Below, piece after piece: positions 1 to 64,000 of a stretch of 64,000 nt of DNA. The position numbers were made by a program, and so were the translations under genes. The notes below the pieces were generated by a model. The model ran no database searches. It had not been told where the DNA came from and saw nothing but the letters and a program-made list of their open reading frames with translations. Each line of letters opens with the position of its first letter. Positions within the stretch are counted from its first letter, which is position 1. Source of the DNA: Pseudoalteromonas sp. XMcav2-N (GTDB taxonomy: Bacteria; Pseudomonadota; Gammaproteobacteria; Enterobacterales; Alteromonadaceae); NCBI RefSeq assembly GCF_024124545.1, contig NZ_JAMXSF010000008.1, forward strand, positions 1 through 64,000. The letters are read 5' to 3'.

Positions 1-213
1 CATCCATGTCTCGCGTTCGCAAAAAAAGAGATACTTAATCTTAGGTACGAGTGGAGACACTTCCTTGTGAAGGGCTTCCGGCTCGACATCCATGTCTCGC
101 GTTCGCAAAAAAAGAGATACTTAATCTTAGGTACGAGTGGAGACACTTCCTTGTGAAGGGCTTCCGGCTCGACATCCATGTCTCGCGTTCGCAAAAAAAG
201 AGATACTTAATCT
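1..213. repeat. 86-bp direct tandem repeat, about 2.5 copies, cut by the window edge
   Basis: Copies begin at 1, 87 and 173. The first two are identical; the third matches as far as 213 and then runs into the 3' end of agcS. Each unit holds an A-rich stretch (gcaaaaaaagagat) and an internal inverted repeat, gagaca at 54-59 with tgtctc at 93-98. Short open frames through it are the repeat translated and are not genes. The array starts before the window, so the true copy number is unknown. The unit repeats the region just downstream of the agcS stop, which suggests local duplication of the terminator area or a small intergenic element. Confidence 0.93.
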
Positions 214-223
214 CTTTTTTTGC
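191..223 (-). terminator. Terminator-like hairpin over the agcS stop codon
   Basis: A perfect 14-bp stem (191-204 with 210-223) closes a 5-nt loop. Read on the minus strand, the 3' arm carries seven T residues, as in an intrinsic terminator, and the agcS stop (207-209) lies in the loop. Each upstream repeat unit carries one arm only, so only this junction copy can form the hairpin. Confidence 0.7.
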
Positions 224-1628
224 TCACCCAAACATCCTCGTGTAGGGAGCCTTGGTAGATTACTTTGGTGGGGTCGAAGTGGATTGTCTGGGCTGACTTT
301 TTCTGGGTCTGATAGTCTTTGGTCAGGCTCATAATGGTCGGGGTGAGCTGAATGATGGCGTAAATATTCACTAAGGTCATTAACCCCAGTGCCATGTCTG
401 CCAGGCTCCAGACTTGTTGTAAGGTAGCGCTTGCGCCCCACAATACCATAGCCAGGTAAACCGTCGTGTAACCAAGGCGCCCAGCTTTGTTATCCAATTT
501 AAATAAGTGCAGATTGCTCTCTGCATAAGCGTAATTGGCCACCACAGAGGTAAAAGCAAACAAGGTAATTGCGGCCGCTATCAGATACTCGCCTGCTTCT
601 CCAAAGTGCGATTGCATGGCGTTTTGAGTGAGACTGATCCCCGCCATTTCGCCGCTGACAGGTAACCCTGACAATAGCACCACCACAGCAGTACAGCTAC
701 ATAACACCAGAGTATCTATAAACACACCGAGCATTTGCACATATCCCTGTGCAACCGGATGATTGGGCACAGGTGTCGCGCCTGCAGCAGCATGGGGAAC
801 ACTACCTGCCCCGGCTTCGTTTGAATACAAACCTCGCTGAATACCATTTTTAATGGCTGCGCCCAATGCCCCTGCACCGGCTTCGGTCAGGCCAAATGCC
901 GACTGAATAATATCCAGCAACATAGCAGGTACTTGGGTAATATTGATGATTAAGATCACCAGAGCCGTTGCGATAAACGCCAGGCCCATAAATGGCACGA
1001 TCAGTTCAGCAAAACGGGCGATACTGCGCAAGCCGCCATACACTATCATGCCAGCCAGCGCGGCAATTACCAGGCCTGTAAAAAGCGGATTAATGGCAAA
1101 GGTATTATTGAGTGCCTCAGCAATTGTATTAGCCTGCATGGCGCTGAAACTAAAACCATATCCCAGGAATAAGCACAGCGCAAACACCACCGCCAGTTTA
1201 GGCTTACCCAGACCAGCACGAATGTAATAGGCAGGACCGCCGCGAAACTCACGATGCTCATCCCGGACTTTATACAACTGACCTAAGACACTTTCCGCAA
1301 ACCCGGTCGCCATGCCAAGCAGCGCAATGACCCACATCCAGAATACCGCGCCGCTACCGCCCAGAGATATAGCCATTGCGACGCCGGCGAGATTTCCTGT
1401 GCCCACCCGCGCAGATAGGCCGGTACACAATGCAGCGAAAGAACTGATCCCAGAACTGTCTCCACTCATGCTACCTTTCATCACGCTGAACATGTGGCCA
1501 AAATGGCGAAACTGGACACATTTCAGTCGCCAGGTAAACCACACTCCGGCGATCAGCAGCAGGTAAATAAGTATCTGGCCCTGTCCCCAAAGAAGATTGT
1601 TAATCGGGTCTACAATCAATGCCATCAT
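207..1628 (-). CDS. Sodium:alanine symporter family protein (AgcS type)
   Basis: A 473-residue multi-spanning inner-membrane protein of the alanine/glycine:cation symporter family, which imports small neutral amino acids with Na+ or H+. Family hallmarks are visible: the N-terminal LLWGQ segment, a RVGTGNLAGVA loop, the GGPAYYI motif and NEAGAGSVPHAAA in the middle. The frame stays open upstream to 1766, but that stretch overlaps ctlX; ATG 1628 (with a second ATG at 1625) follows an aggtgag ribosome site, so I start there. It lies 41 bp downstream of ctlX on the same strand, so co-transcription is likely. The substrate could be alanine, glycine or a product of citrulline/arginine breakdown; the sequence does not decide. 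Confidence 0.9.
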   Translation of the reverse strand: MMALIVDPINNLLWGQGQILIYLLLIAGVWFTWRLKCVQFRHFGHMFSVMKGSMSGDSSGISSFAALCTGLSARVGTGNLAGVAMAISLGGSGAVFWMWVIALLGMATGFAESVLGQLYKVRDEHREFRGGPAYYIRAGLGKPKLAVVFALCLFLGYGFSFSAMQANTIAEALNNTFAINPLFTGLVIAALAGMIVYGGLRSIARFAELIVPFMGLAFIATALVILIINITQVPAMLLDIIQSAFGLTEAGAGALGAAIKNGIQRGLYSNEAGAGSVPHAAAGATPVPNHPVAQGYVQMLGVFIDTLVLCSCTAVVVLLSGLPVSGEMAGISLTQNAMQSHFGEAGEYLIAAAITLFAFTSVVANYAYAESNLHLFKLDNKAGRLGYTTVYLAMVLWGASATLQQVWSLADMALGLMTLVNIYAIIQLTPTIMSLTKDYQTQKKSAQTIHFDPTKVIYQGSLHEDVWVSKKRD

Positions 1629-1669
1629 ACTCACCTGCCTGTTGTAATTATTGTTATTGTTCCCGGCGT

Positions 1670-2584
1670 CTAACGCCGGGATAAGTGCACACCCGCCAGC
1701 ATACAGCGCACCGATCCGCCCGCGAGTTCTATTGCAGAGACGTTCAGCGGCAATAAGCTGACACATGATTCTAGTACCGCTATTTGTTCTGCCGCCAGTG
1801 CATCATATGCCGTTTGTGACAGCGCCAAAATACGACCCTTGTCTGAGCTAAGTTCCAGGGCGTTGCCACAAAACGCATTGATTTGTGCCTCACTCAACTC
1901 TATCAGCTTTTTACCTGCGAGCTGCAATCTTTGTTTAATTTCTGCGCGCCGTTTTGGATCCACAATCATGTCAAACCCACCCAATGCGTAATCACTGCCA
2001 ACACACAAAAGGACATTGGTATGATAGACAGGCACGCCCTGCTCACTGATGGCATCAAATACCATAGGTTCGAAATTAAAGTGACTACAAAAACGCTCAA
2101 GTACATGTGAATCCGTGCGTTTAGATCGCGCCGTATAAGCAACGCGCTCGATATGGTCAAGCACCATAGCCCCCGTGCCTTCCAGGAACAGATCGTCGTA
2201 TTCCAGACCAGAATAGTCGATTACATCTTGTACCCGATACTCACGTTTAAGCAGCTCTATAATGTCTGTGCGACGCTCCCTGCGACGATTTTTCGCATAC
2301 ATAGGGTAAATGGCAATTTGTCCTCCTGCATGCGTCGAAAACCAGTTATTAGGAAATACTGAGTCGGGCGTATCCGTGCCCAGATCTTCAAACAAGTGCA
2401 CCCTTACACCCGCCTCTTCCAACTGCTCTGCCACACGCGATACTTGTTCATAGGCTTGTTGACTGATGCCGCCGTCAAATTGCTGGTCCTGAGACTGAAA
2501 GCTGTTGTCGGCCCGGGTTTCTTCATTGGGCAAAAAATGGTGTGGCCGGATCATCACAACGGCACTGGGCGCTTGTGGAAACAT
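1670..2584 (-). CDS. ctlX: Citrulline utilization hydrolase, CtlX type (guanidino-group modifying fold)
   Basis: A 304-residue cytoplasmic enzyme of the arginine deiminase/dimethylarginine hydrolase superfamily. Visible motifs are VFPNNWFSTH near residue 75, LEGTGAMVLDH in the middle, YHTNVLLCVG (catalytic His region) and C-terminal GGSVRCMLA with the nucleophile Cys294. The length fits CtlX-type proteins, proposed to hydrolyse citrulline or a related ureido/guanidino compound. ATG 2584 has agaggt upstream. It is followed by the agcS-type symporter, which suggests a small catabolic unit that takes up and degrades an amino acid. The family is clear; the exact substrate is inference. Confidence 0.82.
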   Translation of the reverse strand: MFPQAPSAVVMIRPHHFLPNEETRADNSFQSQDQQFDGGISQQAYEQVSRVAEQLEEAGVRVHLFEDLGTDTPDSVFPNNWFSTHAGGQIAIYPMYAKNRRRERRTDIIELLKREYRVQDVIDYSGLEYDDLFLEGTGAMVLDHIERVAYTARSKRTDSHVLERFCSHFNFEPMVFDAISEQGVPVYHTNVLLCVGSDYALGGFDMIVDPKRRAEIKQRLQLAGKKLIELSEAQINAFCGNALELSSDKGRILALSQTAYDALAAEQIAVLESCVSLLPLNVSAIELAGGSVRCMLAGVHLSRR

Positions 2585-2833
2585 AACTGAGATACCTCTC
2601 TTAGCTGAAACTGAAAAAATTCGTTACCTTTTATGCTGCAAAGCACGCGTACAAGCTCCAAGAACCTGCGCCATGCACTGACAAGGTGTACAGAATAGAC
2701 GTACAACTACCTGGAATATTTTTTCATCGATTTACGACTATAAGAAAATAAATGCAAAAACGGTAGCAGTGATTTACTCCCATACCCAAAGTCAATACAC
2801 TAAGCGCTGATTTTACAAACTCAGGAAGTAGTG

Positions 2834-4525
2834 ATGATCACGGTAGGTATCGACTTAGGCACAACCAATAGTGCAGTCAGTTATTGGGATGGCGAACAAA
2901 GTGTGTTAATCCCCAACTCTTTGGGCGATTATTTGACACCCTCAGTAGTTGGTATCGACAATAGCGGCGAAGTATTGATAGGCAAATCGGCAAAGGAGCG
3001 GCTGATCTCACACCCATTGCAAACCACCGCGCTATTTAAACGCTATATGGGTACGCAGCGTACCGTAACACTGGGCAAGCAACATTATAGTGCTGCTGAG
3101 TTATCATCCCTGGTGCTCAAATCTCTTAAAGCAGATGCCGAAGCCCAGTTGTCACAGCCTGTGACGCAAGCCGTGATCAGTGTGCCAGCCTACTTTAACG
3201 ATTATCAACGCAAGGCTACCAAACTGGCAGCCGAACTCGCCGGGCTGGAAGTCTTACGGTTGATCAATGAACCCACGGCGGCGGCGCTGGCCTATGGCCT
3301 GCAATCCGAAGAGGATGACACCCATTATCTGATCCTGGACCTGGGCGGCGGCACCTTTGATGTGACCATTTTGGAATACTTCGACCGGGTGATGGAAGTC
3401 AAAGCATCCGCAGGCGACAACCATCTCGGTGGTGAAGACTTTACCGGCTTGCTGATTTCAGATTTTTTGCGCCAGCACCAACTGGAGCCCCAGCAACTTA
3501 ACGAACATCAGCAACAAAACCTGACCCGTTTGGTTGACGAGTGTAAATGTCGTTTGAGTGGCGAAAAGCAATCAAGCTTTGATATAGAACTAGACGGACA
3601 AACCTTGAGCTACGAGCTCACTGAAGAGAAAATGCGCGACATCTGTCAGCCACTGCTAAACCGCTTACTCTCACCCATTGAGCGGGCATTTAATGACGCA
3701 GGCCTGAGCCCTTCAGACATAGACCACATTGTGATGGTTGGCGGCGCATCACGCATGAATATCTACAAACAATGCCTTATCAAAGCACTCAAGTGCTTTC
3801 CAACCACCCAGCTTGACCCTGATTTGGTGGTTGCCCTGGGCGCGGGTATCCAGGCAGGCCTGGTGGATAAAAATGAAGCCCTGGATGATGTGGTGCTGAC
3901 CGACGTTTCTGCATTCAGTCTGGGCACTGATACCCACAATGAACACGATACCGATGGCAAGGTCGGTGGATACTTTACCCCTATTATCGAGCGCAATACG
4001 GTCTTACCATGCAGCAAAGAGCGTACTTTTTTTCCTGTCCACAAAGATCAAAAGCAGCTGTTGGTGACGGTGTTTCAGGGTGAAAGTCGCTATGTCAAAA
4101 ACAATATCAAACTGGGTGAAATTGATGTGCCGCTTCCTAAGTCAGGCAACATTGGTGACAAAATGATCCGGGTACGCTTTACTTACGATATCAGTGGCCT
4201 GCTGGATGTAGACATTACGGTTGAGAGCACACAGCAAACTTTCAGCCAGACCTTTGAGCAATCATCGTCCACGCTGACGGACAGGGAAAAGAGCCAGCTA
4301 AAAGAGAAAATGCAAAAGCTCAAAGTGCACCCAAGAGCGCAGCAACGTAACCGACTGCTGATGGCGAAACTTGAGCGCATCTACGAACAAAGCCGTGCCC
4401 AATATCGTGAGCAAATCGCAGAATTAATCACGTACTGGGAAGCTGCATTAAGCAGTCAGGATAGCCAGCGTATCGATCAGGCATATCAGGAAATTACCCG
4501 GTTTTTAGAAGAATTTGGTGAGTAA
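2834..4525 (+). CDS. hscC: Hsp70-family chaperone HscC
   Basis: A 563-residue Hsp70 paralogue, shorter than DnaK (about 640) and matching HscC (about 556 in E. coli). The nucleotide-binding domain shows GIDLGTTNSAVSYW at the N terminus, NEPTAAALAYGL near residue 150, DLGGGTFDVTILE near 175 and the MVGGASRM adenosine motif near 300. The substrate-binding part is compact with a short helical lid. GTG 2831 is also possible, but aggaag at 2823-2828 is better spaced for ATG 2834. A J-like partner starts 2 bp after the stop, matching the known HscC plus DjlB/DjlC association. Expected role: specialised protein folding or regulation rather than bulk folding. Confidence 0.93.
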   Translation: MITVGIDLGTTNSAVSYWDGEQSVLIPNSLGDYLTPSVVGIDNSGEVLIGKSAKERLISHPLQTTALFKRYMGTQRTVTLGKQHYSAAELSSLVLKSLKADAEAQLSQPVTQAVISVPAYFNDYQRKATKLAAELAGLEVLRLINEPTAAALAYGLQSEEDDTHYLILDLGGGTFDVTILEYFDRVMEVKASAGDNHLGGEDFTGLLISDFLRQHQLEPQQLNEHQQQNLTRLVDECKCRLSGEKQSSFDIELDGQTLSYELTEEKMRDICQPLLNRLLSPIERAFNDAGLSPSDIDHIVMVGGASRMNIYKQCLIKALKCFPTTQLDPDLVVALGAGIQAGLVDKNEALDDVVLTDVSAFSLGTDTHNEHDTDGKVGGYFTPIIERNTVLPCSKERTFFPVHKDQKQLLVTVFQGESRYVKNNIKLGEIDVPLPKSGNIGDKMIRVRFTYDISGLLDVDITVESTQQTFSQTFEQSSSTLTDREKSQLKEKMQKLKVHPRAQQRNRLLMAKLERIYEQSRAQYREQIAELITYWEAALSSQDSQRIDQAYQEITRFLEEFGE

Positions 4526-4527
4526 AA

Positions 4528-5292
4528 GTGACAGATAATCCCTGGGAAGTGCTGGGCATTGACCCCGGTGCCGATAAAAAGACCATAAAACGTGCCTACA
4601 CAAGTAAGCTTAAGTTATGTAAACCCGATGAAGACCCTGAGGGGTTTCAACAACTGCGTGCGGCCTACGATGCAGCTTTAGCTTATCTGGATGAGCAACC
4701 ACAGCAACGTGTGAAACTGGGCTCAACAGATGAGCTGCACAACCAGCCTGACACACAGGCTGAACCAGAGGCTGCGCCCCCAGCCACTTTACCCGTGGCA
4801 CCGGAGCAACCCGATTTTTCCGGTCCGGAACAACACGAAAGCAATGTTGAGCCGAGCTTACCTGCTAACAATCAGGAAATGCAGGAGTTTGAAGCAGAAC
4901 TGGCGGAGCTGCTGGATAACTCCTATCGCCGCAATCAGCAAGGCGCCTGGCAGTTACTGATTGAGCACCCTGCCTGCGTGGATGTGCAAAACCGTCGAGC
5001 GGCCTCGCACCGGATATTTTACGCCATACTGAACTATCAAAAGTCGGAGCGAGCAGAGGTCACTCCACTGGATATAGAAGTCCTGGTATTTTTGAACCTG
5101 CACTTTGACTGGGCGGAAGATCAGGAGCTGGAGGAGCGGGTGGGTCATCCCGACTTTTACAACATGACCCATAAAGAGATGCCAGAACCAGAAATTCGTA
5201 TTGAGCCGGTTGGTGACACCAGCAACATTGCTAATCTGTTTATCGGTCTGACCATTCTCTGTGCTCTGGGCCTGATCATGATTTCTATCTAA
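4528..5292 (+). CDS. Tail-anchored J-domain-like co-chaperone (DjlC-like partner of HscC)
   Basis: 254 residues. Residues 3-50 form a J-like domain (WEVLGIDPGADKKTIKRAY) followed by PDEDPEGFQQLRAAYDAA. The usual HPD tripeptide reads KPD here, so the His thought essential for Hsp70 stimulation is replaced. A Pro/Glu/Gln-rich linker spans about 70-115, then a helical middle region, and one hydrophobic segment (NIANLFIGLTILCALGLIMI) ends the protein. That predicts a C-terminal membrane anchor with the J domain in the cytoplasm. GTG 4528 uses ggtgag at the end of hscC, so the two are probably translated together. The stop overlaps that of the convergent BASS gene by 4 bp. Confidence 0.82.
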   Translation: MTDNPWEVLGIDPGADKKTIKRAYTSKLKLCKPDEDPEGFQQLRAAYDAALAYLDEQPQQRVKLGSTDELHNQPDTQAEPEAAPPATLPVAPEQPDFSGPEQHESNVEPSLPANNQEMQEFEAELAELLDNSYRRNQQGAWQLLIEHPACVDVQNRRAASHRIFYAILNYQKSERAEVTPLDIEVLVFLNLHFDWAEDQELEERVGHPDFYNMTHKEMPEPEIRIEPVGDTSNIANLFIGLTILCALGLIMISI

Positions 5293-6245
5293 GCATCCGG
5301 CACTTCATGTGGCTGCTGGGCTGGTAGAGGTTGAGCGCCAGTGCTGCGCTTTCGCCACCAGGCAGCCAGCACCGAACCACTGACATTGTGCCAAATCGAA
5401 AACAAAGTCCCGGCCAGCGCGCTGGCCGGGGCAAAAAACTTCATCGCCAGCGCAACCGCCAGACCCGAGTTTTGTAACCCCACTTCAAGTGCTATCGTTC
5501 GGCAACTTTTTTCAGGTAAACCCAGCTGTCTGGCAACCAGGTACCCAAGTGACAACCCTGTCGTATTGTGCAGCACCACAGCCAACGCCACAATTGGCCC
5601 TATGGTTGGCAAGGTAGCAGCATTTAACGCCACCACAATCGCGATGATCAGCACGATAGCAGCCACGGAAAACAGGGGTAATAACGGTGTGAGTCTTTTC
5701 ACTGCCGTGCTGAAAAAATGATTGATCAACACGCCTGCCAGTACCGGGAACAACACGATTTTGAGTAAGTTCAGCATCATTCCGGCCAGCGGAATATCCA
5801 CCACCTGACCGGCCAGTAACTCAACCAGCAAGGGAGTCAGGATCACACCAGCCAAGGTACTTATGGCTGTCATGGAAATAGATAAAGCGACATCGCCTTT
5901 GGCCAGAAAACACATCACATTGCTGGCCGTGCCTCCGGCGACACACCCAACCAGCACCATGCCCAGAGTCAGATCAGCATCAAACTGAAACAACATAGCA
6001 ATCAACAGGGCCACCACCGGCATCACGCTAAACTGCAATAAAAGCCCAGTAAGCACAGCTTTAGGCTGGCTTAGAACATGGCGAAAGTCTCCAGGTGTCA
6101 GGGTTAATCCCATGGTCAGCATAATGAACGCCAGCAGAGGAATAATGGCGGCCTTTAATGAGACAAATGGCGCCGGTAAATAAAACGCACACACACTTAG
6201 TGCAATGGCCCAAACGGGGAACAGTTGAATGACAAGACGCAGCAT
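5289..6245 (-). CDS. Bile acid:sodium symporter (BASS) family transporter
   Basis: About 318 residues with 9-10 hydrophobic segments. The MLTMGLTLTPGDF stretch, the CVAGGTASNVMCFLAKGD motif in the middle and LEVGLQNSGLAVAL near the C terminus are typical of the SBF/BASS family, which imports organic anions with Na+ across the inner membrane. ATG 6245 gives the normal N terminus MLRLVIQLFPVW; a TTG at 6269 is possible but less likely. It is divergent from the CadC-like regulator, with about 140 bp between starts. The real substrate (bile acid, pyruvate, pantoate or other) cannot be read from the sequence. Confidence 0.9.
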   Translation of the reverse strand: MLRLVIQLFPVWAIALSVCAFYLPAPFVSLKAAIIPLLAFIMLTMGLTLTPGDFRHVLSQPKAVLTGLLLQFSVMPVVALLIAMLFQFDADLTLGMVLVGCVAGGTASNVMCFLAKGDVALSISMTAISTLAGVILTPLLVELLAGQVVDIPLAGMMLNLLKIVLFPVLAGVLINHFFSTAVKRLTPLLPLFSVAAIVLIIAIVVALNAATLPTIGPIVALAVVLHNTTGLSLGYLVARQLGLPEKSCRTIALEVGLQNSGLAVALAMKFFAPASALAGTLFSIWHNVSGSVLAAWWRKRSTGAQPLPAQQPHEVPDA

Positions 6246-6385
6246 AGTAAGCGCTCGGTTTGAAAGCAAAAGTGTCTTTGTTATACCTTATTCGCAAGCG
6301 AAAACAAATCCTGCCACTGTACTCGTTTTTTCTCATCTTTATGATAAGGTTAGGCCTATATTGTGGACATTCCCGAAGGACTGAT

Positions 6386-7360
6386 ATGGCCGAGTACCGC
6401 TTTTTATCATACCGTTTCGACTGCCAGACCTATACGCTTAAGCAAGGAAAACAGACGCTGGAACTGCGCCCAAAAGCCGCCCAGGTGTTAGGCTATCTGT
6501 TACAACATGCCAATACTCTTGTCACCAAACAGCAGATCATTGAAGCGGTCTGGGGCCATACCTATGTACAAGACCACCGTTTATTTCAGCTGATCAGCGA
6601 GCTCAGAAAGCTGGCACCTGAGCAGGAATTGATCCGCACCTACCCAAATCAGGGTTACTGCTGGCAGGTAAAGACCAAACGAGTGTCGACTCGTCCAATG
6701 CGCCAGCTAGCGGCTCTGGCGGCCTCAGTGGTATTGTCTCTGGGTACAGTCAGCACCGCCTATCTAAACAGTCAGCATAGTGCAACTACAACACCAACCT
6801 TTCTGCCCGCGCTGACGGCTTATCACAAGGCCATCATTGCCTTTGAGCAACAGGACTACGCACACGCACAGCAATGGCTGACATTCAGTCTTCAGGAAAA
6901 CCCGGACTCAATCGAAGCTCAGTTACTGATGGCTGAAACCCTGCTGCAACTCAAAGACACTGCACAGGCACAACATTATGCCAATAATGTTGTTAAACAT
7001 ACTTTGGCCAATAGCTATTATTTTTCTCAGGCATCCGACGTGCTGAGCCGTCTATCTGCCAGCCAGGCCCGATTTACTGAAGCACTGGATTTTGCCATTC
7101 AGGGACAACAGGCTATAGATGAACGGGCAATTTGCAGTGCTGTGGTCATGCAACAGCGGATCGCCGACTTGATCCTGGCGCAACCCACACCTTTACACTC
7201 ACCCAAATTACAAAACGCTACGGTACAACTGGTCACAACACCAGACTCACACCCGCAGCAGGCGACCCTGTGCAAGCAGCTTACCCAACCGGGACCGACC
7301 TCTATGCGGTTATGTCCTGCAAACCATGACGTTCAGACAAGTCGCGAGAGATTTGCTTAA
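6386..7360 (+). CDS. CadC-like membrane-anchored winged-helix regulator
   Basis: 324 residues. Residues 1-100 form an OmpR/CadC-type winged helix (LELRPKAAQVLGYLL, TKQQIIEAVWG, LISELRKLA, IRTYPNQGYCW). One membrane segment lies at about 107-127, then a periplasmic part of about 195 residues with TPR-like helices (FEQQDYAHAQQWL, AEAQLLMAE-type spacing). ToxR/CadC proteins bind DNA while anchored in the inner membrane and sense periplasmic signals. The frame extends upstream to 6260, but ATG 6386 has gaagga at 6375-6380. It is divergent from the BASS transporter and upstream of a DsbC-like gene; either could be a target. Confidence 0.86.
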   Translation: MAEYRFLSYRFDCQTYTLKQGKQTLELRPKAAQVLGYLLQHANTLVTKQQIIEAVWGHTYVQDHRLFQLISELRKLAPEQELIRTYPNQGYCWQVKTKRVSTRPMRQLAALAASVVLSLGTVSTAYLNSQHSATTTPTFLPALTAYHKAIIAFEQQDYAHAQQWLTFSLQENPDSIEAQLLMAETLLQLKDTAQAQHYANNVVKHTLANSYYFSQASDVLSRLSASQARFTEALDFAIQGQQAIDERAICSAVVMQQRIADLILAQPTPLHSPKLQNATVQLVTTPDSHPQQATLCKQLTQPGPTSMRLCPANHDVQTSRERFA

Positions 7361-7478
7361 GCTGCTGATCTTATTAGTTTGATAGAATATTATAGGTAGC
7401 TTAAGACGAATTTATAAGCCCTGTGTGGCAGCACACGTTATAACCGGTGTAATCTAATCACAACCGGAAATCATCACT

Positions 7479-8234
7479 ATGAATTTGTCTTGTAAGTTTT
7501 CTACTTTACTGCTTGGGACTGCCCTGCTAAGCGCCCCACCTCTGGCTGCTCAGTCCCAAAGCCCAGCCTCTGCGGCACCAGTGACCCAAATGGAAAAAGC
7601 AAAAAATAAATTGCGGGCACTGACGGGGACAGACATTGATTTTGACCTGCACCCCTACTCGGACGACTTCTATCGTCTCACCCTGGGCAATGAACACTTG
7701 CTGCTGTCAAAAGATGGCAACTACCTGTTCAGTGGTCGTGTCATCGATGTGCGTAACCGGGTGGATCATATTGCCAAAATACAGCAAATCGCCAACCAGC
7801 AGAACATGGCTAACATCCCTTATGAGCAACTACTTACTTACCCGGCAAACAATGAGCAATATAGTATTACTGTGTTTACCGATATCGACTGTCCTTATTG
7901 TCGTAAGTTCCATAAAGAGTTGCCTGGATTGAATCAGCTGGGTGTCACCGTCCATTACGTTATGATCCCCAGAGGTCGCGCAGGCAGTCCAGCCTACGAG
8001 AAAACAGCAGCAACGCTTTGTGCTAAAAGGCCTAACGAGGCAATGGACGCAGCCATGCGCAGCACGCCAACCCCAACTCAAAACGCAGCGTGTAAACACT
8101 CACTGGATACCCAGGTCGCACTGGCCAGGCAATTTGGCTTTCAGTCCACGCCAACCATTTTGCTACCAAATGGGGAAGCGTTACCTGGCTACGTCCCGGC
8201 CAAAGAGCTCGTCGCCAGACTGGAAAAGTTATAG
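7479..8234 (+). CDS. Periplasmic thiol:disulfide isomerase, DsbC-like
   Basis: 251 residues with a signal peptide ending near AAQSQ (residues 1-26). The N-terminal part resembles the DsbC dimerisation domain (LLLSKDGNYLFSGRVIDV). The thioredoxin-fold part has the active site CPYC near residue 137, a second Cys pair (LCAKRP and AACKHS) and the cis-Pro loop STPTILLPNG. DsbC/DsbG proteins repair wrong disulfides in the periplasm and are kept reduced by DsbD. Start ATG 7479, after ccggaaa. About 120 bp separate it from the CadC-like gene, so it probably has its own promoter. It may be a second DsbC paralogue, as no recJ neighbour is present. Confidence 0.86.
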   Translation: MNLSCKFSTLLLGTALLSAPPLAAQSQSPASAAPVTQMEKAKNKLRALTGTDIDFDLHPYSDDFYRLTLGNEHLLLSKDGNYLFSGRVIDVRNRVDHIAKIQQIANQQNMANIPYEQLLTYPANNEQYSITVFTDIDCPYCRKFHKELPGLNQLGVTVHYVMIPRGRAGSPAYEKTAATLCAKRPNEAMDAAMRSTPTPTQNAACKHSLDTQVALARQFGFQSTPTILLPNGEALPGYVPAKELVARLEKL

Positions 8235-8371
8235 AGTAGCCCATTGCGACTGAGTGAAAGTATCTGTAATTGGCAATCTGCCGAAGACGGGTTATTATTC
8301 AAACATTCATAATAGCCCTTCGCCTCTCACTCTCGGCGCGAAATTATGCGGGTAGTATTGCTGGACGTTCG

Positions 8372-10603
8372 ATGCTAAAGATGCGCTTAAATTGCCTGGT
8401 CAGGCCACAAATTTACAGGGTAATTCTCTGTACCTTGATAGGCTTCCTGATGTGTATATCGTCAGCACATGCCTTTTCCATTACAGAGGCACGACAAAAG
8501 CTTGATAATGCGCATACAATAAAAAGTTCCGCCCCCCAGTCAGCCATTATACTATTGACCCAGCTGGCGGATGAACCCACCCTGCAGACTCACCCGGCTG
8601 AGTACTATGATACCCTGGTGACGCTGGCACACACCTTGATTAGTCAAGGCGATTACAACAAAGCACAACAACGCAGCGAGCAACTACAAAGTTTCGCTGT
8701 TACACAAAACAATGCATACCATCATGCTTATTCTTTTTTGCTGTTAGGCTTTATTGCAGATAACCAGAGTCAGTTTGAGCAGGCACAGGCCTACTATAAC
8801 GATGCGCTGGAGACCTCGATAGACGCAAACGACAATGAAATGATAGCGCAATCTTATGAGCGAATTTCCGCAGTGCTGCGCAGACAAGACAAGTATATCG
8901 AAGCATTAAAAGTAGCCCAGAAATCGATTAATGTTCTGAGCATTTTGGGTGAGACTGAAGTTTACGTAAAAGCCTTGGTCAACCTTGGAATTATTCAAAC
9001 TGCACTAGGCGATCATGAGAGTGCGCTTGATACCTTTACCCGTTCTTTTGAGCTCAGTCGTGAGTTAAGTTTTGATAAAGGCATTGCCGACTCCATTTAT
9101 GAGTCGGGCGTGGTATATCAGAGGATGGAAAACTACCCTGCGGCGCTAAAGCACTTCAAGATGGCGCATGAGCTAGATGAAAAATCAGGCAACCTGATGG
9201 ACATAGGCAACAGTGCTATGCGTAGCGGTTTTATGGCGCTGGAAACGGGCGACCTCAAAGAGGCCGAGCATTTTGCCAAAAAATCCGAGCGATTATATCT
9301 TCAGGTTGATTCAAAAAGCGGTCTGACCCGTAGCTATAATCTGCAAGCTCGAATCGCTTTGGCATCCGAGCAGTTAGCACTTGCCAGTGACTACGTAGCG
9401 CGCTCGTTAGAGATTGCCAATGCCTACAATCTGACAGGGTATCTGGTGGCATCGCAGCTCACTCAGGCAAACATTGCGGCAGCTCAACAAGATCATGAAA
9501 CCACGTTACAACTGGCCCATGCTGCGCTCGATACCGCAACACGCATCAACGACAAAGATGGGCAGATCAAATCCTACAAACTCTTGTCAGATACCTATCA
9601 AACCATTGAAGATCCACAAAAAGCGCTGGATTCTCATCTCAGATACACCCAACTCAGAGATGAACTGGGCAACAGCCAGCACAATTTAACTCTGGCGGCA
9701 TTACAAAGTCGGGTTGAATTCATCCGCAAGCAACAAGAAATCGAAACACTGAATCTCGACAAAGCCTTAAAAGACACCCAGCTGAGGGAACGGGAGTGGC
9801 AGCTCAAGGCCTGGTGGTTCGGCACCGCGGGGGTTTTTATGCTGGTTCTGGCCATCGTTTACCGGCAAATAAAAAAGCGCAAACTGGCCGCGGAGCGGGC
9901 AACACTATTACAGGAAGTCGTGGATAAAAAGAATGCAATGCTGGCGGATGTGTCCCATGAGATCCGCACACCACTGACCGCCTTACAGTTACAGGTTGAG
10001 GCGTTACAATTCAACATCGCTCAGGATGTAGACGCCTCTTACAACACCATCAATCGTAAGCTGTCGGATATCAACCGTCTTATTTCAGACATACACCAGC
10101 TGGCGATGGCCGACTCACAAACTTTACATCTAAATCTGGTGCAATGTAACCTGACCGAAGTGATGACACTGTGGGAGCAGGAGTTTGCTCTGTTTACGCA
10201 CGGCAAAGGCTTTGACTGGGAAGCCCAGATTCAGCTCACTGGTGAGATCACGGTCAGCTGGGATGTCGATCGCATCAAGCAGGTGCTCACGAACTTAATC
10301 GCCAACAGTACTTTATACACAGATAAGCCAGGTAAACAACGGCTTACGGTCTGGCAGCAGCAAAAACACATCCACATTACTCTGGAAGATACCGCACCCG
10401 GTGTTGCAGGTGAGCACCTGAGTGAGATATTCGAGCGGCTCTTCAGGGTAGAAAAGTCTCGCAGCCGTCGCACCGGCGGTTCTGGTTTGGGCCTGGCGAT
10501 TTGCAAAAGCCTGATTGAAGCGCATCAGGGCACCATTTATGCCCAGCACAGTGAGCTGGGCGGGTTGAAAATGGTGATAAGACTGCCTCTGGCAGTAGGC
10601 TAA
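8372..10603 (+). CDS. TPR-containing membrane sensor histidine kinase (orphan)
   Basis: About 743 residues. A signal-type hydrophobic segment ending SSAHAFS is followed by some 400 residues of TPR-like helical repeats facing the periplasm, a coiled-coil stretch, one membrane segment (WWFGTAGVFMLVLAIVYR), a HisKA domain with the phospho-accepting His in ADVSHEIRTPLTALQ, and an HATPase domain ending RTGGSGLGLAICKSL. The frame opens at 8270, but ATG 8372 (or ATG 8381) gives the signal sequence at the N terminus; neither has a strong ribosome site. No response regulator lies beside it, so its partner is elsewhere. Its stop overlaps the convergent monooxygenase-like gene. Confidence 0.86.
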   Translation: MLKMRLNCLVRPQIYRVILCTLIGFLMCISSAHAFSITEARQKLDNAHTIKSSAPQSAIILLTQLADEPTLQTHPAEYYDTLVTLAHTLISQGDYNKAQQRSEQLQSFAVTQNNAYHHAYSFLLLGFIADNQSQFEQAQAYYNDALETSIDANDNEMIAQSYERISAVLRRQDKYIEALKVAQKSINVLSILGETEVYVKALVNLGIIQTALGDHESALDTFTRSFELSRELSFDKGIADSIYESGVVYQRMENYPAALKHFKMAHELDEKSGNLMDIGNSAMRSGFMALETGDLKEAEHFAKKSERLYLQVDSKSGLTRSYNLQARIALASEQLALASDYVARSLEIANAYNLTGYLVASQLTQANIAAAQQDHETTLQLAHAALDTATRINDKDGQIKSYKLLSDTYQTIEDPQKALDSHLRYTQLRDELGNSQHNLTLAALQSRVEFIRKQQEIETLNLDKALKDTQLREREWQLKAWWFGTAGVFMLVLAIVYRQIKKRKLAAERATLLQEVVDKKNAMLADVSHEIRTPLTALQLQVEALQFNIAQDVDASYNTINRKLSDINRLISDIHQLAMADSQTLHLNLVQCNLTEVMTLWEQEFALFTHGKGFDWEAQIQLTGEITVSWDVDRIKQVLTNLIANSTLYTDKPGKQRLTVWQQQKHIHITLEDTAPGVAGEHLSEIFERLFRVEKSRSRRTGGSGLGLAICKSLIEAHQGTIYAQHSELGGLKMVIRLPLAVG

Positions 10604-10920
10604 GGCACCTGTTTCCGGTCATGGCTGCCGTAATCGCGCGCTACCGCAGCCACGCGAATGCGGTAATGCTCAAAGATGTGCTCCCGCCCCTGTTGCTGGG
10701 CAGCTCGGTGTTCTTCTTGCGTTCGCCATTGCTGCACTGCCGTCTCATCCCGCCAGAACGAGAGTGACAGTAACCGGCCGGAGTCGCTCAGGCTTTGATA
10801 CCTTTCTATGGATATAAACCCGTCTATTTCTTGCAGTTTGGTTTTTAGGTCAGCCGCAACATCCAGATAAATCTGCCGCTTGTCTCTGTGCGGGGTAACT
10901 TCAAAAATAACGGCTATCAC
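10600..10920 (-). CDS. Antibiotic biosynthesis monooxygenase (ABM) domain protein
   Basis: 106 residues; a small ferredoxin-like ABM-fold protein. The pattern [13 protein letters not shown] then [17 protein letters not shown] and [11 protein letters not shown] is typical of the family, which includes cofactor-free quinol oxygenases and haem-degrading enzymes. GTG 10920 has agggag upstream and overlaps the previous gene's stop as GTGA, so translation is coupled to the NIPSNAP-family gene. No metal- or haem-binding residue can be identified with confidence, so the function may be oxidation of a small aromatic or a binding role. Confidence 0.83.
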
Positions 10921-11249
10921 TTTACATTCACTCCCTGCAAAAAAGTGTGGGAGGCACAAGATAAAAAGCTGCGCTTTTCCTGCAAAATAAACCGCTCTTT
11001 AAGGGCAAAGTTAAAATTATCCCGGCCTTGCTGGTCTGCTTTGAGCCGAACCCGATATGCCTCATACGCGGCCAGGCTGGCAAAATTGATCAAGCCATAA
11101 GCAACAAAATTAGTGCCTTCGTGTGGTAAAAAGTAGCCAATCAGCTCTCCGCCACACCTTGGGATGATCTCTCCCCAGTTTCGGGCATATTGCTCAAACA
11201 GCGCCAGTTTGCTCGGGTCTAACTGATATTCGATAAAACAAGTGATCAT
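10917..11249 (-). CDS. NIPSNAP-family protein
   Basis: 110 residues with the short alpha/beta-barrel pattern of NIPSNAP/ABM-like proteins ([25 protein letters not shown] in the family position, then [15 protein letters not shown] and [12 protein letters not shown]). ATG 11249 has a strong aaggag site. It starts an operon with the ABM gene (4-bp overlap) and is divergent from an ArsR regulator 81 bp away, the common arrangement of a regulator and its target. Molecular activity is unknown for the bacterial family. Confidence 0.85.
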
Positions 11250-11330
11250 AGTGCATTGTCTCCTTTAGCGTTTTTAGGCACTATACAGACCACCCAATAC
11301 CTATGCTTCGGTCAGTATCGAACTATTCCT

Positions 11331-12029
11331 ATGCACGAACCCGACATCACCCTGATTGCCAGCTTAATTGGCGAGCCCGCCAGAGCCCGTATGCTCGTCG
11401 CTCTCATGTCGGGTAAAGCCCTGACAGCAACGGAGCTATCATTAGAAGCGGACATAACAGCCCAGACTGCCAGCAGCCATTTAGCGAAATTGGTTGAAGG
11501 CTCGTTACTGTCGGTCAGAAAACAAGGCAGGCATAAATACTTCCAGTTGAAGAGTCAAAAAGTTGCAGGGTTAATTGAGCAACTACTGACGCTCAGTAGC
11601 GAAATAACACTGAAAACACACACAGGACCAGCAGACCCCTATTTAAGACACGCACGAGTTTGTTATGACCATATTGCAGGTGAGCTGGGTACACAGCTAT
11701 ATGACGCGCTGGCTGGCGCTAACTACATTGAGGACAAACAAGCTGAAACCCTGCTGACTCCAAAGGGGATCGCCTTTTTTGAGCAGCTGGGCGTCTGCAT
11801 TCGCACGCTTAAGCAGAAAAAGCGCCCGATCTGTAAGTCGTGTCTGGACTGGAGTGAGCGGCGCAACCACCTGGCGGGTAGCCTGGGCCACTGGATTTTA
11901 AGTGATGCACTCGAACGAGGGTGGCTGCAAAGAGTACCGGACTCGCGGGCACTTATCCTGGATAAGGCCCGTGGTGAGCTCTTTGCAAAAACCTATGGTA
12001 TTGCGTTTACAGGCAATACTGAGAAATGA
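11331..12029 (+). CDS. ArsR-family winged-helix regulator
   Basis: 232 residues. Residues 1-90 form an ArsR winged helix (IASLIGEPARARMLVALM, LTATELSLEADITAQTASSH as recognition region, LLSVRKQGRHKYF as wing). A C-terminal region of about 130 residues with KRPICKSCLDWSERRNHLAG (four residues around two Cys) may bind a ligand. Such long ArsR proteins often repress a divergent small enzyme operon, which fits the NIPSNAP/ABM pair. The frame opens at 11256, but ATG 11331 fits the family N terminus; its ribosome site is weak. The 3' end overlaps the convergent PH-domain gene by 23 bp. Confidence 0.85.
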   Translation: MHEPDITLIASLIGEPARARMLVALMSGKALTATELSLEADITAQTASSHLAKLVEGSLLSVRKQGRHKYFQLKSQKVAGLIEQLLTLSSEITLKTHTGPADPYLRHARVCYDHIAGELGTQLYDALAGANYIEDKQAETLLTPKGIAFFEQLGVCIRTLKQKKRPICKSCLDWSERRNHLAGSLGHWILSDALERGWLQRVPDSRALILDKARGELFAKTYGIAFTGNTEK

Positions 12030-12381
12030 TTTTATACACCTGATTAATATTGTCGCCCGCTTTAAACTCTTTGGTCAGCGGCTCGGGCTCTGAACCAATC
12101 CAAATTTTCAGCTCGGCGTCGAGATCGAAATGACCCGCCGATTCTTTACTGAACTTGGTGATTTTACCGTACGGAATGCTCAGCATCTCAACTTTCGAGC
12201 CAGTAACGCCTTGCTTGTCTATCAGGATCAGGCGTTTGTTCGTAAACACAAACATATCCCGGATCACTTTGTACGCCTGCGCTACACTTTCCCCTTCAAT
12301 CAGAGTGTCGTTGAGTAGCTTATCCAGCTCATCGCTGTCTACTTCGCTGGCATTGCCTAATAACCCACTTAATAGTCCCAT
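12007..12381 (-). CDS. Bacterial PH-domain protein
   Basis: 124 residues matching the bacterial pleckstrin-homology family bPH_1: an N-terminal helix region (GLLSGLLGNASE), then AYKVIRDMFVFTNKRLILIDKQG, the IPYGKITKFS turn, and a C-terminal helix NINQVYKIIS. Members are small cytoplasmic oligomers often linked to stress responses; no reaction is known. It is convergent with the ArsR gene and 80 bp beyond arfA on the same strand. Confidence 0.88.
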   Translation of the reverse strand: MGLLSGLLGNASEVDSDELDKLLNDTLIEGESVAQAYKVIRDMFVFTNKRLILIDKQGVTGSKVEMLSIPYGKITKFSKESAGHFDLDAELKIWIGSEPEPLTKEFKAGDNINQVYKIISQYCL

Positions 12382-12442
12382 CTGGTTGCTCCATTTTATT
12401 TAATCAGCCACAAGCTTAGTAACATAACCGCTGTTTGTCGAA

Positions 12443-12485
12443 AGCCTTATCTTATTGCTCGCCTAAGCTGCCATAAGGTAAGGCT
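12443..12485 (-). promoter_or_regulatory. Hairpin enclosing the arfA stop codon
   Basis: Arms 12443-12455 and 12473-12485 pair over 13 bp with one mismatch (at 12478); the 17-nt loop contains the arfA stop (12463-12465). There is no long T run after it. In E. coli an RNase III/terminator hairpin inside arfA makes the mRNA stop-less, so that ArfA is made only when tmRNA fails. This hairpin is placed for the same control. Confidence 0.72.
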
Positions 12486-12645
12486 CTCGGCCCTGGTGTT
12501 TGTCTTTACGACGGAAGCTGCCTTTACCTTTTTTGCTCTTTTCGACTTTGCTTCTAAACAGCGGGCTGGTTACCAATGCTTTTAAAGCGTTGTCTTTAAT
12601 GTCGCCACGTAAATGTTCGTGGGACTGGCTGCGTTTGCTTGCCAT
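12463..12645 (-). CDS. arfA: Alternative ribosome-rescue factor A
   Basis: A 60-residue basic protein with the ArfA core: [17 protein letters not shown] at residues 14-30 and [20 protein letters not shown] in the second half. ArfA recruits RF2 to ribosomes stalled without a stop codon, as a backup to tmRNA. The E. coli protein has 72 codons with a destabilising hydrophobic tail; here only about 10 residues follow the KGKGSF-RRK block. ATG 12645 follows caggagc. A 13-bp hairpin surrounds the stop codon (separate entry), suggesting the same regulation by mRNA truncation. Confidence 0.93.
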
Positions 12646-12841
12646 ACTCTTGTGCTCCTGAATTTAGTTTAAATAACCACCAATTGTGGCGCGCTGATTA
12701 TTGATGTATTCCCCTTCGCACGCAAGTCAATTTTTTACTTTTTTCGTAAAATTTTTTTGTTCATTTCGCTTTCAGCTCAAGATTGTAACTCTCTATGCGC
12801 TATACTTTTTTCTTAACCGTAAAGTCGTACTAAAAAACTCT

Positions 12842-13816
12842 ATGCGCAGCATTAAAACCTCAAACGGCATTACTCTGAGCTATCAGGATTGCGGTAACCG
12901 AGATGCCCCGGCGATTATTCTGATCATGGGACTGGGCGCACAAATGACGGTGTGGCCTGACGAGCTTTATTTTGGCCTGGTCGACAAAGGGTTTAGAGTC
13001 ATCCGCTTTGATAACCGCGACAGCGGCTTGTCGAGCCATCTGGACGACTACGGCACCCCCAATCTGTTTAAAACCTGGTTACGCCGCAAGGTCCCCTTTG
13101 GAAAACAAGCGCCATACTCGCTCGAAGATATGGCAGACGATGTACTGGCACTGATGAAGGCACTGAAAATTAAAAAAGCTCACCTGGTCGGCGCCTCTAT
13201 GGGTGGCATGATAGCGCAGATTTTGGCCGCCAAGCAGCGCAAAAAAGTGCTCAGCCTGACCTCGATTATGTCTAACTCCAACAACCAGTTGATCTCAGGT
13301 AAAAGTCTGGGAGTGCTTATAAAGCTCGCACGGCTCACCCCCCGAAACAATAGCCCCCAGGCAGCTATTTCGTATAATGTCAGGCTCAATCAACTGATTG
13401 GTAGTCCGGCCTACCCAAGAGATGAGCAAACCCTCCGTGAGCAAGCCACTATGCATATCAGCCGGGCCCATAACCCAGCAGGCTTTAAACGCCAGCTCGC
13501 GGCTATAACGGCAAGTGGCGACCGGCGTCATTTATTAACCCGGATCAAAGCCCCCACTTTAGTGATCCATGGCACCCACGACCCGATTTTTCCGCTTACT
13601 GCGGGTCAGAAAACCGCCGCTGAGATCCGCAAGGCACGGCTCAAAGTGGTAGAAGGCCTCGGGCATGACTTTCCGCCCATACTGATGGGTAAAATGGCAA
13701 AGTGGATTGCCAAACACATTAAAAAAGCTGAACTCAAGCGACTAAAAAAGAAGCGAAAGAAAAAGGCGGATACGCAAAAAGAAATACAAATATCCGAGCA
13801 AGAGAAAACACCCTAG
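12842..13816 (+). CDS. Alpha/beta-hydrolase
   Basis: 324 residues, alpha/beta-hydrolase fold. Oxyanion region LIMGLGAQM, nucleophile elbow GASMGGM, acid in HGTHDPIFP and catalytic His in GLGHDFPP. The RFDNRDSGLS motif is found in many esterase/haloperoxidase-like members. It ends in a very Lys-rich tail (KRLKKKRKKKADTQ), unusual for the fold. The frame opens at 12701, but residues before ATG 12842 look non-coding; no clear ribosome site is seen, so the start is uncertain. The substrate is not predictable. Confidence 0.85.
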   Translation: MRSIKTSNGITLSYQDCGNRDAPAIILIMGLGAQMTVWPDELYFGLVDKGFRVIRFDNRDSGLSSHLDDYGTPNLFKTWLRRKVPFGKQAPYSLEDMADDVLALMKALKIKKAHLVGASMGGMIAQILAAKQRKKVLSLTSIMSNSNNQLISGKSLGVLIKLARLTPRNNSPQAAISYNVRLNQLIGSPAYPRDEQTLREQATMHISRAHNPAGFKRQLAAITASGDRRHLLTRIKAPTLVIHGTHDPIFPLTAGQKTAAEIRKARLKVVEGLGHDFPPILMGKMAKWIAKHIKKAELKRLKKKRKKKADTQKEIQISEQEKTP

Positions 13817-13911
13817 CCATTAAATATGTACTTTGCCGCAATATTCACTTTTCTTCTGAGCAACTTTATCGGTATGCTTAACAACACATCAGACCAGTTG
13901 AAATCATCAAC

Positions 13912-14949
13912 ATGAAAACACCTATTACCGACTTACTGGGCATAGAAAAACCCATCGTCTTACCGGGCATGAGCTGGATCTCAGTCCCTGAGCTGGTTGC
14001 TGCGGTTTCGAACGCCGGCGGCCTGGGAATTTTAGCCACCGGACCGTTAACGCAGGAGCAAACCCGTCAGGCCATAGCCAAAATTCGCACCCTCACCGAC
14101 AAACCCTTTGGCGTAGGGATCACTTTGCTGATGCCCGGCGCGAAAGAAAACGCCAAAGTTGCGCTGGCTGAGCAGGTGCCGGTGATTAACTTTTCGCTGG
14201 GTAAAGGCGACTGGATAGTAGAAGGCGTTAAACGTTACGGCGGCAAAACCATCGCCACCGTCGTGACCGAAAAGCATGCACTGGCTGCGCAAAAAAGCGG
14301 GGCGGATGCCCTGCTGGTAACCGGCCATGAAGCCGCCGCACACGGCGGTGAGGTCACATCCCTGTGCTTAGTGCCCAACATTGTTGAGCTGGTCGACATT
14401 CCCGTTATCGCTGCAGGTGGATTTTCCGATGGCAAAGGCTTGCTGGCGGCACTGGCACTGGGGGCCGATGCCGTTGCCATGGGCTCTCGTCTGGCAACCA
14501 GCACACAAAGCCCGGTCCACCAGAATGTTAAACAGGCGGTGGTCGATAAAAAGGTCGCCGACACCATTTACTCTAAGAACTTCGACGGCCTGTATGCCCG
14601 GGTGATGAAAACTCCGATGGCAGAAAAAGCCACCCGCCGCCCAATGAATCCCATTGTAGCTGTCTTCAAGTCTTTCAAAGCCTCAAAAATGGTCGATATG
14701 CCGCTGTGGAAATTACTACTGGGCTTACTGGCTCAGTTCGACAAAATTCGTATGCTGACCCTCTTTGGCGCCGCCACCGAAAAGCTCGAAGCCGCCACAA
14801 TCAGGGGCGATCTGGAACAGGGCGTCCAGTTTATTGGCCAGTCACAGGGAATGATCCGAGATATCGAACCCGTTGAGGTCTTGATCGACCGAATCATGAC
14901 CGAAGCGAAAGCCGAGCATGCCCGGGTAAGTAAGCTATTGGCAGACTGA
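13912..14949 (+). CDS. Nitronate monooxygenase / FabK-like FMN oxidoreductase
   Basis: 345 residues, FMN-binding TIM barrel of the NMO/2-nitropropane dioxygenase family. Visible: PIVLPGMSWIS at the N terminus, AVSNAGGLGILATG, TGHEAAAHGGE (FMN/substrate His region, near residue 140), PVIAAGGFSDG and GADAVAMGSRL (phosphate binding). These enzymes oxidise alkyl nitronates such as propionate 3-nitronate, or act as enoyl reductases. The gene stands alone, with 116 bp before the fetB-like gene. Confidence 0.86.
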   Translation: MKTPITDLLGIEKPIVLPGMSWISVPELVAAVSNAGGLGILATGPLTQEQTRQAIAKIRTLTDKPFGVGITLLMPGAKENAKVALAEQVPVINFSLGKGDWIVEGVKRYGGKTIATVVTEKHALAAQKSGADALLVTGHEAAAHGGEVTSLCLVPNIVELVDIPVIAAGGFSDGKGLLAALALGADAVAMGSRLATSTQSPVHQNVKQAVVDKKVADTIYSKNFDGLYARVMKTPMAEKATRRPMNPIVAVFKSFKASKMVDMPLWKLLLGLLAQFDKIRMLTLFGAATEKLEAATIRGDLEQGVQFIGQSQGMIRDIEPVEVLIDRIMTEAKAEHARVSKLLAD

Positions 14950-15065
14950 TTTGCAATAGCAGCTGACATTGTGGTTTTAGCAAACAAGGTCACTGGGTGA
15001 TTTTAAATGGCTGTCTGTGTAATAATCGACTGTAATTAAAACACTTATATTAGCCAGACACCCAG

Positions 15066-15875
15066 ATGCAACAGGTAATCGACATCCAGTGGTGGCAGCT
15101 GGGCTTATTCAGCCTGACTCTGCTGCTGCCCTTTGCTATCAACGCGCTGTATCAACTCAATATTGGCAAAGAAGCCGTTATCGGGCTGATCCGCATGGTC
15201 GTTCAGTTAGTGCTGGTTGGCCTGTATCTGGAATATCTGTTTACCCTCAATAATCTCTGGGTGAACCTCGCCTGGTTATTGGTGATGCTGCTCATCGGCA
15301 GCAGCGCTATTCTCAGTAAAGCCCGGCTTCCCGGACGAGCGTTATTTGTAGCCGTGTTTACCGGACTGTGCGCCGGGCTCTTACCCCTGTTAAGCTTTGT
15401 CACTCTGGTGATTATCCAGCCAACACCCTATTATCATGCACAGTATCTGATCCCGCTGGCCGGTATGTTGCTGGGCAACAGCCTCAATGCCAACATCGTT
15501 TGCCTGCAACACTTTTTCGATGCTTTTAAAACCCGCTGGCCTGAATATGAAGCCGCACTGTCGCTGGGTGCACAGGTGCGCGAGGCCACTTTCCCCTTTG
15601 TACAAAATGCGCTGCAAAAAGCACTGGCGCCCATTCTGGCGACCATGGCCACCACCGGCCTGGTGTCGTTACCCGGCATGATGACCGGCCAGATCCTCGG
15701 CGGCGCCAGCCCCATGGTCGCCATCAAATACCAGGTGATGATCATGATTGCCGTCTGGGTCATGATGAGTGTGTCCATTACCGTATGCTTATTTATCGCC
15801 GTGCGCAGTGTGATTAGCCCGCAGGGCAGACTAAATTCTGAGTGCCTGGAGCAAGGAATAGCCGAACGTGGCTAG
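15066..15875 (+). CDS. fetB: FetB-family ABC transporter permease
   Basis: 269 residues, about six membrane segments, matching FetB (YbbM, UPF0014): GKEAVIGLIRMVVQLVLVGLYL, IPLAGMLLGNSLN in the middle and GLVSLPGMMTGQILGGASP near residue 200. E. coli FetAB exports iron and protects against peroxide. The ATPase FetA is usually encoded immediately upstream; here the neighbour is the NMO gene and no ABC ATPase occurs in the window. The permease may pair with an ATPase encoded elsewhere. Confidence 0.88.
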   Translation: MQQVIDIQWWQLGLFSLTLLLPFAINALYQLNIGKEAVIGLIRMVVQLVLVGLYLEYLFTLNNLWVNLAWLLVMLLIGSSAILSKARLPGRALFVAVFTGLCAGLLPLLSFVTLVIIQPTPYYHAQYLIPLAGMLLGNSLNANIVCLQHFFDAFKTRWPEYEAALSLGAQVREATFPFVQNALQKALAPILATMATTGLVSLPGMMTGQILGGASPMVAIKYQVMIMIAVWVMMSVSITVCLFIAVRSVISPQGRLNSECLEQGIAERG

Positions 15876-15982
15876 ATAACAATAAACAGGCATACCTGAG
15901 CTGATATGGAAGATGAGACCAAATTGCTGCGAACATAGATGTTTTATCAACAGTACTGAGCCAAAATTGAAAGAGTAATTAT

Positions 15983-16207
15983 ATGAAATTAATACCATTT
16001 ATTGCTGGCTTTGCGCTTACTTATATCGGATATGAAAAACTGACTTCAACGTCACCGGAGCAAATAGGCTGGTTATTGGCCGCTGTAGGTGTTGTTTTTA
16101 TTCTGAGCTCCTTCAGCACATCAAAAGATAAAACCAGAGTTAGTATAGAGCTGAGTAACGACGATTCTGGCGGCGGTGGAAGCTCTGATGGCGGCGGCGG
16201 TGACTGA
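15983..16207 (+). CDS. Small membrane protein with Gly/Ser-rich tail
   Basis: 74 residues; not recognised. Two hydrophobic segments (about 3-17 and 28-45) with a short loop, then a charged stretch and a tail NDDSGGGGSSDGGGGD. The start is ATG 15983 with only a weak aaagag upstream. It stands alone between fetB and a small unknown. Gly-rich acidic tails of this type occur on short secreted or membrane proteins; no function proposed. Confidence 0.6.
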   Translation: MKLIPFIAGFALTYIGYEKLTSTSPEQIGWLLAAVGVVFILSSFSTSKDKTRVSIELSNDDSGGGGSSDGGGGD

Positions 16208-16406
16208 TTAAGCCACTGTATTCAAGGCGAGTACCTATCAACACTGCTCAATGATCTTTCCAAAATGACGCACAGAGGGAAGTTGATGCCTGAACCGGCA
16301 GATGGTGCTTAACAAAGTACCATCCCCAATCGCTCTATTTCTTCACACTCTAAAAGACTTACAAGGCTGATACTTCAGCATTTAGTTTAGCTTGGTAATT
16401 GGACAC

Positions 16407-16442
16407 AGCACTTGATCAAAGGTTCAACCTTGATAAAGTGCT
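16407..16442. other. Long imperfect inverted repeat
   Basis: Arms agcacttgatcaaaggtt (16407-16424) and aaccttgataaagtgct (16426-16442) pair with one mismatch and one bulge around a one-base centre. No T run follows, so a simple terminator is unlikely. It sits 30 bp before the next gene start and could be a leader structure or an operator. Confidence 0.55.
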
Positions 16443-16472
16443 CTACTTAGCTTTATACAACAAAGGAATACC

Positions 16473-16922
16473 GTGGCTTTAGTCAAGTTTTTTAGAAACT
16501 TATTACTCTTACTGTTATTGCTTTATATCGCTGTTTTGACGAGCAAGACTGTGCAAATCTTTCTATTACATAAGATGAACTTAGTGGGCTCAGGTTGGGA
16601 TGATGGTGCTGTACAGATATTTATGGAAAACAAAACAGAATATAAACCTGTCATACTCGATATGTTGGACAACAATAACATGAGCGCTTATGAGATAGAT
16701 GTTACTTTTACATTTGCAGAGCTGCTGTTGGATGACGAGGATATTCGGTCAAAGTTAGAGACGATTTCAGAAAGTCATCCCCAAAAACAAGTAAGGTGTT
16801 TTTGGCATGATGTTTTAAATGGCCGCTTTGAGCATGCTCCAGTTTTTCCGAATCAGCCCAATAATGGAAAGAATCAATTTGTGGCGTATCGGTTTGTTGA
16901 TAACGGCACTCGTTGTAAGTAA
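16473..16922 (+). CDS. Hypothetical membrane-anchored protein
   Basis: 149 residues; not recognised. An N-terminal hydrophobic segment (LLLLLLLLYIAVL, about 10-22) should anchor it with the rest outside the cytoplasm. The remainder has two Cys (in QVRCFWHD and at the C terminus GTRCK) that could form a disulfide. GTG 16473 follows aaagga, so the start is well supported. It lies 33 bp upstream of the methyltransferase gene and may share its transcript. Confidence 0.65.
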   Translation: MALVKFFRNLLLLLLLLYIAVLTSKTVQIFLLHKMNLVGSGWDDGAVQIFMENKTEYKPVILDMLDNNNMSAYEIDVTFTFAELLLDDEDIRSKLETISESHPQKQVRCFWHDVLNGRFEHAPVFPNQPNNGKNQFVAYRFVDNGTRCK

Positions 16923-16955
16923 ACCTACAGGTGTTTTAACTTCAGGAAACCAACA

Positions 16956-17555
16956 ATGAAGCCACAAGAGACAGGAAAAGCTTACAATCAAATTACCCAT
17001 CTCTGGGAGCGTGAGGAGTTTGATATGACCAATGGCATTGCACAACACCAGAGGGCGATTCGTTTTGTTAAACATCGCGGCAACGCGCTGGATATTGGCT
17101 GCGGTTGCACAGGTCGTTTTATCGAGTTACTGGTCAATGAAGGCTTTAAGCCAACTGGTTTAGATATTTCAGAAGAGATGCTCGCTCTGGCAAGGCGTAA
17201 GCATCCAGATATTTCTTTTGTGCAGGGTGATATTTGCACTTACATGTTGCCAGATAAATATGACTTTATAACAGCATGGGACAGCATTTGGCACATACCT
17301 TTATCGGAGCAAGAGCCGGTGCTCGCTAAGATCATCAACAGTCTCAACCCCGGAGGCGTGTTTATATTTTCATTTGGTGGCACAACGCAGGCTGGCTGCC
17401 ACACTAACAATGCTATGGGGCCAGAGGTTTACTATTCGTCACTTGGTGTAACCGGGTTCTTACAACTATTCATAGACATGGGCTGCATTATCAGACATTT
17501 AGAGTTCGACCAATATCCAGAAGTTCACACTTATCTGGTTGTAGAAAAACCGTGA
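16956..17555 (+). CDS. Class I SAM-dependent methyltransferase
   Basis: 199 residues, Rossmann-like methyltransferase. Motif I is ALDIGCGCTGRFIELL (near residue 45), the acidic SAM-binding loop is GLDISEEMLALA, then FVQGDICTY and the post-motif LNPGGVFIFSFGG. The start at 16956 has caggaaac. A small-molecule substrate is typical for this size; which one cannot be read. It follows a small membrane protein closely. Confidence 0.87.
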   Translation: MKPQETGKAYNQITHLWEREEFDMTNGIAQHQRAIRFVKHRGNALDIGCGCTGRFIELLVNEGFKPTGLDISEEMLALARRKHPDISFVQGDICTYMLPDKYDFITAWDSIWHIPLSEQEPVLAKIINSLNPGGVFIFSFGGTTQAGCHTNNAMGPEVYYSSLGVTGFLQLFIDMGCIIRHLEFDQYPEVHTYLVVEKP

Positions 17556-17808
17556 TCTGTACATCAACTCAAGAACCCAAAAGCATATGGAGGCACATTT
17601 AACCCAGGCTAAACCCAAACTGTTGCAAAGACGCATTCACTGGTAACAGTGACGCGGTTCTAAAATAAAATTATATATTACAAATTGTTATAGACTTCTT
17701 TGCACCAAACATAAATCTATTTAAGTAAAAAATAGCTTTTTAATAAGACATCAGAATACACCGCATCCTAAGCTAAACAGCAGATAACAACGTAAATTCA
17801 GGTGTTTT

Positions 17809-18450
17809 ATGTCGCATAATTCCAGACGTCACTTTATTAAAAATCTCGCAGCAGGCACGCTGGCAGGTGCTTTTGCCTCAGCCGCACAGGCTCAAACAAC
17901 GCTGACTCCCAGAGAAATGGAAGGACCTTATTACCCCATTACCCCACAAAAAGACCAGGACGCTGATCTCACCCGGGTGGCCGGCAAGTCAGGTGTGGCT
18001 CAGGGAACGCATATAGAAATAGCCGGGCAAGTATTTGATCATGAGGGAAATACCGTTGAAGATGTTACGTTAGACTTGTGGCAGGCGAATGCTTTTGGTA
18101 AGTATCATCACCCTCACGATACCAGCGAGGCACCTGTCGATGAACACTTTCAGGCCTGGGCCATCATACAAAGTGGCAAACAAGGACGGTTTCGTTTCAA
18201 AACCGTGTTCCCGGGTGCCTACCCGCTCAATGCCAGTAGTCAACGCACACCGCATATTCACCTAAAAGCGTCTAAGCTGGGTTACGATACACTACTGACT
18301 CAACTGTACTTTCCGGATCACCCGCTAAATCACAAAGATGGCCTGTTTAAACGAAAAAGTGCACATGAGCAGGCGCTTATGACGGTCAAACGAACTGAAC
18401 GTGAAAATCATTACCTGTTCAATTTGGTGATACAAAAGATCCCACTTTAG
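17809..18450 (+). CDS. Exported intradiol ring-cleavage dioxygenase
   Basis: 213 residues with a twin-arginine signal (SRRHFIKNLAAG, cleavage near AQAQ). The catalytic fold shows EGPYYP, DLWQANAFGKYHHP (Tyr ligand), FRFKTVFPGAYP (second Tyr ligand) and RTPHIHLK with the two His ligands of a non-haem Fe(III) centre. Family members cleave catechol-type rings between the hydroxyls. Tat export fits folded metal insertion in the cytoplasm before secretion. Start ATG 17809 with caggtg. The next gene downstream is a periplasmic peroxidase-like protein; both may act on extracellular phenolics (inference). Confidence 0.87.
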   Translation: MSHNSRRHFIKNLAAGTLAGAFASAAQAQTTLTPREMEGPYYPITPQKDQDADLTRVAGKSGVAQGTHIEIAGQVFDHEGNTVEDVTLDLWQANAFGKYHHPHDTSEAPVDEHFQAWAIIQSGKQGRFRFKTVFPGAYPLNASSQRTPHIHLKASKLGYDTLLTQLYFPDHPLNHKDGLFKRKSAHEQALMTVKRTERENHYLFNLVIQKIPL

Positions 18451-18841
18451 AATTTTTAACATCCCTTATCAGCTTCATTCTAAATGATAAGCCCGCACCT
18501 AATGTGGGCTCACCCATTTTGTTTGTGCATACCAAGTATAGGAATATGGTAACACACTGATCTAGAATATTTTTCTATCTCAGGGACAGAGCGTCACCTT
18601 TGAATAAATGCTCTAGATACAAAACGGCAAAAAACAGAATAAAGGATGACTAAAAAGTCAAAATGTACACATTTCTTCCTTATTTCATTCCTACACTAAT
18701 GTTGGAATCGCAATTTTATATTCCACACAATAATGACCTTCCCGGCGATATGCCGCGGGGGCAATACACACTCTCAGTTACGTTACAGACAGCAGTGTGC
18801 AAGCGCTACCCAACCACACGCTGTTGTTAAGGATCATACCT
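18451..18841. other. Intergenic region, terminator-like hairpin and promoter area
   Basis: No gene supported. A hairpin at 18490-18510 (8 bp including one G-T pair, 5-nt loop) followed by a T-containing tail probably ends the dioxygenase transcript. Further on, tagaa-tattt-ttcta near 18563 is a short dyad. The rest is AT-rich and presumably carries the promoter of the peroxidase-like gene. Confidence 0.5.
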
Positions 18842-20650
18842 ATGAAAGCAAGAATATTCGGGCTATGGTTACTGCCACTGAGCTTATGGTCAACATTCGT
18901 TCAGGCAGACACCAACCTACTCCCCACCCCACAACAGTTCACAGCAAAAGTACACAGCAGCAACCAAGTTGCGCTAAGTTGGCAGGCACCAGAAGATACC
19001 AGCAACATTAAAGGCTATCGCATCTATCGGGATGGCAAACGTATTGCCCGTACCACACTCACCTTTTACCAGGATGACAGTGCGATGGCGGGTACTGAAT
19101 ACAGCTACTTTGTGCAAGCTTTTGCCAAGGGTAAAGATAAAAACAAGCTCACCAGTGAACCGTCAAACACCGAAACGGTGACTACGCTGGCAAGTGATAG
19201 CAATGATGGCATGCGCAATGGTTCTGTAATAAATATTGGCATTGCGCGTTTGGTCGATTTATGCGGTACTAACGACCTCAATGCCGTAACGGATGAGCAG
19301 CTCGATACCTGCATGGGCAAAGTCATTGAACATTATGAGTTGCAGCAGGGGCTGGAAGATATGCAGGCCTATGTGGCCCGCTATCGTCGACAGGAAGACC
19401 CGAAACTGATTGATCTGGGTAAACGACTGTTCTTTAGTAAGGCGCTGAGTCAAAACTATGATACCTCCTGCGCTTCTTGCCACCACCCTGCACAAGGTTG
19501 TGGAGGCGATGGCCTGTCATTATCCATTGGCGTCAATGCTGAGAACCCAGATGTCATCGGACTGGGCCGCACCGACGGCAGTACCATCCCTTCTGTTGGA
19601 CGCAGTTCGCCGCAGATCTGCAACACAGCCCTGTGGGTCAACAGTATGTTCTGGGATCAAAGGGTAAAACTGCGTCAGAGCAACCGTGAAAGTGAAGTGG
19701 GCCTGGTATCCACGGCCCCGATTATGACCCCAGAAGATGACGTAACCCGACTGATGAACAGCCAGGTTGCCAATACAGATCCCTTGCGTCTGTTAATGGC
19801 TCAGGCTCATTTCCCTGTCACCGCAGCCGCTGAAATGGGCGATCCAACCAGCTTTGAATCCCCGCAAGTCTATCGTGAATTTATTGCCAGCCGTCTGGCC
19901 GATGAATGGAAAAGCCACTTCGCAGCAGCCTACGGCGACGAGCAGATTGATTTCTTGCGTATCGCCAGAGCACTTGCGGCTTATCAGGCCTCATTCTTGT
20001 TTATCGACAATCCTTTTTTCAACTACATCGAAGGTGACATGGCTCGCCTCAACAATACAGAAAAACGCGGAGCATTACTGTTTTACACCTCAGCAGGATG
20101 CGCTAACTGCCACGATGGCGTGATGTTTACCCCGGAAAAAACCCGCGGCCCCCTTTACCCGCAGATTGGGCCTAACGCCGTCGCCGATGGTAATGCCAAA
20201 AACCAGTTCCGCATGCCGAGCCTGCTCAATGTTGGGATCACTGCGCCTTACGGCGATAAAGGTGTTTTCCCCACACTAGAGCGTGTTATCGAACACTATA
20301 ATGACGTAACAGGTTCTCTGGAAAGCTTTTATCACAATGTTGAAACCTGCCAGCTGCCACAATTTCAGCACCTGACAACAGCGCAGTGCCGCGAGATTGT
20401 TGGTGGAGGCGAAGAGTTTGTTCTGGCACTTAACGCCGAGAACAGAGCAAATTCAGACAGAGGCGATGATGCCATCATCAAACACTTCACCAGTGATGAA
20501 ATACATTACCTGGCCTCCTTCTTGCGCTCACTCACCGATCCCAATGCGGTGGCTGGCAGCAACGCTATAGATGTGCTCATTCCGCCCCGAGATGGCGGAC
20601 CTGATGGCCACCAGTTTGATGCCATAGACAAAAACGGCAACCCGCTTTAA
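18842..20650 (+). CDS. FN3-domain dihaem cytochrome c peroxidase-like protein
   Basis: 602 residues. A signal peptide (MKARIFGLWLLPLSLW, cleaved near VQADT) precedes a fibronectin type III-like domain at about 25-115 (VALSWQAPEDTSNIKGYRIYRDG). The rest resembles MauG/CcpA dihaem peroxidases: haem site CASCH near residue 210, a second CANCH near 420, and FRMPSLLNVGITAPYGDKG with candidate axial-ligand residues. ATG 18842 has aagga upstream; the frame runs back to 18797 without support. Such proteins sit in the periplasm or outside and use peroxide or oxidise a partner. The FN3 fusion is unusual. A bidirectional terminator follows. Confidence 0.86.
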   Translation: MKARIFGLWLLPLSLWSTFVQADTNLLPTPQQFTAKVHSSNQVALSWQAPEDTSNIKGYRIYRDGKRIARTTLTFYQDDSAMAGTEYSYFVQAFAKGKDKNKLTSEPSNTETVTTLASDSNDGMRNGSVINIGIARLVDLCGTNDLNAVTDEQLDTCMGKVIEHYELQQGLEDMQAYVARYRRQEDPKLIDLGKRLFFSKALSQNYDTSCASCHHPAQGCGGDGLSLSIGVNAENPDVIGLGRTDGSTIPSVGRSSPQICNTALWVNSMFWDQRVKLRQSNRESEVGLVSTAPIMTPEDDVTRLMNSQVANTDPLRLLMAQAHFPVTAAAEMGDPTSFESPQVYREFIASRLADEWKSHFAAAYGDEQIDFLRIARALAAYQASFLFIDNPFFNYIEGDMARLNNTEKRGALLFYTSAGCANCHDGVMFTPEKTRGPLYPQIGPNAVADGNAKNQFRMPSLLNVGITAPYGDKGVFPTLERVIEHYNDVTGSLESFYHNVETCQLPQFQHLTTAQCREIVGGGEEFVLALNAENRANSDRGDDAIIKHFTSDEIHYLASFLRSLTDPNAVAGSNAIDVLIPPRDGGPDGHQFDAIDKNGNPL

Positions 20651-20662
20651 CTCGACCCAACC

Positions 20663-20690
20663 AAAAAGGGCAGCCTGTGCAGCCCTTTTT
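20663..20690. terminator. Bidirectional intrinsic terminator
   Basis: aaaaagggc (20663-20671) pairs with gcccttttt (20682-20690) around a 10-nt loop, giving a T run in either direction. It separates the convergent peroxidase-like gene and the secreted unknown at 20720. Confidence 0.85.
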
Positions 20691-20719
20691 ATCCACACTT
20701 TTTCTCAACCCGATAGCGC

Positions 20720-21373
20720 CTACATATAACTCTCAGCATCATAGAAAAGCTGTTTCAGTGTCCCGCAGTTAATAAACTTATAGGCCAATTCACCTTCGCT
20801 GGGTACCCGTTTAGAAGCCCTGAACTTTTGCAGGCACGCTCCCGTTAAGTCTACAAAAATCAGATGGTTAAAGCTGGGTCTTTGCTGTATTTTGTGGACA
20901 TATATACGTTCCGTTTTGTTGATTTCAATCATGTCATACTCATGCCACTGCGACGCAGGCTCCAATTTGCTGAGCTTTCGGGCAAAAAGTTTATCACTGA
21001 GCACCAACTGTCTTTGTGGGTATACCAGCCTGCCTCCACGCGCATAATGTCCCTCATAAACATCTGCGGTGATCATAACTTCCTCTCCCCGCTCCAGTCG
21101 TTGCAAATTAAACGGCTCCGGTTTAATGGTGATTAGCTTGGCATCACGAACCAGACTCAGAAAAGCCACATCCGGGTTCTCCAGTCGATAAACGACATGG
21201 ATATCATTGGGTAAGCCGTACGACGGAAAGTTAGTCGCATAAATGCGTGAACCTCGGTTCATCAGCGCCATACCATGCTCCCCTTTGTAAGCGGGGTTCA
21301 GTGGTGGGGCTTGTTTTTCATCGGCTGAAGCCTGTGCTGTAAACAGTAAAATAGCGAGCAGAATGACTCTCAT
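20720..21373 (-). CDS. Secreted protein of unknown function
   Basis: 217 residues; not recognised. Signal peptide MRVILLAILLFTAQASA. The mature part is mostly beta-type with basic patches (LVYPQRQLVLSDKLFARKL) and two C-terminal Cys (GACLQKF and INCGTLKQ) that may form a disulfide. The frame opens at 21415, but ATG 21373 has gaggga and starts directly with the signal. It is monocistronic between two terminators. Confidence 0.72.
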   Translation of the reverse strand: MRVILLAILLFTAQASADEKQAPPLNPAYKGEHGMALMNRGSRIYATNFPSYGLPNDIHVVYRLENPDVAFLSLVRDAKLITIKPEPFNLQRLERGEEVMITADVYEGHYARGGRLVYPQRQLVLSDKLFARKLSKLEPASQWHEYDMIEINKTERIYVHKIQQRPSFNHLIFVDLTGACLQKFRASKRVPSEGELAYKFINCGTLKQLFYDAESYM

Positions 21374-21564
21374 TGTTGGTTCCCTCAGAGTGTTTCCACT
21401 CAGTATAGCAAGCAATGATTAAGACATACGGGTACAAGTGTGCTCGTGCATGAGTCCCTTTAAACTTGCTTTGATGGCTTCTGGCGGCACAGCCCATCAT
21501 GACTTTATAAACCAACCGGCCTTGAGGTTACACTTACCCCTGACTGACAGGCAAAAACGAAAAA

Positions 21565-21588
21565 GCCGCCCGGGATCAACCGGGCGGC
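21565..21588 (-). terminator. Intrinsic terminator of the cystatin-motif gene
   Basis: gccgcccgg (21565-21573) pairs perfectly with ccgggcggc (21580-21588); on the minus strand a T5-CG-T5 stretch follows. It lies 29 bp beyond the stop of the gene at 21617. Confidence 0.9.
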
Positions 21589-21616
21589 AAAACATCAACG
21601 TTGCCAAAAGTTAAGG

Positions 21617-22186
21617 TTATGGCTGAACCGGGATCAGATTGAAGTTTTCAAGTCTGCCGTCCAGGTTTCGGTGCGCTTCAATTTCAGCGAAGAAAGCCTG
21701 GCCATTGCGTGTCGCTGGCGTAGCCACGGTATAGAATACGAAGTTCAGACCTGCAACAACCTGTTGCTGAGCCGCCAGAATGTCATAGCGTACACCAACC
21801 AGTGATTCAATCTGCTCAGCCGCTGCTTTCTCAGCTTCAGTGAACTCATCACGCAGTGCTACACCATCGAACGAACCGATAGGTGGAACAAGGACGGGAC
21901 GGCTCAACACGCGCTCTGCAGTTTCGGTGTATTTGTCATCCAGCGCATGGATCACGATAAGCTCAAGTTTGTTCACTTTTGCCACGTTCGGCGCAACAAC
22001 TGGCTCAACCAAACAGTAGAACGCATAGTTTATACCATTAACCACCTGAGACTGGCCTGCCAGTGGAGTGATTTTTACACCATCGCGCTGATTAATGTGC
22101 TCAAACGCATTGATAAAGTCTTTGCTGAAATCTTTCGCCAGTACAACTGAACAATAGGCACCCAGGTTATGAACTGTCTGAGACAT
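21617..22186 (-). CDS. Protein with two cystatin-like domains
   Basis: 189 residues made of two similar halves. Each half carries a QxVxG-type motif followed by an aromatic strand: SQVVNGINYAFY near residue 46 and QQVVAGLNFVFY near 141. That is the signature loop of cystatins, which block papain-type cysteine proteases. No signal peptide is seen (MSQTVHNLGAYCS), so the protein should stay in the cytoplasm unless exported otherwise. A strong terminator follows. Upstream, three 11-bp repeats lie in the region shared with a divergent XRE regulator. Protease inhibition is an inference from the motif alone; bacterial proteins with this fold may do something else. Confidence 0.68.
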   Translation of the reverse strand: MSQTVHNLGAYCSVVLAKDFSKDFINAFEHINQRDGVKITPLAGQSQVVNGINYAFYCLVEPVVAPNVAKVNKLELIVIHALDDKYTETAERVLSRPVLVPPIGSFDGVALRDEFTEAEKAAAEQIESLVGVRYDILAAQQQVVAGLNFVFYTVATPATRNGQAFFAEIEAHRNLDGRLENFNLIPVQP

Positions 22187-22274
22187 AATTGTTTCCTTAT
22201 TATTTCCAGTAATCCCGCACCATGCGGGGCTTATTCAACTGGCACTCAGTGTAGATGCGAATCACACGCTTGTT

Positions 22275-22307
22275 GGTATCAGTTTAGTATCAGTTTGGTA
22301 TCAGTTT
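22275..22307. repeat. Three tandem 11-bp repeats, operator-like
   Basis: The unit (a/g)gtatcagttt occurs at 22275, 22286 and 22297 with no gaps. The 11-bp period places copies on about the same helix face. They lie between the divergent cystatin-motif gene (start 22186) and the XRE gene (start 22452), as expected for a regulator binding array. Confidence 0.75.
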
Positions 22308-22451
22308 CTTTGCTCCTAAATCTAAGACATTAGGGTGAAAAAATGCTGACAGTGTGTAGTAAAAAGTGGACACTTTAATTGGCTTTAACAATTTGGCAAA
22401 AAGCGTTCAGGGCTGCTAGCCTTAGCATCCAAACCAGTCAGGAGCACTTCA

Positions 22452-22676
22452 ATGGACGGTAGAGTCAAACTCAATTGTCATCGGCTCAAGGAGCTAAGAA
22501 AAGGCCTCGGCCTGAGTCAGGAGAAACTGGCATGCGCTTGCCAGGATCAGGCTTTATGTGTGTCAATTGCCACGCTGAAACGTGCCGAGTGCGGCAACCG
22601 AGTATATTACCGCACAGCAGGCGACCTGGCACGTTTTTACCAGATCCCCGTTGCTGAACTGTTGACCGAACAGTGA
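22452..22676 (+). CDS. Small XRE-family DNA-binding protein
   Basis: 74 residues: one helix-turn-helix domain (CHRLKELRKGLGLSQEKLACAC, then VSIATLKRAECGNRVYYRTAGDLARFYQI). The KRAE-G-RVYYRTA pattern occurs as the N-terminal DNA-binding domain of longer regulators in related bacteria; here it stands alone. ATG 22452 follows aggagc. It is divergent from the cystatin-motif gene with repeats between them, so it may regulate that gene or itself. Confidence 0.75.
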   Translation: MDGRVKLNCHRLKELRKGLGLSQEKLACACQDQALCVSIATLKRAECGNRVYYRTAGDLARFYQIPVAELLTEQ

Positions 22677-22988
22677 GCTCCAGTCATAAAATGAAATGCC
22701 TGGCATTTCGAGTGTCATCACGCCTTCCTGAGTCCAGGCTTCACCCCTATATAAAAGACGTGATCATGTTCATCTCTGGTGCCGGGTTTCGCATTAGTCG
22801 TATTTGCTCACTTACACGCTTTCACTCACCGGATTGAGTAATCGTTAAACTGAGCCGGGACTGATCTTCAAGGCACTCATAATGTGCGTATATCGCGCGC
22901 ATATATCCACATCAAACTGATGACAAAAATTGCTATGTTGGGGTAAATCTTGTACTCTTCCGGCCCGCATTCTTCAGAGTACACAAAC
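22677..22988. other. Intergenic leader region of rhlE with palindromes
   Basis: No gene supported. A 17-bp palindrome, gaaatgcc-t-ggcatttc at 22694-22709, lies just after the XRE gene. An imperfect dyad (gtgcgtatat ... atatatccac) lies near 22883-22911. The long distance to rhlE suggests an untranslated leader, common in cold-induced helicase genes. Confidence 0.4.
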
Positions 22989-24371
22989 ATGAGCTTCAGC
23001 AGTCTTGGCTTATCTCCCGAAATTAATCAAGCCGTAGCCGATCAGGGTTACTCAACACCAACCCCTATTCAGGAGCAAGCCATCCCCGCCATCTTACAAG
23101 GCCGGGATATTATGGCCGCAGCCCAGACAGGCACAGGCAAAACCGCAGGCTTTACCCTGCCCATGCTGGAGCTGTTGAGCAGCAAACCAAAAGTAAAAGC
23201 CAATCAGGTCAGAGCACTGATCCTGACACCGACCCGCGAGCTGGCGGATCAGGTCTGGCAAAGTGTTGAACTGTATAGTAAACACCTGACTTTGTCCTGC
23301 CAGGTTGTCTACGGTGGCGTGAAGATCAACCCGCAAATGATGAAGCTACGCAAAGGGGCTGACGTGCTGGTGGCGACACCGGGGCGGTTGCTCGACTTAT
23401 ACCAACAAAATGCGGTGAAGTTCGATCAGTTAGACATTTTTGTGCTCGACGAAGCGGACAGAATGCTGGATATGGGGTTTATTCACGACATTAAACGCCT
23501 AATTAAGTTACTGCCATCACAACGCCAGAATTTACTATTCTCGGCCACATTTTCTGATGAAATCCGCTCACTCGCCAAGGGGCTTATTCAGGATCCCGTC
23601 GAGATTTCCGTGGCACCGGCCAACAGCACCGCCAAAAGCGTCACTCAGTGGGCCTACCCGATAGATAAAAGCCGTCGTACCGCCTTGCTCAAACACCTGA
23701 TTAACACACATGGCTGGCAACAGGTGCTGGTCTTTACCCGCACCAAACATGGCGCTAATCGCCTGGTACGCGACCTCGAAAAGAGTAAAATTAACGCCGC
23801 AGCGATCCACGGCAATAAGAGCCAGAGTGCGCGAATGAAGGCACTTGCAGGCTTTAAAAATGGTGAGTTACGCGTCTTAGTGGCCACTGACATTGTGGCA
23901 CGAGGCCTGGATATCCAGGAATTACCCCACGTCGTCAACTTTGACCTGCCCAATGTGTACGAGGACTACGTACATCGTATCGGCCGTACCGGTCGTGCCG
24001 GTGCCACCGGTGAGGCTGTCTCGTTTGTCAGTGAAGATGTTGCCAGCGATCTGTTCGGCATTGAGCGCTTGATCCAGCAGCTGATCCCACGCGTTGTAGA
24101 GCCTGGATTCGAGCCACAAAACCCGGTGCCTGAGTCAAAACTGGACACTCGTCCGATTAAGCCAAAAAAACCGAAAAAGCCTAAGAAACCCAAAGCAGCC
24201 ACAGCGGAGCAATCCGCACAGCGCAAACAGGCAGACAAGCCCAGAAACGGCCAAAAGTCGCAATCCGGAAATGATAAAACCGCTGCGCCAAAACGCCGCA
24301 GAAGACGTCCTGCCAATAATCAGAGCAAACCCGGCGGCAATAAACCTGCGGCACAGAACAAGCCAAACTAG
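22989..24371 (+). CDS. rhlE: DEAD-box ATP-dependent RNA helicase, RhlE type
   Basis: 460 residues. Q motif ([21 protein letters not shown]), Walker [21 protein letters not shown] in [16 protein letters not shown] in LLFSATFS, and C-terminal [18 protein letters not shown] and [11 protein letters not shown] long basic Lys/Pro-rich tail ([12 protein letters not shown], then RRRRRP) is typical of RhlE and binds RNA. The role is RNA unwinding in ribosome assembly and cold adaptation. The frame opens at 22950; ATG 22989 ([11 protein letters not shown]) fits the family start. Confidence 0.93.
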
Positions 24372-24490
24372 AGAGAGCCTCCCGGAGCGCTTTAAATCTC
24401 GACACCCTATGTCACCAGGCAGGCACGGTATTGCGCGCTCTGCCTGCGTGTCATGTTATACTCACTCTTTCAATTAAAAAGAAGCCCGCT

Positions 24491-25882
24491 ATGAGCACCG
24501 CTACGCCCTTTTCCAGTATCAATCTATCACCGTCTTTGTTAGACAACCTGACCTCGCTTGGCTATCACACCATGACAGAAATTCAGGCCCAGACCTTGCC
24601 ACAGATCCTGGCCGGCAAAGATGTCATAGGTCAGGGAAAAACTGGTTCTGGTAAAACCGCAGCATTTGCCCTTGGTTTGCTTAGCAACCTGAGAGTAAAA
24701 CGCTTTAGGGTGCAAGCCCTGGTGGTTTGCCCTACCCGTGAGCTGGCGGATCAGGTTGCCGTAGAGATTAGAAAGCTGGCACGTGCCATCCATAATATCA
24801 AAGTACTGACCTTGTGCGGCGGCGCTCCCATGGGGCCACAAATTGGCTCGCTGGAGCATGGTGCCCATATCGTGGTTGGAACACCTGGTCGCATTGAGGA
24901 GCACCTGCGTAAGGGGCGTCTGTCATTGGATGAGGTCAATACCTTTGTCCTGGACGAAGCAGATCGTATGCTGGAAATGGGCTTTGAAGAAGCGCTGGAC
25001 TGTATCGTGTCACATTGCCCACCCCAGCGTCAGAACCTGTTATTCAGCGCCACCTACCCGGCCAAAATTGAGCAACTGGTGGGTCATATTATGTGCAACC
25101 CGGTTAAAGTGGAAGTTGTTGCACAGCATGATCACAGCACCATAGAGCAACACTTCTATGAAGTGGCCGACAATGAAGCGAGGGATACTGCACTCCATAA
25201 GCTACTGTGTCAGTTTCAGCCCGAGGCAGCGGTGGTGTTTTGTAATACCAAAGCACAGTGTCAGGATGTCAGTGATATGTTGCAGAGCTCTGGCTTTGAC
25301 AGCGCGGCCCTGCATGGCGACCTGGATCAGAAAGATCGTGATAAAACACTGGTACGCTTTGCGAATCGCAGTTTAACCATCCTGGTTGCAACCGATGTGG
25401 CGGCACGGGGTATCGATGTTGACCATGTTGATATGGTTATCAACTATCATATAGCCCATGACCCCGAGGTGCATGTCCACCGTATCGGACGTACCGGCCG
25501 GGCTGGCAAAACCGGCGTCGCCTGTTCACTGATGAGCTACAAAGAGTCCCATAAAGTGAATATGCTGGAAGATTACCTCAGCCTGGAGATTGAACCGACT
25601 CCTGTGCCTGGCGAGCAGGTGCTTGCGAATCAAGTTAAACGCGCCCCTATGGTCACAATACAAATTGATGGCGGCAAAAAAGCCAAACTGCGTCCGGGTG
25701 ATATTCTGGGCGCACTGACCGCTAACCAGGCATTGCGTGGCGATCAAATAGGTAAGATAAAGGTCACAGCTATGTCCTCATATGTTGCCGTGGAACGTAA
25801 GTACGCCAATCAGGCTGTGAAGGTCATCAGCGACGGAAAAATGAAAGGGCGCAATTTCAGAGCCCGTAAACTTACCCGTTAA
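24491..25882 (+). CDS. dbpA: ATP-dependent RNA helicase DbpA
   Basis: 463 residues. DEAD-box core with [58 protein letters not shown] and [13 protein letters not shown]. The C-terminal 75 residues (TIQIDGGKKAKLRPGDILGA, then SSYVAVE) form the DbpA RNA-binding domain, which targets hairpin 92 of 23S rRNA in 50S assembly. ATG 24491 starts the conserved MSTATPFSSINL; the earlier frame start at 24431 is unsupported. The gene follows rhlE by 119 bp on the same strand. Confidence 0.95.
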   Translation: MSTATPFSSINLSPSLLDNLTSLGYHTMTEIQAQTLPQILAGKDVIGQGKTGSGKTAAFALGLLSNLRVKRFRVQALVVCPTRELADQVAVEIRKLARAIHNIKVLTLCGGAPMGPQIGSLEHGAHIVVGTPGRIEEHLRKGRLSLDEVNTFVLDEADRMLEMGFEEALDCIVSHCPPQRQNLLFSATYPAKIEQLVGHIMCNPVKVEVVAQHDHSTIEQHFYEVADNEARDTALHKLLCQFQPEAAVVFCNTKAQCQDVSDMLQSSGFDSAALHGDLDQKDRDKTLVRFANRSLTILVATDVAARGIDVDHVDMVINYHIAHDPEVHVHRIGRTGRAGKTGVACSLMSYKESHKVNMLEDYLSLEIEPTPVPGEQVLANQVKRAPMVTIQIDGGKKAKLRPGDILGALTANQALRGDQIGKIKVTAMSSYVAVERKYANQAVKVISDGKMKGRNFRARKLTR

Positions 25883-25905
25883 CGCCTTGCCCTGACCCGC
25901 GCTTA

Positions 25906-25945
25906 GCTACTTGAGATGGCATACTCAAATGCCATCTCAAGTAGC
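25906..25945. other. Perfect 17-bp hairpin after dbpA, no T tract
   Basis: gctacttgagatggcat (25906-25922) pairs exactly with 25929-25945 around the loop actcaa. No run of T follows on either strand. It may be a terminator needing other factors, a 3'-end stabiliser, or a copy of a dispersed palindromic element. Confidence 0.75.
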
Positions 25946-26021
25946 CACACCTAATACCAATTCTTCCCCACCCGGAAACACAATTACGAATTATTTGCAT
26001 TTACTATTTTCATTACAGTTT

Positions 26022-26036
26022 TGTTATGATATAACA
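26022..26036. promoter_or_regulatory. Zur-box-like palindrome upstream of rpmE2-rpmJ2
   Basis: tgttat-gat-ataaca forms a 15-bp palindrome resembling the gammaproteobacterial Zur core (TGTTATA-N-TATAACA). It lies 27 bp before the L31B start, in the promoter area. Zur repression of zinc-free ribosomal paralogues is well established elsewhere. Confidence 0.72.
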
Positions 26037-26062
26037 CACGCACTAAATTATTGGAGAAGAAA

Positions 26063-26320
26063 ATGAAGCCAGATATCCATCCTGATTACCACTTAGTTGC
26101 CTTTCACGATACCTCGGTAGACAAGTATTTTATCGTTGGTTCCACGATTAAAACCGATCGCACAGTAGAAGTAGACGGCGTGACATACCCGTATGTACCT
26201 ATTGACGTTTCCAGTGAATCTCACCCTTTCTATACCGGTAAGCAGAAGCTGGTAGCCAGCGATGGCCGGGTTGCACAATTCAATCGCCGCTTTAAGAATC
26301 TGGCTGGCAAAAAGGGATAG
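26063..26320 (+). CDS. rpmE2: 50S ribosomal protein L31 type B (zinc-independent)
   Basis: 85 residues with the type B L31 pattern ([16 protein letters not shown], then [14 protein letters not shown] and VAQFNRRF). It lacks the CxxC zinc ligands of the standard L31. ATG 26063 follows ggagaag. In zinc shortage, L31B replaces the zinc-bound form and frees zinc. A Zur-like palindrome precedes it and L36B follows 5 bp later. Confidence 0.95.
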
Positions 26321-26325
26321 TCACC

Positions 26326-26463
26326 ATGAAAGTACTCAGTTCATTAAAAAGTGCCAAATCCCGCCCGGGTTGTCAGGTCGTCAAACGCCGCGGTCGCGTG
26401 TATGTGATCTGCAAAGATAACCCGCGCTTCAAAGCCGTGCAGGGCAAAAAGAAGAAACGCTAA
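26326..26463 (+). CDS. rpmJ2: 50S ribosomal protein L36 type B
   Basis: 45 residues: [20 protein letters not shown] at the N terminus and [17 protein letters not shown] at the end, near-identical in pattern to E. coli YkgO. It starts at ATG 26326, 5 bp after the L31B stop, so the two form an operon. Type B L36 does not need zinc. A hairpin at 26476-26500 follows. Confidence 0.94.
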
Positions 26464-26475
26464 AATTACCTGATA

Positions 26476-26500
26476 CAGCCGGTGCGCTTTGCACTGGCTG
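26476..26500 (+). terminator. Hairpin after rpmJ2
   Basis: cagccggtgc (26476-26485) pairs with gcactggctg (26491-26500), one mismatch, 5-nt loop, followed by ctttcc. A probable weak terminator of the rpmE2-rpmJ2 transcript. Confidence 0.6.
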
Positions 26501-26687
26501 CTTTCCCCGCGATCCTCTGAGCATGTTATCGACCACTTTAGCGACTGAACAATTACTATTTTTGTCTTAAATCAAATAATTAAACTCATTATATTGTATT
26601 TAAAATAGGGATATGCATAATGCAAAAGGTTCCACTTTTGGAACCGTCGATAAACGACATAAAAAAACAAAAAGGAAATATTTGATT

Positions 26688-28058
26688 ATGAAATTAATGC
26701 AAACATTGAGTGTTTTAGCATGCATGCCTACCCTAGCTCTTGCATCACAATTACCCACAGATGCACTGTATCACCTTAGCACAGGAGCCAAAGTCACAGC
26801 TCAGTCGTCAACACTGGACATGACACCCAAAACACACTTATTTAACTCGGTTATACGTGCGGCCCAGGCAGATACCCCTGCAGCCAGTACCATCACCCCC
26901 ATGTGTCAGACTTTGTCACTCAACACCGTTTACCCTTTCGGCGGTATGACGGTAGGACAGAAACCTTGTTTTCACTTTGAAGTCACAGAGCCTGGTAAAA
27001 CGACAGCGTTTCTATTCGGTCAGTCAGCCGACACCAATATTAATCTCAGCATAGTGCGTCACAACCCGGACAATACCTTTACCCTGATGGCCAATTCTGC
27101 CAATGCAGCGAATGCCGATGAGTTGGCCGCCGCTCTGACGGAGCCTGGTCATTACTATTGGCTGATGGATGTGATAGCAACGGATAGCTCCGATATCAAG
27201 TTTGGCGCCATATCATCTACTCAGGCTCAGCTTGACGACTTTGAAGCGAATGACTCAATTGCGACTGTCACCATGTTGCCCGACAAACAAAACCGTGTGA
27301 AAGGAAACATAGACAACGTATTCGACTACGACTATTTCGCCTTCACCGCCGTACGAGGCCAGGACCTCATTGTAAAACTCGAGGACGAAGCGAAAACGGA
27401 TGAGTTTGTACTGGAAATATACAATGGTGGTAACTGGCAACCCGTCGCCGTAAACAAAGCCGAGACTATTTCTCAGCTGCAGGAAAACCAAAGTGTTGTA
27501 GTTCGGGTGAGCGGCAACCCAAATCTACAAAATAACCCGGCTAATCAATATACTCTCGTATTGGGCTCCGTGGTTGCGTCGTTTTCCCATGACTCGGTCA
27601 GTGGCGAACATGGGGTAGAGCGGATCCCATATTCAGCATTTAAAGCCCCCTACCTGACCACTCAGGCATACCGGGATCTGAACTGGACAGTCACGTTGAA
27701 TGACTCCAAAGGCCACCCTGTCGAAGGCGCTGAAGCCACGTTTAAGCTGATCCGAGATTTTGACTCAATTGATGACGTCAGAAACCCATATGAAGATTTT
27801 GTCGTAACATCTGATGCAAATGGTAAAGCATCTGGTGGTGTTAACTTAGGCCGTTGCTTTAGTGATTACACCGTAGAGCACTCGTCATACAGCATGGGCT
27901 ACAGAAATACCTGGCGCACAGACTTCCTGGTCGGTGCATGGCGGATTGAAATCGATTCTTATGAAGAGAAAGTCATTGGCATCGGTGGTACTCAGCACCC
28001 ATATGTCTACATTGGTCACTTGTGTGATCAGGATTTAGTATCGAGCACTCGTAATTAA
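26688..28058 (+). CDS. Secreted protein with prepeptidase C-terminal-like (PPC) domain
   Basis: 456 residues. Signal peptide MKLMQTLSVLACMPTLALA. In the middle, DDFEANDSIATVTML and GNIDNVFDYDYFAFTAVRGQ match the PPC domain pattern often found on secreted peptidases, but no peptidase active site is seen. The C-terminal 120 residues (WTVTLNDSKGHPVEGAEATF) look like an Ig-type beta sandwich with two Cys (GRCFSDY, HLCDQ). ATG 26688 has aaagga; the frame opens at 26613 without support. Probably an extracellular binding protein; function unknown. Confidence 0.75.
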   Translation: MKLMQTLSVLACMPTLALASQLPTDALYHLSTGAKVTAQSSTLDMTPKTHLFNSVIRAAQADTPAASTITPMCQTLSLNTVYPFGGMTVGQKPCFHFEVTEPGKTTAFLFGQSADTNINLSIVRHNPDNTFTLMANSANAANADELAAALTEPGHYYWLMDVIATDSSDIKFGAISSTQAQLDDFEANDSIATVTMLPDKQNRVKGNIDNVFDYDYFAFTAVRGQDLIVKLEDEAKTDEFVLEIYNGGNWQPVAVNKAETISQLQENQSVVVRVSGNPNLQNNPANQYTLVLGSVVASFSHDSVSGEHGVERIPYSAFKAPYLTTQAYRDLNWTVTLNDSKGHPVEGAEATFKLIRDFDSIDDVRNPYEDFVVTSDANGKASGGVNLGRCFSDYTVEHSSYSMGYRNTWRTDFLVGAWRIEIDSYEEKVIGIGGTQHPYVYIGHLCDQDLVSSTRN

Positions 28059-28068
28059 TCCACATCAA

Positions 28069-28092
28069 AACAGGCCAGTCTGCTGGCCTGTT
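28069..28092. terminator. Convergent terminator hairpin
   Basis: aacaggccag (28069-28078) pairs perfectly with ctggcctgtt (28083-28092), 4-nt loop tctg. It lies between the convergent PPC protein gene and the gene at 28108. Confidence 0.8.
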
Positions 28093-28107
28093 CCGTATCA
28101 AAAGCAG

Positions 28108-28845
28108 TTATAGCTGTCTGGCATTGCGCTGCAACTGACCACCAATACTATCTACGAGTGTAAACTGGTTAAGTCTCGCATCACCCAGTTTAACTTGCGC
28201 GTCACTCTGGCTACTTTCTTCCATCAGCGCTTTAAAGTCGATAATGTCGGCAAAGTTGCTGCGATTAATATCGTATTTGGCCCAGTAGTCCCCACTTTCA
28301 TTGGGGCCTTTAAGCAACTCAATCCCTTCCATCATTGTATCCTGAAAGGTTTTTGCCAAAGCCACGAGCTCTTCGTTTTCATTCAGCTTCTCTTCGAGCA
28401 GTTGCTTTTCACTGTCTGTCAGGTCATCACCGCTGACCACCAGAGCCCCGTCTTCATTGACGGAAAAGCCCCAGTCTTTGTCACTCAGCCCCGGAGATAG
28501 TTGCTCAATTTCCTTAGTCACTTTGGCAAACTCAGCACTCATATCCTCTGCAATTTTAGGGATCGAAACAGCAAACAATAGTCCAGTTGCAGCATCCATT
28601 CGCTCACTGTATTGCTCTGGTGTTTCTTGGTTTTCCGATGAGGTGATAGCCAGAGGCCGATCATAAACGAGTGCCGGTGATGGTGCTTGTGCGCCGTGAT
28701 ATACATCTTTGGCAAGTGTGCTTTGTGCTGAGTCGGGTGAGCTGGAAACGGGCTGTTTTGCGTCTTCAAGGTTACCTGAAGAGGCCACCTTGCTTTGCAG
28801 ATCAAGTTGCGCTGCAGGCCCGCCACTGTGCGTGTTCACTTTCAT
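28108..28845 (-). CDS. Hypothetical acidic cytoplasmic protein
   Basis: 245 residues; not recognised. No signal peptide or membrane segment. Residues 1-75 are low-complexity, rich in Ser, Pro, Gln; the rest is helical and acidic (LTDSEKQLLEEKLNENEEL, then FADIIDFKALMEESS). ATG 28845 has aagga. The Ser/Gln-rich head followed by a helical domain resembles secretion-substrate or flagella-associated proteins, but no motif confirms that. Confidence 0.68.
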   Translation of the reverse strand: MKVNTHSGGPAAQLDLQSKVASSGNLEDAKQPVSSSPDSAQSTLAKDVYHGAQAPSPALVYDRPLAITSSENQETPEQYSERMDAATGLLFAVSIPKIAEDMSAEFAKVTKEIEQLSPGLSDKDWGFSVNEDGALVVSGDDLTDSEKQLLEEKLNENEELVALAKTFQDTMMEGIELLKGPNESGDYWAKYDINRSNFADIIDFKALMEESSQSDAQVKLGDARLNQFTLVDSIGGQLQRNARQL

Positions 28846-29142
28846 GCTATTTTCCTTATAGATGTCTTAACTTGTCGCTTAAACCAAACGCTTAAACTAA
28901 CAACAATGGCTTACATTATAATCGTAATCGACCCATAACCGTTAAACTTTAGTACTAAATGACGATATAAATGCAAATTGAGTCCTTAGCCCCAAAATCG
29001 GTGATGTTTAATTGATATATGCGCGTACACAGCGTCAAACTCAGGCTAAAGTAAAAGTTTGTAAACATTAACGGTACATTAAACCTAAACTAACATATAG
29101 GGTCTACGCTGAAAAGGAAATAACAAAAAAGGACCTAACATT
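28846..29142. other. Divergent promoter region
   Basis: No gene seen. It serves the gene at 28845 (minus) and exbD (plus). It contains the 12-bp palindrome tttagtactaaa at 28948-28959; a 19-nt stretch around it recurs with one change near 46452 upstream of the cytochrome b561 gene. Confidence 0.45.
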
Positions 29143-29544
29143 ATGACTAAATCCGCACATCATTCTGGCACTTCTGACGTAACCGTAGACATGAACCCCA
29201 TGTTGGATATTGTCTTTATTTTACTGATCTTCTTTATCGTTACCGCAAGTTTTATGCGGGAAACTGCCCTGCCAATCAATCGAACCGATCAGGCCGTAAC
29301 CTCAATTGTGCCGAGCCTGACACCCGTCTTTACAATTGACGCAAAAAACCAGATTTATCTAAACAACAGAAAAATCGATATAGATACTGTCAGTATCAAT
29401 ATTGCCCGTCTTGGTGCGCAAGGCGAACTTACCAGTATCAGTCTTCGCGCACACCCGGATAGTCAGCATGCAACGCTGGTCGGTGTCCTCGATGCCATCA
29501 AAGCACAAACCTCAGCACCTGTGTCTTTGGGTGACACTCTCTAG
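29143..29544 (+). CDS. ExbD/TolR-family protein (orphan)
   Basis: 133 residues. N-terminal cytoplasmic tail, one membrane helix (MLDIVFILLIFFIVTASF, about 20-37) with the conserved Asp of ExbD in VDMNPMLDIVFIL, then a periplasmic domain. ExbD works with ExbB to use proton flow to energise TonB or other machines. Neither exbB nor tonB is adjacent, which is unusual. ATG 29143 has aaaggac. A strong hairpin terminator follows. Confidence 0.9.
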   Translation: MTKSAHHSGTSDVTVDMNPMLDIVFILLIFFIVTASFMRETALPINRTDQAVTSIVPSLTPVFTIDAKNQIYLNNRKIDIDTVSINIARLGAQGELTSISLRAHPDSQHATLVGVLDAIKAQTSAPVSLGDTL

Positions 29545-29571
29545 TAAGTAAAATTCTATAGTAAATAGCGC

Positions 29572-29602
29572 AGCCAGACCCGGGACTATACCGGGTCTGG
29601 CT
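29572..29602. terminator. Convergent terminator hairpin after exbD
   Basis: agccagacccgg (29572-29583) pairs perfectly over 12 bp with ccgggtctggct (29591-29602), 7-nt loop. It reaches the stop of the convergent binding-protein gene and may serve both. Confidence 0.8.
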
Positions 29603-30360
29603 TAGTGTTTTGCAACCTGAATATAGTCAAACCATTTTTGCTGTATCCCAGCTAACTTGCCGTTACTGCTGATGGTCGAAAACGCATCACGGTAGCGGGC
29701 AACCAGCTCAGGGTCAGAGGCAATGTTGAAGGCAATACTGAGGTTTGTATTGAGCTCTGTCAGCTCCGCAACTTTGGCCAGGGTATTGAAATCCATACCT
29801 GCCTTGTTCGCTCGTTGCCAGATGGTTTGCTCAGTCCCGACCACCAGGTCAAGGCGATCTTTTTCCAACATCCGCAGCAGCTGATCTTCATAACTGAGTG
29901 GTTTAAGATGAGAAAACTGACGTTTCGCCAGATACTGAGCAACATTAGAGCCTCTCAGAACCGCCACCCGATGATTTTTAAGTAACATCAGCGAGTCAGA
30001 TTGCGCGGGAAAGCGTCGAGCCAGACCCCATAAATAGATTGGATCCGTTTTGACTTCACCAATCCAGTGAAAATAGGGACTTCTGGCTTCGGTGTGAACT
30101 ATCGAATAGATCAGTGTATTTTTTGTCATCACGGCTGTTTGGTAGGCACGCGCCCAGGGCATCACGCTAATATCGGGTATATCACCGGCCTGCTTGCACA
30201 GCGCGTGAACGACTTCAGTCATAAACCCACCTAAACTGCCATCTTCATTTTTGATTTGGTAAGGGTATAAATATTCGGTGACGACCTGCACTGTTGCCGC
30301 TTTGACGGGTGATATTATGGACAGCCAGATCACCACACCCATACATGCAAAAAGTTTCAC
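29602..30360 (-). CDS. Periplasmic solute-binding protein (SBP family 3)
   Basis: 252 residues with signal peptide (MKLFACMGVVIWLSIISPVKA). The mature part follows the amino-acid-binding protein fold: VVTEYLYPYQIKNEDGSLGGFMTEVV, ISVMPWARAY, VAVLRGSN, LDLVVGTEQ and C-terminal LAGIQQKWFDYI. No ABC transporter genes are adjacent, as in many marine bacteria where such proteins act alone or as sensors. GTG 30360 is the start, with ATG 30342 as an alternative. The ligand is unknown. Confidence 0.83.
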   Translation of the reverse strand: MKLFACMGVVIWLSIISPVKAATVQVVTEYLYPYQIKNEDGSLGGFMTEVVHALCKQAGDIPDISVMPWARAYQTAVMTKNTLIYSIVHTEARSPYFHWIGEVKTDPIYLWGLARRFPAQSDSLMLLKNHRVAVLRGSNVAQYLAKRQFSHLKPLSYEDQLLRMLEKDRLDLVVGTEQTIWQRANKAGMDFNTLAKVAELTELNTNLSIAFNIASDPELVARYRDAFSTISSNGKLAGIQQKWFDYIQVAKH

Positions 30361-30480
30361 GACGCCCCCGGTACCACACTGACCTTACTGTTAGTCTAGG
30401 GGGGACACCTATAATTGCAAATAACCCAACAAAATTAGATATGCCATATGAAGTGTCCGCGCATTGACGAAATAGCCAGG

Positions 30481-30867
30481 CTATTTTATTTTCTTCCAGA
30501 TCTCCCGCTCCACAAACTTGCCATTTTCATACAATTCATGGTGCCACAGCTCCCCTTCAACCTTATAGGTAAAGGCCATCTTCCTGCCTAACAGGGAGCT
30601 GACATTGCCATATTCATAGGTCTCAATAAACTGGTTACCTCTGAGCACGTAGGTGCCCCCGCCCGCATATTTAAATTTCCCCTCGCTCTGGGTGATGTAA
30701 CTGTGGTGAGTGGGTGTGATCAGTTTAACCGAAGTTAACTCGGGCGCCTTGGCAGAGACGATACCCGATTCTGTTGCATACTGTCCTTCAACGAATTCCC
30801 AACTACCCAACAAAGGATTGGCCATCGCTGTACCACTCAGTAGTGCGGTAAAAATAAGAGATTTCAT
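30481..30867 (-). CDS. Small secreted protein, lipocalin-like pattern
   Basis: 128 residues with signal peptide MKSLIFTALLSGTAMA. The mature part begins LLGSWEFVEGQY and continues in short strands (GGTYVLRGNQFIETYEYG, FTYKVEGELWHHELYENG), which resembles single-domain lipocalin-type proteins. No exact family recognised. ATG 30867 has aagga. A short palindrome (30470-30486) overlaps the stop and may end the transcript. Confidence 0.68.
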   Translation of the reverse strand: MKSLIFTALLSGTAMANPLLGSWEFVEGQYATESGIVSAKAPELTSVKLITPTHHSYITQSEGKFKYAGGGTYVLRGNQFIETYEYGNVSSLLGRKMAFTYKVEGELWHHELYENGKFVEREIWKKIK

Positions 30868-30941
30868 TTAAGTTCCTTGAATAACGAAGTGTCCTTAGGA
30901 GTGTTACATACTCATCGTAGAAAAACAGTTGAGGATCTCTC

Positions 30942-31061
30942 ATGTCGGTACACGTTAAAGATGTTGAACACAATTACCCCGGATGTATTCAGGATCCCAC
31001 AGGGAATGTATGTTTTTCGTACAACAATGAAATAACCTTGTTGGCTATCGGGTCTTCTTGA
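30942..31061 (+). CDS. Possible 39-residue protein
   Basis: An open frame from ATG 30942 to TGA 31059-31061, with gaggat 10 bp upstream. The product contains two Cys (PGCIQDPTGNVCFSY) and no signal peptide. It lies in the gap before the spondin-domain gene. It may be a small gene or chance; only the ribosome-site-like element and balanced composition support it. Confidence 0.25.
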   Translation: MSVHVKDVEHNYPGCIQDPTGNVCFSYNNEITLLAIGSS

Positions 31062-31092
31062 CAACATCCTGACTCATCAACACGAGGCCAAT

Positions 31093-31914
31093 ATGAACAT
31101 AGCAAGTATACCATTCTACGCTTTTGTATTATTTACTCTGAGTGCTTGTGGTGGAGGGGGGGGGGGTGAACCATCCAGCACCAGTAACACGGTAAACACA
31201 GAGGCCAGTGATACGACCAGCACAAATACGCAAAATAACACGGATACAAGCTCAGACTCAGACATCAGCGGCAATGACAGCACAGATGCCAATAATGGTG
31301 ATCAGGCTGCAGAAACCGTGACTTATCAACTCACATTTACCCGGACCTGGGAGTCCGACAATTTTCCCACCAACTTCCCGGGTAATTCGCACTTTTCTCC
31401 TTTGGTCGGACTCACCCATAATCAAGATGGGTTTATCTTTAAACCTAGCACCACGGCCTCTGCCGGTATGATCAGCATGGCTGAAACAGGATCTAAGACC
31501 GCACTAAAAGACGAAATCAGTACCATTCAGAACGCAGGACATTCAAATTATCTCATTGATGAATCAGGCGTCTCAGGCAGTGCCAAAAGCGTCACATTTA
31601 CCTTTGAGGCCAGTCAGCAATTCCCTCTGTTGAGCGTCGTTTCCATGGTTGCCCCGAGTCCGGACTGGTTTATAGGCCTCGAAAGCTTCCCTCTGTTTAC
31701 AGACAACCAGTGGATTGACAGTCAGACCATTCAGCTTAAGGTGTATGATGCAGGCAGCGACAGCGGACCGCGTTTCAGTTCAACGAACCAGGCTACCAGC
31801 CCCGCGGAGCCGATTATGTTACTTACCAGCGACCCCAGTGACAGCGATTTTTCACAAGGGGTGCATGCCCAGTCAGGTGACTACATAGGTATGATAGAAA
31901 TAAAGCGCCTGTAA
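31093..31914 (+). CDS. Spondin-domain lipoprotein
   Basis: 273 residues. Signal with lipobox LSAC (Cys near residue 19) followed by a run of glycines, then a Thr/Ser/Asn/Asp-rich linker of about 50 residues. The C-terminal domain matches Spondin_N: YQLTFTRTWESDNFP, SHFSPLVGLTHNQDG, SPDWFIGLESFPL and YDAGSDSGPRF. It should sit on the outer membrane facing the periplasm or surface. The glycine run is encoded by eleven consecutive G (31156-31166), a site prone to slippage. ATG 31093 has gagg. The function of bacterial spondin domains is poorly known; adhesion or matrix binding is plausible. Confidence 0.86.
   Translation: MNIASIPFYAFVLFTLSACGGGGGGEPSSTSNTVNTEASDTTSTNTQNNTDTSSDSDISGNDSTDANNGDQAAETVTYQLTFTRTWESDNFPTNFPGNSHFSPLVGLTHNQDGFIFKPSTTASAGMISMAETGSKTALKDEISTIQNAGHSNYLIDESGVSGSAKSVTFTFEASQQFPLLSVVSMVAPSPDWFIGLESFPLFTDNQWIDSQTIQLKVYDAGSDSGPRFSSTNQATSPAEPIMLLTSDPSDSDFSQGVHAQSGDYIGMIEIKRL
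31156..31166 (+). repeat. G11 homopolymer inside a lipoprotein gene
   Basis: Eleven G in a row within codons 22-25 of the spondin-domain gene, just after the lipobox Cys. A change of one or two would shift the frame and end translation early. Confidence 0.95.
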
Positions 31915-32135
31915 TTGTGTTCGTCTTCCACCTGCCAGCTCAGGGTCAGCGCTAAATCAAGCGTTGACTCCCTCACTTCAAGCATAGCCAATGGAAAAAG
32001 TTAACCTTTAAATTCAATATCTTAAATTGACACCTTCGCCTCTTCTGAATCTTATACTTGTGTTTCCTTATCGATCAGGACACTCGCCTGCAAAGCGGCT
32101 GATATAACCGGAATAAAACAACAAGAGGCAAAGCT

Positions 32136-33350
32136 ATGAAATTTCCTTCAATGATGATTTGTACCGCCTGTCTGATGCTAAGTGGCTGCGGCAGTGATAA
32201 TAACGTGACCCATTCCTCAAAGCCTAAGTCGGCTGATATGCCCGTCACGCTCAGTGATTCCATTCAACCTATTCAGTTTGATATCCATGCCGATTATCAA
32301 AGCTTGCTTGATCAGGTCGTTGAGGCAGGATTAACTGGCATATCGGTTTATATAGATACACCTGGGTGGTCTTCAACTTACACCAGTGGCCTGGCCAATA
32401 AAGATACCAATGAACCACTCAAACCGACACATTTGTTCCGCATTGCCAGTAATACTAAGAGCTTTGTCTCGACGCTGGCACATCTCATGGCCCAGCAAGG
32501 CCAGCTCGACCTTGACAGCCCTATCAACACTTACCTGCCCGAAGAGATTAACGCTCGTTTACCTAATACCAGTACCATCAGGGTCCGTCATCTGCTGCGT
32601 CATACTAGCGGCCTGAAGGACTATCTGAGTGTTCCGCAGTTCTGGCATAAAATCAAAGCAGAGCCCAATCATGATTGGCAAGCCACTGAAATGTTGAGCT
32701 ATATTTATGATGAGCCAGCACTGTTTGAAGTCGATAGTCGTTTCGACTACTCCAACACAAACTACCTGTTGCTGGGAATAATATTGGATGACTTACTGGG
32801 CTACGATCTTGCTATTGCGATTCGCCAGCAGATCCTGGAGCCACTGGGGATGACCGAAACCTATTACTATCAGAGGGAAGCTTTGGGTGACGAACTGGTA
32901 CATGGCTATGAAATGGAAGAGGACGGCCTCACTAGCTACCGCCACATCAAGCTGGGGTATCGCGCTGCAGATGGGGGAATGGTGAGCACACCAAAAGATC
33001 TTAGCTTGTTTTTCAGCGCCTTTGGTAAAACCCAGGCACCGTTTAACGCGGCGATTAAAACGCAAATGCTCGAAAACCTGAACACCATGGATGCAACCAG
33101 GGAGTACGGTGCCGGGATTGTGCGCAAAACAGAAGAAAGCACTTTTTCGTCTTTGTCAGGTAAAGTGGCTTATATGCATGGCGGTTACAACAATGGCTAT
33201 ATATCAAGAAGCTATTATTACCCGAAAGAAGACGTCAGCATCAGCATATTCTACAACCGCGTATTTAACCGCCAAACAGAACAAGACAAGCACAATATGG
33301 TTAACGCGTTTCGCGAAGCACTGCGAGCCAAAGTCTTTAATGAACTCTAA
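32136..33350 (+). CDS. Serine hydrolase lipoprotein (class C beta-lactamase-like)
   Basis: 404 residues. Lipobox LSGC with Cys18. The penicillin-binding/beta-lactamase fold shows S105-N-T-K108 (SxxK nucleophile), Y205-S-N (YxN) and HGG in MHGGYNNGY in place of KTG. HxG in the third motif is more common in esterases and D-peptidases than in true beta-lactamases. It should act in the periplasm on peptidoglycan-type peptides, D-amino-acid peptides or esters. ATG 32136 has agagg. A hairpin follows at 33359-33382. Confidence 0.87.
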   Translation: MKFPSMMICTACLMLSGCGSDNNVTHSSKPKSADMPVTLSDSIQPIQFDIHADYQSLLDQVVEAGLTGISVYIDTPGWSSTYTSGLANKDTNEPLKPTHLFRIASNTKSFVSTLAHLMAQQGQLDLDSPINTYLPEEINARLPNTSTIRVRHLLRHTSGLKDYLSVPQFWHKIKAEPNHDWQATEMLSYIYDEPALFEVDSRFDYSNTNYLLLGIILDDLLGYDLAIAIRQQILEPLGMTETYYYQREALGDELVHGYEMEEDGLTSYRHIKLGYRAADGGMVSTPKDLSLFFSAFGKTQAPFNAAIKTQMLENLNTMDATREYGAGIVRKTEESTFSSLSGKVAYMHGGYNNGYISRSYYYPKEDVSISIFYNRVFNRQTEQDKHNMVNAFREALRAKVFNEL

Positions 33351-33358
33351 TCATGGTC

Positions 33359-33382
33359 TCAGCCGGTGGTCATACCGGCTGA
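33359..33382 (+). terminator. Hairpin after the serine hydrolase gene
   Basis: tcagccggt (33359-33367) pairs perfectly with accggctga (33374-33382), 6-nt loop; T-rich sequence (gttttatt) follows some 8 bp on. Likely terminator. Confidence 0.65.
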
Positions 33383-33438
33383 AGCTCACTGTTTTATTAA
33401 ACAGGCTAACCAGTGATCTCAAGAGAGGTACCCCGACC

Positions 33439-33714
33439 CTACTCTGGGAATGGGAATGGGCATGGGTAGCGAGTCGCTTCTTTTAACACATTAGTATTAT
33501 TGTCATAATCCTGGTTTTCGATCGCCCCGCTGTTTGACATGTTAATCAGCTCTCGCTTTTGTGCAGGTTCTTTGAATTCGGCAATGGCCAGATAACACTT
33601 AAGGTCAGGGCGTTGCAAAAGTCCTGAGCAGGCTTTGTTAAACGCTTTACAGGTACTAATCCGGATTTGTGCAAAAAAAACTGTACGCAGGATTACAACG
33701 CGCCCAGGCAACAT
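33439..33714 (-). CDS. Doubtful hypothetical protein
   Basis: An open frame of 91 residues in the 450-bp gap between the serine hydrolase and GH20 genes. The C-terminal two thirds look protein-like (KCYLAIAEFKEPAQKRELIN, three Cys in the frame), but the N terminus does not read as a signal or a normal start, and no ribosome site is clear. It could be a small secreted protein with a misread start, a remnant, or chance. Otherwise the gap holds only the hairpin and the GH20 promoter area. Confidence 0.25.
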   Translation of the reverse strand: MLPGRVVILRTVFFAQIRISTCKAFNKACSGLLQRPDLKCYLAIAEFKEPAQKRELINMSNSGAIENQDYDNNTNVLKEATRYPCPFPFPE

Positions 33715-33800
33715 TATCTGACTGATTGAAAATCTCTCATTTGCACTGTTCCCATAAACACGATTTTATAGACCTCTTTTTGCTCGATGTTTTCAGGGAC

Positions 33801-36290
33801 ATGATCACTATGATGACTCATCTTAAGGCTTTGCTTTATGGCGTGTTTATTTGCTTATTGGTGCTTACTACTGGGCAGGTTCAGGCACGTAACCACACGC
33901 CTATTTTGATGCCTGCGCCCACCTCACTCGTGCAGTCGGCACAAACGCTTACATTAGACCGGCCGTTGATACTGTCGCTCAAGGGTCTGTCAGCTCAGCG
34001 CAGCGCATTTATTCAGGCTTACTATCGAGAACAATTCACAAAGTTTGGTTATCAGGTGTCGCCTGCCGCCTCCGAGCCCTCATTACCCATAATTGTGACT
34101 GTACAGACACCACAAGACGCCACTCACCAGCATCCACAACTTGGGCAGAATGAACACTATCAACTCAGTATCAATCAAACTGACATAACGATTAGTGCGC
34201 CGAGTGATTTTGGTGCCTTGCATGCGCTGGCCACTCTCAGTCAGCTACTCTATTTTGCCCGCGACAGTCGCGAACTGGCGCTTCTGCATATAGAAGATAG
34301 TCCCCGATTTCCCTGGCGTGGACTGCTGCTCGACAGCGTCCGCCATTTTATTTCGGTTCCGGCAATTAAGCGTCAGTTGCGTGGTATGGCCGCAGCTAAG
34401 CTCAATGTCTTTCACTGGCACCTGACGGATGATCAGGGATGGCGCTTCGTATCCAAAGCGTATCCCAGGCTACACCAGCTTGCGTCAGACGGTCAGTATC
34501 ATACCCGGGCCGAAATCCGGCAGGTTGTTGAATACGCCAGCAACCTTGGGATCCGGGTGGTTCCTGAATTTGACGTGCCCGGGCATGCCTCTGCAATTGC
34601 GGTTGCCTATCCCGAGCTGATGACAGAAGTGAAGCCCTATCAGATGGAAGATGGATGGGGCGTGTTTGAGCCATTACTGGACCCCAGTAAACCTGAGGTC
34701 TATACCTTTATTAACGCCATTGTCGCTGAACTGGCCGAGCTCTTTCCTGATCCTTATTTGCATATTGGGGGCGATGAAGTAGATCCAAAACATTGGCAGA
34801 ACAGTGAGCGTGTGCAGTCATATATGCATCAGCATAAGCTAAATACAAGTGCAGATCTTCAGGCTCATTTTAACCACAAAGTACAGGCCATCTTGCGTAG
34901 TCACAACAAAAAAATGATGGGCTGGGACGAGATATTTCATCCCGCGCTGGATAAAGATGTAATGGTTCAGTCCTGGCGCGGTAAAGCCAGCCTCAGCCAA
35001 ATTGCGGCTCAGGGATACCCGGTGTTGTTATCAGCCGGCTTTTATATCGACCAGCCACAGCCTGCCAGCTACCACTATCGTAATGAATCGTTCGATACTG
35101 ATCTGCACCAACCACACCCGGTAAACACTCAGGACGCGATTCAGGCCTGGGACTTTACCATGCCAAGGCTAAAAGGCAGTGCAGTCAGGGGCAAACTGGT
35201 ACTGGTGACACAACAGCAATCGGTCCGCCATGCCTACATACAACTGAATGACAGGCCGTTTAAGCAAGCCCGACTCGATAGCCACTTGATATCACCCGAT
35301 GCAGGCCAGTCGCGACTCAATGCCACTATTGACAGTTGGATGGGACCGACCCGCGCCGAGCTGACACTCGATAAAACGGCAGGTATTTCAGGGCGGATCC
35401 TCATTGGTAACGCAGTCTATCCGGTGACAGGTAAGTTGGCTGCGCATTTTTCTCATGCTGACTTTGTAAATATGCCCTTCCTGAGTGCCATGAACGCAGA
35501 GGCGAAAGGCAATATTTTAGGCGGCGAGGCGACGCTGTGGAGTGAGCTGGTGACGGAACAAAACCTCGATATACGCAGCTGGCCGCGCCTGTTTACAATC
35601 GCTGAGCGTCTCTGGTCAGAGCGAAAAGTGAGTCATGAAGCTGCCATGTATCAGCGCCTTCATGCACTGTATACTTTTGCCAATGCCATTGGCTTGCACC
35701 ATGACAAGCAATTTCGCCGGGGTCTGCAATCACTGCTCAGCTCACAGTCCAGTGATGCAGACCTGGCAGTGCTGGCACGTTTTGCCGAACAGCTGGAGCC
35801 TGCCAGCTACTATACCCGCCATCACATAAGATATCAGCAGGGGCTGTATCATCAGAATGTCCCCTTGGATCAGCTGGTGGACTTCCTGCCAGTAGAGAGT
35901 CAAACCATGCTGATGCTCTATCAAAAACTGGCACTGTTCAGACAAGGTGATAGCAACGCATTGCAGCACATTACCGCCACACTTAAAGCCTGGCATACTG
36001 ATTACCGCTTATTAGCGCCTCTTATTGCCAAAACTCCTACGTTGCATGGACTGCAGACAACTCTGACACAAGCTAGTGCCATCAATGAAATAAGCCTGGC
36101 GATTATTCGCAGTTGTACAGTCAGGCAATCCGTCTCAACACAGCGCATGCAGCACTTTGCCGAACGCCTGAAGGAGATCCAAAATAAAACTGCAGAGATA
36201 GTCGTTGCAGCAGGGGTTTTCAGTGAACATTTGCTGGAGGCGTGTCGTGCCGATGGAGCCTCATCGGATCCCACCAGCATAGACCTTTGA
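33801..36290 (+). CDS. Beta-N-acetylhexosaminidase, GH20
   Basis: 829 residues. Signal peptide with LLYGVFICLLVLTTGQVQA. An N-terminal GH20b domain (about 40-160) precedes the catalytic barrel: FPWRGLLLDSVRHF, LNVFHWHLTDDQGWR, VVPEFDVPGHASA and HIGGDEVDPKHW with the catalytic pair Asp325-Glu326. An inserted beta domain (about 450-560) interrupts the barrel, which resumes at GGEATLWSELV. The enzyme removes GlcNAc from chitin fragments or glycans outside the cytoplasm. ATG 33801 has aggga very close; ATG 33810 or 33813 are alternatives. Length is at the upper end for single-barrel GH20. Confidence 0.9.
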   Translation: MITMMTHLKALLYGVFICLLVLTTGQVQARNHTPILMPAPTSLVQSAQTLTLDRPLILSLKGLSAQRSAFIQAYYREQFTKFGYQVSPAASEPSLPIIVTVQTPQDATHQHPQLGQNEHYQLSINQTDITISAPSDFGALHALATLSQLLYFARDSRELALLHIEDSPRFPWRGLLLDSVRHFISVPAIKRQLRGMAAAKLNVFHWHLTDDQGWRFVSKAYPRLHQLASDGQYHTRAEIRQVVEYASNLGIRVVPEFDVPGHASAIAVAYPELMTEVKPYQMEDGWGVFEPLLDPSKPEVYTFINAIVAELAELFPDPYLHIGGDEVDPKHWQNSERVQSYMHQHKLNTSADLQAHFNHKVQAILRSHNKKMMGWDEIFHPALDKDVMVQSWRGKASLSQIAAQGYPVLLSAGFYIDQPQPASYHYRNESFDTDLHQPHPVNTQDAIQAWDFTMPRLKGSAVRGKLVLVTQQQSVRHAYIQLNDRPFKQARLDSHLISPDAGQSRLNATIDSWMGPTRAELTLDKTAGISGRILIGNAVYPVTGKLAAHFSHADFVNMPFLSAMNAEAKGNILGGEATLWSELVTEQNLDIRSWPRLFTIAERLWSERKVSHEAAMYQRLHALYTFANAIGLHHDKQFRRGLQSLLSSQSSDADLAVLARFAEQLEPASYYTRHHIRYQQGLYHQNVPLDQLVDFLPVESQTMLMLYQKLALFRQGDSNALQHITATLKAWHTDYRLLAPLIAKTPTLHGLQTTLTQASAINEISLAIIRSCTVRQSVSTQRMQHFAERLKEIQNKTAEIVVAAGVFSEHLLEACRADGASSDPTSIDL

Positions 36291-36393
36291 TATCAGGATA
36301 TCGGCGAATATACGCTATAGTTGCCCGATTCATTCTGACTGTGTTAGGGTTAAACCGATATAAGGTACAGTTGAACACTATAAGGAAAATAGA

Positions 36394-36546
36394 ATGAAAA
36401 TAAGTCTGGTTAAGAAAAAGTTGAAGACATTATCTGCGCAAGAGCAGGCATTAAAACTACAACTCACACCACAAGTATTTGGTGGGTTTGGCCCCTCAAA
36501 TATGTCCGGAGGGCAAGCCTGCCCCAATCACTGCGGTGGCATCTAG
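36394..36546 (+). CDS. RiPP-type precursor peptide A (double-glycine leader)
   Basis: 50 residues. The leader (1-31) begins MKISLVKKKLKTLS and ends TPQVFGG; the core (32-50) is FGPSNMSGGQACPNHCGGI, rich in Gly with two Cys. ATG 36394 has a strong aagga. The leader has the same length and pattern as the peptides at 36583 and 47346. Leaders of this shape (KK-L-K-L near the N terminus, GG before the core) occur in class I lanthipeptide-like and other bacterial natural-product precursors, where a peptidase-ABC transporter cuts after GG. No such enzyme is present in the window. Function unknown. Confidence 0.72.
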   Translation: MKISLVKKKLKTLSAQEQALKLQLTPQVFGGFGPSNMSGGQACPNHCGGI

Positions 36547-36582
36547 CCCTTACACACGAATAGACTAATCAAGGAAATTAAG

Positions 36583-36777
36583 ATGATACTCACTTTACAA
36601 AAAAAACCTCTGAAGTCACTGACGTTGGACAGCACGCATCTCAACAAAGCCGCCACTCGCCAGATTGCAGGAGGTCATTTCTCCATTGTAGATCAGTGCC
36701 AAAACACCAGTGGGACGGGTGAATGTGATGATTCCTACACGGAAGATTGCCCTACCAATGAGTGCAACGGCCGTTAG
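36583..36777 (+). CDS. RiPP-type precursor peptide B (double-glycine leader)
   Basis: 64 residues. Leader 1-31 begins MILTLQKKPLKSLT and ends TRQIAGG. The 33-residue core (HFSIVDQCQNTSGTGECDDS...) is acidic, with four Cys and several Ser/Thr, suited to thioether or disulfide formation. ATG 36583 has aagga, 36 bp after peptide A on the same strand. The core differs strongly from peptide A while the leader is conserved, the pattern expected for precursors that share one processing machinery. A hairpin terminator follows. Confidence 0.75.
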   Translation: MILTLQKKPLKSLTLDSTHLNKAATRQIAGGHFSIVDQCQNTSGTGECDDSYTEDCPTNECNGR

Positions 36778-36784
36778 CCGACCA

Positions 36785-36807
36785 GGCTATGGACTCGCGC
36801 CATAGCC
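36785..36807 (+). terminator. Hairpin after the precursor peptide pair
   Basis: ggctatgg (36785-36792) pairs perfectly with ccatagcc (36800-36807), 7-nt loop, followed by ccaccttagttatt. Probable end of the two-peptide transcript. Confidence 0.6.
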
Positions 36808-36839
36808 ACCTTAGTTATTAGCTACTAGCCACAGCCCGA

Positions 36840-37784
36840 TCACTTTTCTGTATCATCACCCACAGTCGGCTCTGCCAGCGCATTCCCTATTAATCCTCTG
36901 AGCCATACACTTTTATCATCCAGCTGACGTTTCTTCAGCCACAACATAGCAATGTCGAAGTCCGGCACTGGCAATGGTGGATCAAAGTACCTCAGGCCTG
37001 CATCTTCACATGCCAGTTGCGCCATTTTTAATGGCACAATGGCAACCAGGCGGCGCTGACTGAGCAAGCGCTGTATCGTCAGGAAATTACGGCTTGCCAC
37101 AGTTACCCGGCGGGTTAATCCCGCTCTGGCCAGCAACTGGTCCACCTGAGTGGTTAAACGCCCATCCGGACTGACCAGGGCATGCTCAGTCTCAGCGAAA
37201 GCCGCCAGTTCCAGAGGTATTTGCGTTGCAAACTGTACAGGGTCTACCAGACAGACATGACGCTCTGTGTACAAGATAAGGTTGTCAAAAGACTCGTCTG
37301 GCTCAGTAATGCTGCCAATAACCAGATCCAACTTCTCTTTCTCGGTCAGGGTAATGTAGTTGCTGCGATTGACGTTAACAAAACTGATCTGCGCTTCAGG
37401 CGCCTCTGCACGAATGCGATCGTAAATCACAGGCGCAAAGTTGAGTTCAGCATAATCAGTCAGGCCGATGCGGCAAACCCCGTCATACTTTTGCGGCACA
37501 AACTGAGCTTTATTGAGCAACGTCTCGGACAGAGTATCCAGCAGTTGCTCCAGAGCAGGGGCGATCTGATGGGCATATTCGGTGGGCTCCATGACATGTC
37601 CTTTGCGCTCAAGCAGCTCGTCATCAAACAAGCGTCTCAGTCTTGCCAGGCTGTGGCTCATTGCCGATTGACTGACACAACTTTGCTCGGCCGCCTGACT
37701 GACACTGCGACAACGATATAAATAGGCAAATGCGACCAGTAAATTGAGATCTATCTGGCGCCATGGCACATCATTGAAGCTCAT
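36840..37784 (-). CDS. LysR-family transcriptional regulator
   Basis: 314 residues. N-terminal helix-turn-helix (LNLLVAFAYLYRCRSVSQAA, QSAMSHSLARLRRLFDDELL) and a C-terminal ligand-binding domain of the periplasmic-binding type (DGVCRIGLTDYAELNF, LDLVIGSITEP). The sub-type resembles NodD/SyrM-like LysR proteins. ATG 37784 (MSFNDVPWRQIDLN) fits better than the frame start at 37838. It is divergent from chrA with a T-N11-A dyad between them, so it probably regulates chrA, itself, or both. Confidence 0.88.
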   Translation of the reverse strand: MSFNDVPWRQIDLNLLVAFAYLYRCRSVSQAAEQSCVSQSAMSHSLARLRRLFDDELLERKGHVMEPTEYAHQIAPALEQLLDTLSETLLNKAQFVPQKYDGVCRIGLTDYAELNFAPVIYDRIRAEAPEAQISFVNVNRSNYITLTEKEKLDLVIGSITEPDESFDNLILYTERHVCLVDPVQFATQIPLELAAFAETEHALVSPDGRLTTQVDQLLARAGLTRRVTVASRNFLTIQRLLSQRRLVAIVPLKMAQLACEDAGLRYFDPPLPVPDFDIAMLWLKKRQLDDKSVWLRGLIGNALAEPTVGDDTEK

Positions 37785-37801
37785 ACTCTCAATCCTATAT
37801 A

Positions 37802-37816
37802 ATTCATAGTCTGAAT
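37802..37816. promoter_or_regulatory. Candidate LysR operator between the LysR gene and chrA
   Basis: attca-tagtc-tgaat is a perfect 5-bp inverted repeat with the T-N11-A spacing of LysR boxes. It lies 18 bp before the LysR start and 76 bp before chrA. Confidence 0.55.
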
Positions 37817-37891
37817 CAAAACTATTAATTTGAATCATTCTACGTCATTTTTTACTCTATCGGCAGTCCTGATAACAGAGCACACGCTACT

Positions 37892-39040
37892 ATGTTCGCT
37901 ATTTTTAAAACCTTCTTTTTACTCGGCTGGATAAGCTTTGGCGGCCCGGCTGCCCACATTGGTTATTTTCGCCAAACCTTTGTGGAGAAACTCAAGTGGC
38001 TGGATGATGCCGATTATGCTCAGCTGGTAGCACTGAGCCAGTTCTTACCCGGCCCGGGTTCAAGTCAGGTCGGCTTTGCGCTTGGCTACAAACGCGGTGG
38101 TCTGGGAGGCGCCTGTGCAGCATTCATTGGTTTCACTTTACCTTCGGTCATGATCATGGTGTTCCTTGCCCTGATGGCCAGCCATGTCACTGACACGGAT
38201 ATGTTTCAAAATCTGGTGCATGGTCTGAAACTGCTTGCCATTGTGGTCGTTGCTGATGCCGCCTGGGGAATGTATAAAAACTTTTGCAAAAGCACGCTCA
38301 CAGTCAGCCTGTGTTTGATCACGGCAATAGCCCTGCTGCTGCTGCCGGGAATTATGACTCAAATTGGTGTACTGATCCTGGCGGCTCTGGTTGGTATGCT
38401 TTACCTGAAAGGGAACACCCAGACGACACGTCCCAGTTCACCTTTTAAGGCAAACTGGCTGCCTTTGGCTATATTTGCCGGCTTATTCTTAGGCCTGCCT
38501 TTTGTTGCCCATATGAACCCGTCTGTTGCCCTGTTTAATGACTTTTATCAGGCTGGCAGCCTGGTGTTTGGGGGTGGTCATGTGGTGCTGCCACTACTGC
38601 AAAATATCCTTGGCGACGGCCTCAGTCAGGATGCATTTTTAACCGGCTATGCCGCCGCTCAGGCGGTTCCCGGCCCGATGTTCACATTTGCAACTTACCT
38701 CGGCTATGCACTCATGCCAGCAAACCCAATCACAGGTGCACTACTGGCAACTTTGGCCATATTTCTGCCTGGCTTTTTGTTATTGCTGGGGGTGCTCAAA
38801 AACTGGCAACTACTGTCCTCACACCCCGCCATTGCAGGCGCACTGAGCGGCGTTAATGCCGCCGTAGTTGGCCTGTTGGTTGCTGCTCTCTATCAGCCGG
38901 TCTTTACCAGCGCAGTGCAGTCAGCACAAGACATAGCCCTGGTCCTGGTGGGTTTTTACCTGTTAAAACAACTGAAGCTGCATATTGTCTGGCTGGTGAT
39001 CACTTTTATACTGGCTGGCGTAACTATGGGGCTGGTATAG
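37892..39040 (+). CDS. chrA: Chromate transporter ChrA (two-domain CHR family)
   Basis: 382 residues in two homologous halves. The N half shows FFLLGWISFGGPAAHIGYF, SQFLPGPGSSQVG and GYKRGGLGG; the C half repeats the pattern with AGSLVFGGGHVVLPLL and AAAQAVPGPMFTFATYLGY. CHR proteins export chromate across the inner membrane, probably in exchange with another ion. About 10 membrane segments. Divergent from the LysR gene. Confidence 0.93.
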   Translation: MFAIFKTFFLLGWISFGGPAAHIGYFRQTFVEKLKWLDDADYAQLVALSQFLPGPGSSQVGFALGYKRGGLGGACAAFIGFTLPSVMIMVFLALMASHVTDTDMFQNLVHGLKLLAIVVVADAAWGMYKNFCKSTLTVSLCLITAIALLLLPGIMTQIGVLILAALVGMLYLKGNTQTTRPSSPFKANWLPLAIFAGLFLGLPFVAHMNPSVALFNDFYQAGSLVFGGGHVVLPLLQNILGDGLSQDAFLTGYAAAQAVPGPMFTFATYLGYALMPANPITGALLATLAIFLPGFLLLLGVLKNWQLLSSHPAIAGALSGVNAAVVGLLVAALYQPVFTSAVQSAQDIALVLVGFYLLKQLKLHIVWLVITFILAGVTMGLV

Positions 39041-39196
39041 TGCTGCGCAGCAGGAGGGAATGCACACTCCCCCTGCTGCTGCAAATCCTCTCCTCCTTTG
39101 CAATCTAATCCCATTCAGGTTGAACAATCTCGGATCAGCAACTAGTTTTTAAGCGCACAAAGGCGATTCATTAAACTCTAATACCGAGGTTGGTCT

Positions 39197-40030
39197 ATGG
39201 ACAGCTTTCTAGAACAAATCGATATCAATCAATATTTACCTGTGGCCGTTGACTGGGCGACTAACTTAGTACTGGCATTGTTCATTCTGATCATTGGCAT
39301 CTGGCTGGCGGGCAAGGCTTATAAAGCCGTGGTGTCTGTTGCGAATCGCTACGATAAGCTGGATGACACGTTATTTAAATTCTTTGGTAGTGTTGCCAAA
39401 TACACTGTGCTGGCCTTTGTCGGCATTGCAGTGCTTAACCGTTTTGGCGTGCAAACCGCGTCGATCATTGCATTGCTTGGTGCCGCCGGGCTTGCGGTGG
39501 GACTGGCACTGCAAGGCACTTTATCCAACCTCGCTGCGGGCGTCATGCTGCTCATTTTCCGCCCCTACAAGGTCAATGACTTTATCGACACCGCGGGCCA
39601 GTTTGGCAAAGTGACTGAAATTGATATGTTTACTACGATATTGCAGACCTTTGATAACCAGCAGATAGTGATCCCGAACAGTCATATATGGGGCAGCAAA
39701 ATTGTTAATCATTCCCATCACAATATTCGTGGTGTCGATATGCGGTTTGGCATTGCGTACAGTGAGAGTATTGATGATGCCAGAGCCGTGATCCAATCCG
39801 TATTGCAGGCTCATCCTCATATTTTATCGGAGCCTGCACCGTTTGTTGAAGTGGAGTCACTCAACAATAGCTCTGTCGACTTTTTGGTCAGGCCATTTTG
39901 CCAAGGTGCACATTATTTTGATGTGCTCTATTCCGTGCCTGAACAGGTGAAAAAAGCACTCGATGAGGCCAACATCGAGATCCCCTTCCCGCATCGTAAG
40001 GTTATTCTGGTCAACGAAAGCGATGCCTGA
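39197..40030 (+). CDS. mscS: Small-conductance mechanosensitive channel, MscS
   Basis: 277 residues: three membrane helices, the Gly/Ala-rich pore helix (IIALLGAAGLAVGLALQGTLSNLAAG), then the cytoplasmic vestibule (RPYKVNDFIDTAGQFGKVTEID, IVIPNSHIWGSKIVNHSHH) and a C-terminal domain ending IEIPFPHRKVILV. It opens under membrane tension to protect against hypo-osmotic shock. ATG 39197 has gagg. A hairpin follows at 40042-40069. Confidence 0.93.
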   Translation: MDSFLEQIDINQYLPVAVDWATNLVLALFILIIGIWLAGKAYKAVVSVANRYDKLDDTLFKFFGSVAKYTVLAFVGIAVLNRFGVQTASIIALLGAAGLAVGLALQGTLSNLAAGVMLLIFRPYKVNDFIDTAGQFGKVTEIDMFTTILQTFDNQQIVIPNSHIWGSKIVNHSHHNIRGVDMRFGIAYSESIDDARAVIQSVLQAHPHILSEPAPFVEVESLNNSSVDFLVRPFCQGAHYFDVLYSVPEQVKKALDEANIEIPFPHRKVILVNESDA

Positions 40031-40041
40031 GACTCATGTGC

Positions 40042-40069
40042 TGGGGCTGCATACCAAATGCCAGCCCCA
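40042..40069 (+). terminator. Hairpin after mscS
   Basis: tggggctg (40042-40049) pairs with cagcccca (40062-40069); inner cat/atg bases extend the stem. Tail is taaaaacag, so not a strong intrinsic terminator on the plus strand. Confidence 0.5.
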
Positions 40070-40159
40070 TAAAAACAGAATCTCACCGTCAAACTTTGGT
40101 GCCCTGTTATTCCTTGTCTATAGTGTTTATAGATAAATGACAACATACTGGGATGTGAT

Positions 40160-42880
40160 ATGGCACTCTTTGGCTTTGCTAAAACAAAAACTTCGGAACC
40201 ACAAGTCACCTTACCGCAAACATTACCTTGGCTAAAACTCGACCAGCAAGGCAATATACTCGCTTCCAGTCAGGCTTTCAGGGCGATGCTGGCCTTAGCA
40301 AACAGCGCGGTCCCCAAAACGCTGTCGGCTTTGTGCAATCATCAAAGCGAGTATCAGGCGCTTTGTGATGCACTGCGAAGCCCTGAACAACATACAGCCC
40401 TGATTTGTAGCATGCATAATACCGAAGGGTCTCTGTACACAGTCTCAGTGCAATTTTGTTTGGCAGATAACGCACAGTCCTTCGCTGTGCTTCAGGACGT
40501 TACTGCACAGTATCAGCCTTTGATGGACAGCGCGTTAATCACTCAGGCGCTGTCAGACGCACAAGCCTTGGCAGAGCTGGACCTGCGGGGCACCATACTC
40601 AATGCCAATAACCATTTTTCAAACCTGGTGGGAACCCCAAAACAGCATTTGCTCAATGAGCATTATCAGCAGTTTGTGGTCAACAAGCCGCTTGATGAAA
40701 CCCACTGGGAAGCACTTTGTGCGGGCGAGTCAGTTGAGTGTGACCTTAACTGGCAAATTGATGAACAAACGTTCACCTGGTTACATGCTAAGCTCGTTCC
40801 CGTGGCAAACAGCCGGCAACAGATATCGAAAATCCTGCTGTATGCCAGCGATATTTCAAAGCAGCGCCAAACCCTGATCAACCTGACCAGCCAGATTGAC
40901 GGGATCCGCCATGCACAGGCGGTTATTGAGTTCACCCTGGATGGCACCATAGTGACCGCAAACCAGAATTTTCTCGATGTCATGGGCTATCAGCTGACGG
41001 AGATCCAGGGGCAGCACCATCGGATGTTTGTCACTGCGGCAGATGCTGTCAGTGACGAGTACACCGCTTTTTGGCAGGCGTTGGGACGGGGCGAGCTGCA
41101 GTCTGGAGAATTTAAGAGAATCAATAAGCGCGGCGATCCCGTCTGGATCCAGGCACATTATACCCCTCTCTACGATGAAAATGGCCGGCTCTGGAAGATC
41201 ATGAAGTTCGCCTCTGACATCACCGCAGACAAACTCAGGGCTTTTGAAGCACAGGGTCAGATAGATGCCATAAATCACTCCCAGGCGGTGATCCAATTCG
41301 AGTTAGACGGCACCATTGTAGACGCCAATGACAACTTTCTAGAAGCGATGGGTTACCAAAAGGAGGAGATCATCGGGCAACACCACCGACTGTTTGTTGA
41401 GTCCGGATATGCGCAAAGCGAAGAGTATCAGCAGTTTTGGGCTGACCTTAAAAACGGCCATTTTCAGTCTGGTGAGTTTTTTCGACTTGGTAAACATGCC
41501 AAACCAATCTGGATCAGCGCAACTTACAATCTCATCCGTGATGATGAAGGTAACCCCCTAAAAGTCGTAAAATACGCCATGGATATCACGCGTCAGAAAC
41601 AGATAGCGGCAGATCTGGAGGGACAAGTACAGGCTATTCATAAATCTCAGGCAGTGATTGAGTTTGAAATGGACGGCACTATTGTCTGGGCCAATGACCT
41701 GTTTTTGGCCACCATGGGGTATACACTCGACGAGGTAAAAGGCCAGCATCACCGTATGTTTGCCACCGTGGAACAGGCGCAAAGTGACGAGTATCAAAGG
41801 TTCTGGGCGCAGCTCAACCGTGGTGAATTTGACTCAGGACAGTACATGCGAATTGCCAAAGATGGGACTGAGGTCTGGATACAGGCAACCTATAACCCCA
41901 TACTGGACCAGCATGGTCGCCCGGTCAAAGTCGTTAAATATGCCACAGATATCACGGCGCAAAAGCAAGCCGTACAGCATATCAAAGATGCTATTTTTGC
42001 GCTTGAGCAAGGCGATTTAACCCACCGTATCACGGCAGAACTGGGAGAGGATTTCTCAGTCCTTACCAAGGCGATGAATGGACTGTTTGATAAACTCAGT
42101 GAGCTGGTGCAGACAATTAACAACGGTGCTGCGCAAGTGTTTGACATCGCCAGACAAATCGCCAGCAATAATGAAGAGCTCAATAGCCGTGTTGAAAGTC
42201 AGGCAGCCAGTCTGGAGCAAACAGCGGCCACTATGGAACAACTTACCGCAACCGTGAAAAACAATGCGATCAGCGCAACCACAGCCTCTGAACGGGCAAC
42301 GGTTGTCCGTGAAAAAGCGGTTAGTGGTAAGCACACCATTGAAGATGCCATCAGTGCTGTCGGCAATATCGAAGACTACAGCCGAAAAATCTCCGATATC
42401 GTTGGCGTGATTGATGAAATTGCCTTTCAAACCAACCTGCTGGCACTGAATGCATCCGTTGAAGCTGCCAGAGCGGGGGAGGCAGGCAGAGGGTTTGCTG
42501 TCGTGGCCAGTGAAGTGCGTAACCTGGCACAACGCAGTGCCAGCGCAGCCAAAGAGATAAAAACACTCATCAAAAACAGCGTCGATGCTGTAAGCGAAGG
42601 CAGTAAACTGGTTTACGAGTCTGGCACAACTTTCGATGAATTGACCGAGTCAATAGCGCAGGTCAGCGACATGGTCGCCAACATTGACGATGCCAGCAAA
42701 GAGCAGGCATCCGGTATCGCTGCAGTATGTTCAACCATTGCGCAAATGGATGGCATTACCCAGCAAAATGTCTCTTTGGTGGAAACCACGTCAAAGTCGG
42801 GCAAAACCATGGAAAACCAGGCACGAGTACTGACCGATCAGGTCGCATTTTTCCATCTGGATGAGAGCCGCTTATCTTAG
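40160..42880 (+). CDS. Soluble methyl-accepting chemotaxis protein with five PAS domains
   Basis: 906 residues without membrane segments, so a cytoplasmic chemoreceptor. PAS-like domains start at about residues 5, 130, 252, 373 and 495; the last three are near copies (AVIEF-DGTIV-AN-FL--MGY, then GQHHR-F). A HAMP-like segment ([18 protein letters not shown]) lies near 607, followed by a methyl-accepting domain with the hairpin tip around [16 protein letters not shown]. Repeated PAS units often bind haem, FAD or small ligands and report redox state or oxygen to CheA. The stop overlaps the convergent gene at 42877 by 4 bp. Confidence 0.91.
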
Positions 42881-43980
42881 CGGCTGCTCGGTTGGTAGTC
42901 GCGAATAAAACTATACTCAAATTTACCCGTATTGAGTTCGTCACAAACAGGCTCAAAACCGTAGTTACGAATGCTGTCTATCTCTGCCAATATGAGGGAT
43001 TCATCCGTCAGTTGAGACAAGCCATTGATCAGCATCAGTGCCTGAGTCTTATCATATCGACAGCCAAATTCTATCGTTTTAAACAGCTTGGCATAATCAT
43101 CCTGGCGCTCTGCGGCCTGCTCAACTTGCTTACTCCCCTGACTGCCACCGTTGATAATACCGAGGATAAATAAGGCACGAGGGTCATTTCTTTGCTCCGT
43201 AAGATGACGCAGTATGGTTTTAGCCTTAAATTCGGAGTGTACAAATTGGCCTTTGTTTCTGCCAAACTCATCTATTCGATAACCACTGAAATAGGCATAT
43301 GCATAATGTAATGCTTGCCTGGTAGACAACGCTTTAATGCCCTCAGGTGAGACATCAATTTCACTTTTCGCGGAACGCTGAGCTTGCAGCTGCTGCTTCT
43401 CGAATACTTCCTTTTCCTGCAACAGTTGCTCAGCAATCGCAATACCGTAAATGGCCAACCAACTCGCAGCCAAAGACGTAACCAGTAAAGCGGGTAAGGC
43501 AATAAACCAGCGGTTTTTCAGCTTTTTTCGGCTGGCATGCTGCTGCTTTTCGGCCAATTCAAAAAATGCTCTATGTTCGGAAAATGGCACCTTTTTACGC
43601 GCCAGAAATACACTTGACCAAACACCAATGACATACAAAATCCCCAGTACCATCAACCAGGTATCATTACTGACGATTAAATCCAATGCCAAAGCCAGAA
43701 AAGCCAGAAAAGCCAGAAAAGCCAGCCAGGCATGAAGTATAAAGGCGATGACCCCAAAGACTTTCTGATAACCACGACCGTGTAATCGGGTGACTAACCC
43801 AATGAATATGCCACTGACCACCAGCATTAGCGGGCCAAAATCGGCACTCAGCGTAAACGCACCAAACCAGGCACATAAAATGGGGAACACCCACAATCCA
43901 CCAGCAACAGCCGCGGCCAGTGCGTTTTGTTTGTTTAGCCGGTGTTCGACTCTGGCTAACTCTTGCGAAGAAACCTGCAT
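42877..43980 (-). CDS. Membrane protein of unknown function
   Basis: 367 residues; not recognised. Five or so membrane segments in two groups (about 25-125 and 175-200), then a soluble C-terminal part of about 160 residues with Sel1/TPR-like helices ([23 protein letters not shown]). The segment [15 protein letters not shown] is encoded by four 9-bp repeats. ATG 43980 follows aaaggaa; the frame opens at 44070 without support. Confidence 0.72.
43691..43725 (-). repeat. 9-bp repeats inside a membrane-protein gene
   Basis: aaagccaga occurs in tandem at 43691, 43700 and 43709, with a fourth copy (8 of 9 bases) at 43718. They encode a repeated Phe-Leu-Ala within a membrane helix. The length keeps the frame, so copy changes would lengthen or shorten the helix by three residues. 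Confidence 0.9.
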
Positions 43981-44104
43981 CTGACTTTCCTTTTTTCGAG
44001 TCTGCTCAGCGTGGCTGGCCTTTGCAGACGATATCCACCCTGGCCAGAAGGGCTTGTCAGATGCAAACAATCAAAACGACCCGATACATCTGAGCGGCGG
44101 AATT

Positions 44105-44353
44105 TTAGTGACTTTTTTTCGGCCCCTGGCGTACCAGGTCTTTACCATTGTCAAACACGTCCTGAGTGACCCAGCGGCCGAGGATCAGCTGATGATTGTC
44201 ATCCAGTACCGCTACAAACGGTCGGCCATTGCTATTATTGGTCGCCAGTGCCACACCTGCGGCATTATTCAGGCCCAGACCGCCACTTTCCACTAACCTC
44301 AAAAAGGCTTCCAGTTCATCCAGCGTGCTGATCAGTTCTTTGTCATCAATCAT
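44105..44353 (-). CDS. Hypothetical small protein
   Basis: 82 residues; not recognised. No signal or membrane segment. An acidic helix (DDKELISTLDELEAFLRLVE) is followed by GVALATNNSNGRPFVAVLDDN and a basic tail. Composition is protein-like and the gene sits in line between the Kef antiporter and the membrane unknown on the same strand. The ribosome site before ATG 44353 is weak. Confidence 0.6.
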   Translation of the reverse strand: MIDDKELISTLDELEAFLRLVESGGLGLNNAAGVALATNNSNGRPFVAVLDDNHQLILGRWVTQDVFDNGKDLVRQGPKKSH

Positions 44354-44439
44354 GTTTTATACTCAGTTGTCGCTAAAAGCGCGTAGCATATCAGCTCTGC
44401 CATTGTCTGCGCCAGTATTGGGACTGTTGAACCCACTCA

Positions 44440-46311
44440 TCAGCCTTTATCCATATGCCCCTGCTCATCAGTTATTTCGGATTGCATGGCTTGTTTGATG
44501 GCCTCTTCAGTCTGGATAAAAAGCTTACGATAATCGTGGTCGTACTGCTGCCCTTCACTGCCATGTTGCCAGGTATCATACAGTTGCTCCGATGCTGCTT
44601 TTTCGGTTTCCCAGAAAGCCTGTTTTTTCTGATCGGCAAGTGCAGGTTCAAAACCAAGGCAAGTCAGTGCGCTAGCCCCCAGGTCCAATGCTGAATGATA
44701 CGTCTCACTGACAATCACATCGGCACCGGCGTGTTTCAATTCATAGTGATGACCCCTGTCGAACGCCCTGGCCAGTACGATTACGCCTGGGTGGTTTTGC
44801 TTAACTGCATGCACCAGTGCTCTGGCACTTTCCCGATCATCAATGGCAACAACCAGTAACGCGGCCTGTTCAATACCGGCTGTGTGCAATAGCTCAGGCC
44901 GTGTCGCATCTCCAAAGTAGGCTTTGACCTGTATCCGACGCATTGACTCAACCTGATTCACATCGAGATCCATGACCACTGTGTGTACGCCATTGGCGAT
45001 CAGTAATCGGTTTACAATCTGACCAAACCGACCAATCCCCGCAATAATCACCTGACCCTGCTCCTGAATATCATCATATGCCTGCGGATTAGTGGTCTGC
45101 TGATAGCGCGGTAATATGACTTTGTCGTAGAGAATAAACAGCATAGGTGTCAGGAACATGGATAAGGCCACAACGAGTTGTAGCAAGCTCACAGTCGCGG
45201 CCGGAATAACATGGTTTTGCAATGCATAACTCAACAGTACAAAACCAAACTCGCCAGCCTGAGACAAACTCAGAGCAAATAACCAGCGATCACTGTTGCG
45301 AATTTTGAACAGCATTGCCAGCACCCACAGTACGCCAGCTTTGACCAGCATCACCGTTAGTGTGAGTGTGATGATCAGGAGCAGATGCTCAGACAATATG
45401 GCAAAGTTAATACCTGCCCCAACGGTAATGAAAAACAGCCCCAGCAATAAGCCCTTGAAGGGCTCAATATTTGATTCCAGCTCATGACGAAATTCACTGT
45501 TGGCCAGCACCACACCCGCCAGAAAGGTGCCTAATGCCGGGGATAACCCCACCAGGCTCATCAAAGCGGCAATACCAATGACAAGCAGCAAGGTGGTTGC
45601 AACAAAGATCTCCCGTAGCCCTGAGTTAGCAACATAATGAAACAAGGGGCGACTCAGGTAATGCCCTATCACGACAACCCCTGCGATGCTGGCAAAAATC
45701 GCACCGGCATAGGCCCAGGTTGGCAACCCAGCCACTAAGCTCAGTGATTCATGGTGCTGCGCCGTGGTTTGCATCGTCTGTGCAGCACTGACCAACTCGG
45801 GCAGTGCCAGAACCGGAATAAATGCCAGTATGGGGATCACGGCAATATCTTGCATCAGCAACACTGAAAAGGCATTGTGCCCGCCTTCTGTCTTTGTCAG
45901 GCCTTTTTCATTAAAGGTTTGCAGTACAATCGCAGTAGACGACAAAGAGAATACCAAGCCGATTGCCACTGCGACGCTCACAGGCTGCCCCAGTAACCAG
46001 GCAATGAGCGCCAAAAGAACGGCGCTGCCAGTGACCTGTAACCCGCCCAGGCCTAATAATCGGTGACGCATTTGCCAAAGCATCTGAGGGTGCAGCTCCA
46101 GTCCGACCAGAAACAACATCATAACCACCCCAAACTCAGCAAAATGCTGAATTGTTATGGTTTCTTCGCCCACCATCCCGGACACAGGACCAATAATCAC
46201 CCCGGCAATGAGATAACCCAGTACCGAGCCCAGCCCCAGTTTTTTTGCCAGCGGCACCATAATGACGGCGGCTGCCAGATAAATAAAAGCCTGTATAAAA
46301 TAGCCAGTCAT
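44440..46311 (-). CDS. Kef-type K+/H+ antiporter
   Basis: 623 residues. About 12 membrane helices of the CPA2 family (VLGYLIAGVIIGPVSG, LFLVGLELHPQMLW, SSTAIVLQTFNEKG, LLMQDIAVIP, FLAGVVLANSEFRHEL) followed by a TrkA-N Rossmann domain near residue 405 (VIIAGIGRFGQIVNRLL) and a soluble tail. KefB/KefC exchange K+ for H+ during electrophile stress and are gated by glutathione adducts. No ancillary KefF/KefG gene is adjacent. ATG 46311 has taggtgg; the frame opens at 46347 without support. Confidence 0.91.
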   Translation of the reverse strand: MTGYFIQAFIYLAAAVIMVPLAKKLGLGSVLGYLIAGVIIGPVSGMVGEETITIQHFAEFGVVMMLFLVGLELHPQMLWQMRHRLLGLGGLQVTGSAVLLALIAWLLGQPVSVAVAIGLVFSLSSTAIVLQTFNEKGLTKTEGGHNAFSVLLMQDIAVIPILAFIPVLALPELVSAAQTMQTTAQHHESLSLVAGLPTWAYAGAIFASIAGVVVIGHYLSRPLFHYVANSGLREIFVATTLLLVIGIAALMSLVGLSPALGTFLAGVVLANSEFRHELESNIEPFKGLLLGLFFITVGAGINFAILSEHLLLIITLTLTVMLVKAGVLWVLAMLFKIRNSDRWLFALSLSQAGEFGFVLLSYALQNHVIPAATVSLLQLVVALSMFLTPMLFILYDKVILPRYQQTTNPQAYDDIQEQGQVIIAGIGRFGQIVNRLLIANGVHTVVMDLDVNQVESMRRIQVKAYFGDATRPELLHTAGIEQAALLVVAIDDRESARALVHAVKQNHPGVIVLARAFDRGHHYELKHAGADVIVSETYHSALDLGASALTCLGFEPALADQKKQAFWETEKAASEQLYDTWQHGSEGQQYDHDYRKLFIQTEEAIKQAMQSEITDEQGHMDKG

Positions 46312-46627
46312 GCGACGCCACCTACTACTTTTACAGCAACCTGGCACACGGCTTTGTTCGCACCGAGGATAATGTAAGGCATTGATCCGATAACACTTAG
46401 TACTTTATTTTTTTTCATATTCAGACATCTCAATTTCGCGCAGTGACCTTCTAAACTTTAGTACGAAATGGGTGAATATGCCGACTCAGACTGGTTTACG
46501 GATGATGGAATGGCCACACAGACACACTGCCCGGTTCAACCGCCATGGTAACAGGTTCAGTGCATCGGAGTTTTAACCGTGTTTTAACTCTCCACAGCGT
46601 AGCGTGAGTAAAAAAAGGACTGCTAAA
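46312..46627. other. Divergent promoter region, Kef and cytochrome b561 genes
   Basis: No gene seen. It contains taaactttagtacgaaatg at 46452-46470, close to a sequence near 28943, and two similar short stretches gttttaac near 46569-46590. Promoters of both flanking genes are expected here. Confidence 0.4.
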
Positions 46628-47152
46628 ATGACCTACACAACTTCAACAGATAAGTTTGACCGCACGGCACGTGCACTTCACTGGATCTCAGCCGCCGTGA
46701 TCCTGTGGGCAATGCTTTCTGGTTTTTACATGGCTTTATTTGAAGTGGACAACATAATCAAGAAAACACTCAGTACCTTCAATGTCTCTTTGACCTTCGT
46801 CTATTTTCCGCTATTCCTCTGGCGTCTGGTACATAGAATTACCTGCACACCACCGACTCAGCTCGAACAGCTCAATCAACATCAGGCAAAGCTTGCCTGT
46901 GCAGCTCATAAGTTCATTTACTTACTCACAACTATTGTAATGTGCTCCGGTGTATTAATGATGCAGCACTCGTTCTGCGTGTTTGGTCTGTTTACTGTAC
47001 CGCCTTTGCTCAGCACCACGAGCCTGCAGGACGTATTTTCCCGAGTGCACGTGCTCAGCAATATTCTATTGCTGTTCATGATCACTTTACATATTTTGGC
47101 TGTGATAAAGCATCAGCTTGGTGGACGAGCAATATTACAAAGAATGTTGTGA
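46628..47152 (+). CDS. Cytochrome b561 family protein
   Basis: 174 residues, four membrane helices. Haem-ligand candidates are His in ARALHWISAAV (helix 1), HKFIYLLTTIV (helix 3) and VHVLSNILLLFMITLHIL (helix 4). Bacterial b561 proteins pass electrons from quinol to oxygen or superoxide at the inner membrane. ATG 46628 has aaagga; a GTG at 46604 is less likely. Confidence 0.87.
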   Translation: MTYTTSTDKFDRTARALHWISAAVILWAMLSGFYMALFEVDNIIKKTLSTFNVSLTFVYFPLFLWRLVHRITCTPPTQLEQLNQHQAKLACAAHKFIYLLTTIVMCSGVLMMQHSFCVFGLFTVPPLLSTTSLQDVFSRVHVLSNILLLFMITLHILAVIKHQLGGRAILQRML

Positions 47153-47345
47153 ACTAATCACGATAGTGCATATTTACAGGCGCCGCATACCCGGAAGAAT
47201 AGTAAAGCAGCGGATTTACATTAGTGGAAGGTAATAGAATAAAAATATCGGGAAGTCACAGAAAACACAAGATGCAGCAACTTTTCTGCAAGATGGCTCA
47301 TCTAATACAGATAAATGAGCCAATTCACTTAGACGGAGCTAAGTA

Positions 47346-47495
47346 TTATTTTCGGATACAAGATAAAGGACCACAACTACCATACCAGGCCTGACTTAAA
47401 TAGCCGCCCGCGATTTGCGCAGTTTGTTCTTGATTTAGCTGGTCTTTAGTTTTAGACAGGTTTTTGATGCTATTTTTTTTGATTTTTAATTTCAT
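47346..47495 (-). CDS. RiPP-type precursor peptide C (double-glycine leader)
   Basis: 49 residues. Leader 1-31 begins MKLKIKKNSIKNLS and ends TAQIAGG, the same length and ending type as peptides A and B at 36394 and 36583. The core (32-49) is YLSQAWYGSCGPLSCIRK: aromatic, two Cys five residues apart, three Ser. ATG 47495 has aaagga 6-8 bp upstream. It lies alone between the cytochrome b561 and acyltransferase genes, opposite to both. Downstream (47160-47345) no gene is seen. Candidate lanthipeptide-like or other modified peptide; the modifying enzymes must be elsewhere. Confidence 0.75.
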   Translation of the reverse strand: MKLKIKKNSIKNLSKTKDQLNQEQTAQIAGGYLSQAWYGSCGPLSCIRK

Positions 47496-47781
47496 GGTCA
47501 TTCCTTTCTACACTAATCATTGTTGTTTTGTGTTTATATCTAACCATCCGAAGAATTACTCACAGATGGATAAGCCTGTCAATTTCTTATTAGAAATCAA
47601 CACACACAAAAATAACACCGCAAAAATAAAAAAACAACACTGTTTACACAAATCAAACGACCCACTTTTACTTCACCAGTCCATAACAAAACCCTCAACC
47701 ACACTCTGTTCCTATATAGTTGTTCCCTCAAGACATTTGGTGATAATCTGTGCAAAGTTGCAGTTTTTAAGGATAAACGTT

Positions 47782-48963
47782 ATGCAATCATCTCCTCGTT
47801 TTCATTATATAGACAACCTGCGTAGTCTGGCTTTGTTACTGGGTGTCGTGTTTCATGCTGCGCTGGCCTATGGCCCTTACTTTTCAAATATCTGGTTTAC
47901 CGCCGATCCGACCAACCACGTTGCTTTTGACTACTTTGCAATCTGGTCACACTTATTCAGAATGCCACTGTTTTTTGTCATCGCCGGGTTTTGTGCAGCC
48001 CTGCTTATCAGTAAACGCGGTAGCAATGGCTTTATTATTAATCGCCTTAAGCGCGTATTGCTGCCATTTGTGGTGTTTTTTCCTCTGACCATGCTGGTGC
48101 TGTTCCACGCACTTGGCTGGGGAGCTGAAATTACTCACGAAAAACCAGCCCTGTTTACGGTTTTTCAGTCTGTGAAAGAGCCGATTATCTCGACCATGCA
48201 TTTATGGTTTTTATGGAATCTGACCCAGTTCTGTTTACTATTTTGGCTGTTGCAAAAACACGCCAGCCTGTTTCAGTCGATATTGTCAGTGGTTGTCCGC
48301 CCGGCTTTTCTGCTTGTGGCTTTACCCATTTTGCTTACGGCCGCACTATATCAGCAGCTGGTACCGTTTCCGGCACCGGATAAACTTTATCCGGAGCTTT
48401 GGTCCTATGGCTTTTACGGTGTCCTATTCCTGGTCGGTGCCGGACTTTATCACCATCATATCCGGGTGCAGCAGTATGTCCGTTACTTTATTCCCTTGTT
48501 GATAATGGCATGCCTGTCATTAGTGCCTTATTTTTATCTCATGCCACCTTCCCCCTCGTTGGAAGCCATAATTCGCGCCGCTAATACAGGAGTAACAACA
48601 CCTGAGCATATAGATATCTATGTTGTCATCGCTCAATCGATTGCGATTGTGGCCTGGACTGGTGTGGCCTTTTTGGCAGGCTATAAATGGCTCAACCGAT
48701 TCAGTCAGCTAAACAAATATTTGTCGGATGCCTCTTACTGGATCTACCTGATCCATGTACCTGTGCTAATGTATATCCAGTTCCCACTGAGTAATACCAC
48801 TTTGTCGCCCTGGCTTAAAATGCTCGTCGCCGTGTCTGCGACCATGGCCCTTGGTCTGCTGAGCTACCAGCTACTGGTCAGACACACTTTGATAGGTGTT
48901 TTGCTCAACGGAAAAAGGGTTAAAACAGCCCCCTCTCAGCAACAAGCTACGCCAGCTTCATAA
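47782..48963 (+). CDS. Acyltransferase family 3 membrane protein
   Basis: 393 residues, about 10 membrane helices. Typical start RFHYIDNLRSLALLLGVVFHAA (the catalytic-type His region), then RMPLFFVIAGFCAALLI with the RxxR-like RLKRVLLP, and late SDASYWIYLIHVPVL. Related to OpgC/MdoC and other acyltransferases that modify glucans, lipids or surface sugars with acyl groups. ATG 47782 has aagga; the frame runs back to 47464, overlapping precursor peptide C, so that part is rejected. Confidence 0.88.
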   Translation: MQSSPRFHYIDNLRSLALLLGVVFHAALAYGPYFSNIWFTADPTNHVAFDYFAIWSHLFRMPLFFVIAGFCAALLISKRGSNGFIINRLKRVLLPFVVFFPLTMLVLFHALGWGAEITHEKPALFTVFQSVKEPIISTMHLWFLWNLTQFCLLFWLLQKHASLFQSILSVVVRPAFLLVALPILLTAALYQQLVPFPAPDKLYPELWSYGFYGVLFLVGAGLYHHHIRVQQYVRYFIPLLIMACLSLVPYFYLMPPSPSLEAIIRAANTGVTTPEHIDIYVVIAQSIAIVAWTGVAFLAGYKWLNRFSQLNKYLSDASYWIYLIHVPVLMYIQFPLSNTTLSPWLKMLVAVSATMALGLLSYQLLVRHTLIGVLLNGKRVKTAPSQQQATPAS

Positions 48964-49300
48964 CTATAAACCCGGTTAACTGACCGCTGGGCGACGTTCA
49001 CTAAGCAAATTATTTAGACGATGTAGAAGCAGGTAGATGAGGGCTACCTGCTATCAGTAAAAACACGATAGAAAAACACTAGTCATTTGATTAATATAGT
49101 TATAATTCTTTATTTTGATACCGTCCCCCTGCTTTTAAAGCTGTTTTCCCAACCGGCTTCTCGTCGACTGGGCATCGCTTTAAGCGCCTGCTTTCTTGTA
49201 CCTTGTCTTATAAATTAGGTTCTAAAAGGCCCATTCGAACGACAGAACATTCCCCTGTCAGCAAACTTGCCAACATATTCACAGCTAAGGGGACGTCAAA
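48964..49300. other. Intergenic region with terminator-like hairpin
   Basis: A perfect hairpin agcaggtag (49028-49036) / ctacctgct (49044-49052) with 7-nt loop probably ends the acyltransferase transcript, although no T run follows. No gene is seen in the rest, which should hold the promoter of the DUF2306 gene. Confidence 0.5.
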
Positions 49301-50191
49301 ATGGACAAAACACTCGAAAATGCTTCTCCAGCAGAAGCGATAAAAAAAACAACCGCAATAAAGTCACGCCAGCCTCTGTCATTACAGACCGCCAGGAACG
49401 CACTCAGTTACAGTGTTATATTCTGGTTTCTATCCGTGCTGCTCGGGCAATGGTTTTTCTTTTATTACATCATCAAGTTTTACGGATTTTCAGTGATCAA
49501 TGACAATATGGAGATCTGGAATCGCTGGGAGGTAATGGGGGCGACCCCCTATCATGCGGGAGACTTTGCGGGTAACCTGGCTTTTGCTGCCCACGCAATC
49601 GGTGCAGGCATTGTCGCGTTTGGGGGCGTATTTCAACTTATTCCCAAAATGCGCAGCCGCTTCCCAGTTTTCCACAGAATCAATGGTTACGTTTATCTGT
49701 TTACCGTCATCTTGCTGGCCCTCTCAGGTTATTATCTGGTGTGGTTCAGAGACACAAGCCCTGTCCAATTGGGCGACATAGGCACCAGTATTAATGGGTC
49801 GTTGATCCTGGGGTTCGCCTATTTAACAGTACACAGTGCGATACAGAAAGACATGGCAAGTCACAGAAAGTGGGCCATCTGTTTGTTTCTGGTTTCTAAT
49901 GCACAATGGTTTCTGAGAGTGGGAGTATTCAGTTACCTGATCACAGGCACCACATTGGGCCTTAACCCCGCATTTGGCGATCCCTTCTTCTCTATGTGGA
50001 CTTTTGGCTGCTTTCTGATCCCGCTATTAGCAGCGCAGCTATACTTTTATGCTCAGGCAAACCACAAGACATCAGTAAAGCTAGGTGTCAGTATCACTTT
50101 GTGTGTATTGACCTTACTTATGCTAATCGGCATCGTGGGCTATACACCTTTTCTGCTCTCAGTTATGTCTGAAGGGCCCATCTCGATGTAA
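49301..50191 (+). CDS. DUF2306 membrane protein
   Basis: 296 residues with about seven membrane helices, matching the DUF2306 pattern: NLAFAAHAIGAGIVAFGGVFQLIP, FPVFHRINGYVYL (two conserved His in this area) and HRKWAICLFLVSNAQWFLRVG. Conserved His in membrane helices suggest haem or metal binding, but the function is unknown. ATG 49301 has aagggga. A strong terminator follows. Confidence 0.86.
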   Translation: MDKTLENASPAEAIKKTTAIKSRQPLSLQTARNALSYSVIFWFLSVLLGQWFFFYYIIKFYGFSVINDNMEIWNRWEVMGATPYHAGDFAGNLAFAAHAIGAGIVAFGGVFQLIPKMRSRFPVFHRINGYVYLFTVILLALSGYYLVWFRDTSPVQLGDIGTSINGSLILGFAYLTVHSAIQKDMASHRKWAICLFLVSNAQWFLRVGVFSYLITGTTLGLNPAFGDPFFSMWTFGCFLIPLLAAQLYFYAQANHKTSVKLGVSITLCVLTLLMLIGIVGYTPFLLSVMSEGPISM

Positions 50192-50215
50192 CTTCGAGTA
50201 CTTGCAAGATCACAA

Positions 50216-50244
50216 AAAACAGGGCGATTTAATCGCCCTGTTTT
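50216..50244. terminator. Bidirectional intrinsic terminator
   Basis: aaaacagggcgat (50216-50228) pairs perfectly with atcgccctgtttt (50232-50244), 3-nt loop; T runs in both directions. It separates the convergent DUF2306 and S9 peptidase genes. Confidence 0.92.
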
Positions 50245-50271
50245 ACTTTTATAAAAACCGATTAGCCGTTT

Positions 50272-52341
50272 CTATAGTTTTTTGATATCAACACGAAGTG
50301 TATCCAAATGTGCACTAATCGCCGGGTCTACCTTGTTCGAAGTACCACCACCCAGGTGTTTGGCAAAAAACCGTTCCATTGCAACAATCGACGCCAGCTT
50401 ATTACTTTGCTTCATAAAGCCGTGACCTTCGTCTTTCGCAAGAATGTACTCGACGGGGTGGTCTTTAGCAGCCAGTGCTCTGGCGATGTTATCCGACTCA
50501 ACCTGGGTAACTCGAGGGTCATTTGCACCTTGCACCAACATCAAAGGCGCTTTGATTTGGTCAACAAAGTTAATCGGCGAGCGCGATTCCATATCGGCTC
50601 TGTCCCGGGCTACCTCAGGGTCTCCCACTGAAACATACCAGGTACCCAGATAGGGGCGGTAATGCGCAGGGAAAGATTCCATCAAAGTCACCAGACTGGA
50701 TGGACCAACATAAGAAATCACAGCTTTATATACATCTGGCGTAAATGTCGCACCGGCCAGCGCAGCATACCCGCCATACGAAGCCCCCATAATACCAACG
50801 CGCTGTTTGTCTGCGATGCCCTGCTCTATCAGATAGTTTACGCCATCTGTCAGGTCATGCTGCATAGTGCCGGTACCCCAGTTTTTCTCACCAAGCTGAA
50901 CAAAACGCTTACCAAACCCAAGTGAACCGCGAAAGTTAGGTTGCAGTACGGCATAACCACGGTTTGCAAAATAATGGGCTACGGGTACAAAATAACCGCT
51001 ACTGTAGCCCCACTGATCTCTCGCCCAAGGTCCGCCATGTGGCAGCACTATGGTTGGCAGATTCTTATTTAAATTCTTAGGTAAGGTCAGATATGCCTGG
51101 ATTTCAATCCCATCAGATGCCGTGTAGGTAATCGACTTTCTGTCTCCCAAAAGGACGGGGTCAAATCCGGGCGCTTCATTTAACAAACCTGTCAGCTTAT
51201 CCTGAGCCGGATAATAAGCATATTTTTGATCTGGCTGGTCGGCAAATGACACCGTCAGTAGCCACTGGTCTTCCTTGTGATTAATTTTATCTACTTTTAC
51301 TTCAATCTCCTGAGAGAAGCGGCTTTGTATTTTGTTCAGAGCATTGGCCGCTGTGTCTGTCAGTGAGTAATTACGCAGTTTACCGCCGTAGTAAGATACA
51401 ATCAGTGGTTGACCTTGCTCATCAAACACAACGTGATGCAGGTCAGAGCTATTTTCTGGATCACGGTGCACCGTTTCAATAGATTTGCTCGCCAGGTCCA
51501 CTTTAATGAGTTCCTGTTTATCACGACCTTCGATACTGCCTGCCACAAAAGCGGTATTGGTTTGTTCATCAAAGCTGATGAGCTCCAGTATCTCGCCCGG
51601 TTCAGTTGTCATCACCTTGCGCCAGCGTCCATCAGTGAATCTGTACATACTTCTGGAATTGTCCGCATTAAGCGCCAACCCTAATGCTACCTGACCTGAT
51701 TTACTCAACTGCGTCTCGAACAGGCTCACACTGTTGGTCTGGGTTTGGGTCAGCTTGCCTGTATTCACGCTCAGATGAAAATAATCGATCCGCTCCGGTG
51801 TAAGGTGATTCGCTGCAATAACGAGCACATTTGCATCCAGCTCCGATTGCCCCAGCAGACTGTAATCAACCTTGTCATCGTGGGTGAGCCGGGTCATGGT
51901 ACTGGCTGTCAGCGTCTTATCGTTCAGCGCCAGTTTATAAATCTGACTATTTTCGTTGCCCTGATGATCTTTAGAAAAAATAATTTCGTTGTGATTGGCA
52001 GACCAGATAAAACTATCAACTGAGTCTGTAAGATTAGTGACTGGCACAGGTGCCATATCAGGCTCATCAGCAGCAACCACAAACAGGTTATGTGCGCCGT
52101 TGTGCATTTTCAGAAATGCTATCCATTTGCCATCCTTTGACATCGATATCGACTTTTTCTCACTGGTACTAAATAAACTCTCAACATCCACAAATGCCGA
52201 CACATGCTGAACCGACTCTGTCTCGCGGATAGGCTGCTTATCGCTCAGCGTACAACCCGACAACACAGCCGTAGTACCAAGTATGGTGCTTAGTGCAACA
52301 CTTAGCGTCAGTCTGGTTAATTTATTTTTATTCGTCATCAT
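50272..52341 (-). CDS. S9-family prolyl oligopeptidase-like lipoprotein
   Basis: 689 residues. Signal with lipobox LSGC near residue 30. The N-terminal part is a beta-propeller (SMSKDGKWIAFLKMHNGAHN and similar blades); the C-terminal alpha/beta-hydrolase domain has HGGPWARDQWGY, nucleophile GASYGGYAALAG, acid in VQGANDPRVTQVES and His in DEGHGF. It should cleave small peptides in the periplasm. ATG 52341 has aaggag. The gene is divergent from the DUF2975/HTH pair. Confidence 0.92.
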   Translation of the reverse strand: MMTNKNKLTRLTLSVALSTILGTTAVLSGCTLSDKQPIRETESVQHVSAFVDVESLFSTSEKKSISMSKDGKWIAFLKMHNGAHNLFVVAADEPDMAPVPVTNLTDSVDSFIWSANHNEIIFSKDHQGNENSQIYKLALNDKTLTASTMTRLTHDDKVDYSLLGQSELDANVLVIAANHLTPERIDYFHLSVNTGKLTQTQTNSVSLFETQLSKSGQVALGLALNADNSRSMYRFTDGRWRKVMTTEPGEILELISFDEQTNTAFVAGSIEGRDKQELIKVDLASKSIETVHRDPENSSDLHHVVFDEQGQPLIVSYYGGKLRNYSLTDTAANALNKIQSRFSQEIEVKVDKINHKEDQWLLTVSFADQPDQKYAYYPAQDKLTGLLNEAPGFDPVLLGDRKSITYTASDGIEIQAYLTLPKNLNKNLPTIVLPHGGPWARDQWGYSSGYFVPVAHYFANRGYAVLQPNFRGSLGFGKRFVQLGEKNWGTGTMQHDLTDGVNYLIEQGIADKQRVGIMGASYGGYAALAGATFTPDVYKAVISYVGPSSLVTLMESFPAHYRPYLGTWYVSVGDPEVARDRADMESRSPINFVDQIKAPLMLVQGANDPRVTQVESDNIARALAAKDHPVEYILAKDEGHGFMKQSNKLASIVAMERFFAKHLGGGTSNKVDPAISAHLDTLRVDIKKL

Positions 52342-52418
52342 GTCACTCCTTCTGCTTGTTGAAAAACATCATTACACGATTTTTTATTATTGTAAAACGA
52401 TAATTTATTTTCTTTTTT

Positions 52419-52453
52419 CAGAAATTAGTTTCTGTATGATATGATTCTTATCA
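52419..52453. promoter_or_regulatory. Two adjacent dyads between S9 peptidase and DUF2975 genes
   Basis: cagaaa-ttag-tttctg (52419-52434) has perfect 6-bp arms; tgatatgattcttatca (52437-52453) has 8-bp arms with one mismatch and resembles a degenerate Fur-like site. Both lie 28-62 bp before the DUF2975 start. Probable regulator sites, perhaps for the HTH protein encoded downstream. Confidence 0.5.
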
Positions 52454-52480
52454 AGAACAACATAGAAAGAAGGGATCTTT

Positions 52481-52996
52481 ATGGTCAAATCAACAGACAA
52501 AATTCAGCGCTGGTGCGGTACCTTCCGCGCTGCTGTGCTGGGTATCAGTGGCATCGTAATTTCGTTTCTGGCTTATCAGCTTATCGTCAACGGGCAAGTG
52601 CGTTATCTAGATAGCGAGTCATTCGACTTACTGTGGCAAAGTGAGCAAGTAGGTAACGGCGTTTTATTTGCTCTGTCTGTCCCGCTGCTGGCTGGTATGC
52701 TATTGAGTGTGTACTGGATCATTCGGCTGATGAAACTTTTTAGCAAGGGGCTGTTCTTTCACAACAGCTGTTACACTTGCTACCTGGGCTTTATCTGGAC
52801 AAAAATCGCGCTGGAACTGTATTCATCAGGCCTGACTTTCTCGCTGGATTACTGGTATCACTCGCTCTACCACTCCAATCAGGTGGTGTTAAAAATCCCC
52901 TTTGGTGAACTCATGACACTCGGACTATTTGCCATGGTGGCATACCTGCTAAAAGCAGCAAAAGAAATAGAAGACGAAAACAAGGAGTTTATTTAA
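52481..52996 (+). CDS. DUF2975 membrane protein
   Basis: 171 residues, four membrane helices: GISGIVISFLAYQLIV, GVLFALSVPLLAGMLLSVYWII, a middle one and MTLGLFAMVAYLLKAAKEI. The stretch RLMKLFSKGLFF is conserved in DUF2975. The gene is followed 3 bp later by a Cro/CI regulator, the same pairing as YoaS-YozG in Bacillus. The membrane protein may control the regulator. The ribosome site (agaaagaaggg) precedes ATG 52481. Confidence 0.84.
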   Translation: MVKSTDKIQRWCGTFRAAVLGISGIVISFLAYQLIVNGQVRYLDSESFDLLWQSEQVGNGVLFALSVPLLAGMLLSVYWIIRLMKLFSKGLFFHNSCYTCYLGFIWTKIALELYSSGLTFSLDYWYHSLYHSNQVVLKIPFGELMTLGLFAMVAYLLKAAKEIEDENKEFI

Positions 52997-52999
52997 GTC

Positions 53000-53212
53000 A
53001 TGGAAATTGTTGTCAACTTAGACGTAGTAATGGCAATGCGCAAAGTGTCATCAAAGGAGCTGGCTAAAGCCATAGGGATCACAGAAGCAAATCTATCCCT
53101 GCTCAAACGCGGTAAGGTCAAAGGTGTGCGCTTCGAAACACTGGCACAGATCTGTCATTATTTAGAGTGTCAGCCTGGCGATCTGCTGGCCTTTAAATCA
53201 GATGGGGAATAA
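53000..53212 (+). CDS. Cro/CI-type regulator, YozG-like
   Basis: 70 residues: MAMRKVSSKELAKAIGITEA helix-turn-helix, NLSLLKRGKVKGVRFETLAQ and CHYLECQPGDLLAF. This compact HTH type accompanies DUF2975 genes. It starts 3 bp after the DUF2975 stop, so co-transcription is near certain. Likely autoregulator of the pair through the dyads at 52419-52453 (inference). Confidence 0.88.
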   Translation: MEIVVNLDVVMAMRKVSSKELAKAIGITEANLSLLKRGKVKGVRFETLAQICHYLECQPGDLLAFKSDGE

Positions 53213-53219
53213 CAAACCA

Positions 53220-53243
53220 GGGTTGCAGAATGTACTGCAACCC
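53220..53243. terminator. Convergent hairpin after the HTH gene
   Basis: gggttgcag (53220-53228) pairs perfectly with ctgcaaccc (53235-53243), 6-nt loop. No long T run. It separates the HTH gene from the convergent porin-like gene. Confidence 0.65.
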
Positions 53244-53260
53244 CAGGCTTCATAAATGAA

Positions 53261-54055
53261 TTAAAACTGAGCGACAAACTTTAAGCTGGTCTCTTCACCG
53301 GCATCACGGTCAATGTATTCGACAGTCAGATAGTAGCTGTCGTTAAAGAAGTACTTACCCTGCAACGCCAAATCAGAGTCATAAGAGCCAACGCCTACAG
53401 CAATGTTGCGGTTAAAGTAGTAATTTACCAGGGCATTATTGTACGAGACATCTGTGTAACCTAAATCGATCTCATGGTGAGATACATCCACGCTGATGTA
53501 ACGCTCTGCATCCAGGTGCATAAAGTAGCGGCCAGATACTGTGTAGTTGTCCATCTCATCATCTGTATCAATTGTTACACCTAAATAGTCGGTGTCATTG
53601 AGCTGATGATTATACTCAGCTTTTAACCAAGTGCTGTCGGCACCCAGGTCAGATTCATTACGACGAATACTCAGCTTCAGCTTGTCGTTGTACAGATACC
53701 CGATCCCGTAAGTATAATGATCGTCTATTTCACCCAGGTCACTGACTTGACCAACCACGAATACTTCTTTGCTGAAGTATCCCTCACCGGCAAAAGAAAA
53801 GCGGTTCATATACTCATCGTTGTAGTAACTCAGGCCCACATTGCTGTCCGTATCCAGGTAACCATAATCATCCCAAACACCTGAGTTCTGTTGCGGAGCA
53901 AAGAAATAACGGCTGCTTAGCATCAACGCATCGTTATCAAAGGTACGGTCCTGATCAGTATAGGTTGCACTGTTAAACCATTGCTTGGTCTCTGTGGCAT
54001 GAGCGGATGTGGCGGTAATAACGGCGAGTGCCGCAAGTGTGAGTAGCTTTTTCAT
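53261..54055 (-). CDS. Putative outer-membrane porin
   Basis: 264 residues. Signal peptide MKKLLTLAALAVITATSAHA. The mature protein is made of alternating amphipathic strands rich in Tyr and Asp (YSFAGEGYFSKEVFVVGQVS-type, NYYFNRNIAVGVGSYD, YFFNDSYYLTVEYID) and ends in Phe, the usual signal for beta-barrel insertion. It resembles the putative-porin family found in this group. Small size suggests 10-14 strands. The solute is unknown. It is divergent from creB, with a short inverted repeat near 54091-54108. Confidence 0.8.
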   Translation of the reverse strand: MKKLLTLAALAVITATSAHATETKQWFNSATYTDQDRTFDNDALMLSSRYFFAPQQNSGVWDDYGYLDTDSNVGLSYYNDEYMNRFSFAGEGYFSKEVFVVGQVSDLGEIDDHYTYGIGYLYNDKLKLSIRRNESDLGADSTWLKAEYNHQLNDTDYLGVTIDTDDEMDNYTVSGRYFMHLDAERYISVDVSHHEIDLGYTDVSYNNALVNYYFNRNIAVGVGSYDSDLALQGKYFFNDSYYLTVEYIDRDAGEETSLKFVAQF

Positions 54056-54226
54056 AAAAACCCTTTATTTCCATATAGTAAAGCGGTATAGCTCACAACT
54101 TAGTGAGCGCCGCGCATAGTATAGAGACTTAACTGAACGTGCAATGACTTTTTCAGTGTTTTACCGTTTTTTGCTTTACGGGTAATATGTTAGGTGACTC
54201 TTTGCACAAACAGACAACGACAACAT

Positions 54227-54898
54227 ATGAGCATAGTGATAATTGAAGACGAACCTGCGATTGCCGATACGCTGGTTCATATTCTGGAGATGGACGGGTT
54301 TGACGTACATTGGTTTACCACCGCTGGCGCCGGGCTGGAGTACTTACAACAACAAACTGCAGACTTAGTGATCCTGGATGTTGGCTTGCCCGATGGCAAT
54401 GGTTTTGACTTATGTAAACAACTGCGCCAGTTTTCTGCGATGCCCATTATCTTTTTAACCGCACGGGGTGACGAAATCGACCGCGTGGTAGGTCTTGAAA
54501 TTGGTGCAGATGATTATGTCACTAAACCTTTTAGTCCAAGAGAAATGCTCGCACGGGTGAAGCTCAGATTAAGAAAACTCCAGCCTGCTACCACGACTAC
54601 ACCCGTTCAATCGGTAAAGAAATGGGAGGCTAAAAACTTTGATTATTACTATCAAGGAATGGCGCTGGGGTTAACTGCACTTGAGTTTAAAGTAGCTCAT
54701 GCCCTGATCACACACTCACCAAATGTGCTAAGCCGAGCACAGCTGCTGGATGCCACTCAAGCCCCGGCAGATTGCGGTTATGAGCGAAATATTGACAGCC
54801 ATATCAAAGCAATACGAATAAAAATGAAACAATTAGGCTGTTCTGAATCGTTAAAAACTAAGCGCGGATTTGGTTATTACTTCGAGGAGTTTGTGTGA
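54227..54898 (+). CDS. creB: Response regulator CreB
   Basis: 223 residues, OmpR class. Receiver: IIEDEPAIADTL, phospho-acceptor in DLVILDVGLPDG, FLTARGDE and YVTKPF. The winged helix follows (LGLTALEFKVAHALI, ERNIDSHIKAIRIKMK, LKTKRGFGYYF). The following creC and creD-type genes fix the name. CreBC responds to growth on fermentable carbon and, in several gammaproteobacteria, influences beta-lactamase expression. The frame opens at 54194; ATG 54227 starts the receiver. Confidence 0.92.
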   Translation: MSIVIIEDEPAIADTLVHILEMDGFDVHWFTTAGAGLEYLQQQTADLVILDVGLPDGNGFDLCKQLRQFSAMPIIFLTARGDEIDRVVGLEIGADDYVTKPFSPREMLARVKLRLRKLQPATTTTPVQSVKKWEAKNFDYYYQGMALGLTALEFKVAHALITHSPNVLSRAQLLDATQAPADCGYERNIDSHIKAIRIKMKQLGCSESLKTKRGFGYYFEEFV

Positions 54899-56343
54899 AG
54901 TCACTACACTGGCCTCGCATCCCTCTGGGGCTGAGGTTTTTCTTTCTATACCTCATCATGGTACTACTGACGACCTATGTGATCAGCAACACTATGTTGC
55001 GTGAAATTAAACCCACCATTCGACAAGCCACAGAAGAAACGCTGGTGGATATGGCCAACTTATTATCTGTTGTTGTGGCGGAAGATTTAGCCCGGGGGAG
55101 CGCTGACAATAGCCGGCTGGTGGAATTAATGCGGGTATATGGGCAACGCAAAGTGGATGCCGCAATCTGGGCAATAGAAAAAACCAACATGTCGCACCGC
55201 ATTTACCTCACCGATCACAACGGCATTGTGGTTGCCGACTCCTGGCAAAAAGACGTCGGCAGTGACTTTTCTCAGTGGAATGATGTCTATCTGACATTGC
55301 GCGGTGAGTACGGTGCGCGCTCAAGTGCCACCGACCCGAAGGATCCTTTATCAACCGTCATGCATGTTGCCGCACCTGTGATATATCAAGGTAAGATCAT
55401 CGGCAGCCTCACCGTTGCCAAAGCCAATCGTTCTGTTCAGCCATTTATCGAGCACAGCCAGCAGCGGATCTTAAAATGGCTCGGCCTGCTGAGTTTACTG
55501 GCCCTGCTGATAGGTGCCCTGATCGCCTGGCGCGTCAATTCCGCAGTCACAAAGCTGGCTGAATACGCCAGAAAAATGGGCCTGGGTAAACAGGCCGCGA
55601 AACCCCAGTTTCGGATCTTCTACGAATATCGTCAACTGAGTGACGCCTTAGAACAGATGCGAAACCAGCTCGACGGCAAAGTGTATATCGAGCAGTATAT
55701 AGAAACGCTCACCCACGAACTAAAAAGTCCGCTTTCTGGTATCAAGGGCGCCAGTGAACTATTACAGATGCCCCTGAGCGAGGACAAGCGCCAGCAGTTT
55801 GCAGGTAATATAGAGCGAGAAACGCTCCGTATGCAGCAACTGATTGATAAATTGCTCGAGCTGGCCCGGCTGGAGCAATTACCTGCTCTGAACACTCGAC
55901 AAACGGTGCCGATTGCGCCCCTGCTCGAAAAATGTGAGCAAATACTTACAAACCGACTAATACAAAAGTCTGCCACCTTCAGTACCTCGTGCAGTCAAAT
56001 AACAAGCGTCAATGGCGATCCATTCCTGTTACAGCAAGCCTTGCTAAACCTGCTTGAAAACGCACTGGACTTCGTCACACCACAGGGCGAAATCCGCCTG
56101 TCCGTCACACACAGCAGCGACACCTGCACATTCAGCATTTATAACACGGGCCCGGCAATTCCGGATTATGCCCTGCCCAGGTTATGTGAACGGTTTTATT
56201 CCCTGGCACGCGCGAATGGAACAAAAAGTACCGGGCTGGGCCTCAACTTTGTCGAAAGAGTTGCCAGACTACATCAGGGGAAGCTGGCTATCAGTAATCA
56301 TGAGCAGGGAGTCATGGCTACCTTCACCATAAAATCACCATAA
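54895..56343 (+). CDS. creC: Sensor histidine kinase CreC
   Basis: 482 residues. Two membrane helices (about 10-28 and 190-212) enclose a periplasmic sensor with VVADSWQKDVGSDFSQW, a CreC-typical stretch. HisKA has the phosphorylated His in LTHELKSPLSGIKGAS, and HATPase has NLLENALDF and TKSTGLGLNFVERVA. GTG 54895 overlaps the creB stop as GTGTGA, with gaggag upstream, so translation is coupled. Confidence 0.93.
   Translation: MKSLHWPRIPLGLRFFFLYLIMVLLTTYVISNTMLREIKPTIRQATEETLVDMANLLSVVVAEDLARGSADNSRLVELMRVYGQRKVDAAIWAIEKTNMSHRIYLTDHNGIVVADSWQKDVGSDFSQWNDVYLTLRGEYGARSSATDPKDPLSTVMHVAAPVIYQGKIIGSLTVAKANRSVQPFIEHSQQRILKWLGLLSLLALLIGALIAWRVNSAVTKLAEYARKMGLGKQAAKPQFRIFYEYRQLSDALEQMRNQLDGKVYIEQYIETLTHELKSPLSGIKGASELLQMPLSEDKRQQFAGNIERETLRMQQLIDKLLELARLEQLPALNTRQTVPIAPLLEKCEQILTNRLIQKSATFSTSCSQITSVNGDPFLLQQALLNLLENALDFVTPQGEIRLSVTHSSDTCTFSIYNTGPAIPDYALPRLCERFYSLARANGTKSTGLGLNFVERVARLHQGKLAISNHEQGVMATFTIKSP
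56323..56338 (+). promoter_or_regulatory. Candidate cre tag upstream of creD
   Basis: ttcac-cataaa-atcac matches the CreB-binding consensus TTCAC-N6-TTCAC with one mismatch in the second half. It lies in the last codons of creC, about 83 bp before creD, as in known CreB-activated creD promoters. Confidence 0.5.
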
Positions 56344-56420
56344 GATCCCCACATAAGCGCCATTTAAACACCAATCAGCTCGGTTAGCCTGTATCTGCAT
56401 CAGGTTTAACCGAGACACTT

Positions 56421-57752
56421 ATGACACAACAAATTACAGAAAAAACCGGGATTAAATTAGCCATCATCGCCGCAATCATCGTATTGCTGATGATCCCCAT
56501 CGCCATGATCAGCGACCTAATCGACGAGCGATCATCCACTCAGCACAAGGTGCAACAGGAAATAGCCCGCAGCACCAGTGGCACCCAATCTTTAATAGCA
56601 CCATTTCTTTACGCCGAATACGAAGTCACCAAGATAATCGACGGCGTGCAAACACCGCAAAAGCATCGCCATGTCATACTTCCTGAACAGTTGACGGTAT
56701 CGGGCACGCTAGACACCTTTGAAAAATACCGCAGCATCTACAAAGCACAGCTATATCGCGCAGACTTAAAGCTGACAGGCCATTTTGATAAGCAAAAATT
56801 GCATGATTTAACTCAGCTACCGTTGACCCGCCTGAGCATGGTAATGGGGATCAGTGATATCCGGGGGATTGGCCAAAATACACAGATCTCGATAAACGGC
56901 CAGACACACACACTTGTACCGGGGACCACACTTAACTCAATTGACGAGGGCGTGCATATTCCACTGACTCTGGCAGAACTGGAGCAGACAGCTGTGACAT
57001 TTGATATCCAACTGCACTTGCAAGGCATGAGCACTTTGGCTGTCGCGCCCCTGGGAGTGCACACTCAGGTCTCGCTCGAAGCCAACTGGCCACACCCCAG
57101 TTTTCAGGGGGATTATCTGCCCGTTCGCTCTGATATCAGTGACACTCACTTTAGTGCCAGCTGGGAAACCAGCTACTTTGCGACCAATATGAAAGAACTT
57201 TTCTCACGTTGTCTCTTTGGCAACCAATGTGAAGCATTAGAAGCACGTAATATGGGCGTGTGCCTGGTGGACCCGGTCGATCATTACCTTAAGAGTCATC
57301 GCGCCACCAACTATGCCCTGCTGGTGATTATTCTGGTGATGTCGAGCTTCTTTTTGCTGGAACTGAGTAAATCCAAAGCCATCCACCCGGTACAATATGG
57401 CTTTGTCGGCTTATCTTTGGCGGTTTTTTACTTGTTGCTGATTTCTCTGAGCGAACACATAGGATTTGCCTGGGCCTATACCCTATCCGCACTGGCGGCA
57501 ATTACATTGCTTGTGAGCTACATTTGGGGGATCCTGCAAAGTGCACAACTGAGTATCAGTTATTTTGCCGGACTCAGTGCATTGTATGCCATGCTCTATG
57601 CCATGCTGAGTGCTGAACACTATGCTTTGCTCATGGGCAGCCTCGTTTGTTTTGCTGTACTTGCAGTTGTCATGCTCGCAACCCGGCATGTTAACTGGTA
57701 CGGTGCCGCCAAGGTGTCTGCCAGACCAAACTCTGAAGCATCGCCTCAATAA
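56421..57752 (+). CDS. creD: Inner membrane protein CreD
   Basis: 443 residues. One N-terminal helix (LAIIAAIIVLLMIPIAMI), a large periplasmic domain (DERSSTQHKVQQEIARSTSG, AQLYRADLKLTGHF) and four to five C-terminal helices (HPVQYGFVGLSLAVFYLLLISLSEHIGFAWAY region). This matches CreD, whose gene is strongly induced by CreBC; its molecular role is unknown, with links to envelope and beta-lactam responses. Separated from creC by 77 bp holding a candidate cre tag region. Confidence 0.93.
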   Translation: MTQQITEKTGIKLAIIAAIIVLLMIPIAMISDLIDERSSTQHKVQQEIARSTSGTQSLIAPFLYAEYEVTKIIDGVQTPQKHRHVILPEQLTVSGTLDTFEKYRSIYKAQLYRADLKLTGHFDKQKLHDLTQLPLTRLSMVMGISDIRGIGQNTQISINGQTHTLVPGTTLNSIDEGVHIPLTLAELEQTAVTFDIQLHLQGMSTLAVAPLGVHTQVSLEANWPHPSFQGDYLPVRSDISDTHFSASWETSYFATNMKELFSRCLFGNQCEALEARNMGVCLVDPVDHYLKSHRATNYALLVIILVMSSFFLLELSKSKAIHPVQYGFVGLSLAVFYLLLISLSEHIGFAWAYTLSALAAITLLVSYIWGILQSAQLSISYFAGLSALYAMLYAMLSAEHYALLMGSLVCFAVLAVVMLATRHVNWYGAAKVSARPNSEASPQ

Positions 57753-57762
57753 CGGACATTGC

Positions 57763-57801
57763 CGGCCAGGTGCCCGAGCCGTTCACTCAGGCGCCTGGCC
57801 G
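57763..57801 (+). terminator. Hairpin after creD
   Basis: cggccaggtgcc (57763-57774) pairs with ggcgcctggccg (57790-57801) over 12 bp with one G-T type position, 15-nt loop, no T run. Probably ends or stabilises the cre transcript. Confidence 0.6.
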
Positions 57802-58011
57802 TTAACCTGATACCTGAAAGAGCAAATATGCACGACTCTATAATTGAGAATATCAGCACAAATGAGTCAATCAGACTTGCTTTCGTATATCCATCAGCGC
57901 CCCTCTTAGTACTTCAAGATGGCATTTGTAACTAAACTCCATCCAAACTCATTATTCCTCCATATTTTTGCGATATACTAAACACTGGGTAAGAATAGGG
58001 TAGGAAATACA

Positions 58012-59862
58012 ATGCGCCATTTTACACGTGCGATGTTAGCCGGTGCGATGCTAACCATGCTGTCGGGTTGTGAACTCGGCAGTAATGACGATGCACAAAG
58101 CAATATTGCCATCACCAAAGTATCTACAGGTCCGCTTGAAACGCTGGAACCGAATACAACGGTGACGGTCTTCTACGAGGTTGATATCACCGGCTTTAAG
58201 GATATTGACGTCGACGTACACTTTTATCTGGTACACGCAGCTGAGCTGGATACCTCAGATGGCGAAGAAGCCGAAATTGAAGAAGTGCACAAAGTTGGCG
58301 CATTGGAGTTAACGCAGGTATCTGAGGGCAGCCACAACTTTCAAACCGACATTACCATTCCAGACACACTATTGGGTGGTCACTATCATCTGATAGCACA
58401 AATAGACCCTCATGATGACCATGTTGAAGACATCGAAGACGACAACCACCCATCGGTAGATCATGAGCCATTTGCGGATGGCGACTTTCCGTTTGCCGAT
58501 GTACATGTACGCGTCTTAGAAAGTCACGACTACAAACTCGTCAGTGCTGCATTTGGTCAGGAGGCGCTGATCCTGGATGTGCCCAACACCAATGACGGTA
58601 CCAGTGAGCATCATTCCGATCTGGTCGGCTATCTGAGCGCGGATTACGAAGGTTCGAACCTGGGTAGTACCGCTATCACAGCAGAAGTGTTGGTAAACGG
58701 CAACTGGCAACCAACCCATTTCTGGAATGCCGAAAATACCGCTTACGAGGCGCAGCTAACCCATAACTTTACTGCCGGCTTGCACGATGAGCACATTGGT
58801 TTTGACATTGCCCTGGATGACGCCCTGCTGAGCCAGATTTATCAGGGTTATGACGCCACTCAGGGGCAGTCTTTGCAAGTTCGCTTTACTTTAACAGATC
58901 TGGCGCAAAATGCAGAGACCATCACAGACAACAATGTGATCGAAACTGAGATCCCTTTGTACTTCTTTACCGCAGAAAACACAGACACAGAGCAAAGCCT
59001 GGCAAAACGTGATGCCCAGTATTCAGTGGGTCTGGCGAACATCAAATTAGAAAAAGAATTTGATAAATCTTACGGCGATAAATCAAAATTCAGTGTCGGC
59101 GTTGACTTAAGCGGCCAGCTGTTTATTGTACCGACCGGCGATCCGGGCGGGCGCATTGCCGGCGAAGGCGTGGTCGAAGCCTACTTCTTTAACGCGCAAA
59201 ATACCTTGTTCAGTATTTCCTATGACGGCAGTGCCTATATCAGTGGGCAAAACACCGGCTATGCATCGGAAATGATCATCTTCAATAACGTTGCGTTTGA
59301 GGATGAGAAGTACACCACGAAATACGAAAAATCCTGGGAGAAATCCTGGGAAGAGGAAAAAGTGCTGGCCCAGGCTCGCTTTACCATAGGTCCGGTTCCT
59401 ATGAGTGTTGAAGCTGGTGTCACTGGTAACCTGGGTTTTGAACTCACTGTAGGCTACAACGCAGAGCTCTATGCTGAAGGTGACTTGTTCCATGTCGATT
59501 TTGGCGCCTTCGGCCGTGGCGGTGTTAACCTGGGTCTGGTCTCAGCCGGTATCCAGGCGATTTTGACCTTAATCGACAACACTTTTGCCATGGAGTCTAA
59601 TGCAGGCTTTGCTCTGGTCTCAACCGGTAACAAAGCGCCGCACATTTATTATGGTATTGAACTGAAGAACGACCTGGATGTGATCTCTGGTAAATTTGGT
59701 TTATACGCCGAAACCATTGGGGTCAAGTGGTGTAAGAAATGGGGTATTCCTTATCCTTGTGGTAAGAAAACTCACCGTTACGACCTGTGGCTATACCAAA
59801 CGCCAAGCGTATATAACAAATCCTGGACTCTGTACTCCAAAGAGGACGAAATCGAACTATGA
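58012..59862 (+). CDS. Large beta-rich lipoprotein coupled to the LLTP-like gene
   Basis: 616 residues. Lipobox LSGC with Cys20. Residues 25-330 look like three Ig/CARDB-type beta domains (LEPNTTVTVFYEVDITGF, LLGGHYHLIAQIDP, LVGYLSADYEGSNLGSTA). A His/Asp-rich patch lies at about 128-160. From about 335 the pattern changes to long amphipathic strands (GPVPMSVEAGVTGNLGFEL, GGVNLGLVSAGIQAILTLID, GIELKNDLDVISGKFGLY), ending with two Cys (WCKKWGIPYPCGKK). The C-terminal part could form a large open sheet. ATG 58012 has aggaaat. Its stop overlaps the next start as ATGA. Family not recognised; a partner role with the following protein in lipid handling is inference. Confidence 0.72.
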   Translation: MRHFTRAMLAGAMLTMLSGCELGSNDDAQSNIAITKVSTGPLETLEPNTTVTVFYEVDITGFKDIDVDVHFYLVHAAELDTSDGEEAEIEEVHKVGALELTQVSEGSHNFQTDITIPDTLLGGHYHLIAQIDPHDDHVEDIEDDNHPSVDHEPFADGDFPFADVHVRVLESHDYKLVSAAFGQEALILDVPNTNDGTSEHHSDLVGYLSADYEGSNLGSTAITAEVLVNGNWQPTHFWNAENTAYEAQLTHNFTAGLHDEHIGFDIALDDALLSQIYQGYDATQGQSLQVRFTLTDLAQNAETITDNNVIETEIPLYFFTAENTDTEQSLAKRDAQYSVGLANIKLEKEFDKSYGDKSKFSVGVDLSGQLFIVPTGDPGGRIAGEGVVEAYFFNAQNTLFSISYDGSAYISGQNTGYASEMIIFNNVAFEDEKYTTKYEKSWEKSWEEEKVLAQARFTIGPVPMSVEAGVTGNLGFELTVGYNAELYAEGDLFHVDFGAFGRGGVNLGLVSAGIQAILTLIDNTFAMESNAGFALVSTGNKAPHIYYGIELKNDLDVISGKFGLYAETIGVKWCKKWGIPYPCGKKTHRYDLWLYQTPSVYNKSWTLYSKEDEIEL

Positions 59863-61556
59863 CCTTGTGTCGATTGACTCTGCTTGCTGCGCCCTGGGTG
59901 GCGCTGACAAGCACTCAGGTAATGGCTGGCACACTCTGCCAGCCACAATACCGGTTTGATATCCAAACCCAGACTTCCTTTGATTATATTAAGCTGCAAA
60001 GTGCCCCGCAAACGTCGACGGTGCACTTGCAGGGCAAGCTGTCGCTTAAAGCGGCGCAAAAAGGCGAAGAGAAAAACTGGTGGGCCATCAAGGCCGATCA
60101 GGTTGCTGCCATTCAGGGTAAAACGCAGATCCCCCTGCCCAGTTATGAGCATGCCTTTGCCTTTAAATTAACGGACAAAGGGCTTATCAGCGACTTCTAC
60201 TTTGCCGGTGAGCTCGACCAGCAGACCCAGGACAAGCTCAAAGGGCTAGCTTATTATCTGCAATATCAACGTGATATCAGTCAGGTAAGCAAAGAGCCCG
60301 ACACTCTGGGGCAGTATCAACCAGCATATCAACAAACTGGTAAACAGTTAAAAATGGTCAAACAGCACTATAGCGACTTTGACCGTACTCAGCTTGCCAC
60401 TTTTAACCGTATTGAGGTGCTCGACTCCGCCCACCTCATTACGCCCTCAGCTTGCTTTATTAAACACAGAGAAGGTCAGGAAGCCCTCGCTCTGACAGGC
60501 ACAGATCTGCGCTTTGGTTCACAACAAAGCTATACGCTGACACTGGCCCCTCAGCCATTTAAGAGTACTTTATACGAGCTGGACAACGACCTGGCGGCTT
60601 GGCAGACAACTGAGGCAGAACTCAGTGACGCTGAGAAAGCACGGCTGGCGGCTGAGCTAAACCAGTTGATTACCACGCAAGATATTACTCAGATAGACGC
60701 CCATACCCTGTCTATTCTGCTGCAAAAATACAATGCTGTGATTGGCACTCTGGCGCCGCTCATACTCTCGGGGGAGTTAAACGATAAAGCTCAGATGCGC
60801 CTGTTCAATGCACTAGGACAACTCGACTCGGATACCAGCCAGCAATTACTTAGCCAGTTATTACTGGCTGAAAAGCAACCTTTAACTCAGTTTCGTGCGC
60901 TGCGCGCGCTGACTCAGGGCAATGCCCCCTTGTCACAGCAGGCTGCGGACATGCTATTGGGGATGCTGACCGATGGTTTTAGTACTCTTGACTCAGAAGT
61001 CGAATCCAGTTTCTACATGACATTGGGGATCTTGCTCAACAATCGTAGCGGATCTGACACAGCCACACAGTTAAGTCTGGCCATTACTGAACAGATCACG
61101 CTGGGTGAAAGTGAAGGCAAAACGGCCAGTCTGCTCACCGCATTGGGGAACAGTCGCGACCCGCAGCATGAGCCATTGCTCGCAGCTCACTTGTCTGACA
61201 ACAGCGCCCGTATTGAGAAAGCTTCTATCCGTGCGCTGGGCATGATGAAAACCGACACGGCTTATCAAAACCTGGAACAGCACTTCTTCAAGTCGCCTGA
61301 GCGTAATAAAAAAGCGCTGCTCAGTGCCCTGGGGAATTATCAGATGAGTGCGAAAACCAGTGATACCGTGCTGAATATGGCGGTCAGTGATCAGGACGAC
61401 GCCGTTCGCCTGGCCGCTATCAAAGCCTTAGCAACTCAAAAGCAAAAAGACGGTATAAAACCCATACTGCGTCAGGCACTGCAAAACGAGACCTCGCGGC
61501 GAAACTTTAAGGCCATCATAAAACTGCTACACAGCAAAGAAGAAAAGGCGCAATAG
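59859..61556 (+). CDS. Periplasmic protein resembling the vitellogenin/MTP N-terminal module
   Basis: 565 residues. Signal peptide to about VMAG (residue 24). Residues 25-220 form a beta-rich region, then about 340 residues of helical hairpins with HEAT-type repeats near the end (LLTALGNSRDP, IRALGMMKTDTAYQNLEQHF, DDAVRLAAIKALATQ). The order (beta barrel then helical superhelix) and motifs DKGLISDFYF (106-115), KLKGLAYYLQY (126-136) and EPDTLGQYQPAY (146-157) recall the lipoprotein N-terminal domain of eukaryotic large lipid transfer proteins, where a G-x-I/V-x-x-Y/F strand, an N-I-K-R-x-L-x-x-L helix and E-x-D-x-x-G-x-C-x-x-x-Y occur in that order. It overlaps the preceding lipoprotein gene by ATGA. 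The assignment is from pattern only; a plain HEAT-repeat protein is the alternative. Confidence 0.7.
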   Translation: MTLCRLTLLAAPWVALTSTQVMAGTLCQPQYRFDIQTQTSFDYIKLQSAPQTSTVHLQGKLSLKAAQKGEEKNWWAIKADQVAAIQGKTQIPLPSYEHAFAFKLTDKGLISDFYFAGELDQQTQDKLKGLAYYLQYQRDISQVSKEPDTLGQYQPAYQQTGKQLKMVKQHYSDFDRTQLATFNRIEVLDSAHLITPSACFIKHREGQEALALTGTDLRFGSQQSYTLTLAPQPFKSTLYELDNDLAAWQTTEAELSDAEKARLAAELNQLITTQDITQIDAHTLSILLQKYNAVIGTLAPLILSGELNDKAQMRLFNALGQLDSDTSQQLLSQLLLAEKQPLTQFRALRALTQGNAPLSQQAADMLLGMLTDGFSTLDSEVESSFYMTLGILLNNRSGSDTATQLSLAITEQITLGESEGKTASLLTALGNSRDPQHEPLLAAHLSDNSARIEKASIRALGMMKTDTAYQNLEQHFFKSPERNKKALLSALGNYQMSAKTSDTVLNMAVSDQDDAVRLAAIKALATQKQKDGIKPILRQALQNETSRRNFKAIIKLLHSKEEKAQ

Positions 61557-61568
61557 CGCCTTTTCTTC
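61539..61568 (+). terminator. Strong intrinsic terminator over the stop codon
   Basis: gaagaaaaggcgc (61539-61551) pairs perfectly over 13 bp with gcgccttttcttc (61556-61568), 4-nt loop, then ttttt. The TAG stop at 61554-61556 lies in the loop. It ends the two-gene transcript and may also serve the convergent gene. Confidence 0.88.
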
Positions 61569-61602
61569 TTTTTGGAAAACGGTGTCTTATGGACAAACCA
61601 GA

Positions 61603-61956
61603 TTATGATTTCTTGTGTTCTACAGAGTAAAGCTCGCAAACGGGGTCCGTAGAACCGCTCCATTGCTTATTATCATGACCTCCTAAAATCACCGGTGTTC
61701 TGGCATGATACGCCGCAAGCAGCATGCTATAAAGAGATTCAAACCCTACGCTGTCTCTGTTGACAAAATACCCAGACGAGCACTTTGCTCCATTCTTCTT
61801 GAGAGAGATGAAAACGTCACCTTTGCCAAATTGTGCGTAGGATATTAAGCGGTTGACTTCACTTTCAGAGGTAAATTCAACCTCTGAAAAACTATACGGG
61901 GAAAACGTAAACAACGCTGCAACTGCAAGCTTTGAAAGAACATTTAAATGACTCAT
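61603..61956 (-). CDS. Small secreted protein of unknown function
   Basis: 117 residues; not recognised. Signal peptide SHLNVLSKLAVAALFTFSPY, cleaved near FSEVEF. The mature part has two Cys (KCSSGYFV and PVCELYS) that may pair, and SLYSMLLAAYHARTPVILGG. ATG 61956 has aaagg; GTG 61965 is possible. It stands alone. Confidence 0.68.
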   Translation of the reverse strand: MSHLNVLSKLAVAALFTFSPYSFSEVEFTSESEVNRLISYAQFGKGDVFISLKKNGAKCSSGYFVNRDSVGFESLYSMLLAAYHARTPVILGGHDNKQWSGSTDPVCELYSVEHKKS

Positions 61957-62284
61957 TGAAAACACCTTTTAATATAGCCACATCTTGTAAATAAATAGAG
62001 GTTTGTTAATGAACGCAGAGCCTGACTAAATTGCTCCTATTCGGGCAGTCACGCTACACAGCAAACGCGCCATATTAACACAAAGAGTTAAACAATATTT
62101 TCCCGTTACACAAAAACGACCCGCTCGCAAAGAAACCTTCCAGGAGTACAGGCTTGGACGCTAAGTTTAGACCTTTAACCCAAGCGGTTACTTATGTATA
62201 CTAAGGCCATTAATTATTCGTAACATGGCTCATTTCGACAAAGCAGCCTATTTTATACTTAACCCAATTTCAGGAATTAGTATT
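61957..62284. other. Divergent intergenic region before the HxlR gene
   Basis: No gene supported. Near 62190-62224 a gttac ... gtaac inverted pair with gtatac between flanks the HxlR promoter area. An ATG at 62225 in frame with HxlR has no ribosome site. Confidence 0.35.
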
Positions 62285-62671
62285 GTGAGCGATACCAAAG
62301 CGCAGACTCGTCGGGTGTTTGAACAAAACGCACGTTGCCCCATCCGTAATGTGGTGGCACAGATAGGTGACAAATGGTCAATTTTAATTCTGTTTGCGCT
62401 GGTCGATGGCCCCGATCGCTTCAACGCCCTGAAATCACGGATCAAGGGCATATCACAGCGGATGCTGACACAGACCTTGCGCGATATGGAACGCGATGGC
62501 TATGTTAAGCGCACGGTTTATGCTGAGGTTCCCGTTAAGGTCGAGTATGAGCTCACTGAGCTGGGTCGGGGGCTTGCCAAATCTGCCTGGCAACTGGTCT
62601 CCTGGGCCGACGATCACTTCGAGGAAATAAGCGCCGCCCGTACTCGGTATGACGAGGCCAATAAGCAGTAA
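62285..62671 (+). CDS. HxlR-family winged-helix regulator
   Basis: 128 residues from GTG 62285 (agga 10 bp upstream). HxlR pattern: CPIRNVVAQIGDKWSILILFAL with a conserved Cys that can sense oxidants or electrophiles, RFNALKSRIKGISQRMLTQTLRDMERDGYV and VKVEYELTELGRGL. The frame extends to ATG 62225 without a ribosome site. Tail-to-tail with the GST operon (stops abut as taatta), it probably controls that operon (inference). Confidence 0.9.
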   Translation: MSDTKAQTRRVFEQNARCPIRNVVAQIGDKWSILILFALVDGPDRFNALKSRIKGISQRMLTQTLRDMERDGYVKRTVYAEVPVKVEYELTELGRGLAKSAWQLVSWADDHFEEISAARTRYDEANKQ

Positions 62672-62878
62672 TTATTTTGCTTGTCGCTGCCTGAGCGCCG
62701 AGACCTGTTCAAAGCCAATCCCCCAGTTGTCAGTCGGGACTTCGTCAATGACCACAAACGTCGTCTGTGGATTTTTACCTAATACATCTACCATCAGCTG
62801 GGTGGCACCTTTGATCAGTGACTGCTTCTGCGCGTTGGTCACGCCCTCATCGGTGACTTGAATATGAATATAAGGCAT
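62672..62878 (-). CDS. 4-oxalocrotonate tautomerase-family protein
   Basis: 68 residues starting Met-Pro-Tyr, so Pro1 of the mature enzyme is the catalytic base. PYIHIQVTDEGVTNAQKQSL and TTFVVIDEVPTDNWGIGF fit the tautomerase superfamily, which forms hexamers and converts enol/keto forms of small molecules. It is the last gene of the GST operon, 2 bp after the NTF2-like gene. Confidence 0.9.
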   Translation of the reverse strand: MPYIHIQVTDEGVTNAQKQSLIKGATQLMVDVLGKNPQTTFVVIDEVPTDNWGIGFEQVSALRQRQAK

Positions 62879-62880
62879 CG

Positions 62881-63264
62881 TTACTCCTGATATGTGTGTG
62901 GTAAACTCGCGTACATTTTGTTAACTATCCGCCACTGCCCCTTTTCTTTCAGCAGGCCCAGAAAGTCGATATAGTGATGTTCAAACAGCGGGCATAACAC
63001 CTTGACCATAGCCTGTTGCCCAAGCCAGTCTATCGCCAGTATCTGATAGGAAAATTCATCGCCTTTTTCTGCCGGTGACGTGCGGTCGCTGACCAGTGTT
63101 AGCCATTCATCCCGGGTGCGCCTCAAACCCGGCGCTTTGAGCCAGCAGTCGGGATGAAACAGATTTCGCAACGTCTCACTATCGCCCTCATGTAGCCCCG
63201 TAAAGTAACATTGCACCATGGCCCGGATCTCGCTCAGATCCCTTTTCATCTCAACGTGATCCAT
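62881..63264 (-). CDS. NTF2-like (SnoaL/lumazine-binding type) protein
   Basis: 127 residues with the cone-shaped NTF2-like pattern: IRAMVQCYFTGLHEGDSETL, LFHPDCWLKAPG, ILAIDWLGQQAMVKVLC and YIDFLGLLKEKGQWRIVNK. Family members bind or modify small hydrophobic compounds. ATG 63264 overlaps the GST stop (taATG), and the tautomerase gene follows 2 bp later: a tight three-gene operon. Confidence 0.87.
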   Translation of the reverse strand: MDHVEMKRDLSEIRAMVQCYFTGLHEGDSETLRNLFHPDCWLKAPGLRRTRDEWLTLVSDRTSPAEKGDEFSYQILAIDWLGQQAMVKVLCPLFEHHYIDFLGLLKEKGQWRIVNKMYASLPHTYQE

Positions 63265-63872
63265 TATGCCCCCTGCGCCTGTTCAGCCTGTAAGGCCGCG
63301 ACAAAACTAGGCATGCAAGTAACCGCTTCAATCATGCTTGCAGTGCGAGGGGGTATTATAATGTCGACAGCAAAGGCAGCTCCCCAACGCGAGTAAACAG
63401 CCAGCAAAATATCAGCGACACAAGCATGCTGGCCACCCAGAAATGGCTGAGATTGCAACTGAGATTCAACCTGCTCCCATAACTGATTGATCACCTTTGC
63501 GGCCGCCTCAAACAGCTGCTGACGCACAGCACCGCACTCAGCAGCCTGAGCCACAAAAAACAATTTGGAGTAGGCTGGGTGCATGGTGGCATTGGCAAAC
63601 AGCAAGTGCTCCACAGCACGGCGACGAGCGGGCCCTTGCTCTGTGGGAAACAAACGGCTGGGGTGCTTGCTGGTAAGGTGCTGCATAATCGCAGCCCCTT
63701 CAACCAGCTTGTCGTCGCCATCTATCAATACCGGTACCTGTAGCCCGGGGTTCACGGCGGCAAAGTCACTGAGGCTGTCGGCACGGATAAGCGTCACATC
63801 CTGCCTAAGCTCACGCAATACGGAGTGTACGGCCAGTGAGCAGGCTTCTTGCTTATAGTATAGGGTGTACAT
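63264..63872 (-). CDS. Glutathione S-transferase (beta-class-like)
   Basis: 202 residues. Thioredoxin-like N-terminal domain MYTLYYKQEACSLAVHSVL, with Cys11 in the position used by beta-class GSTs, and cis-Pro in LQVPVLIDGDD followed by EGAAIMQHL. The C-terminal helical domain has FLGGQHACVADILLAVYSRW. GSTs conjugate glutathione to electrophiles. ATG 63872 has aaggac at 9 bp; ATG 63878 is closer than usual. First gene of the operon with NTF2-like and tautomerase, near an HxlR regulator, which suggests detoxification of electrophiles or quinones. Confidence 0.9.
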   Translation of the reverse strand: MYTLYYKQEACSLAVHSVLRELRQDVTLIRADSLSDFAAVNPGLQVPVLIDGDDKLVEGAAIMQHLTSKHPSRLFPTEQGPARRRAVEHLLFANATMHPAYSKLFFVAQAAECGAVRQQLFEAAAKVINQLWEQVESQLQSQPFLGGQHACVADILLAVYSRWGAAFAVDIIIPPRTASMIEAVTCMPSFVAALQAEQAQGA

Positions 63873-64000
63873 AGTCATAGTCCTTCTTGTTGAGTAATTC
63901 AGATGAAATAAGCGTTCTTCACCTGCAGATATGTTCAACCCTGTTAGTCTATGACTTGTGCTTTGTTTGATATATAACTACAAAAGAAACCAAGTGTTCA

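Follow-up and report, generated by a model that had tools for sequence, protein, structure and literature searches.

The window analysed here, a stretch of 64,000 nucleotides from Pseudoalteromonas sp. XMcav2-N, encodes two adjacent genes, A and B, the second of which belongs to a family that is homologous, on the evidence of profile comparisons, to the N-terminal module of the large lipid transfer proteins (LLTPs) over its N-sheet as well as its helical domain. The coupled A-B pair is real and widely conserved, and it suggests a bacterial two-protein version of the animal lipid carrier. We lean towards the explanation that B is a bacterial LLT-module member working with A, and that the pair carries or loads lipid between membranes; the two-protein carrier and its binding of lipid are what we infer from these data.

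Gene A (ORF, 58012..59862, + strand) encodes a 616-aa predicted lipoprotein that is the conserved upstream partner of B, and gene B (59859..61556, + strand) encodes a 565-aa exported protein of the Vitellogenin_N type (N-sheet and helical domain). As the initial annotation had noticed, the genes are coupled by an ATGA overlap (59859..59862, +), in which the stop codon TGA of A occupies 59860-59862 and the start codon ATG of B 59859-59861. A clear match to A-C, the beta-rich C-terminal domain of A (residues 326-616; 58987..59859, +), immediately precedes B at 40 of the 42 distinct loci, another class included, so that the co-occurrence which the annotation proposed to survey is established. The exceptions are L059, where no upstream A-C match was found, and L058, where the only HMM match is insignificant. 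Further locus surveys found the pairing independently. A proteins start at about 600 aa and reach at least 2600 aa, while B homologues keep to about 505-675 aa; PD40, Laminin_G_3 and PA14 domains occur in the giant A proteins of L118 and L120. The window also holds creBCD-like genes directly upstream of A. These neighbours were found at none of the other loci among the 14 listed and therefore lie outside the module, as far as these 14 loci go.

The N-terminus of A, MRHFTRAMLAGAMLTMLSGC, was judged by eye and is presumably a lipoprotein-type signal under the usual lipobox rule (LSGC lipobox, C20; 58012..58071, +), in line with the large lipoprotein described initially; by the +2 rule we take the protein to be an outer-membrane lipoprotein. 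Its N-terminal region (residues 31-320; 58102..58971, +) consists of predicted Ig-like beta domains: AlphaFold2 places strands there (pLDDT block means 34-82), and Foldseek matches the A model to generic Ig/FnIII-type proteins. The Pfam scan of A returned no family above cut-off, and CARDB was matched in one A homologue below its cut-off (E 7.8e-4, 20 bits against 22.7). A-C is the part common to distant A proteins, with profile matches in those of L095, L096, L097, L067 and L118-L125. AlphaFold2 did not resolve its fold (pLDDT <50 over residues 321-616). The long amphipathic strands attributed to the C-terminal half of A received weak support: its beta-moment, taken at 170 degrees, is raised (z 2.5), but about as much as that of the N-terminal half (z 2.4), so that this test does not distinguish the two halves. 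The C-domains of eight A homologues gave z values of 0.5 to 4.1. Six A C-domains had no Pfam match near any cut-off, and A-C did not match PF09172. Nor did profiles match A-C to the C-terminal regions of MTP and apoB; this test has low power because those two regions likewise miss each other. Of the proposed split lipid carrier, the LLTP character of B and the conserved pairing stood, but a sequence link between A-C and the LLTP C-sheets was not found.

The architecture of B agrees with the beta-rich N-terminal part followed by HEAT helices that had been read from its sequence. Its N-domain (residues 25-240; 59931..60578, +) is identified by profile-profile comparison as a homologue of the LLTP N-sheet, and the helical HEAT-type domain (residues 257-565; 60627..61553, +) by HEAT_2, AlphaFold2 and the LLTP alignment. 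Judged by eye, the N-terminus of B is a Sec-type signal, whereas many distant homologues begin with a hydrophobic segment resembling an inner-membrane anchor. AlphaFold2, run with five close sequences (the window and four loci), places strands within residues 43-115 and a helix at 121-143, all at low confidence, and then 19 helices from residue 257 onward (pLDDT block means mostly 65-93). The single-chain predictions suggested initially thus gave the helices of B, but left most of its N-domain and the C-half of A unmodelled. HEAT_2 (PF13646) is matched in window B over cut-off (E 4.9e-19, 68.8 bits). The protein ends after the helical domain, and C-terminal lipid-cavity sheets are absent from the same chain.

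The three motifs said to occur in LLTP order could be aligned in register with MTP. Motif 1 (DKGLISDFYF, residues 106-115; 60174..60203, +) aligns to HGKVKEFYSY of MTP, motif 2 (KLKGLAYYLQY, residues 126-136; 60234..60266, +), within the predicted low-confidence helix 121-143, aligns to NIKRGLASLFQ, and motif 3 (EPDTLGQYQPAY, residues 146-157; 60294..60329, +) aligns to EVDISGNCKVTYQ. The alignment is ungapped from motif 1 to 2, with a one-residue length difference between 2 and 3. By this sequence correspondence, motif 2 is the counterpart of the LLTP NIKRG helix and motif 3 that of ExDxxGxCxxxY. G151 and Y153 of B are invariant in the 14-sequence alignments; across 23 aligned bacterial proteins the motif 3 Gly occurs in all and the Tyr in 21. 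The conserved Cys of ExDxxGxC is replaced by Tyr in 21/23 of these proteins, window B among them, and is present in 0/23.

Profile-profile comparison provides the main evidence for homology. The B profile built from 23 sequences matched the combined MTP, apoB and lipovitellin set at 98.0% (hhalign, E 1.7e-13, 455 columns) and that built from 14 sequences at 96.4%, while a generic bacterial HEAT profile (16 proteins) reached 1.0% against the same set. This result, with the Pfam matches of homologues given below, upholds the placement of the B family with the LLTP N-terminal module, N-sheet and helical domain. When helical domains were compared with each other, B matched the LLTP set at 94.0% (apoB alone 80.3, MTP alone 8.0, lipovitellin alone 9.9) and the generic HEAT control gave 1.2%. 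For the N-domain profile, none of 300 column permutations did as well against lipovitellin, MTP or the LLTP N set; its scores with lipovitellin (32.4) and MTP (26.9) exceed those of 243 of 244 other proteins, the sole higher one being a B member. The apoB N-domain did not match the B profile (0.1%). Proteins from outside the gammaproteobacteria (non-gamma) matched the window B family at 99.9% over 544 columns, and their N-domains at 97.9%. Their profile alone, made of four close sequences, reached 42.7% against the LLTP set and 0.2-1.6% against single LLTPs, a weak result of the kind that thin profiles give. Bacterial B proteins taken one at a time gave mostly noise against the LLTP set (0.2-40.6%; window B 7.9%).

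Searches of the PDB with the B and N-domain profiles found no LLTP at E up to 10, and those with single proteins returned HEAT proteins, unrelated weak matches or nothing, again no LLTP. As a benchmark, phmmer with MTP missed lipovitellin and apoB at E up to 10, and with apoB found lipovitellin (E 1.6e-10). No relative turned up in two scans of viral contigs that used single B proteins, and a scan of the class with window B as sole query retrieved only one genome (G032) besides its own among 321.

The search with Vitellogenin_N (PF01347; profile length 590, curated cut-off 24 bits) that the initial annotation had recommended succeeded in homologues but not in window B itself, which had no match at E up to 1, nor did its N-domain at E up to 10. 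The cut-off was passed by four distant B homologues. The B protein of L118 scored 51.7 bits (E 7.5e-14) in a single stretch, residues 161-614 aligning to positions 79-567 of 590; that of L121 scored 55.5 bits in two stretches, that of L119 53.2 bits, and the B gene of L120 36.3 bits. Also above the cut-off within the B family were L122 (29.9 bits) and L058 (30.2 bits). In alignment A2, only 2 of 14 members gave a PF01347 match at E up to 10. With the HEAT part removed, it was the top Pfam match in four of four non-gamma homologues, once over cut-off, the matches starting at profile positions 75-79 (E 8.7e-6 to 0.023); N-fragments of four gamma homologues had no PF01347 match. In control genomes the family was matched in 2 of 14 at E up to 0.01, over cut-off in one, and where genomes had PF01347 matches, B-family genes were matched in 8 of 10.

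Among the best 50 of 1346 Foldseek rows for the B model, MTP stands at ranks 8, 16 and 25 (613-653 columns), is the highest-ranked natural protein and has the highest query-normalised TM-score (TMq), but lipovitellin, which the comparison was also meant to include, is absent from these 50, as is apoB; the N-domain of the model is weak. HEAT/ARM proteins such as alphaRep and importin fill most of these rows.

Their dominance, the HEAT_2 assignment and the PF01347 matches in control genomes would fit a generic HEAT protein fused to an unrelated beta domain, its likeness to LLTPs being convergent. We regard this as very improbable. HEAT membership is true as well, yet it leaves the N-domain unexplained: the N-sheet and the helical domain were both matched, rather than generic HEAT repeats with an unmatched beta region, the N-domain matches LLTPs alone and in the same order, and B-family genes account for most of the genomes matched by PF01347. 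A reading of B as HEAT only is contradicted by the N-domain match and the HEAT control.

In the mechanism that we favour, B would be exported to the periplasm, going by the signal seen by eye, and would consist of an N-sheet that surrounds the KxKG helix and, after it, a HEAT-type helical superhelix, as in the vitellogenin/MTP/apoB lineage. A, encoded just upstream and in the window translationally coupled to B, would work together with it, as a lipoprotein here and as a probable giant surface-type protein in another class. A-C most likely docks on the helical arc of B, replacing the animal C- and A-sheets, and the pair may form a hydrophobic cavity that could carry or load lipid between membranes, with both cargo and direction presumed. 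A fuller version, in which A-C supplies the lipid-lining sheets of a split LLTP that ferries lipid across the envelope, and the bacterial two-protein system is the ancestor of animal vitellogenin, MTP and apoB or has a common origin with them, is put forward tentatively. Somewhat unlikely, though sharing the same view of B, is an MTP-like chaperone model, in which B does not make up half of a cavity and acts in the periplasm as a loading factor, folding or lipidating A as its client during export in the way that MTP does with apoB. The top rank of MTP, the anchor-like start of many homologues and the variable size of A beside a steady B are expected of a client and its dedicated loader; against it, the C-terminal sheets completing the lipid cavity of MTP are missing from B, and A-C is the constant part of A, suggesting a constant binding partner. 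That B has an LLT fold which has lost its lipid function and now serves as a scaffold or tether of the surface protein A, with a part in, say, adhesion or the integrity of the envelope, seems improbable to us. The domains of the giant A proteins are typical of surface binding, and the Ig-like half of window A and its creBCD-like neighbours point the same way, but these neighbours are not kept at other loci listed, and the N-sheet motifs and two-domain layout persist over large distances, which fits a retained ancestral use.

The LLTP superfamily is described in animals by the papers found, for instance PMC1783640. No paper on bacterial members was found among the literature matches listed; Pfam/InterPro may already contain uncommented bacterial PF01347 matches. 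A relative in bacteria with N-sheet, helical domain and partner gene would add a bacterial branch to the family, making the origin of MTP, apoB and vitellogenin a testable question. A-B would provide a small two-part model of a protein class with a central part in yolk and blood lipids, and it points to an envelope system, so far unstudied, in Pseudoalteromonas and other proteobacteria.

Lipid handling in the bacterial envelope involves bridge proteins of the AsmA/TamB/VPS13 type and the Lol and Mla carriers, which resemble A-B in its proposed role and are not among the reported matches. ApoB, one giant chain that contains lipid-binding strands of its own, resembles B in the helical domain (apoB-100, hhalign 82.3%) and differs in its unmatched N-domain. 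Lipovitellin matches the N-domain at 94.9% (B profile columns 72-190 to lipovitellin 15-142), but vitellogenin, an animal yolk protein that has C- and A-sheets in its one chain, has Cys in GxC where B has Tyr. The large subunit of MTP is matched at 94.8%, with the same succession of N-sheet and helical domain and its motifs in register. In MTP the C-terminal lipid-binding sheets belong to the one chain, and its partner is PDI; B, in contrast, stops at the end of the helical domain, with A encoded next to it.

The initial annotation described a coupled gene pair joined by an ATGA overlap. Both open reading frames, A (58012-59862, 616 residues) and B (59859-61556, 565 residues), are present on the forward strand of the window, which lies in a 5.7 Mb genome, and ATGA is common to the end of A and the start of B. 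By eye, the start of A reads as a lipoprotein signal (lipobox LSGC) and that of B as a Sec-type signal. In Pfam, no family exceeds its cut-off in A, and B matches HEAT_2 (E 4.9e-19); in NCBIfam, A has no match and those of B all lie far below their cut-offs. The closest named relatives of B are from Pseudoalteromonas rubra and Pseudoalteromonas sp. (87-92% identical). Directly upstream of A, at 54194-57752, lies a creBCD-like set encoding a response regulator, a histidine kinase, and CreD (E 1.8e-138), with a Porin_7 gene on the opposite strand to it at 53261-54055.

The two genes occur together far beyond the window. B is present in 18 of the 79 genomes of relatives, own included, in 26 copies, all with an A-type sequence directly upstream (26/26). 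In eight of the 18 there are two copies, the second sharing 26-29% identity with the query. When A was the query, 12 of 60 relatives were positive, and B was also present in all 12. A paralogous second type of A-B pair (L064, L069, L063, L070), with a B about 27% identical to that of the window, occurs in several Pseudoalteromonas, and 8 of the 18 B-bearing genomes carry two pairs. Across the class, 23 of 369 genomes match the B profile, 18 of them over HEAT positions only; the other five match most or all of it (own, G032, which was already part of that profile, G010, G137, and G423, at 206-576 here and full-length in the scan of G137's order). The frames directly upstream of B in G010, G137, and G423 match an A profile of 12 sequences, all from the window's order (E 3e-17, 4e-18, and 8e-8). 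In the phylum, 8 of 349 genomes match, including four new full-length proteins from outside the class (G468, G505, G563, and G579), and 7 of 54 match in G137's order, one as a fragment.

The part common to distant A proteins is the C-terminal domain of A, hereafter A-C. At all eight new loci examined with their surroundings, the upstream frame, in one case cut by a contig end, matches an A-C profile of 13 sequences (E 2e-12 to 1e-53). A ninth region, L126, has only a HEAT match in a 1,198-residue frame. The census comprised 45 loci, of which 42 are distinct (L029, L030, and L031 are contigs of L003, L004, and L005), and 40 of the 42 have a clear A-C match upstream of B (E 8e-28 or better, same strand, at most 150 bases from the B frame). 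At L058 the upstream frame gives only an insignificant HMM match (E 6; hhalign 27.7, next-best 20.5), and at L059 there is no A-C match upstream. Members of a profile match it by construction; the independent evidence of pairing is that from G010, G137, and G423 and from the eight new loci. The genes beyond the pair differ among 14 loci, except between close relatives (L066/L071 and L063/L070). The survey of co-occurrence shows that the A-B pair is a conserved module.

Some loci have features of their own. L059 carries a divergent B member (7917-9431; hhalign 98.7% to the family) beside a 400-residue protein with an export-type start (9721-10920), possibly a minimal or replaced partner. At L060, a lipoprotein-like third gene follows the pair (5046-6107); its met-zincin/reprolysin-like peptidase signature is weak and does not reach the cut-offs. 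A CRISPR-like array (L119:10647-12078, in G505; 61-base period, 23 copies found) lies about 1.5 kb from the pair.

The second gene, B, had been likened to the N-terminal modules of vitellogenin, MTP, and apoB, which are large lipid transfer proteins (LLTPs), and profile-profile comparisons support this. Against MTP, apoB, and lipovitellin together, a B profile of 14 sequences scores 96.4% (E 1.1e-9, 446 columns) and one of 23 sequences 98.0% (E 1.7e-13, 455 columns), the E-values being for one comparison. A control profile from 16 generic HEAT proteins of bacteria reaches 98% against B but 1.0% against this set. Against single LLTPs, the 14-sequence profile scores 92.1% (MTP), 86.3% (lipovitellin), and 73.4% (apoB). 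Single sequences of known LLTPs give 2.0% (MTP-apoB), 55.9% (MTP-lipovitellin), and 96.5% (apoB-lipovitellin); the B score is within this range, though B has the advantage of being a profile. Single B proteins score 0.2-40.6% against the set. The N-domain of B alone scores 14.5% against the set (lipovitellin 39.2%, MTP 12.2%, apoB 0.1%), known LLTP N-domain pairs score 4.9, 14.7, and 86.3%, and in six comparisons the N-domain scores were each time above those of all 300 column permutations. Among 244 other proteins the best N-domain score is 36.9, from L059, itself a B member, and the next 22.6, against 32.4 for lipovitellin and 26.9 for MTP. In an unfiltered hmmsearch of 6,003 sequences, lipovitellin ranks second and MTP third, behind one shuffle; apoB is not among the hits.

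The Pfam family Vitellogenin_N (PF01347, cut-off 24 bits) matches distant B homologues: L058 (30.2 bits), L122 (29.9), L119 (53.2), L121 (55.5, split over two stretches), and L118 (51.7, residues 161-614 aligning as a single stretch to profile positions 79-567 of 590). It does not match the window's B, from whose hits it is absent at E up to 1. It is the best Pfam hit of the N-domain alone in the four non-gammaproteobacterial homologues, starting at profile 75-79 (L118, E 0.023; L119, 0.0034; L120, 0.0078; L121, 8.7e-6, the one passing the cut-off); the N-domain fragments of L122, L123, L124, L096, and the window's B give no PF01347 hit. The non-gammaproteobacterial homologues matched by PF01347 align with the window's family over 544 columns at 99.9%, and their N-domains do so at 97.9%. 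With E up to 10 allowed, PF01347 hits two of the 14 members of the family alignment. Genome scans with PF01347 gave matches in 3 of 60 relatives at E up to 0.01 and, at E up to 1e-4, in 4 of 274 genomes of the class and 3 of 48 of G468's class. The first pass of the last scan missed G468, though its protein scores 51.7 bits. The matching gene belongs to the B family in 8 of the 10 genomes. L100, a frame of about 800 residues resembling by eye the generic HEAT proteins of the class B-profile scan, and L101, matching in a 277-residue frame, were counted outside it. Two of 14 control genomes matched in the scan of relatives, one over the cut-off, and none in the other two scans. The B family belongs with the LLTP N-terminal module. 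Among the open-licence PMC papers listed we found no report of bacterial relatives of vitellogenin, LLTPs, or MTP, and passages of PMC3538542 and PMC9648973 describe no bacterial LLTP members.

The three motifs said to occur in matching order are found in register with MTP in the aligned N-domains: the bacterial GxIxxFxF, QxxLKxLxxxFQ, and ExDxxGxYxxxY correspond to GKVKEFYSY, IENIKRGLASLFQ, and EVDISGNCKVTY, with a one-residue difference in spacing before the last. An AlphaFold2 model of B from five close sequences (mean pLDDT 58.9) is good in the helical domain and poor in much of residues 1-254. In the proposed Foldseek comparison, run against the PDB, designed HEAT proteins rank first. Among the best 50 of 1,346 matches, MTP chains take places 8, 16, and 25 (E 9.6e-5 to 4.9e-4) and have both the longest alignments (613-653 columns) and the highest TMq (0.38-0.40); lipovitellin and apoB are absent from these 50. 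The overall rmsd to MTP is large (18-19) because the modelled N-domain is unreliable.

In the AlphaFold2 model of A, the N-terminal half forms Ig-like beta domains and the C-terminal half has no resolved structure. A-C is C-terminal in A proteins of about 600-840 residues, central in the 1,204-residue protein of L067, and at about residues 785-1170 in those of at least 2,290. These giant partners (L118:39-7205, L119:14-7084, L120:8159-15976, and L121:30-6911) have at least 2,294-2,606 residues, lower bounds since three start near the edge of the examined stretch; in the two scanned, L118 and L120, PD40 propeller, Laminin_G_3, and PA14 domains surround A-C. The L067 protein (3826-7437) has no lipobox by eye and shows weak beta/gamma-crystallin-like matches, below cut-off, after A-C. 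No match of A-C to the C-terminal sheets of LLTPs came up, but the C-terminal regions of MTP and apoB also fail to detect each other in this test, so the negative speaks neither for nor against a split LLTP.

In animals, the LLT module docks to beta-sheets lining a lipid cavity. A nearly always adjoins B, is beta-rich, is predicted from its start to be exported, usually with a lipobox, and has a constant C-terminal domain. The simplest reading is that A-C replaces the LLTP sheets and that the pair would hold lipid or move it between the membranes. The main rival takes B and A as loader and client, like MTP to apoB. Since the two readings partly share one view of B, their odds need not add up to one. 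If A-C does replace the sheets, it would do so by a putative docking on B, which, compared with the animal LLTPs, has the LLT module and ends before the sheets.
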